Source: a virus. Taken from it: a stretch of 28,345 nt of DNA. Positions 1-28,345 of the stretch are shown here, piece after piece. A program made the translations under genes and the position numbers. The stretch spans positions 1 to 28,345 of IMG/VR virus record IMGVR_UViG_3300020469_005841; one strand, 5' to 3'. Below the pieces are notes generated by a model. The model was not told the DNA's origin, did no database searches, and was given only the letters and a program-made list of their open reading frames with translations. Numbering within the stretch: position 1 is the first letter of the stretch; each line of letters opens with the position of its first letter.

Positions 1-2
1 AC

Positions 3-1526
3 GTAGATAGATTTATCGATAAGAGTCCAGACATTTACTACAAAGATCACCTCAAACCAGTGTATACTGATATAAATCCAGAAATAATTTATGAAAAACC
101 AGACGAACTTCGGATTCATAGTAGAGATAATAATCGTATTATTGATCGCGACATTGTTGTTGATGGAGCTGTTATAGCTGAGGTGCATGCGGGCGGCGAT
201 AGAGACGTCATTGGTGCTAGACTTCATGGTCGTCGAGGCTATAGCGATAGAGATGATGTCATAACATTTGAAGATGCGGCCAGAGATGATTTGTCAATCG
301 ACAGAGGTCTTCTCGATAGAAGGCTTGCAGAATTAGAATATGTCGAAAAAGAGGATTTAAATCGACATGGCAACATCGGAATTGATAAAAATGATGACGG
401 GATCGACATGTCAAAGATGACTGTAGCTAGAGACGATGAGGCAGAACTTGGGGAGATAGATCTAGGTTTTGACGAAAACAACGGTAAAGGATACGGGGTA
501 GCAAAAGGTGGAGAACTTTATGCCTATAACTATCCCAGTCAAGGTGTTGGGGCAGGAATAGGGTCGTCTGCAATAGGCGCGGGAGCAGGAGGAGGGGCTG
601 GACTTGGAGCAGCCATAGGAGAAGGAATACTTAACGGAGAGGTAGTACCTACCTTGGGTGGCGTAGGAACGGGAGCTTCACCCCTAGAAGGGCAACCATC
701 AGACGCGCCCCCTTCAGGCGGCGTTGGAGGTCTTATAGGAGGAGCAGGAGCTGGAGGAGCCGCAGGGTTAACTCAAGGGTATATTACAGAAAAGTTAGGA
801 ATGGGACCTGCAAAAGGAATAGGGTATGGAGGAAACGGAAGAGGGTATAATTATGATCACCTCCCAAGAAATGGAGCCCTACATATAATGATGCATGTTG
901 ACGGAAGCGGAAGCATATTAAATACCAGAAAGCAACTAGACACAATGAAAGAAACTATTTTAAAAGACGCTCTACTGCCATATTATAATAATGATGAAAA
1001 TTTGTATAATAATCGAGTTACGATTGTATCTAACGCAGGAGAGAGAACTTTGAAGTTCTTTGCAGAAGCGGCGAAAAAGAAGAATGTATTGGCTATAGCA
1101 TTTCAAGATGAAGCTCAGCCAGCGTATCATCTTCCAAACTTTAATAAAAAGCCAGAAGACCACTATGTTGAAGATATTACTAAACTCAAGTCGTCACTCA
1201 ATGAACATACAGGAGTTTATAGGGGAGTTATGTTTCAAGTGGATAGAGGTAAAACCTTTGCGAAATCGTTCAAGGAATTTGTGGGCAACGCATTTAAAGG
1301 AAAAGGCTATTTATCCGAAAACAGCTTAAAGAAATATTACAGAGATAACAATTTTAATCACATTAAAAATAAAGATGGAATCGTGTTTAGTGACGAGTAT
1401 CACGCAAAAGACTCTGGAGACCCGCAGTACTATTTAAACTTAATTTTTGAGGCTTCGAAGAAAATTGGGCTAGAACTAGATATATACGGTGGAGGACTCA
1501 AAGACGGTAAATATAACAGCAAATAA
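3..1526 (+). CDS. Glycine-rich protein with vWA-like domain (5' partial)
   Basis: The reading frame is open to the left edge, so the true start probably lies outside the window; a GTG at 60 is the first candidate inside it. From that GTG the protein has 488 residues. Residues 1-150 are charged and rich in Asp and Arg. Residues 160-270 are dominated by Gly and Ala, like a flexible or glycine-zipper segment. The C-terminal 210 residues resemble a von Willebrand A domain: a hydrophobic strand leads into DGSGS near residue 280, matching the DxSxS metal-ion-dependent adhesion motif. Phage vWA proteins are often virion or adhesion proteins, so a structural role is possible but unproven. The next gene begins one base after the stop. 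Coding is clear; function is tentative. Confidence 0.75.
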   Translation, partial: VDRFIDKSPDIYYKDHLKPVYTDINPEIIYEKPDELRIHSRDNNRIIDRDIVVDGAVIAEVHAGGDRDVIGARLHGRRGYSDRDDVITFEDAARDDLSIDRGLLDRRLAELEYVEKEDLNRHGNIGIDKNDDGIDMSKMTVARDDEAELGEIDLGFDENNGKGYGVAKGGELYAYNYPSQGVGAGIGSSAIGAGAGGGAGLGAAIGEGILNGEVVPTLGGVGTGASPLEGQPSDAPPSGGVGGLIGGAGAGGAAGLTQGYITEKLGMGPAKGIGYGGNGRGYNYDHLPRNGALHIMMHVDGSGSILNTRKQLDTMKETILKDALLPYYNNDENLYNNRVTIVSNAGERTLKFFAEAAKKKNVLAIAFQDEAQPAYHLPNFNKKPEDHYVEDITKLKSSLNEHTGVYRGVMFQVDRGKTFAKSFKEFVGNAFKGKGYLSENSLKKYYRDNNFNHIKNKDGIVFSDEYHAKDSGDPQYYLNLIFEASKKIGLELDIYGGGLKDGKYNSK

Positions 1527-1527
1527 T

Positions 1528-3558
1528 ATGAAAAAAATTATAACACTCCTTATTCTCAGCGCATTACCCTGCATGGCAGGTAAGCTTTATTTCAATAATG
1601 GCAAAGTAATTGAGGCAGAAATATTAGAAGCCAACGAAACGCACATAATAATTTCGCGCGCCAGCGATCTTCAACAATTTAGATTCAAGACTTCTATGCT
1701 CACAAAAGATTCTCAAAAACAAATAGAGCTTTATTACTCCAAGGGAAGGTATAGCACAATTCCATCGGTCAATATTCCACTTGAAGCAAGAACCTTAACT
1801 CAATATGTTAGGTATATAGATTCCTTAATAGAAGAAAGCCTTAGGAGTAAAAAACTCTTGAGAACAAAAGAGTTAGATGACCAGACTTATGCTAGAAGAT
1901 TGTATCTTACAGCCATAGGAAGAATCCCCACCTTAAAAGAGCTTAATGAATTCACAGAAGACAGGGATAGCGACAAAAAAGACAAACTCATTCAAAAGCT
2001 TTTAAAATCAAATGGATACGTCAACCATCAGTTAAACTGGTGGAGCGATATGCTTAGGGTTAAAGATAGGGTTAACGGCACGAATATTAATGTAGGATCT
2101 GTTTATAGAACATGGTTAAGAAACGCAATAGAAAAAAATAAACCTTACGATCAAATAGTGAGGGAGCTTGTTTCAAGCAGCGGTAAGCTACTAGAAGGAG
2201 GAGAGGCAGTAAGCTATTACCTTAGAGATAGAGGAATGCAAGAAGATAATCTTTCTCATACTATCAGAATATTTTTAGGCACCCAACTTGAATGCGCGAT
2301 GTGCCACGACCATCCATTTGACAGGTGGACCCAGAAAGAATTTTATGAAATGACTGCCTTTACGTCAGGAATAGGAAACGTTAGGCTTAGAGATGGAAAT
2401 AAGGCCATAGGAGAACTTTCTAGAGAAATCAATAAAGACGGAGACGAAAATGCAGGACTTTTTAATAATTGGAGGAACCAAGTCAGAGACTCAATACAAT
2501 TCGGAATAGATAATAACGGAACAGGGACTATAAAGCTACCAAGAGATTTTGCAGAAGATAACGGAAAACCTGGAGACACAGTTTTTGCCAAAGCGATTTT
2601 TACTCCAGAACCTACGGAAACGACACAAGGAGAAAGCAGGAAGGTTTTTGCAGACTGGATGACAAGCAAAGATAACCCAAGGTTTACCACAATGATTGCG
2701 AATCGAATATGGAAACAAATTTTTGGAGCAGGATTAATAGAACCTATAGATTCAATGATGGACGATACGCTTGCAAGCAACGAAAAACTAATGAAATACT
2801 TGGAGCGATTAATGGTGAGCGTAAATTATGACCTAAGAGAGTACCAAAGGATTCTGCTTAACACTAAATTGTTTCAAAGAGAGAGCAAAAAGCAAGACTA
2901 CAAAAGCTTAGAAGAGTATTCTTTTGAGGGTCCGATACTAAGAAGAATGACAGGAGAACAATTATGGGACTCATTAGTTACTTTGGTATATAATGACATT
3001 GATTCAAGGGAAAGAGTTTATCTCTACAATCAGCAAGACTATAGCCCGATATACGAGAGATATAAGGACATGACTGGAGAAGAAATATATGCAGACTTTA
3101 AAAATTTAGCAGAGAACAATTCGGCAAACAGAAATCTTCTCCAGATTGTGTCAGACAACTACTCTCAAGGTAAAAAAATCAAAGACAGACATTTAGTAAG
3201 AAGTAGCTACCTGCAGTACCCTGCTCCAGGGGGACACTTGATTCGCCAGTTTGGAGGAAGTGATAAAGAGCAAATTGACAATAGCAATTCCGAACCAAAC
3301 ACAACCCAAGTTCTTAATCTACTAAATGGCTTTGTTGAGACAAATATTTTAAACAAAAAAGATGCAGATTTCATTGAAAGTATGCAGTCTGAAGGTATTA
3401 TTAATAATCAAATAGAAAGCGCATTCATATCAATACTCTCAAGAAAGCCTACCTCAAAAGAAATATCTATACTCAAAGACTTTATAAAAGAAAAAGATGG
3501 ACTCAAGCATGTGTCTTGGATTCTATTAAATAGCCATGAGTTTATATTTATAAAATAA
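1528..3558 (+). CDS. Exported DUF1549/DUF1553 protein
   Basis: A 676-residue protein. The ATG at 1528 is preferred to an upstream in-frame ATG at 1489, because it leaves only one base after the previous stop and exposes a Sec signal peptide (MKK, hydrophobic stretch, Ala at about 17). Residues 18-75 look like a small beta-barrel (SHD1-like) domain. Residues 90-280 match DUF1549, including CAMCHDHPFDRW with C256, C259 and H260, a heme- or metal-type motif. Residues 371-676 match DUF1553. The architecture is typical of secreted planctomycete, verrucomicrobial and lentisphaeral proteins, usually paired with DUF1501 genes, as here. The biochemical role of these families is not established. The family call is firm; its use by a phage is unknown. 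Confidence 0.9.
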   Translation: MKKIITLLILSALPCMAGKLYFNNGKVIEAEILEANETHIIISRASDLQQFRFKTSMLTKDSQKQIELYYSKGRYSTIPSVNIPLEARTLTQYVRYIDSLIEESLRSKKLLRTKELDDQTYARRLYLTAIGRIPTLKELNEFTEDRDSDKKDKLIQKLLKSNGYVNHQLNWWSDMLRVKDRVNGTNINVGSVYRTWLRNAIEKNKPYDQIVRELVSSSGKLLEGGEAVSYYLRDRGMQEDNLSHTIRIFLGTQLECAMCHDHPFDRWTQKEFYEMTAFTSGIGNVRLRDGNKAIGELSREINKDGDENAGLFNNWRNQVRDSIQFGIDNNGTGTIKLPRDFAEDNGKPGDTVFAKAIFTPEPTETTQGESRKVFADWMTSKDNPRFTTMIANRIWKQIFGAGLIEPIDSMMDDTLASNEKLMKYLERLMVSVNYDLREYQRILLNTKLFQRESKKQDYKSLEEYSFEGPILRRMTGEQLWDSLVTLVYNDIDSRERVYLYNQQDYSPIYERYKDMTGEEIYADFKNLAENNSANRNLLQIVSDNYSQGKKIKDRHLVRSSYLQYPAPGGHLIRQFGGSDKEQIDNSNSEPNTTQVLNLLNGFVETNILNKKDADFIESMQSEGIINNQIESAFISILSRKPTSKEISILKDFIKEKDGLKHVSWILLNSHEFIFIK

Positions 3559-3563
3559 GTGTA
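3559..3563 (+). promoter_or_regulatory. GTGTA start-site motif, 9 bases before ATG
   Basis: GTGTA at 3559-3563 lies 9 bases before the ATG at 3573, with no Shine-Dalgarno between. It is one of eight such sites in the window and is read as GTG plus a TANNNT-like -10 box (TATATC here, a poor last base). Promoter function is inferred. Confidence 0.5.
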
Positions 3564-3572
3564 TATCATATT

Positions 3573-4310
3573 ATGAAAAATCCAGAATACGAAGTTAATC
3601 TTACAGAGCAAATTAAAGCAAGGCTACTCGAAGAAGAGGGTTTCGAAGAAATCGTCTCAGACGAATCTTGGGCTGCAGAAAAAAATAAGGGGAAAAAATT
3701 AAACAAACCCTTTAGAACGCCAGGTGGACCAAAAAAGTTTTCGGTTTACGTAAAAAATGAAAAGGGCAATGTAGTCAAGGTTAACTTCGGAGACCCAAAT
3801 ATGGAAATAAAGAGAGATGATCCTGCTCGCAGAAAGAGCTTCAGGGCAAGACATGGGTGCGACAATCCAGGCCCAAAGACAAAGGCTAAGTATTGGTCTT
3901 GCAAAATGTGGTCCAAAAAAAGCGTAACAAAAGTAACAAAGGGCTCCGAAGACGAGCTTGAGCAAGCGCTGATGGAATATATGGACGAATCTGATGCAAA
4001 AAAAGGTCTTTGGGAAAACATTAGAGACAAAAAGAAAAGAGAGGGAAAAAACTACAGACCCGCAAAACCTGGAGATAAGGATCGTCCATCAAAGAAAGCC
4101 TGGAAGAAGGCTCAATCAACAGAAGAGGATGAAAAAAACTTTAAACCTCATAAAATGTATGACCCAAAAACGGGAAAAGCTTATGACGCAAAAACATACG
4201 AAGATCATTTGAAAATGAAAAAAATGGGATATACCCATGAAGGCCCCGAAGAAGAAAGCGAGGCCTATAAAAGCTCGAAGAAAAAGAAAAAGAAAAAGAA
4301 AGGTTATTGA
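3573..4310 (+). CDS. Basic phage protein with conserved GDPN/ARHxC module
   Basis: A 245-residue, very lysine-rich protein. Residues 45-115 contain a module I recognise from many marine and other tailed phages: KKFSVYVKNEKGNVVKVNFG leading into GDPN, then a RARHGC...WSC segment. Residues 143-180 (GLWENI...PGDKD...AWKKAQ) look like a second small basic phage module. The C-terminus is a run of lysines encoded by AAG/AAA codons. Such proteins are unassigned; a virion-associated or DNA-binding role is a guess from the charge. It sits between the DUF1549/DUF1553 and DUF1501 genes, so those two form part of a phage transcription unit. The stop precedes the next ATG by one base. Confidence 0.8.
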   Translation: MKNPEYEVNLTEQIKARLLEEEGFEEIVSDESWAAEKNKGKKLNKPFRTPGGPKKFSVYVKNEKGNVVKVNFGDPNMEIKRDDPARRKSFRARHGCDNPGPKTKAKYWSCKMWSKKSVTKVTKGSEDELEQALMEYMDESDAKKGLWENIRDKKKREGKNYRPAKPGDKDRPSKKAWKKAQSTEEDEKNFKPHKMYDPKTGKAYDAKTYEDHLKMKKMGYTHEGPEEESEAYKSSKKKKKKKKGY

Positions 4311-4311
4311 A

Positions 4312-5574
4312 ATGGAAGAATTAAGTCGCCGAGCATTCGCAGGTCAAATGGCAAAAAGCTGCCTTGGCGTTAGCGCATTAGTTTATGGAAATGAGTTGCT
4401 TTCGGTATCGAATCGTGTACCAACTGCCAGACACGTAATATTTTTAAATATGACTGGGGGAATGACCCATATTGATACGTTTGACCCCAAGCCAGATAAC
4501 TCAGACGTAATGGGAGAAACCTCTGCAATAAATACTTCTGCAGACGGAATACAGATTGGTCATTGGTTGCCTAAAACAGCCAATCAAATGCACCTTGCGT
4601 CTCTTGTCAGATCCGTTAATAGCAATCAGGGAGCTCACGAACAAGCAAACTATTTACTCCACACAAGCTACCAAAAACGAGGAACAATTATCCACCCAAG
4701 CATGGGAAGCTGGATAAGCAAGTTGTGCGGAAAACTAAACAGAAGCCTTCCTGATAATGTAAAAATTAATGGTGGAAGCGGAATTATTGGTGCTGGATAT
4801 TTTGAAAGCAAGCATGGGCCTCTCCCTTTAGGCAATCCAGGCGCAGGCATACAGAATGTAAAAAAGTCTGACTATATCAATGAGGACATGTATACAAAGC
4901 GACTTGAAGCCTCCAAGCTTTTTAACAAAACATTTAACTATGACTTCCCCCAAAAGCAAGTTAGGGCTTATACTGATTTATACGATGACGCTATAAAACT
5001 TATGAAGAGCAAAGATCTTGAGGCGTTTGATTTAACTAAAGAACCTCAACCCCTGAGGGAAAAATATGGAGAGAATAATTTTGGACAAGGATGCCTTCTA
5101 GCAAGAAGGCTTATAGAAAATAAAGTTAGATTCGTAGAAGTTTCTTATGGCGGCTGGGATATGCACAACGATGTCTTTGGGAACATGGAAACAAGAGGAG
5201 CTGTACTCGATTCAGGCTTAAGTAGCCTGCTTCATGATTTAGACCAAAGAGGCATGCTGTCAGATACAATGGTAGTTGTAGCAAGTGAATTTGGTAGAAG
5301 CCCAGAAGTTAAAGCTGGCAGAGTAGGAAGGGACCACCACCCATCTGCATTTAGCGTTTTATTTGCAGGAGGCGGAATAAAGCAAGGTTTCGTTCACGGA
5401 GTGTCAGACGAAAGAGCTCACTACGTTGAAGAGGGCGGAGTAGATATAGAATCAATTAACGCAACAATAGCTTATGCTATGGGCCTGAGTATAGAGAAAA
5501 TTACATTTTCTCCCAGCGGAAGACCATTTAAAGTTTCTAACGGGAAGCCTCCAGTCTTCGAAATTCTTTCTTAA
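4312..5574 (+). CDS. Tat-signal DUF1501 protein (alkaline phosphatase/sulfatase-like)
   Basis: A 420-residue protein. The ATG at 4312 is preferred to an in-frame upstream ATG at 4237, because AAAGG lies just upstream and the N-terminus then reads as a twin-arginine signal: S5-R6-R7-A8-F9 followed by a hydrophobic stretch to about residue 26. The body matches DUF1501, a family related to alkaline phosphatases and sulfatases: MTGGMTHIDTFDPKP (H53, D55), then NQGAHEQ, GGWDMH, SEFGRSPE, GRDHHP and a closing GGxDIxxxxATI region. DUF1501 genes normally sit beside DUF1549/DUF1553 genes, as here. Substrate is unknown; export by the host Tat pathway is expected. It appears full length with no sign of decay. 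Confidence 0.9.
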   Translation: MEELSRRAFAGQMAKSCLGVSALVYGNELLSVSNRVPTARHVIFLNMTGGMTHIDTFDPKPDNSDVMGETSAINTSADGIQIGHWLPKTANQMHLASLVRSVNSNQGAHEQANYLLHTSYQKRGTIIHPSMGSWISKLCGKLNRSLPDNVKINGGSGIIGAGYFESKHGPLPLGNPGAGIQNVKKSDYINEDMYTKRLEASKLFNKTFNYDFPQKQVRAYTDLYDDAIKLMKSKDLEAFDLTKEPQPLREKYGENNFGQGCLLARRLIENKVRFVEVSYGGWDMHNDVFGNMETRGAVLDSGLSSLLHDLDQRGMLSDTMVVVASEFGRSPEVKAGRVGRDHHPSAFSVLFAGGGIKQGFVHGVSDERAHYVEEGGVDIESINATIAYAMGLSIEKITFSPSGRPFKVSNGKPPVFEILS

Positions 5575-5584
5575 AAGTTTAAGC

Positions 5585-5740
5585 ATGACTCAGTCAGACC
5601 TGATTACCCTTTGGTATAAGCTTTTCTGTATACTCAAAAAAAAGCCAGATATGAGTTATGCGACATTCGCCTCTCTTATGAAAAAAAATAAATACGATTT
5701 AGACAAATCAATGAAAGAGTTTAAAGATAGATATTGCTAA
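5585..5740 (+). CDS. Small ORF of 51 residues, unknown
   Basis: The ORF starts with ATG 10 bases after the DUF1501 stop and encodes 51 residues rich in Lys, Tyr and aromatic residues, with a Met/Lys-rich centre and a C-terminal RYC. There is no membrane segment. Its position at the end of the plus-strand unit, and its stop overlapping the stop of the convergent minus-strand gene by four bases, fit a real small phage gene. No similarity recognised. Confidence 0.5.
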   Translation: MTQSDLITLWYKLFCILKKKPDMSYATFASLMKKNKYDLDKSMKEFKDRYC

Positions 5741-6024
5741 GAGTCTATTTTGTTCGTTGCTTCCTGTATTAAGTCAAGCATTGAATCAAAAAACCAGCAC
5801 AAAGCAGAAGAGCATAGAGGTAAAAATATAAGTTTATTATTTTGTTCTATATAATTTGAGCATATAGCAATAATAATTCCACACCAAAAACCCAAACATA
5901 AACTGCATTTAAATAGTTCATCAAAAATATGAACTTTGCATAGTAATTTTCTAGGTAAATTTAATATAGATCCATATCTCAGTATCCACATCAAACCTAC
6001 GCAGGATACAAACTCAACTATCAT
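5737..6024 (-). CDS. Small membrane protein with CxxCxGFW motif
   Basis: A 95-residue protein. Residues 1-17 are hydrophobic. Residues 40-62 contain CSLCLGFW followed by a hydrophobic stretch, and residues 66-82 form another possible membrane segment. A Cys-x-x-Cys ahead of Gly-Phe/Ser-Trp at the start of a membrane helix resembles small phage and bacterial membrane proteins of the DUF1360 type, though I cannot confirm the family. The start overlaps the end of the upstream gene by 11 bases, suggesting translational coupling. A role in the envelope or lysis is possible but has no direct support. Confidence 0.65.
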   Translation of the reverse strand: MIVEFVSCVGLMWILRYGSILNLPRKLLCKVHIFDELFKCSLCLGFWCGIIIAICSNYIEQNNKLIFLPLCSSALCWFFDSMLDLIQEATNKIDS

Positions 6025-6202
6025 TCAAAGACTGAAAAGCTTCTTTTATTGCAAGCAGATGTTCTTTCTCTAATAGAACCTTGTTTCCGAAGTCATCGGT
6101 TAGCTCGTAGTGGTCTTTCTTCTCTTTAGACTTTTTAAGTGAAGGGCATCGACCTTTTCCGCAGCATAGTAAAACAGAAGAACCTTGTTTTATAGTATTC
6201 AT
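6014..6202 (-). CDS. Small Cys-rich protein, unknown
   Basis: A 62-residue soluble protein. Near the N-terminus CCGKGRC (residues 13-19) gives three cysteines within seven residues, a possible metal site. The rest is charged, with a predicted C-terminal helix. It overlaps the next gene by 11 bases. The start is supported by GTGTA 9 bases upstream rather than by a Shine-Dalgarno sequence. No family recognised. Confidence 0.65.
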   Translation of the reverse strand: MNTIKQGSSVLLCCGKGRCPSLKKSKEKKDHYELTDDFGNKVLLEKEHLLAIKEAFQSLNDS

Positions 6203-6211
6203 AATATATAG

Positions 6212-6216
6212 TACAC
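6212..6216 (-). promoter_or_regulatory. GTGTA start-site motif, 9 bases before ATG
   Basis: On the minus strand GTGTACTAT reads toward the ATG at 6202, with nine bases between GTGTA and ATG. TACTAT fits a TANNNT -10 box that would place initiation at or next to the start codon. No -35 box is seen. Inferred promoter. Confidence 0.55.
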
Positions 6217-6219
6217 AAA

Positions 6220-6393
6220 TTACTTAGACTTTTTAGCTACGTGCTCTCCTACATTTCCCGCGGCATAAAGCCCAAAAATCCATTTAGTAAAATCTCCCCA
6301 CTCCTGAAACGTTGCCATATTCATCAAAAGGCATCCCGTGGCTATACCAAAACAAATCCCTGCACACAATAATTTCCTGCTTTTTAAACTCAT
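6220..6393 (-). CDS. Small membrane protein, 57 residues
   Basis: The ORF runs from ATG at 6393 to TAA at 6220. The product has a basic N-terminus (MSLKSRK), one hydrophobic segment at about residues 8-24, then a soluble part ending in GLYAAGNVGEHVAKKSK. Small one-helix proteins like this are common in phages and include holins and other envelope factors, but nothing here assigns it. A GTGTATAAT element 9 bases before the ATG supports this start, and a terminator lies just upstream, so it probably has its own promoter. Confidence 0.6.
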   Translation of the reverse strand: MSLKSRKLLCAGICFGIATGCLLMNMATFQEWGDFTKWIFGLYAAGNVGEHVAKKSK

Positions 6394-6402
6394 GCTATAT
6401 TA

Positions 6403-6407
6403 TACAC
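6403..6407 (-). promoter_or_regulatory. GTGTATAAT start-site motif, 9 bases before ATG
   Basis: On the minus strand GTG is followed directly by a perfect TATAAT (6399-6404), ending five bases before the ATG at 6393. This is the clearest of the eight sites and the one that shows the motif is probably a -10 box. There is no -35 match at normal spacing; the preceding DNA is the U tract of a terminator. Confidence 0.6.
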
Positions 6408-6430
6408 AAAAAAACAGCCCCAAGGGGCTG
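6408..6430 (-). terminator. Rho-independent terminator after nrdB
   Basis: CAGCCCC and GGGGCTG (6415-6421 and 6424-6430) form a perfect GC-rich stem. On the minus strand it is followed by seven T residues (6414-6408). It lies 66 bases downstream of the nrdB stop and ends that transcript. Confidence 0.85.
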
Positions 6431-6495
6431 CTTCAGTTAATAAATGGAGGTCTGAACTGCTATAAAAGCAATGACTTTCTAAACTTACTAACTTA

Positions 6496-7509
6496 TTAAA
6501 AATCGTCTTCCAAGGATCCGGCCTGCTGATACTCTCGAACTCTTCTTTCAAAAAAGTTACCCATTGCCTGAACGTCTACTACTTCACCAAGCCAAGGGAA
6601 GGGATTATTGTCACTAGGGAATCTATAATCAAGGCCGATTGATTCGAGCCTTCGGTTGCCGATATAGTGCATATAATCAATAAACATATCTGCATTTAAT
6701 CCAAGAATTCCTGTAGGAAGAACATCTTTTGCGTACGCGATTTCAAGCTCTACGGCTTTTTTAATATGCTCAACAAATTCTTCCTGAATTTTCTTTGTCC
6801 ATATAGACGGATTCTGCTCGATTAAAGTATTAATTAGATATACCCCAAATGATATGTGAGAGCTTTCATCTCTTAATGTATATTTAATTTGATCTGATAC
6901 GCCTTGAAGTTTATTTTGCCTACCAAGAGCTAGCAACATAGCGAAACCGCTAAAAAAGAAAGTTCCTTCGCACACAATCCAGTAAGTTAAGAAATTTCTT
7001 AGAATTTCTTGTTTACCTTCTTTCGTGTGGGGTTCAAAATCTTGACGACTTATATCGTTAGTAATTTCAATCAAGAAATCATCCTTAGCCTTTATGCTTG
7101 GAATATTTTCGTAGGCAGCGAATACTTCATCAATATCTAAATCTAAACTATCACATATATATACTACGGTGAGGTTGTGTAGACTCTCTTCAAATGCTTG
7201 ACGCAATATATATTGGCGACACTCAGCATCTGTAATATAGCGAAAGGCTGATAATAACAAATTATTGCCAACCAAAGACTCGCTTCCAGCAAAGAATCCA
7301 AGGCAGCGTTTAACAAGAAGTTTTTCATCTTCTGTAATTTCATCGTTCTTCCATTGTTTAATATCGTTTTGCATAGATATTTCTGTTGGCATCCAATTAT
7401 TTGCACAGCTTTTTAGAAATAAGTCCCACGCGAATTTGTGTTTATGAGGCAGAATTCGATTCACGCCTGCAATATTTTTAGTTAGTAGTTCTCCTGTTTT
7501 ATTTTCCAT
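6496..7509 (-). CDS. nrdB: Class Ic-type ribonucleotide reductase small subunit
   Basis: A 337-residue NrdB (R2), full length, which with NrdA reduces ribonucleotides to deoxyribonucleotides for phage DNA synthesis. The di-metal ligands are all visible: E77, E108, H111, E181, E215 and H218. The first ligand is Glu, as in Chlamydia R2, rather than the Asp of E. coli. The position four residues after H111, which carries the radical Tyr in class Ia and Phe in Chlamydia class Ic, is Val115. That places it with class Ic enzymes, which use a Mn/Fe cofactor instead of a tyrosyl radical. A TTGACT promoter lies just upstream and a terminator downstream. The subclass call rests on my alignment from memory. 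Confidence 0.95.
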   Translation of the reverse strand: MENKTGELLTKNIAGVNRILPHKHKFAWDLFLKSCANNWMPTEISMQNDIKQWKNDEITEDEKLLVKRCLGFFAGSESLVGNNLLLSAFRYITDAECRQYILRQAFEESLHNLTVVYICDSLDLDIDEVFAAYENIPSIKAKDDFLIEITNDISRQDFEPHTKEGKQEILRNFLTYWIVCEGTFFFSGFAMLLALGRQNKLQGVSDQIKYTLRDESSHISFGVYLINTLIEQNPSIWTKKIQEEFVEHIKKAVELEIAYAKDVLPTGILGLNADMFIDYMHYIGNRRLESIGLDYRFPSDNNPFPWLGEVVDVQAMGNFFERRVREYQQAGSLEDDF

Positions 7510-7516
7510 AATATTA

Positions 7517-7544
7517 TTATTACATATATAACGACGAAAGTCAA
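7517..7544 (-). promoter_or_regulatory. Sigma70-type promoter for nrdB
   Basis: On the minus strand TTGACT (7544-7539) is followed after 16 bases by TAATAA (7522-7517), with an AATAAT alternative at 17. The -10 box ends about seven bases before the ATG at 7509, implying an almost leaderless mRNA. No Shine-Dalgarno is visible. Confidence 0.55.
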
Positions 7545-7561
7545 GATTAAGTTCTTAATAT

Positions 7562-7822
7562 TTACTCTTTAATTGATATTTTTTCTAAAATAGAAATATA
7601 TCTATCTATATCTATCGCAACAACTATTGTTTTTTCTGTCTCTGGATTAAGTGATAAAAATTTTTTACCACGATCAATAAGTTCATTTATTGTTGATATA
7701 TATACAGATTCAATCCTCTTGACTAGATGGGGAAGTTCTGACTTTTGTTCCATATCTTGCTCCATTAGATGCAAACGTCTCCTAAGCTCATTAAATGCGT
7801 CAAGATGCTTTTGCCTATGCAT
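7562..7822 (-). CDS. 86-residue helical protein between nrdA and nrdB
   Basis: The ATG at 7822 shares its A with the nrdA TGA stop (TGATG), so translation is probably coupled to nrdA. Earlier in-frame starts would lie inside nrdA. The 86-residue product is charged and mostly helical, rich in Arg, Glu, Leu and His at the N-terminus, with no cysteine and no membrane segment. No family recognised. Its place between the two reductase subunits suggests a link with nucleotide metabolism but does not prove one. Confidence 0.65.
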   Translation of the reverse strand: MHRQKHLDAFNELRRRLHLMEQDMEQKSELPHLVKRIESVYISTINELIDRGKKFLSLNPETEKTIVVAIDIDRYISILEKISIKE

Positions 7823-10278
7823 CACTGACAGCTCTCGCACTCTTCGCCATTTTTCATTGCCTCTATACTGCAAGCAGAAGCCTCTTTTGGAGAAGTATCT
7901 GCATTAGATTTTTCAACTTTAGAAGCAGCTCTGTTTCTTAGATAATATGTCGTTTTTAAACCAGCTTCCCAGCAGGCCATATAAATATCATTTAAATATT
8001 TAAGAGATGTTCCGCTGTTGTATAAATTAAAACTGATCGATTGATCCATCCATTTTTGCCTTGCCGCATTTGCGTCAATCAAGGAGAGCATATCTCGATC
8101 AAAAGCCGTTTTATATTTTTCTTTTAAATCTTCTGGTATAGAGCCATTCAACAAAGACAAATCTCCGTCAGCTTCTTTTACTAAAGATGCTATTTCTGGG
8201 TTCCATAAGTTCCTTAGCTTCATATCATTAATAAAATGCTCATTAGTGATAAAGAAATTACCGCTTTTATTTTCATAGACAAATAATACAGAAAAATTAG
8301 GCTCTATGCTTTGCTCAATTCCATTAATATAACCGATAGTTGCTGTTGGAGCAATCGCCATGACATTTGAGTTTCTCATTCCGAACTCGTTAACATGAAC
8401 CCTAACTTTAGCCCAATCTTCTAAAGTTTGACCCCTGCCCGTCAAGGGCTTTCCCGTAACAGATTCTTTTGGAACTTCTTGCTTACCTTTGTAGACCATA
8501 AGGTTATTGTAGGAATCTATCGGGAAAGTTCCTTTGCTCCAAAGAGAACCTTCGTATGTTTCATAAGAGCCTCTTTCTTCTGCGAGCATGGAACTGGCGT
8601 AAATAGCCTGCATGGAATAAAACTCAAAAAGTTTATCGCTAAATGCTACTGCCTCAGGGCTGTCGATTTTAATGTTTTTTACATGGAGAACATCATGCAA
8701 ACCCATAAGGCCAAGACCTATAGGGCGGTTCCTCAGATTAGATTTAGAGGCTTCGAGAGTTGGATAGAAGTTTAAATCAATAACGTTATCAAGCATTCTT
8801 ATTGCGGTGTGAATTGTTTTCTCAAGCTTTATATAATCTATGTCATTTCCATCTTCATTTAGATGATTAAGTAAATTTACTGAGCCTAAGTTGCATACAG
8901 CTGTCTCTCCAACTTCGGTTTTTTGACCCTTTTCATATTTTGACGCCTTAGTATGTAAAGTTATTTCTGTGCACAGATTACTACTATGCACAACTCCCTC
9001 GTGCTGATTAGTATATCTGATATTACAAGGATCCTTAAAAGTGTTCCAGGGGTGAGAAGTCTCGAAAAGCACCTTGAGCATTTTCTTCCATAGATCTTTT
9101 GCGGGAGTTACTCTATAATTTTTGATTAAGCCTTCTTCTGCTTGCTTACAGAGTTTGTTATATTTCTTGTCAAACTCAACTCCGAAACAATCATGCAAGT
9201 CAGCCTCTCTTGGGTCAAAGAAATACCAAGCGTCTTCATTTTGAACCCTTCTCATAAACTCGTCAGGTATCCATGAAGCAGTATTCATGTCGTGACACCT
9301 AAGCCTATCGTCTCCAGTATTTCTCCTTAGATTAAGAAAGTCTTCAAAGTCTAAATGCCAAGGCTCTAGATATGCACATCCTGCTCCTGGACGCTTCCCT
9401 CCTTGATTTACAGCGACCAAAAGATCGTTAAAAATCTTAAGCCAAGGAACTAAACCGCTAGAGATTCCGTTTGTTCCTTGAATGTGAGAGCCGGTTGACC
9501 TGAAAGGCGTTACGTCGAGACCCAGACCTCCGGCGTACTTTGACTTCCTAGCCTCTTGCCAAGCTCCGTCAAAAATTCCATCTATGCTATCATCAAATGT
9601 ATTAAGATAACAAGAGCTCAACTGAGACCGAACAGTTCCGCTATTAAATAGGGTTGGGGTAGAAGAAGTATACAAAAACTTGCTAAACAAATTATAAAAC
9701 TCAATAGCCTTATCCTCTTTATTCTCTTCGTTTATCGAGAGCCCCATAGCAACTCTCATCCAGAAAGACTGTGGAGCCTCCATCAACTTACCCCCTTCTC
9801 TTAAAAAGTATCTATCTGTTAAAATCTGTATCCCGAGATATTTGAATTTTAAATCTCGCCTAAGCTTGATAGCGTCAGAAAGTTTGGATAAGTCAAACTC
9901 AAGCATTTTTGGGCTCAGCCTACCAAGCTTGACGAGTTTTTTTATGCCCTGTACGAAACTCTTTCTGTATTGGAGCTTGAATATATCTGAGTCAACCCCT
10001 TCTTTAAAAACTTCCTTGTATACAGTATTCAATAAAAGTCGTGCGGCAACATAGCTATAATTTGGCTCTTTTTCAATTTTTTCTCTAGCCCCAAGTATAA
10101 GAGCTGTATCTATTTCTGCAGTAGTGATTTTATCAAACAACTGAAGCTGCGCGTCTAAGACAACCTCACTAGCAGACACATCGGATATACCTTCGCATGC
10201 GCGCTCCGCGTTAGTATTAATTTTTTCGACCTTAAACTCTTGAAGGCGACCATTTCTTTTTTTGACTTTCATTTCCAT
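7822..10278 (-). CDS. nrdA: Ribonucleotide reductase large subunit
   Basis: An 818-residue class I NrdA (R1). Residues 4-90 form one ATP-cone for allosteric control. The active-site residues are present: C223 and C462 as the redox pair, C436 as the thiyl radical site with N434 and E438 in NLCTE. Y778-Y779 match the radical-transfer tyrosines, and C814 and C817 (ECESC) form the C-terminal relay. It works with the NrdB encoded downstream. The start could be ATG 10278 or ATG 10272, two codons later. A TTGACA promoter lies immediately upstream, diverging from the PHP/dnaE operon, so both units are likely expressed early. No intein or frameshift. Confidence 0.97.
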   Translation of the reverse strand: MEMKVKKRNGRLQEFKVEKINTNAERACEGISDVSASEVVLDAQLQLFDKITTAEIDTALILGAREKIEKEPNYSYVAARLLLNTVYKEVFKEGVDSDIFKLQYRKSFVQGIKKLVKLGRLSPKMLEFDLSKLSDAIKLRRDLKFKYLGIQILTDRYFLREGGKLMEAPQSFWMRVAMGLSINEENKEDKAIEFYNLFSKFLYTSSTPTLFNSGTVRSQLSSCYLNTFDDSIDGIFDGAWQEARKSKYAGGLGLDVTPFRSTGSHIQGTNGISSGLVPWLKIFNDLLVAVNQGGKRPGAGCAYLEPWHLDFEDFLNLRRNTGDDRLRCHDMNTASWIPDEFMRRVQNEDAWYFFDPREADLHDCFGVEFDKKYNKLCKQAEEGLIKNYRVTPAKDLWKKMLKVLFETSHPWNTFKDPCNIRYTNQHEGVVHSSNLCTEITLHTKASKYEKGQKTEVGETAVCNLGSVNLLNHLNEDGNDIDYIKLEKTIHTAIRMLDNVIDLNFYPTLEASKSNLRNRPIGLGLMGLHDVLHVKNIKIDSPEAVAFSDKLFEFYSMQAIYASSMLAEERGSYETYEGSLWSKGTFPIDSYNNLMVYKGKQEVPKESVTGKPLTGRGQTLEDWAKVRVHVNEFGMRNSNVMAIAPTATIGYINGIEQSIEPNFSVLFVYENKSGNFFITNEHFINDMKLRNLWNPEIASLVKEADGDLSLLNGSIPEDLKEKYKTAFDRDMLSLIDANAARQKWMDQSISFNLYNSGTSLKYLNDIYMACWEAGLKTTYYLRNRAASKVEKSNADTSPKEASACSIEAMKNGEECESCQ

Positions 10279-10291
10279 AATTTGATTCTAA

Positions 10292-10320
10292 ATAATAACA
10301 TTTTAAGTTTGACATGTCAA
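10292..10320 (-). promoter_or_regulatory. Sigma70-type promoter for nrdA
   Basis: On the minus strand TTGACA (10320-10315) is separated by exactly 17 bases from TATTAT (10297-10292). The predicted start lies about seven bases before the ATG at 10278. The -35 box is half of a 12-base palindrome (10309-10320). Confidence 0.7.
10309..10320. promoter_or_regulatory. Perfect 12-base palindrome TTGACATGTCAA
   Basis: TTGACATGTCAA reads the same on both strands and covers the nrdA -35 box, between two divergent promoters. It could be an operator, or the symmetry may be incidental to the -35 sequence. Confidence 0.35.
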
Positions 10321-10354
10321 CATTAATACTGTGTTGTTAATAAGTTTTTTGTTC

Positions 10355-10383
10355 TTGACAGGAACTTATTTTTATGATAGTAT
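10355..10383 (+). promoter_or_regulatory. Sigma70-type promoter for the PHP/dnaE operon
   Basis: TTGACA (10355-10360), a 17-base spacer and TAGTAT (10378-10383) form a near-consensus promoter. The -10 box ends seven bases before the ATG at 10391, so the mRNA should begin at or beside the start codon. Confidence 0.75.
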
Positions 10384-10390
10384 ATATGCC

Positions 10391-11146
10391 ATGTTAGCGT
10401 TATTTAAAAGTCACTATTCGATAGGCAAAAGCATATTAACCCTTGACGATCCAATTACACACAAAGAAGGCGGATCAGACAGCGTTTTTACGATTGCCAA
10501 GGAAAATAATTTAGAAACAGTAGTTTTAGTAGAAGATTCCCTCACGGGATTTCTTCAGGCTAAAAAGATATCAGAAAAATACGGAATTAATTTAGCCTTT
10601 GGGTTGAGGATTAACATGAAGGAAAACGCAGGAGAAGACCCGAAACAAGAAGCTTCAAGCTCTTCTCACAAAATTATTATTTTTGCCAAGACATCCAAAG
10701 GATGTAAGATATTAAATAATATTTATAGCGAGGCATTCTCTAAAAACTTTAACTCCGTAGACGAAAAGATATTAAAAAAGCTATGGAAAAAGAGAGATCT
10801 AGAATTAGCAATCCCCTTTTATGATTCATTTATATTTAACAATACAATGAAGTTTTCTAATTGCACTCCTAGTTTTTCTTTTACAGATCCATACTTTATC
10901 ACAGAGTCAAACGGCTTGCCATTCGACGCCATGCTAGAAGAAAGGGTAAAAAATTATGCCAGAGACAAGCAAAAGATAATTAAAGCCAAGAGTATTTATT
11001 ATAAAAATAAAGAGGACGTAAAAGCCTTACAGACATATAAATGTATCTGCGGGAGAACTTTTGGAAATAAAACTTTATCGAAACCAAACTTAGATCACTT
11101 CGGAAGCGACCAATTTAGCTTTGAGAGCTGGAAGGAAAAAAAATGA
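10391..11146 (+). CDS. Stand-alone PHP domain of DNA polymerase III alpha
   Basis: A 251-residue protein corresponding to the first 280 or so residues of bacterial DnaE. The ATG at 10391 is chosen because an upstream in-frame start at 10331 lies before the promoter at 10355-10383. The start resembles the PHP opening (LFKSHYSIG against the usual HVHTEYS), followed by DSVFTIAKENNLETVVLVED and a GIN...FGLRI segment. The C-terminal part (DKQKIIKAKSIYYKNKEDV, CICGRTF, DQFSFESW) matches the stretch joining PHP to the polymerase core. The HxH metal motif is lost, so the domain is probably structural and proofreading is left to the exonuclease two genes downstream. The polymerase core is a separate gene at 12290. 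The stop overlaps the SET gene start (ATGA). Confidence 0.75.
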   Translation: MLALFKSHYSIGKSILTLDDPITHKEGGSDSVFTIAKENNLETVVLVEDSLTGFLQAKKISEKYGINLAFGLRINMKENAGEDPKQEASSSSHKIIIFAKTSKGCKILNNIYSEAFSKNFNSVDEKILKKLWKKRDLELAIPFYDSFIFNNTMKFSNCTPSFSFTDPYFITESNGLPFDAMLEERVKNYARDKQKIIKAKSIYYKNKEDVKALQTYKCICGRTFGNKTLSKPNLDHFGSDQFSFESWKEKK

Positions 11147-11643
11147 AGTATAACCTACAAGGACCCGATAAGGCATATATAGGCAAATCAAAAATTAAGG
11201 GCAGAGGAGTATTTGCTCTAGAAGACATTGATGAAGGTGAAGTAGTAGAAGAATGTCACTTTATAATGTGTGGAAATTTAAGTGGAATTGAAGACAAAAA
11301 TCTTTTAAGATACGCAAAAAGTTTTGTATATAAAACAAATCAATCTGGAGAAAAAAATGAGGAAGACTCAATTAAGGCCGCGCTTTTGTTAAGTCTGGGA
11401 GACGAAGAAGTCTCCGAGCAGCTTAAAAAAGATCTGGTCAGTCTCGGCTACTCAGAGGATCTATCTGATCTTTTCTCCACGCTAGCAGTGCTGGGCTTTG
11501 GAATGATATACAACCACTCAAAACAATACAATCTTCACTTCGAATTAGACTATGAAAATCTACTGGTATCCTATTCTGCAAATAGAAAAATAGAAAAGGA
11601 CGAAGAACTTTTAGTCAATTACGGACATTATTACGAACTATAA
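11143..11643 (+). CDS. SET-domain protein (putative lysine methyltransferase)
   Basis: A 166-residue protein that is essentially one SET domain. GRGVF at residues 20-24 (preceded by SKIK) is the cofactor-binding start; YNHS at 123-126 matches the conserved NHS motif; EELLVNYG at 154-161 matches the ExLxxNYG motif with the catalytic-region Tyr. A helical insert fills residues 48-115. SET proteins transfer methyl groups from S-adenosylmethionine, mostly to protein lysines. The start overlaps the PHP gene stop by four bases and has AAGGA upstream. The gene lies inside the replication operon, so a replication or host nucleoid protein is a plausible target, but that is inference. Confidence 0.85.
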   Translation: MKYNLQGPDKAYIGKSKIKGRGVFALEDIDEGEVVEECHFIMCGNLSGIEDKNLLRYAKSFVYKTNQSGEKNEEDSIKAALLLSLGDEEVSEQLKKDLVSLGYSEDLSDLFSTLAVLGFGMIYNHSKQYNLHFELDYENLLVSYSANRKIEKDEELLVNYGHYYEL

Positions 11644-11645
11644 AC

Positions 11646-12290
11646 ATGAAAGAATCATTACTAAGATTTAATAAAAAACAAAAGTATTTACTCTTCGATT
11701 ACGAAACATGTAATTTGAACCTAGTATCAAACAATAAACCGTGGCAACTTGCCTTTATGGCTATCGAGGGAGATAAGGTTTTGGAGCAAAAAGACTATTG
11801 GCTAAAATGGGACGAACTAGATGTGTCTCCAGAAGCCGCAAAAATCACCGGTTTTACAAAGAAGAAATATGAGCAACGGGCATCTTGCCCGAAGGAGGCT
11901 TTGAATCACTTCGAGAGATATTTGTATGACGAAACCTTCATTAAAGTAGGGCACAACCTATTGGGGTTTGATGTATATATGCATGATATGCATAGAAAGC
12001 TCGCGAGCCCCGAAGCAGAGTCAGACTTTAGCTATATTGATCAAGTAATAGATACGCTGTGTTTAGCCAAAGCAGTGAAGAAGAACATAAAAATTACTTC
12101 TTCAGAAGAAAGGCTTCCATGGCAATACAGGCTCAACAATTTAATAGAAAGAGGATTGAGTTGCAATTTAAAGCAGTGCTGCAAAGATTACGATGTGCCA
12201 TTTGATGCATCTAAATTACATGACGCCCTTTACGACATTAGGGTAAACTATGAAGTATTTAAAAAAATGCTATGGGAGGTAGAGATATAA
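11646..12290 (+). CDS. DEDDh 3'-5' exonuclease (proofreading subunit-like)
   Basis: A 214-residue exonuclease of the DnaQ/epsilon superfamily. ExoI is FDYET with D18 and E20; ExoII is GHNLLGFDV with D109; ExoIII is HDALYD with H192 and D197. All four acids and the histidine of the DEDDh type are present, so it should be active. Its place directly before the polymerase core, whose stop and start overlap as TAATG, suggests it supplies proofreading for the phage DnaE, as epsilon does in bacteria. A general DNA or RNA exonuclease role is the alternative. Confidence 0.88.
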   Translation: MKESLLRFNKKQKYLLFDYETCNLNLVSNNKPWQLAFMAIEGDKVLEQKDYWLKWDELDVSPEAAKITGFTKKKYEQRASCPKEALNHFERYLYDETFIKVGHNLLGFDVYMHDMHRKLASPEAESDFSYIDQVIDTLCLAKAVKKNIKITSSEERLPWQYRLNNLIERGLSCNLKQCCKDYDVPFDASKLHDALYDIRVNYEVFKKMLWEVEI

Positions 12291-14854
12291 TGCAAGAATT
12301 TTTAGACAAATTTTCAGATTACAAAGAATGCTCTCCTCCAGGAGTTAGGCTTCCAAACATTAAGATAGATAAAAAATACTATGAAATTCTCGGAGAGGAC
12401 GAAAACATCTCTAACTATGATTTCCTCAGGAAGCTTTGTCACAAGGGAGTCTATGACAAAGGTATAGAAAAATTCGAAAACAAAAAAGATTACTTTGATC
12501 GAGCTAAATCGGAACTTACGATCCTCGAAGACCTAGGTTTTACGGATTATATTTTACTTAATTGGGACATCTTAAACTTTTGTCACGAAAACGATATACC
12601 TACAGGTCCAGGAAGGGGGTCTGCAGCAGGGTCCCTAGTTCTTTATCTGATTGGAGTAACCAACGTAGATCCAGTTAAATACAATTTATTTTTCGAGCGA
12701 TTCGTATCTAAAAGTAGAGCGAGAAAAATAGAGGAGGATGGAATTACCTACCTAGACGGGAGTTTGCTAGCGGACGTGGATAATGATATTGCCTATGAAC
12801 GCAGGATAGAGGTTATTGACTACATCGACAAAAAACACCCAGGAAGAACAGCTAAAATTTTAACACTCAACACCTTAAGTGGCAAGCTATGCGTAAAAGA
12901 ATGCGGAAAAATAGTGGGAGAGTTAACAGAACAAGACGTAAATATAGTAAGTGATACTATTCCTAAAAAATTTGGAGTGGTATGCCCGCTAACAGAAGCT
13001 ATTGCAGAAAGCGAAATGTTTTCTGATTGGGCTTCAGAAAATCCAGAAGTGTTTAGTATTGCATTAAAACTAGAGGGTCTTAATAAAAACACAGGAGTTC
13101 ACCCCAGCGGTATCGCTATTTCCTTCGACAGCATGTCCGACATGTGCCCAATACAAAAATCGGCAGATGGAGCGCTAGTAACTGGCTATGATATGAATTG
13201 GGTATCAGAGCTAATGGTAAAATTTGATATTCTTGGGTTAAGAACCTTGAGCGTTATTTATGACGTATGCAATAATATCCAAGAAGATATTTCTGAGCTA
13301 GACCTAAATGACCCTTCTACATTCACGCCCCTTCAGTCTCTTAAATCTCCCCATGGTTTATTTCAATTAGAATCAGATACAAATTTCAGGGTCTGCAAAA
13401 AAATAAAACCAAGAAACCTAGAGGAATTAAGTGCAGTGGTTGCAATTGGTAGGCCTGGAGCACTTGATTTTCTGGATGACTACGCAAGATACACAGAAAC
13501 AGAAGAGCCTCAGGTAATTCATGATTTTTTTAGTGATGTTTTGGACTATACTGGAGGTATCCCACTTTACCAAGAGCAACTTATGCAAATGGCTGTAAAA
13601 ATTGGATTTACTCTTGATGAATCAGAGCAGTTAAGGAGAATCGTTGGAAAGAAAAAAGTCGAACAAATGCCCGCTTGGAGAGAAAAGATTAATAATAAAA
13701 TAGAAGAAAACCAGCTAGAACCAGAAATCGGAGACATCCTCTGGAGAGTCGCAGAAGATAGCGCAAACTATTCTTTCAATAAATCCCACTCACTTGCATA
13801 TGCCACTTTATCTGCGTGGACGACATATTTAAAATTTAACTTTCCGCAGCAGTTTTTTATCTCGCTACTCAAAATGACTAAATATGAACCTTCTCCACAA
13901 GAGGAAATCTCAAAGATTTCTAAAGAACTCGGGTTTTTTGGAATAAAATTACTTTCACCAGATCTAGCGAAGTCAAAGATGGACTTCTCCATAGAGGGCA
14001 AAGACATTAGGTTTGGATTAAATAGCATAAAGGGAGTGAGCGAAAAATCTTTAGAATCACTTAGAGACTTCAGGTCTACTGAAACTCCCACAAAGTACGA
14101 TATATTTTTATCTGCTAAACAAGCGGGTTTAAACATTGGGGTGTTATCTGCATTAATACAGGCTGGAGCTTTAGAAAGTAAGGGTAAAAATAGATCCCTT
14201 ATGGCTCTAGAAGCACAAGCCTTTAATCTTTTGACAGACAGAGAAAAAAGAAACTTCATACAGCTTGGTCAAAAATATGATTTTAAGCTATTGAACTGTA
14301 TTGCCGATGCAAAAAAAGGCTTGCTTATGGGAGATGACGGAAAGCCTCTTATGAAGGATTCTAGATTTAATACCTTCAAGAAAAAATACGACTCGTATAA
14401 ATTAATCTATGACAAAAACCGTCAATATGAAACTTTCGCCAACTGGTATTTTGAGACTCAGCTTTTAGGCTATAGCCATAGCGAAAAACTTAAAAATTGC
14501 TTTCAAGACAAAAATGGCTCACTAAAGGATTCTTCAGATTTAATCACAATGGACTTGGATGAGAAAGGTAAATTTATAGGAGTTGTGGAGGATTGCATAA
14601 AAAGAACATCCAGAAACGGTAATAAATATATGAAGCTGTCTATTGCTGACGAATCAGGGAGATACGATGCAATGCTATTAAATTCAAGAAGGGGAAATCA
14701 TTACGACAGATACTTTGACAACGAGTCTAATAAGACTCCTTCAAAGAAGAATATTATCGTAGCCTTCGGAAGAAAGAGCGAGGATATAATATTTCTTGAT
14801 TCCGTAAAAATAATGGATGAAAAAATATATATGAAGATGTCAGAAGTAAAATAA
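12290..14854 (+). CDS. dnaE: DNA polymerase III alpha core lacking its PHP domain
   Basis: An 854-residue C-family replicative polymerase. The ATG at 12290 has GGGAGGT nine bases upstream. Residues 106-117 (GPGRGSAAGSLV) are the palm nucleotide-binding motif; D162 and D164 (ADVDND) and D313 (KFDILGLRTL) match the three catalytic aspartates; GVHPSGIAIS (269-278) and the FNKSHSLAYA region are also conserved. An OB-fold segment sits at about 735-800. It begins where bacterial DnaE leaves the PHP domain, and that missing part is the gene at 10391. Together the two give about 1105 residues, close to a normal DnaE. I see no inactivating change. Confidence 0.95.
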   Translation: MQEFLDKFSDYKECSPPGVRLPNIKIDKKYYEILGEDENISNYDFLRKLCHKGVYDKGIEKFENKKDYFDRAKSELTILEDLGFTDYILLNWDILNFCHENDIPTGPGRGSAAGSLVLYLIGVTNVDPVKYNLFFERFVSKSRARKIEEDGITYLDGSLLADVDNDIAYERRIEVIDYIDKKHPGRTAKILTLNTLSGKLCVKECGKIVGELTEQDVNIVSDTIPKKFGVVCPLTEAIAESEMFSDWASENPEVFSIALKLEGLNKNTGVHPSGIAISFDSMSDMCPIQKSADGALVTGYDMNWVSELMVKFDILGLRTLSVIYDVCNNIQEDISELDLNDPSTFTPLQSLKSPHGLFQLESDTNFRVCKKIKPRNLEELSAVVAIGRPGALDFLDDYARYTETEEPQVIHDFFSDVLDYTGGIPLYQEQLMQMAVKIGFTLDESEQLRRIVGKKKVEQMPAWREKINNKIEENQLEPEIGDILWRVAEDSANYSFNKSHSLAYATLSAWTTYLKFNFPQQFFISLLKMTKYEPSPQEEISKISKELGFFGIKLLSPDLAKSKMDFSIEGKDIRFGLNSIKGVSEKSLESLRDFRSTETPTKYDIFLSAKQAGLNIGVLSALIQAGALESKGKNRSLMALEAQAFNLLTDREKRNFIQLGQKYDFKLLNCIADAKKGLLMGDDGKPLMKDSRFNTFKKKYDSYKLIYDKNRQYETFANWYFETQLLGYSHSEKLKNCFQDKNGSLKDSSDLITMDLDEKGKFIGVVEDCIKRTSRNGNKYMKLSIADESGRYDAMLLNSRRGNHYDRYFDNESNKTPSKKNIIVAFGRKSEDIIFLDSVKIMDEKIYMKMSEVK

Positions 14855-14855
14855 G

Positions 14856-14860
14856 GTGTA
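14856..14860 (+). promoter_or_regulatory. GTGTA start-site motif, 10 bases before ATG
   Basis: GTGTA at 14856-14860 lies 10 bases before the ATG at 14871. AAGGTG here could also serve as a weak Shine-Dalgarno, so this site is less clear than the others. Confidence 0.4.
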
Positions 14861-14870
14861 AATTATGATA

Positions 14871-17336
14871 ATGAAGCCAAAGCCTAACTTCACCCCACGA
14901 GCGCAGCAAGCAATAAACGAAGCAAAGAAAGCCGCCAAAGTTTACTTAAGTCGAACAGTAAGCCTAGAGCATTTATTTTACGGAATGGTAAAACTTAGCG
15001 CGGGAATATTGAGCGAAATCCTCTTCTTGTTAAATGTAGACCAACATAGTCTTATCAAAGAAATCTCAGACTCTTTAGAGAAGCAAGCTATAGACGATTA
15101 CTCAAGCGGAGACTATAACGAGGAAGACGAAGACCCTGTATACGATGAGCATTTTCATATGGTTCTTAAAGTCGCCGCATCAATAAGTTTTAAGCTTGGA
15201 CACGAATATGTAGGCTTAGAGCATATTTTGCTTGCCTTACTTAAATACGAAGATTCTCCGGTACCGTTTTACTTCAAACTATTCAATTCTTCCGAGGAAG
15301 ACGTTATAACAGAAGTTAGAGAATATCTACATATTTCGAACGAAAGGCCTCAAGAAACTAGGGAGCCTAGCCCAAATATTGCAATCAACTCTCCACAGCT
15401 ACCACAAACACTCGAAAAGTTTGCAGTGAACTTTAACGAGCGAGCAAACAAAGGGAAGCTTGATAATATCATCGGAAAAGATGAGGAAATTAAAGATATT
15501 TGCGAAATACTATGTAGAAGAACAAAAAATAACCCAATACTTTTAGGTGATCCTGGAGTTGGAAAAACTGCTATTGTGGAAGGCTTAGCCTTTAAAATTT
15601 TTAAAAATGAAGCCCCAGATTTTCTTTTGGGCAAAACCATATATGGCCTAGACCTAGGTTCTCTGATCGCAGGAACAAAGTACAGGGGGCAATTCGAAGA
15701 GAGATTAAAAAAGATTATTGAGGAAGCAAAAAAGGACCAAAATATAATTCTGTTTATAGACGAAATTCATACCCTTGTTGGAGCAGGAAGCGCAGAGGGA
15801 AGCATGGATGCAGCAAACTTACTTAAGCCCCTGCTTGCAAGAGGAGAGCTAAAATGCATAGGAGCAACGACTCAGGAAGAGTACAAAAAATCTATAATGA
15901 AAGACGGGGCTCTAGACAGGAGATTTCAGCCAGTAAGAGCGAAAGAGCCCACAAAAGAAGAAACAAGAACAATACTTTATGGCATAAAAAACAAGTATGA
16001 AAACTTTCACGCAATAAAATATAGCAATGAGATCATAGACTTAATTATAGAATTAACATCAAAATATATACTGGACAAGCAATTTCCAGATAAAGCTATC
16101 GATATCATGGATCAAGCTGGTTCGAAAGTAAAAATTAGAAACGTTCAAAGACCAGAAGAAGCCAAAGAGATTGAGAAAGAGCTAGAACGGCTTGCGATAA
16201 AAGAATCTAAAATGGAAATGATTAACGGCAAAAGTCTATTAATAGAAGACGAGCAGCTTTATTTGCTCGAAAAATATGACGATGTAATAAGAGAGTGGGC
16301 CGAAACAAAATTTAAAAGAAAATTTAAAGTAACTAAAAAAGACATATATGAAGTAATATCTTCTAGAACCGGAGTTCCCGTAAAAGAAATGTCAAAAAGA
16401 GATTCGCAGAGAATGGTGGGCTTATTTAAGAATCTTAAATCTAAAATCATAGGACAGAATCAGCCAATTCAAGAAATATCAGAAGCAATATTAAGATCGC
16501 AATCAGGATTAAAAGACCCCAACAAGCCAATAGGCGGCTTTCTTCTGATAGGTAAGAGCGGAACAGGGAAAACTCATACGGCAAAGTGCATAGCTGAATT
16601 TATATATGGAGATAAAAATAATCTCATACAGCTTGACATGAGCGAGTACTCTGAAAAAATAACGGCGAGCAGACTTACTGGCGCTTCTCCAGGATACGTG
16701 GGTTATGAGGAGGGCGGAGTCCTGACTGAAAAAGTTAGAAAGAATCCTTATAGCGTAGTCCTTTTTGACGAAATAGAAAAAGCCCATCCAGAGGTTGTAA
16801 ACATTTTGCTTCAGATACTTGAAGAAGGGAATGTCACAGACAATACTGGAAGAAAAATATATTTTAATAATTGCACAGTGATAATGACTGGCAATATTGG
16901 AGCAGAACAACTCGAAACAAATCACATAGGCTTCGCACCAAATTCAGATTCCCACAACGAGGATGTAATCGCCAAAGAGCTTAAAAAAACATTTAAGCCA
17001 GAATTTATAAACAGGCTTAGTCAGGTAATTTTATTTAATGATTTCAGCGAGGAGGATATGAAAAAAATAATCAAGATTGAAGTTGCACAGATTGGAGATA
17101 AGCTATCTGATAGAAATATTAAGGTGAAGGCTACAGCCGCTTTAATAAATTATATTCAGTCTCTTTGCTCTTCAGAAAAGCTTGGAGCAAGACCAATTAA
17201 AAGATTAATTGAAAAGAATATAGAAAACCCACTTTCGGAGCTTATTTTGAGCAAAAAAGTTATTAGTAATCAGATCGTAACATTCGGTTACGCCAGAAAG
17301 AAAGTAACAACCTCTATCAGGGAAGCAAAGGCTTAG
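14871..17336 (+). CDS. ClpA/ClpC-like AAA+ unfoldase
   Basis: An 821-residue Hsp100 protein. The start is taken at 14871 by the GTGTA spacing; ATG 14865, two codons earlier, is the alternative. Residues 1-155 are a double Clp N-domain. The first ATPase has Walker A GDPGVGKT at about 226-233 and Walker B LFIDE at about 294-298; a short coiled segment (428-480) follows; the second has GKSGTGKT at about 561-568 and VVLFDE near 630. An IGF tripeptide at 686-688 lies where ClpA and ClpC carry their ClpP-binding loop, and LGARPIKR closes the D2 small domain. So it may feed substrates to host ClpP, redirecting proteolysis. No ClpP gene is seen here. The stop lies inside the end of the convergent gene. 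Confidence 0.93.
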   Translation: MKPKPNFTPRAQQAINEAKKAAKVYLSRTVSLEHLFYGMVKLSAGILSEILFLLNVDQHSLIKEISDSLEKQAIDDYSSGDYNEEDEDPVYDEHFHMVLKVAASISFKLGHEYVGLEHILLALLKYEDSPVPFYFKLFNSSEEDVITEVREYLHISNERPQETREPSPNIAINSPQLPQTLEKFAVNFNERANKGKLDNIIGKDEEIKDICEILCRRTKNNPILLGDPGVGKTAIVEGLAFKIFKNEAPDFLLGKTIYGLDLGSLIAGTKYRGQFEERLKKIIEEAKKDQNIILFIDEIHTLVGAGSAEGSMDAANLLKPLLARGELKCIGATTQEEYKKSIMKDGALDRRFQPVRAKEPTKEETRTILYGIKNKYENFHAIKYSNEIIDLIIELTSKYILDKQFPDKAIDIMDQAGSKVKIRNVQRPEEAKEIEKELERLAIKESKMEMINGKSLLIEDEQLYLLEKYDDVIREWAETKFKRKFKVTKKDIYEVISSRTGVPVKEMSKRDSQRMVGLFKNLKSKIIGQNQPIQEISEAILRSQSGLKDPNKPIGGFLLIGKSGTGKTHTAKCIAEFIYGDKNNLIQLDMSEYSEKITASRLTGASPGYVGYEEGGVLTEKVRKNPYSVVLFDEIEKAHPEVVNILLQILEEGNVTDNTGRKIYFNNCTVIMTGNIGAEQLETNHIGFAPNSDSHNEDVIAKELKKTFKPEFINRLSQVILFNDFSEEDMKKIIKIEVAQIGDKLSDRNIKVKATAALINYIQSLCSSEKLGARPIKRLIEKNIENPLSELILSKKVISNQIVTFGYARKKVTTSIREAKA

Positions 17337-17841
17337 TTGGATCCCCTACTTCTGGCTCATCAGGGGTCATAGGGTCTTCAAATTTTTCTCCTGGAGAAGA
17401 AGGGGAGGCGGGAGAATCTTTTTTGTCATTAAACATTATCATGCATGCATTAAACCTGTCTCCCTGCACAGGGTACCTTTTTTTCATATTTGCATCCTGT
17501 ATGCATCGAGTGACAAACCTATCTCCATTTTCTCCCTCAGTGGGTACTGGATATCTTTTGTCTTGGTTAGTTAGAAAATTATTTTTATCTGCTTCGGGAG
17601 TTTCATCTTCTTTTCTTTCTGGGAGAAGTTCTTGGTATTCTATCCATCTAGAGGCTTCATCGATTAAATCGTGAGCCTGCATTATGTTCTTCTTGACCCA
17701 ATCCTCTACGCTATTGTCGTCTGCAATTTTTTCAAACAGGGATCTCGCTTTTTTCCATATGTGATAAAGCTCTGATTTGCTTTTTTTTGATATATAATCC
17801 ATGCTGTCTGCCGTAGAATCTTCTTTGGGTGTTTCTCTCAT
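17317..17841 (-). CDS. Probable virion-module protein, unknown
   Basis: A 174-residue acidic protein. Residues 14-70 form a helical block (ISKKSKSEL...ARSLFEKI...DLIDEASRW). Residues 108-140 contain a Cys-bearing motif (DRFVTRCIQDANMKKRYP...DRFNAC) that resembles small domains in other marine phage structural modules. The tail is rich in Pro, Glu and Asp. It is the last gene of the minus-strand head cluster and overlaps the end of the unfoldase gene by 20 bases. A neck or connector role would fit the position but is not shown. Confidence 0.7.
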   Translation of the reverse strand: MRETPKEDSTADSMDYISKKSKSELYHIWKKARSLFEKIADDNSVEDWVKKNIMQAHDLIDEASRWIEYQELLPERKEDETPEADKNNFLTNQDKRYPVPTEGENGDRFVTRCIQDANMKKRYPVQGDRFNACMIMFNDKKDSPASPSSPGEKFEDPMTPDEPEVGDPTKPLLP

Positions 17842-17850
17842 ATATGTATA

Positions 17851-18378
17851 TTACACAGTTTTTCCGTAAATTCCTGAGGTCTCTGGCGACTCTGGAGAAT
17901 CTTTGCCCACTGCTTGTCTGGGCATAGCGTGGTATAAATTATACGCATATATAAGCTCTTTCATTCTTTCTTGTGAAACAAGATAAGCTTGATGGTAAAA
18001 CTTTGGAGTAGGGTTAGAAGAGTCAATTTGTCTTTTGATCACAGAGTCTCCCTCTTGAATGCTCGCCCAATTTATCGTGTCGCCTTCCCCATCCATTCTC
18101 CTTAGAGCTCTTCTCTCTGCTTTTCTATTATACTCAGATAAATACATTTCCCTAAGAATAGATTGCTCTTCCAGCAGAAGGTTTTCTGGGTTACTTCCGC
18201 TGAAAGAGCTAAATATTAAATTATTTAGTTCTCCTAAATGACCTTCTAGCCAACCAGAGACTAATTTAATTTCAGTGAGTCTTCCGCTAGTACCCTGCTC
18301 GAAGAAACCTACTTCTTCGTCATATATCTTTACTGCGAGTTCGCCTAGGTTTGTTTCGGGCTGTGGGTCGAAAGACAT
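17851..18378 (-). CDS. Probable head or neck protein, unknown
   Basis: A 175-residue protein with a strong Shine-Dalgarno (AGGAGG, about four bases before the ATG), one of the few in the window. It is mostly helical: residues 10-95 carry LGELAVKIYDEEV, GWLEGHLGELNNLI and EYNRKAERRALRR, then an acidic middle and KFYHQAYLVSQERMKELIYA. The C-terminus is rich in Ser and Pro. Position directly after the SAP-like protein and capsid genes suggests a connector or completion protein. No diagnostic motif is visible. Confidence 0.72.
   Translation of the reverse strand: MSFDPQPETNLGELAVKIYDEEVGFFEQGTSGRLTEIKLVSGWLEGHLGELNNLIFSSFSGSNPENLLLEEQSILREMYLSEYNRKAERRALRRMDGEGDTINWASIQEGDSVIKRQIDSSNPTPKFYHQAYLVSQERMKELIYAYNLYHAMPRQAVGKDSPESPETSGIYGKTV
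17852..17856 (-). promoter_or_regulatory. GTGTA start-site motif, 10 bases before ATG
   Basis: On the minus strand GTGTAATAT leads to the ATG at 17841 with 10 bases between GTGTA and ATG. TAATAT fits TANNNT. The site overlaps the last bases of the preceding gene. Confidence 0.5.
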
Positions 18379-18379
18379 T

Positions 18380-18781
18380 TTATCCTCCTAGGTAATCTAA
18401 TACCTGCTTATGCTTTGGATTATTTGGGTCTAATTTAATAGGCTCACCCATTACCTGGACACTACCTTGACCTCTGAGGCTAGACTCAAAAGCCCTTTTT
18501 ATTTTATTTTTTAAAACAGTTTTGTTTCCAGATGGAAATACTCCGACCTTTACAGCGTAAGCCTGTAAGTCCGTGAGGTTCATATCCTTCATCATTTCGT
18601 TAAATACGTTTTTATCGTTAGTTCGAAACGGGCTAATTTTGGGGATACCTAAAATTTCTTCAAGCTCTTTGGCCTTAGAAACCTGCTCTTCATAGCTTTT
18701 GCCAGTAGTTTGGTTTAACTCTTCAAGAGTGGGTTTCTGTTTTTTTGCCGAAGTCTTGCGCGTAGTTTTCTTTTTTGCCAT
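18380..18781 (-). CDS. Small basic protein with SAP-like motif
   Basis: A 133-residue protein. The N-terminal 17 residues are a Lys/Arg/Thr-rich basic tail. Residues 65-100 (MNLTDLQAYAVKVGVFPSGN then KTVLKNKIKRAF) have the helix-turn-helix pattern of a SAP domain: Leu-rich helix, a Gly turn, then Lys-x-x-Leu. SAP domains bind DNA in bacteria, phages and eukaryotes. The last residues, LDYLGG, end 11 bases before the stop of the Shine-Dalgarno leader for the next gene. The start has AAGGAATAAGG upstream and a GTGTA promoter candidate 25 bases away. A DNA-binding head protein is a reasonable guess. Confidence 0.72.
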   Translation of the reverse strand: MAKKKTTRKTSAKKQKPTLEELNQTTGKSYEEQVSKAKELEEILGIPKISPFRTNDKNVFNEMMKDMNLTDLQAYAVKVGVFPSGNKTVLKNKIKRAFESSLRGQGSVQVMGEPIKLDPNNPKHKQVLDYLGG

Positions 18782-18806
18782 AATACCTTATTCCTTGTAG
18801 TTTTAG

Positions 18807-18811
18807 TACAC
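18807..18811 (-). promoter_or_regulatory. GTGTACTAAAA promoter candidate with a short leader
   Basis: On the minus strand GTGTACTAAAA lies 25 bases before the ATG at 18781, and a Shine-Dalgarno (AAGGAATAAGG) stands between. This arrangement supports a promoter rather than a translation signal. It starts a new unit just after the capsid terminator. Confidence 0.6.
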
Positions 18812-18832
18812 AATATAATAACAATTGTAAAT

Positions 18833-18862
18833 AAAAAATCCACCCCAGTTTCCTGGGGTGGA
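18833..18862 (-). terminator. Rho-independent terminator after the capsid gene
   Basis: TCCACCCCA (18839-18847) pairs with TGGGGTGGA (18854-18862), with one more G-C pair inside and a four-base loop. On the minus strand six T residues follow (18838-18833). It lies 30 bases after the major capsid stop. Confidence 0.92.
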
Positions 18863-18891
18863 CTTAAGGGGATTTAGTTTAATTAGAAATA

Positions 18892-20031
18892 TTAAACAAT
18901 GAGTCCAAGAAGAACCCTGTCGTCGATGATCATACGGCCCTCTTCAAGGGATCCGTAGTAACCGATCTTCGATTGGCGGGTTGCAAACTGGTCATCCGCG
19001 ACTAAGCTGAACTCGTCTCCGCTTTCGGAGTCTGTGGCAACCGCACGAATCATCGATTCGCGACTAAGGTCGACACCTACGAGAACTTCTTCGGTTGCTC
19101 CGTCAAAAGCGGAGGTGCCTGCAGCGCCTGTATAATGATCAGCGTATAATGTAGCTCCAGCGGAAACATCAAATGTTGTATTCCACTTTTGACCTACGCC
19201 CATTTCATTATACTCCTGGATCGATACGCCATAGAACTCAGGAATGCCTGCGCTGTTGAAAACAGCATCACGCATTGTATCAGTTCCAGCGATTCCACCA
19301 GCGTTTCCAGCGGCTGCTCCGTCTCCACCCTTGGTGTTGACAGGGTTGTAAGCCAAACCGCGAATTTCTTCTACGATTTCAGGGGAAACCAAGATGTCTG
19401 TGATTCCACGACCACGACGATCAGCAGGTGTTCCGCCGTTCCAAGCTGTGTTGATTCTCTTTGCCTTGGTGAACAACTTGTTCAAGTCGGAAAGAAGGAA
19501 CCTGTTAGCTTGAGCCGAACGAATAACGTGTTGCTCGCTGTTTGTGGAAGCATTAGCAAGAGCAGTCATGATCATGGTAGCGGAGGTCTTTTCTTGCTTG
19601 AGAAGAACTTCCTGAGCCATGCGTGTGAATGTTTTGCTAACGACATCAAGTCGGGAACGAGAAGCATAACGCTTGTCGAAGCTCAATGCGCTGTCGAGAG
19701 TATAAGTTGTGAACTTAAGCTCGCTTTGCGAAGGAGCGACTTGGTTAGTCGGAAGACCTCCAGGAACGGATTGACTCCAAACCTGAATGTAGTCCTCATC
19801 TGTAATATCATGATAGAGATCCAAAGGAATACTTGGGCTCTCATCAGAGTTAAATTGAAGAGAAGTAAACATGTTGCTTACTGTGGGAGCCGTATTAACG
19901 ACTTCCGCCAAAACTGGGCCGATAAATTCAGCGAGAGCAGTTTGGGCTTCGTATGCAACGTCTCTGTTCTTCGAAGCCATAGCTTTAACTAGCTCGACTT
20001 GCTCGGGTGTTTGCTTTAGAGTAATTTTCAT
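18892..20031 (-). CDS. Major capsid protein
   Basis: A 379-residue protein in the usual place after protease-scaffold and decoration genes. The layout fits an HK97-fold capsid protein: a helical N-terminus (residues 1-50), a long strand-rich middle with LDSALSFDKRYASRSRLDV, an A-domain with IVEEIRGLAYNPVNTK and a Gly/Ala loop, then GVSIQEYNEMG and a C-terminal strand region (IGYYGSLEEGRMIIDDRVL). AAGGA lies 11 bases before the ATG. By eye it is richer in G+C and in preferred codons (GAA, AAG, GTT, ACT) than its neighbours, as expected for the most abundant virion protein. A strong terminator follows. Identity rests on position and general character, not on a specific motif. Confidence 0.85.
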   Translation of the reverse strand: MKITLKQTPEQVELVKAMASKNRDVAYEAQTALAEFIGPVLAEVVNTAPTVSNMFTSLQFNSDESPSIPLDLYHDITDEDYIQVWSQSVPGGLPTNQVAPSQSELKFTTYTLDSALSFDKRYASRSRLDVVSKTFTRMAQEVLLKQEKTSATMIMTALANASTNSEQHVIRSAQANRFLLSDLNKLFTKAKRINTAWNGGTPADRRGRGITDILVSPEIVEEIRGLAYNPVNTKGGDGAAAGNAGGIAGTDTMRDAVFNSAGIPEFYGVSIQEYNEMGVGQKWNTTFDVSAGATLYADHYTGAAGTSAFDGATEEVLVGVDLSRESMIRAVATDSESGDEFSLVADDQFATRQSKIGYYGSLEEGRMIIDDRVLLGLIV

Positions 20032-20048
20032 TTTCGTAAAATCCTTTC

Positions 20049-20657
20049 TTAGAAGCTAACTTTGCAGAGAAACTTGTCTGCACCGCTTTTGGCGACAACT
20101 GAACCAACTGTTCCGTCTGTAGCGTGAACATCAAGCTCGCCATCAGCCGCGAGAAGAAGTGTCATTCCTACATCAACGTTAGCTGGGGTTGCGAATGCAG
20201 AAGCCGCGAGAAGAACGAGACCTCTTGTCAAAACAGGGACTGTTTGGCCAGGAAGTACGCCTTGCGCTTCATCAAGTTTTTGTTTGTAATAGAGCATTTT
20301 TTCTCCATTTTCGTCGAAGGCCAAGGTCTCACGAAGAGTGATCCCCAAAGCTACTTCGCCAGCAGCGGCAGGAGTAACAGTCATACCGTTAGAAGGGTAT
20401 GCGTTATATCCGATATGTGCGCTTGAAAAGCTGGCGCCGAGATAATCTCTCAACTTGTCTCCGCTAGCGGAGTCCATCTTTGAAGGCACATCACCGGGCA
20501 GTTCTCCCGCATTTACCTTGACCACTACGCCTGAGTCCCACGCTCCACTGCCAGCCTCTACGCATTGTGCGAGAGTCAAACTTGCAGTATCGAGTGCGAA
20601 CATGTTTACGACTTCGTGTTCACTGTAATCTCGGTATGGTAATATTCTTTTTGCCAT
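20049..20657 (-). CDS. Candidate capsid decoration protein
   Basis: A 202-residue protein between the protease-scaffold and the capsid protein, the standard place for decoration proteins. It is rich in Gly, Ala and Val with strand-like runs: GEVALGITLRETLAFDENGE near the middle, then VLPGQTVPVLTRGLVLLAAS, and VGSVVAKSGADKFLCKV at the end. I recognise similar proteins next to capsid genes in other marine phages. Codon use is biased like that of the capsid gene. The start has only a weak AAAAGAAA upstream. Virion function is likely; decoration rather than minor capsid is inferred. Confidence 0.72.
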   Translation of the reverse strand: MAKRILPYRDYSEHEVVNMFALDTASLTLAQCVEAGSGAWDSGVVVKVNAGELPGDVPSKMDSASGDKLRDYLGASFSSAHIGYNAYPSNGMTVTPAAAGEVALGITLRETLAFDENGEKMLYYKQKLDEAQGVLPGQTVPVLTRGLVLLAASAFATPANVDVGMTLLLAADGELDVHATDGTVGSVVAKSGADKFLCKVSF

Positions 20658-20670
20658 AATTTATTTTCTT

Positions 20671-22296
20671 TTAGAATGAAATTTTTACAGAATCCTTAAA
20701 TGTCTTGGCGAAGCGATCCTTGAAGGACTCTCCGTCAGAAGAAGATTCGTTGTTGTTCACAACTGCAGCGTCTTCAACTTCAATGTTGTCGAGGGCATCT
20801 TCTACATCTTCAGATTCTTGGGTTTCTTGAGTTTGTTCAGAAGCCTGAGAGACTTCTTCAACAATTTCCTCAGTAGCTTCAGCAACTTCTTCTTCTACTT
20901 GGTTAAGGCGTTTTTCAACCTCTTCCTTAACCTTAGCTTCAAAAGCGGCGGCTTGTTCTTGGATGTATTCTTTGTTCTTGTGCTTCCATACTTTTGCAAG
21001 TTTTTCTCGGTAAGCGGCGAACGAATCATCAGAATTGTCTAGATCAGACAACTCAGTCGCAACCACTTGGCGATCTTCGTCATCTAAATCATAAACTTCG
21101 TCAAGAGCCTCCATGCGGTTATTAAAAAGAACTTCTGCTTCTCTTGCGGCATTTTCATCCTCAAGGGTAACAAGCTTCTCTTCGGTAGCCTTAAGTTGAT
21201 CTTCTACTTCAGTCATTTTTTCTTGAAGGGCTGCTTGAGCGCTAGCAGCTTCTTCTTTTTCAGCCTTAGCTTTTTCGAGGTCAGCGATATATTGCTCGCT
21301 TTTTTCTTTTATCGCCTCGCTAAAAACCTTAGAAATGCTGGCAACGGCCTCTTCAGAAAAGTCCTGCTTGCCGAGCTTTTCGTCTAAAGCTGCTCGGAAT
21401 TCATTGATTATTGTGTCTTTATCCATAGTAAAGTTTTTATTGTATTCTTTGTTTAGTACATTTTCCTTAACGGATTGGGAAATTTTTTCATTATCACTAA
21501 TTAATTTGTCTATAGGCTTGATAGCAACTGGCTCATCTCTTTCTTCTGGAGTTTCCATTTTTTCATTCACAACCAAGCCCTTAACATCAGCGGCTGGATT
21601 TGATGTGAAGCCTATTCCAAGTGGGTATATATCTCCAGTGATCAATCGACTAACTACCCTTCCATCAGAAAGAACTCCTCTGCCCCCAAAAGATTTTAGG
21701 TAAGGAGTATATTCTTCGATCTCTTCTTTGCTAGAGACTATAATAGACTCAGACAGGTCTTGACCTCCAATGGCGATTACATAGTCATTAAATCCAACCT
21801 CCCAGCTGGCAGACACCGCATGATAAAAATCACTCTCACTATCCGTTGAGCTCATAACCAAATCTGCAAACTCTTTGCTTGCAGTTTTATATACCACTGC
21901 ACCCAACGCAATATTGTAAGCGCTTTCGGATAATAGAGCATCCTCCGAAGATATCAGCTCAGAATCATCATCATATTTAGAGAATCCAGCGGATACTATA
22001 TGTCCAACAATTTTATCTCTATTATGTTCTATATTTGTAGGTTTATGAATGAAGTAATCTTTTATTTTGACCGCGGCTTCACTATCGATGCCATCTCCGT
22101 TCTTATTAAATTTGTTAACTACTGCAGCATTAAATGCTACGCCAATTAAATCTATATTTTTTTCAAAGTTTATTCCTTGGGGAATCAGAGGTTTAAGAGC
22201 CTCAATTGAGGCTTCGCTTATGCTTGAGTCGCATATATCATTTGATGCAAGCACAACATTCTCAAAAGTTGCAGTGTATTTGAATTCCTGGGACAT
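20671..22296 (-). CDS. Head maturation protease fused to scaffold
   Basis: A 541-residue fusion. Residues 1-240 are the prohead protease: H91 (NIEHNRDKIVGHI) and a serine in YHAVSASWEVGF (S162 or S164) fit the His-Ser pair of phage maturation proteases. Residues 290-541 are a strongly acidic, Glu/Ala-rich coiled coil ending in the basic SFKDRFAKTFKDS, typical of a scaffold that binds capsid protein. An internal Met291 (21426) begins the scaffold half and may be a separate start. The ATG at 22296 is chosen over GTG 22311 because GTGTA lies exactly 10 bases before it. The protease is expected to remove the scaffold before DNA entry. Confidence 0.9.
   Translation of the reverse strand: MSQEFKYTATFENVVLASNDICDSSISEASIEALKPLIPQGINFEKNIDLIGVAFNAAVVNKFNKNGDGIDSEAAVKIKDYFIHKPTNIEHNRDKIVGHIVSAGFSKYDDDSELISSEDALLSESAYNIALGAVVYKTASKEFADLVMSSTDSESDFYHAVSASWEVGFNDYVIAIGGQDLSESIIVSSKEEIEEYTPYLKSFGGRGVLSDGRVVSRLITGDIYPLGIGFTSNPAADVKGLVVNEKMETPEERDEPVAIKPIDKLISDNEKISQSVKENVLNKEYNKNFTMDKDTIINEFRAALDEKLGKQDFSEEAVASISKVFSEAIKEKSEQYIADLEKAKAEKEEAASAQAALQEKMTEVEDQLKATEEKLVTLEDENAAREAEVLFNNRMEALDEVYDLDDEDRQVVATELSDLDNSDDSFAAYREKLAKVWKHKNKEYIQEQAAAFEAKVKEEVEKRLNQVEEEVAEATEEIVEEVSQASEQTQETQESEDVEDALDNIEVEDAAVVNNNESSSDGESFKDRFAKTFKDSVKISF
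21452..21461 (-). promoter_or_regulatory. ATGTACTAAA element upstream of internal scaffold start
   Basis: Inside the protease-scaffold gene, the minus strand reads ATGTACTAAA about 30 bases before the internal ATG (Met291). It differs by one base from the GTGTACTAAA at 18807. It may drive a separate scaffold mRNA; this is speculative. Confidence 0.25.
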
Positions 22297-22306
22297 TTGA
22301 TGTAAG

Positions 22307-22311
22307 TACAC
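22307..22311 (-). promoter_or_regulatory. GTGTA start-site motif, 10 bases before ATG
   Basis: On the minus strand GTGTACTTA leads to the ATG at 22296 with 10 bases between. It falls in the short gap after the terminase stop and could head the capsid transcript. AGGTG here is a possible weak Shine-Dalgarno. Confidence 0.5.
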
Positions 22312-24180
22312 CTAGTTTATAAACATGGGAGTAAAGGTCTGGAACGCTTTTTTGCCCTCGGATTCTGTTATATCATAATACAGCTTTATCATCCAATTAC
22401 CAAGAATTAATGCGGAATAAGAGTCTTTTCTTGCCTTGTCTGGGCCAGTTTGTCTTTTTAGGTTTGATGGCAAATCAAAGCTCTGAGTCCCGCTAGCAGA
22501 AGAAGTTATTTGAATCAAAGCGCACTGATTTTTTATTAAATTCATCATATCAAACTGATGCTCCACGAAGTCAATCATTTTTGCAGGGTCAGTCTGAGAG
22601 ACAGATAAAGAAGTTCTCAAGAAATTTATTTTTCCTATAGGGATCTTTTTTCTTCGCTGCTCGTTATAGTTATCATCAATAGCTCTAGACCCAAACCAAA
22701 TTCTTTTATGATCAAAATTTGACTGAAGTAATTCATTTGCTCTTCGGATCCACTGACTGGTAGGCTTTCTTAAATAACATATATTATGAGTCTCTAAATT
22801 ATATTCCGCCTTTCCCTCGGTCAGTTTTTCCTGATAGTTCTCTATATCATCAAAGTTAGTATTTAAACAACCAATCTTTATTTTCTTTTTCTTGAATAAA
22901 CTACTTTCATTTACTGCATTAATAAATTGCACACCTCCATTATAATCCCCAACAATGGCCACTATATTAAAATTAGTTATAAGATAATAAAAATAAAATA
23001 TATGATTTTTTAAATTCGCTCCAGAGAGAGCATAACTGTGAACCACTGTTCCAATTTTCTTTGAGTCATCTAGCTGTATAACCATCATTGCAAAATCATC
23101 GCTACTCTCACTTTCTGCCCAACTTGGGTCGAAGGCAAGAATATATTTTTCCTTAACATCTCCCTTGACCTGGACGCACGGTGATTCGCCGTCTTTGAGA
23201 GTGCATTCTGCCATTTTAGAGGTTTTGAAGTAACCAGAGCTATCGTCAGTGAAGACAGCGCCGAACTCTCGGTCAAATTGAGACTGGCTCATCGTAGACT
23301 TGGCTTGGTCTATCAAATTTTTATCGTACAATTGTTTTGGGGCACAGTCATAGCTAAACTGCATTATTACTCTATGAGCGTCAGATTCTTTATCTCCACC
23401 AATATTAATTAGATGCTCGAATTGCTCATAAGCTTTATACATATATTCAAACTTATAACTCGCAGAAGATAATGCTATAAGTTTATTGTTAGGCCATATG
23501 TGCCTGTCAGACTCTTTCATTTTCCCTTGCTTTATTAATTCTGTTTCAACGTTGTATAGGTCTTCTCTTTGAGTAGGGTTTTCAACAACACTCAGGAATG
23601 GAATTATAACCTCATTATAAATTCTTTCCGGCATGAGCGCAAACTCATCAATGATTATTCTATGAAACCTAAAACCACGAAGCTTTTCTCCGTCACCCAA
23701 AGGTAGGGCCCTGATTCTCGAGGAACCAATTTCAAGCAGCCATTCGTCATTGCTTTTTGATTTATGAGTAATGCATTGACTTAAGTAATGGGCTTCTGGC
23801 TTGGACGCAATATCCTCTATTTTTTTAAATATCATTTTTGCCTGACGAAAAGACTTTGACAAAATTCCGATCTCAACCCCTTGATTTAATATCGCCTCTA
23901 GATATGCGTATATTGCTGTAGTAAAAGACTTGGACATACCACGGCTCCATACCCCCATAAAGTAATCTGTTTCAAACATAGCCTTAATAGCCATATGCTG
24001 AAAAGGAAAAAGCTTTACGCCGCTTATTAGATCTGTAGTAAAAGTGATATTTTCTCTTAAAAATTTATACAACAAAATTTTGGCCTCCTCTTCTTCCATG
24101 AACCCATCGATAGACATGATGTGATCATTTATATTTAGATCCTCCTTTCTTGATTTTTGACTACCAACTTCCCAGGCCAT
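22312..24180 (-). CDS. terL: Large terminase subunit
   Basis: A 622-residue DNA-packaging motor. The ATPase has a variant Walker A, SRGMSKS at residues 79-85, and Walker B IIIDE with D178 and E179. The C-terminal RNase H-like nuclease shows ILAFDPSW (D351), SDDFAMM (D361, D362), IVGDYNGG (D412) and a late KDSYSALI acid. It moves DNA into the prohead and cuts genome ends. The start ATG overlaps the nuclease gene stop (TAATG), so translation is coupled. The small subunit is not identified; the duplicated-domain protein at 25112 is the best candidate by position. Confidence 0.95.
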   Translation of the reverse strand: MAWEVGSQKSRKEDLNINDHIMSIDGFMEEEEAKILLYKFLRENITFTTDLISGVKLFPFQHMAIKAMFETDYFMGVWSRGMSKSFTTAIYAYLEAILNQGVEIGILSKSFRQAKMIFKKIEDIASKPEAHYLSQCITHKSKSNDEWLLEIGSSRIRALPLGDGEKLRGFRFHRIIIDEFALMPERIYNEVIIPFLSVVENPTQREDLYNVETELIKQGKMKESDRHIWPNNKLIALSSASYKFEYMYKAYEQFEHLINIGGDKESDAHRVIMQFSYDCAPKQLYDKNLIDQAKSTMSQSQFDREFGAVFTDDSSGYFKTSKMAECTLKDGESPCVQVKGDVKEKYILAFDPSWAESESSDDFAMMVIQLDDSKKIGTVVHSYALSGANLKNHIFYFYYLITNFNIVAIVGDYNGGVQFINAVNESSLFKKKKIKIGCLNTNFDDIENYQEKLTEGKAEYNLETHNICYLRKPTSQWIRRANELLQSNFDHKRIWFGSRAIDDNYNEQRRKKIPIGKINFLRTSLSVSQTDPAKMIDFVEHQFDMMNLIKNQCALIQITSSASGTQSFDLPSNLKRQTGPDKARKDSYSALILGNWMIKLYYDITESEGKKAFQTFTPMFIN

Positions 24181-25109
24181 TATATTACGCCCTCATCAAT
24201 ATAGTATTGCAAGTCTACATCCCAAACATCTTTTCCGTTGACTAGTATTTTCGGTATGATATTTTCCGAATTAGCTCTGCTTCCAGTGAATATAAATTGA
24301 CAAGTTCCCGCAAACTCATGACTTAACACTCTCATATTATGATATATGTATTTCAGGTTTGATTTATGAGCTCCCCAATGGTTGTTTTTTGCTATCTTAG
24401 CTAGATCGCTTTCGGTAACTACAAATAGATAGCTGTCAAAATCTCTAGCTCTTTTTAATTCTTCCCTGAACCTTTCTAAATTATTTTTGCTCAGGGTAGA
24501 CTTAAAATCCTGTTCACTTTTTCTGTCGACATAAGTATAGTTGTAATAATCTCCTCCTACAGCATAATCTCCAAACTCAAGTTTAAGGGAAGAGGATTTT
24601 TCAAATGTCAAGGGTTTTTGTTCCCTTGTATCAATAAATATCTCTATGTCACTACTAACGTCTTCAAGGAAAGATTCTGGTAGTCTTTTTGAAAACATTG
24701 GCTTCACTTCGGCTTTCTTGCAAGCTTCGGTATATGACCCAAAATGTTTTTGATATATATCTATAGTTGGGAGCGAATTTATTTTAAGCTCCAAATGCCC
24801 AGGTCCAAACTTTAGGTCTTTTTCTCCGATTCTACTTTTAAGTAATTCTAAAATATATTTTTTCACATCATCGTCGCTAGACTGCGCACACCACTTAAGC
24901 AACTGCGATCTAGTTGAAAAATCTTTAGAAAAATATTCCTGTTTTGTTTTAAACGGAAGAGGATCTCCAGTCAACAGATTATTTCTCGGGTAATATTTTG
25001 TATAATATTCGGCCATGGTTAACGAATGTTTTTTTAGGTGAGCATGAAGGGACCTCTCAACTGAGAAAGACTCTCCGCAGACCTTGCAGATATATTCTGT
25101 TTGAGACAT
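24180..25109 (-). CDS. C2H2 zinc-finger ERCC4-family nuclease
   Basis: A 309-residue protein with two clear parts. Residues 8-28 form a classical C2H2 finger: C8-x2-C11-x12-H24-x3-H28, followed by an aromatic segment (EYYTKYYPR). Residues 155-300 are an ERCC4 (XPF/MUS81-type) nuclease domain: FIDTRE (D160, R162, E163), GDY (180-182), VDRKS (D195, K197) and RFREELKR. These enzymes cut branched or flap DNA, with the DRKS/ERKS motif at the active site. The gene sits between a small-terminase candidate and TerL, suggesting a role in trimming recombination or packaging intermediates. Targets are inferred. Confidence 0.85.
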   Translation of the reverse strand: MSQTEYICKVCGESFSVERSLHAHLKKHSLTMAEYYTKYYPRNNLLTGDPLPFKTKQEYFSKDFSTRSQLLKWCAQSSDDDVKKYILELLKSRIGEKDLKFGPGHLELKINSLPTIDIYQKHFGSYTEACKKAEVKPMFSKRLPESFLEDVSSDIEIFIDTREQKPLTFEKSSSLKLEFGDYAVGGDYYNYTYVDRKSEQDFKSTLSKNNLERFREELKRARDFDSYLFVVTESDLAKIAKNNHWGAHKSNLKYIYHNMRVLSHEFAGTCQFIFTGSRANSENIIPKILVNGKDVWDVDLQYYIDEGVI

Positions 25110-25111
25110 TA

Positions 25112-26164
25112 TTAAGATACGTCTTCTTTTGATATCCCGAGAACTCTGGCCTTCCAGTCGGGCATAGACTCAAGCTCGCTAGCCTCTTTCTTGGCAGCTT
25201 TCCTCTGCAGCTCTGCAATTTTAACCATAACTTTCCGCTCTTCTTCTTCCTGGAAAAGTTGAACCAATGCGAGTATACTGGAGTTTTGTCTCTGCCTGCT
25301 GGCGATTCTTTTTGATCGGTCTCCTTGGAGTTTTTGAATGAGAGATTCCATTCTCTTTTCGCATTGATTGTATTCTTCGCTTTTTGTTTTTAGAAGCTCT
25401 GCAAGTCTTACTGTCAGGTCTTGTTGATCTTCCGTATCGTCAAACATTCTATTAAGCTTGCTTATTGCGCCTTGAATATTTTTTAAATGGATATAATCCA
25501 TACAAACATTTATATATAAATTTATTTCATCAGAAGTTAAGTCAGGCTTGTCCCATGTAGCCCTTATAAACTCCGCTTCAAATAAATCTCTATCTTCTGA
25601 GCTTGTATAATTATTTATAATTTGTATAAACCTTGGGGACGCTAGAAATTTGCCTAAAGACTCGACACCCCTTCTGTCTCCAACATTAAGTTTTTTTTCG
25701 TCGATCTCTGTCGAGCAGTAGTCATTTATTTTTTTAATTATTTTGCTTATTGCTTTTGGCGGGGAGTATTTTTTTCCAGCAACATCTTCGGACGGGTGGA
25801 GAGCTAAACTATCATTTCCGTCAATAAATGACAATACCGCTTCATATTCCTTGCTGGTGCCAGTAATATTTGTTTCGGGAAAAAGCATTCCTGCAATCTG
25901 AAAGGCGTTCAGCCCATCTGAAGAATTATTTGATACAAATTCCTTTTGTTCTTCGTCTAGGGCTATGTTTTCCTTGGGTAGTATATGTTTTGTTTGATAG
26001 TTTATTCCCTCGGAAACCAAAAATGCTCTTACCGCTCGACCTTCCTTGCTTCTTCCATCTAATCCTGATTTATCGGGGAAAACTAGTGCGGTCAGCTCGG
26101 TTAAATCAGATATAGAATTCGAGTTTTCAATTATGATTTGTTTTTGATCTTCGCTTAACTCCAT
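25112..26164 (-). CDS. Protein with duplicated N-terminal domain, unknown
   Basis: A 350-residue protein. Residues 2-55 and 67-117 are an internal duplication: each begins L-S/D-E-D/E-Q-K, has a central A-hydrophobic-x-FP segment and ends in a K-E-x-x-A-V helix; the first copy has RSKEGRAVRAFL. Middle residues 130-240 are helical. The C-terminal 110 residues are a charged coiled coil ending at SMPDWKARVLGISKEDVS. I have seen EGRAVR repeats near phage terminases, so a small-terminase or packaging partner is a reasonable guess. Its start overlaps the sigma-like gene stop by 10 bases. Confidence 0.7.
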   Translation of the reverse strand: MELSEDQKQIIIENSNSISDLTELTALVFPDKSGLDGRSKEGRAVRAFLVSEGINYQTKHILPKENIALDEEQKEFVSNNSSDGLNAFQIAGMLFPETNITGTSKEYEAVLSFIDGNDSLALHPSEDVAGKKYSPPKAISKIIKKINDYCSTEIDEKKLNVGDRRGVESLGKFLASPRFIQIINNYTSSEDRDLFEAEFIRATWDKPDLTSDEINLYINVCMDYIHLKNIQGAISKLNRMFDDTEDQQDLTVRLAELLKTKSEEYNQCEKRMESLIQKLQGDRSKRIASRQRQNSSILALVQLFQEEEERKVMVKIAELQRKAAKKEASELESMPDWKARVLGISKEDVS

Positions 26165-26922
26165 ACGATTGGGCCCTTTACAGGAATAATATCTTCCTTA
26201 TCCAGAATTGCTTGCGCTTTTTCCTTGAATACTTTCTTTAGATTTTTTATTTGCTTATAGCCCGCCTTTCTTCCTTTTTCGGAAGTTTTGTACCCCATAA
26301 TCTTTGCCACGTCTTCCTCTTCCTTATGCTGAACAAAAAGAAGATCGTAGACAACATATTGCTTGGGAGATAGTTCTTTTTTCATAAAAACATTAAGTTT
26401 ATCTTGGGCGCTCATTAAGTCGAAAGATTGATCAGGCATGGAACCTACTTCGTGAGAGTGGTACTCAAGGGTTAGGGCCATTTTAATATCATATGCTGAT
26501 TTTTTTGTTCGCTCCCATTTTGCATAAAGCGGACAAGTTGAGTCTTGCATCCCGCTTTTCGTAAATCCGCATAAAGAATTTGCACTTCCGTCTTTTACCG
26601 AGCATTGATTGAAGGGGCAGTTGAGACATGGCCTTACAAAATTACTATAATTATTTCTCAGAATGTTTTTCATCTGATTGGTAATTATTTTATTTACCCA
26701 AGGCTTCAAGGATCTCTGTTGGTCCCATTGGTCCCATTTTTTATATATATGAGCCTTAATTATTTGCTCTACATCTTCGAAGTCAAACCATGCAAGAGAA
26801 TCCAAAAACCACTTGCCCCTTCTTTTTCTTATTTCAACATCTATTTCTTCGGATTTATCTTCATATCGAAGCTTATTTCTTTTTTGGCCTGCCACGTTTT
26901 TTCTTTTTTGGTTTTTCTTCAT
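26155..26922 (-). CDS. Sigma-like transcription factor with Cys-rich insert
   Basis: A 255-residue protein if started at ATG 26922; ATG 26943 would add seven residues, and neither start has a good Shine-Dalgarno. Residues 44-95 resemble sigma region 2 (FDFEDVEQIIK...SLKPWVNKIITNQMKNILR). Residues 184-240 resemble region 4: SPKQYVVYDLLF, EEEDVAKIMGY, then a basic helix. Between them residues 99-130 carry five cysteines (CLNCPFNQC...CGF...CPLY), a likely zinc-binding insert. By position beside head genes it could act like T4 gp55 as the late-gene sigma. The match to sigma factors is by pattern only. It overlaps the upstream gene by about 50 bases. Confidence 0.75.
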   Translation of the reverse strand: MKKNQKRKNVAGQKRNKLRYEDKSEEIDVEIRKRRGKWFLDSLAWFDFEDVEQIIKAHIYKKWDQWDQQRSLKPWVNKIITNQMKNILRNNYSNFVRPCLNCPFNQCSVKDGSANSLCGFTKSGMQDSTCPLYAKWERTKKSAYDIKMALTLEYHSHEVGSMPDQSFDLMSAQDKLNVFMKKELSPKQYVVYDLLFVQHKEEEDVAKIMGYKTSEKGRKAGYKQIKNLKKVFKEKAQAILDKEDIIPVKGPIVWS

Positions 26923-27220
26923 TCTCCTGCTCAGGAAGAACATCCTTTAAATCGAAGCTAATTTTATCATGCTCAATTTCATAGGCCAGTGATTGTATAT
27001 CGGGTACGGAATATATATCCGTACCATCAGAGGTAAACTTATCCTCCTCTTGTTCTAATTCAACGCCCCTTTTAGAACTCAAGGGTCTTTTATTAACCCT
27101 GGTCTTTGTCGCTACAGAAGTTGCGCTGCCCATTTGCTCCCCGCAACCTCCGCAGAAATTTGGAGGTTTTATGGAATATAAATTTTTAAATCCACATTTC
27201 GGACAATAAGTAAATGCCAT
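26873..27220 (-). CDS. Zinc-ribbon protein with C-terminal AT-hook
   Basis: A 115-residue protein. Residues 6-29 hold two Cys-x-x-Cys pairs (CPKCG and CGGCG), a zinc ribbon. The middle is acidic and disordered in character. The end is basic (KPKKKKRGRPKKK), with the Gly-Arg-Pro core of an AT-hook, a minor-groove DNA-binding motif. The end overlaps the sigma-like gene, so the AT-hook codons also encode the start of that protein in another frame. A DNA-binding or transcription-partner role is suggested. Confidence 0.72.
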   Translation of the reverse strand: MAFTYCPKCGFKNLYSIKPPNFCGGCGEQMGSATSVATKTRVNKRPLSSKRGVELEQEEDKFTSDGTDIYSVPDIQSLAYEIEHDKISFDLKDVLPEQENEEKPKKKKRGRPKKK

Positions 27221-27229
27221 AACATATTA

Positions 27230-27234
27230 TAAAC
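27230..27234 (-). promoter_or_regulatory. GTTTATAAT variant start-site motif, 9 bases before ATG
   Basis: On the minus strand GTTTATAAT contains a perfect TATAAT ending five bases before the ATG at 27220. It matches the GTGTA sites in spacing but has T for the middle G. A leaderless promoter is likely. Confidence 0.4.
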
Positions 27235-27244
27235 GATTAATTAA

Positions 27245-27841
27245 TTATATCAAATAACCACTTATAATTCTGGCCTGTCTTCGCATAAACTTTTCTAAAT
27301 CAGGCTCATCCCTACATTCAGGAAAAGACTCTATAGAGCCTGTATATTCCATACCAAGTATACCTATAATTTTTCCATTTAGAGTTTTTATGGGTACATT
27401 ATATATTGAGGTAACCCCCTTTGATTTTAACATTTCTTTAAATGGATTATCTTCTATTTTTGTTATATCAAGATATTTGAAATTTTCTGACTTAACTAAT
27501 TCATGTATATATTGATTAAAGTTGGATATCCTATGATTTTGTGAATTTAGTGCTTCCGCACTAACTCCTGCTTTCACAAATTCATAAGTACAACTAAACT
27601 TTTGCTGCCCCCTGCCAGAGAAGAAATGCTCTCCGTTGTGAAATTCAAAAACATACGCTCTAGCACATTCGGTTTGAGATTGAATGTAGCCGAGCGCCTC
27701 ATAAATATTTACTCCAGACACGGTTGAGCTCTCTACCGTATTTCTTTTTTTGTACTCAAAATGGTTTTTGGCCCACATTGCCAAAACTCCACCTACCGCA
27801 GAAATTGTAGACGCGATTATTATTGCAATATTATCAGTCAT
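27245..27841 (-). CDS. Membrane-anchored GAF-like protein
   Basis: A 198-residue protein when started at ATG 27841; a GTG at 27856 is in frame but is part of the GTGTA motif 10 bases upstream. Residues 5-24 form one membrane helix. Residues 45-198 look like a GAF-like sensor fold: ARAYVFEFHNGEHFFSGRG, then GVTSIYNVPI and a GKIIGILGMEY strand. Related one-helix GAF-like proteins occur in many myoviruses with unknown function. It overlaps the lipoprotein gene end by eight bases. Ligand and role are unknown. Confidence 0.78.
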   Translation of the reverse strand: MTDNIAIIIASTISAVGGVLAMWAKNHFEYKKRNTVESSTVSGVNIYEALGYIQSQTECARAYVFEFHNGEHFFSGRGQQKFSCTYEFVKAGVSAEALNSQNHRISNFNQYIHELVKSENFKYLDITKIEDNPFKEMLKSKGVTSIYNVPIKTLNGKIIGILGMEYTGSIESFPECRDEPDLEKFMRRQARIISGYLI

Positions 27842-28106
27842 TTTTAAATGATACACGTCTAGCCAGAAAACAAAATAAAATTATTAAAAATAATATTAAT
27901 ACAAACGCCATGGAAGGCCCTAATGCATCGATAGCTCCATCAGCAGAAGATGCGAGCTCGAACTCTTTTGGTGAGATTTTACTGTCTTCATTTGTGTCAA
28001 TTTGACTAAACTCTTGATGCTTTGAGGATGGATTTATCTTGACTATTTTATTCGAGCAAGATAGTAAAAATAAACTAAAAAAAATTAAACTTAATTTATA
28101 AAGCAT
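27834..28106 (-). CDS. EF-hand lipoprotein with C-terminal membrane helix
   Basis: A 90-residue protein. The signal ends in LLSC, so C17 is the likely lipidated residue. Residues 37-48 form a complete EF-hand calcium loop: D37, N39, D41, K43, I44, S45 and E48, in the canonical positions. Residues 66-82 form a second membrane segment, followed by a basic tail (ARRVSFKND). A lipid anchor at one end and a helix at the other would fit a protein spanning the envelope, somewhat like spanins, but that is a guess. Its ATG overlaps the upstream stop (TAATG). Confidence 0.75.
   Translation of the reverse strand: MLYKLSLIFFSLFLLSCSNKIVKINPSSKHQEFSQIDTNEDSKISPKEFELASSADGAIDALGPSMAFVLILFLIILFCFLARRVSFKND
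27852..27856 (-). promoter_or_regulatory. GTGTA start-site motif, 10 bases before ATG
   Basis: On the minus strand GTGTATCAT leads to the ATG at 27841 with 10 bases between. TATCAT fits TANNNT. It lies inside the end of the lipoprotein gene, so it would be an internal operon promoter. Confidence 0.45.
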
Positions 28107-28345
28107 TACTTGTCAAGTTCGTATTTTTTATCCCAATCTACATTTCCCTTTTCATCAATATAAGGGGGTTCGGGAATTTCTTCTTCATTCATAGCTCCAG
28201 CTACTGCTGTAGCTATTGCTGCGACGACAAATACACCCAAGATTATCCAAGCTATATTATTCTTTTTAGGCTTAGGCTCTGGCTTAGGCTCTGGCTTAGG
28301 CTCTGGCTTAGGCTCTGGCTTAGGCTCTGGCTTAGGCTCTGGCTT
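28106..28345 (-). CDS. KPEP-repeat membrane protein (5' partial)
   Basis: The gene enters from the right edge, so its start is not seen. The visible part begins with (Lys-Pro-Glu-Pro) repeats, then KKNNI, a membrane helix (AWIILGVFVVAAIATAVAGA) and a 25-residue acidic tail ending WDKKYELDK. Proline-lysine-glutamate repeats form stiff extended linkers, as in TonB. It is co-translated with the EF-hand lipoprotein (TAATG). Together with that protein and the GAF-like protein it makes a three-gene membrane cluster. Confidence 0.7.
   Translation of the reverse strand, partial: KPEPKPEPKPEPKPEPKPEPKPEPKPKKNNIAWIILGVFVVAAIATAVAGAMNEEEIPEPPYIDEKGNVDWDKKYELDK
28271..28345. repeat. 12-base tandem repeat encoding KPEP
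   Basis: Six identical copies of CTTAGGCTCTGG run head to tail from 28271 to 28342 and continue off the right edge. Each unit encodes Lys-Pro-Glu-Pro on the minus strand. Confidence 0.95.

Follow-up and report, generated by a model that had tools for sequence, protein, structure and literature searches.

Background

Marine phages carry phosphate-stress genes as auxiliary metabolic genes. The closest described counterparts of the locus reported here are bacterial: in Planctomycetes and Verrucomicrobia, PSCyt2-PSD1 (DUF1549/DUF1553) proteins contain both domains in that order together with an invariant CxxCH motif, and a DUF1501 gene lies downstream, within 150 nt in 57 of 60 bacterial pairs. 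We know of no activity for any member of either family. PSCyt genes, whose function is called unknown, are often found near sulfatase genes in freshwater verrucomicrobia, and some occur with carbohydrate-binding modules (PMC5615132).

Here we describe a pair of this kind in a 28,345-nt window, meaning the whole stretch of DNA analysed. The PSCyt2-PSD1 protein of the window shares the features listed above with its bacterial counterparts but is phage-borne and has no PSCyt1 domain, and an N-terminus resembling SHD1 is found in the phages and in an Opitutia orthologue. Unlike in the bacterial pairs, in several phages a phage gene separates PSCyt2-PSD1 from DUF1501. The DUF1501 protein is likewise similar to other PF07394 proteins in its full-length match, Tat signal and conserved residues, but is phage-borne. 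As with phosphate-stress auxiliary genes, the pair is host-derived and conserved among related phages; in contrast to those genes, it is a two-gene exported unit of families of unknown function, in phages whose hosts are probably PVC bacteria. Host-derived auxiliary genes are thus a known kind, among which the exported pair is a new type. The earlier note knew of no described phage role, and none was found in the literature searched. The pair itself is unreported in phages there beyond one weak match: a Pseudomonas phage paper mentions DUF1501, but this was rejected as only a weak CDD match in a 61-aa protein.

The pair in its row of phage genes

Per Pfam and PHROG profile matches, the window contig is a phage, encoding terminase, the small and large chains of RNR, a PHP-domain protein and an exonuclease, with the large terminase at 22312-24180 (phrog_2, E 2.1e-26). 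Two further replication-type ORFs, yielding an 860-aa DNA polymerase III alpha-like and an 823-aa Clp-like protein, were read by eye from their translations. The PSCyt2-PSD1 gene (676 aa, 1528..3558, plus strand) is preceded by a gene for a Gly-rich protein (3..1526, plus strand), in which a VWA-like DxSGS motif was read by eye from the translation and for which no family match was found in Pfam or PHROG. The latter gene stops one nucleotide short of the ATG of PSCyt2-PSD1. The earlier note had said that the two families normally occur as adjacent genes and that a matching pair sits here among phage genes; both are indeed present, but a 245-aa gene matching phrog_7595 and phrog_11180 (3573..4310, plus strand) lies between them, its stop one base before the ATG of the DUF1501 gene (4312..5574, plus strand, 420 aa). 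Because of these one-base spacings, we regard the four genes as a tight row. In relatives, the phrog_7595 gene is found between the pair, after it or elsewhere, with a length of 192 to 593 aa, as if it were mobile.

A SET-domain protein gene was observed in the replication row of the window (11143-11643, E 3e-11), with homologues in contigs L003, L004 and, apparently, L106. No tRNA or Rfam match was found within the window, promoter and terminator signals were no commoner than chance, and NCBIfam and PADLOC searches returned no match. Among the matches listed, terminase relatives from isolated phages are only 23.9-26.2% identical, and for the 379-aa protein encoded at 18892-20031, by our guess the capsid protein, isolated phages gave no relatives. 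For these two reasons the phage group looks uncultured.

Recurrence in other phages

Fourteen further IMG/VR contigs of up to 222 kb carry the pair, with identities of 70-87% for DUF1501 and 60-79% for PSCyt2-PSD1. These (L001-L014) and the window form group G1; about 20 more pair-bearing contigs make up G2 (L093-L099 and others) and G3 (L022, L104, L106 and others). The IMG/VR profile search for DUF1501 kept the best 80 of 276 encoding stretches, that for PSCyt2-PSD1 gave 37 loci, and PSCyt2 was found in all 28 pair contigs tested. The two genes of the pair lie no more than 1.8 kb apart in the phage contigs, with the sole exception of L010, where they are 7.5 kb apart. The surroundings differ. 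In the window, L003, L004 and L011-L013 the pair adjoins both RNR and the polymerase row, and in L009 the polymerase row but no RNR; L002 and L006 have it next to glycosyltransferase-type genes. In L005, L008 and L014 it directly follows a tmRNA gene, which ends 11-46 nt upstream of PSCyt2-PSD1. The pair stays together while the flanking genes change.

Nine relatives of the window phage were seen to carry complete tmRNA genes (Rfam RF00023, 90-154 bits), namely L005 (7549-7915), L008 (7489-7926), L014 (7530-7927), L211 (9776-10138), L214 (12277-12660), L223, L230, L231 and L232. Some of the predicted tags are long or basic (GAKNRVRALGFKNRIAAKRFGFKSRKLALAA), and others end in MVA or MAA instead of ALAA.

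Other large marine phage contigs (set T, L023-L085) mostly carry two to four nearby DUF1501 copies (for example L030, 8466-15324); no full PSCyt2-PSD1 gene was found in them, and the twin-arginine motif is kept in 153 of their 157 DUF1501 proteins. Neither protein of the window matched the INPHARED phages, and the tandem-type DUF1501 proteins gave one weak match there.

Given the 28-kb fragment length of the window and the lack of a full terminase match in some set T contigs, the locus could in principle be a chimeric assembly, or the contigs bacterial ones filed as viral. We consider the chance of such an artefact negligible. The upstream junction, from the VWA-like gene into PSCyt2-PSD1, is repeated in L002, L011, L012 and L013, and the downstream one, from DUF1501 into the RNR small chain, in L003, L004, L011 and L013, which argues against a chimera. 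All four sets (G1, G2, G3 and T) include contigs with a large terminase match, those of some set T contigs being weak and partial and these contigs less securely viral, and the phage clades are separate from bacterial sequences in the trees. The claim that the pair is phage-borne accordingly holds, supported by the Pfam matches, the terminase, RNR and replication genes on the contig and the 14 close relatives.

The PSCyt2-PSD1 protein

The protein retrieved PSCyt2/DUF1549 (E 2.3e-43, 149 bits, Pfam cut-off 29.8) followed by PSD1/DUF1553 (E 6.2e-32, 111.4 bits, cut-off 28.5), the order that the family requires. Read from the sequence, a Sec-type signal peptide occupies about aa 1-18 (MKKIITLLILSALPCMAG; 1528..1581, plus strand), and the N-termini are hydrophobic in all 15 phage sequences of alignment A2. 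A CAMCH motif at aa 256-260 (2293..2307, plus strand) conforms to the CxxCH c-type haem attachment motif, which all 101 of the phage and bacterial PSCyt2-PSD1 proteins compared share, that of the window included, and is probably a c-type haem site.

The AlphaFold model (pLDDT 88, pTM 0.88) has a small N-terminal beta domain at aa 18-72 (1579..1743, plus strand) that matches Sla1 homology domain 1 (2hbp; Z 7.4, 57 residues, rmsd 2.1), and a stretch resembling it is visible in the Opitutia orthologue. The body that follows is mostly helical. Foldseek against the PDB and BFVD at E 0.001 gave no match for the model, and the only structural resemblances were to SHD1 and, weakly, to a phycobilisome linker; since there is no clear PDB match, we claim no fold for the main body. 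A sequence search of the PDB with PSCyt2-PSD1 and DUF1501 as single proteins also gave no match.

The DUF1501 protein

The match to DUF1501 is full-length (PF07394, profile positions 1-384 of 390; E 5.3e-104, 348.9 bits against a cut-off of 27). A twin-arginine motif for Tat export, SRRAF, lies at 4324..4338 (plus strand); R6, R7 and F9 of this SRRxF motif are invariant in the 15 close phage sequences, and RRx[FL] occurs in 36 of 36 DUF1501 proteins of phage pairs. The earlier note had called the motifs and export signals of both proteins intact, and the CxxCH, Sec and Tat findings agree with this.

On the basis of its AlphaFold model (pLDDT 90, pTM 0.87), the protein is predicted to have the alkaline phosphatase superfamily fold. 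The likeness extends over about 250 residues, with Z about 20 to NPP and PafA (20.0 to NPP family chains, rmsd 3.1-3.3, about 247 residues) and 18-19 to S1 sulfatases, while in Foldseek sulfatases rank first (E 5e-7 to a sulfatase). The DUF1501 profile, when compared with PDB sequences, matched only sulfatases and lipoteichoic acid synthases, weakly and mostly via one segment. In that weak alignment EFGR (aa 326-329; 5287..5298, plus strand) is aligned with the DHG metal-site segment of sulfatases, so that Glu326-Phe327 falls on their Asp-His/Asn metal pair. E326, F327 and R329 are invariant in alignment A3, and H109, D283, H285, E326, R329, R340 and H342 are conserved in DUF1501 proteins. Also unlike in S1 sulfatases, the formylglycine motif C/S-x-P/A-x-R is absent from the window protein and from all phage pair proteins except that of L012, in which SQATR is a chance match. 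The earlier note's suggestion that the pair might release sulfate or phosphate fits the predicted fold, but not these site residues. We regard DUF1501 as a predicted alkaline-phosphatase-fold protein with an apparently altered site, for which hydrolase activity is plausible.

Selection, origin and hosts

For close pairs, DUF1501 has a dN/dS of 0.013-0.055 and PSCyt2-PSD1 one of 0.029-0.066, and both genes are under purifying selection. The trees of the two genes agree: each of the groups G1, G2 and G3 forms a single clade, and all three join one and the same chromosomal pair of marine Opitutia (L117, L118), apart from every other bacterium sampled. That Opitutia pair lies nested within the phage sequences, but the AU test does not reject a single phage clade (p 0.43 and 0.11), and the phages may have acquired the pair once or twice. 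G1 and G3 have a common locus, in which RNR and a PHP-SET-exonuclease-polymerase row adjoin the pair. The closest cellular DUF1501 sequences are about 53% identical to those of the phages, and are thus no recent contamination with host genes, one of the refuting outcomes that the earlier note had named. The pair is a genuine case of host-derived genes long kept in phages, and its location and origin are well supported.

In L118 the gene row reads TonB-plug receptor, PSCyt2-PSD1, DUF1501 and PSCyt1/cytochrome c; the same order is kept in the more distant G262, where the adjoining genes read as cytochrome oxidase. Among 223 genomes of the order, 4 gave an Opitutia-type PSCyt2-PSD1 partner at E 1e-130 or better, and two of these 4 have 66 and 55 DUF1501 matches. 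The hosts of these phages are most likely verrucomicrobia of the Opitutia, judging from two genes only, although the G+C content, about 36-40% in the phages and 46-51% in the Opitutia contigs, counts against such a host. The earlier note had assigned the two families to planctomycetes, verrucomicrobia and lentisphaera. The nearest relatives do lie in Opitutia, but DUF1501 also occurs in the Caulobacter and Deinobacterium control genomes.

DUF1559 pseudopilin-type genes are typical of planctomycetes. One such gene was observed beside two DUF1501 genes in the viral contig L083 (8450-9430), pointing to a planctomycete host for that phage; G037 also has one. Separately, a Verrucomicrobiaceae MAG (L169, 1690-5172) encodes PSCyt2-PSD1 and DUF1501 in one 1160-aa ORF, either a natural fusion or the result of a lost stop; as a single MAG case it was left out of the evidence.

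Glycan genes near the pair

Of 19 contigs, 15 have a GDP_Man_Dehyd-family gene within 10 kb of the pair (5.9 expected, p below 1e-4), and 8 of 13 have Sulfotransfer_2 within the same distance (3.8 expected, p 0.009); these p values are optimistic, as the contigs have common ancestry, which inflates the association. GDP-mannose dehydratase genes also adjoin the pair, and near it L002, L006 and L094 encode glycosyltransferases, sulfotransferases, a pyruvyl transferase, an FkbM methyltransferase and DegT aminotransferases. Glycan genes are common in large marine phages. In the window and G3, the immediate neighbours of the pair are RNR and polymerase genes rather than glycan genes. L006 was seen to carry several Sulfotransfer_2 genes among its glycosyltransferases (11288-12679, 15626-16258 and 20442-21266), and G006 and G010 have about ten each.

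Possible roles of the pair

Our leading, still tentative, reading is that this host-derived auxiliary pair is exported to the host envelope and processes an envelope or imported glycan. During infection, PSCyt2-PSD1 would leave the cytoplasm via Sec and DUF1501 would be exported folded via Tat, both reaching the host periplasm or envelope. There, PSCyt2-PSD1 might act as a scaffold bearing the probable c-type haem site, together with DUF1501 as a putative divergent alkaline-phosphatase-fold enzyme; the pair would process the glycan, or another esterified substrate, and the host surface or uptake would be altered to the phage's benefit. We infer the host, the cooperation of the two proteins, the substrate and the benefit. 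The glycan-directed part is suggested by export along two routes, by the sugar-nucleotide and sulfotransferase genes nearby and by the freshwater context (PMC5615132). The change of the host surface proposed in the earlier note gains indirect support from the same nearby genes. The phosphatase/sulfatase superfamily fold of the DUF1501 model supports the glycan reading, which is weakened by the incomplete conservation of the sulfatase metal and formylglycine residues and by the RNR and polymerase genes that adjoin the pair in the window and G3.

Those RNR genes would fit an acquisition role, in which the pair would help the infected cell to free or import phosphate, sulfate or a metal or haem compound via a host TonB-dependent receptor, feeding phage replication. 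The predicted fold of DUF1501 also favours this, as does the cellular counterpart, which in two lineages (L118, G262) is flanked by a TonB-plug receptor gene and a cytochrome c gene. Nevertheless, the phage loci examined showed no receptor or cytochrome c gene next to the pair, the canonical catalytic residues appear altered, and we consider acquisition possible but rather unlikely. The same TonB receptor neighbour could instead suggest that the two exported proteins bind or block a receptor on the cell surface, perhaps that very one, and thereby mask it or exclude superinfecting phages. Such a function would be consistent with the export signals of both proteins and the surface-glycan genes near the pair, but the invariance of active-site-like residues exceeds the needs of a blocking protein, and to our knowledge blocking proteins are small; this makes exclusion improbable. 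The least likely function, and one we doubt strongly, is that of a virion component or an aid to opening the host envelope. A large Gly-rich gene directly upstream of the pair in several phages could be read in its favour, against which stand the Sec and Tat signals, the distance of the pair from the terminase block in the window and the chromosomal gene row in which its close cellular orthologues lie.

Implications

The DUF1549/DUF1553 and DUF1501 families are among the most expanded PVC families of unknown function. A single phage pair, apart from its cellular TonB receptor and cytochrome c neighbours, is a minimal unit for function tests. A wider proposal, which we offer as speculative and on balance doubtful, is that PVC phages turned a defining secreted protein machinery of the host to general use in infection, three groups having single pairs and other phages two to four DUF1501 paralogues in tandem; the pair would then be an exported haem/phosphatase-fold two-component enzyme of undescribed chemistry that rebuilds the host surface glycan. 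The pair marks out a large marine phage group, apparently uncultured and with PVC bacteria as its probable hosts, and its retention by these phages suggests that the two proteins matter during infection.
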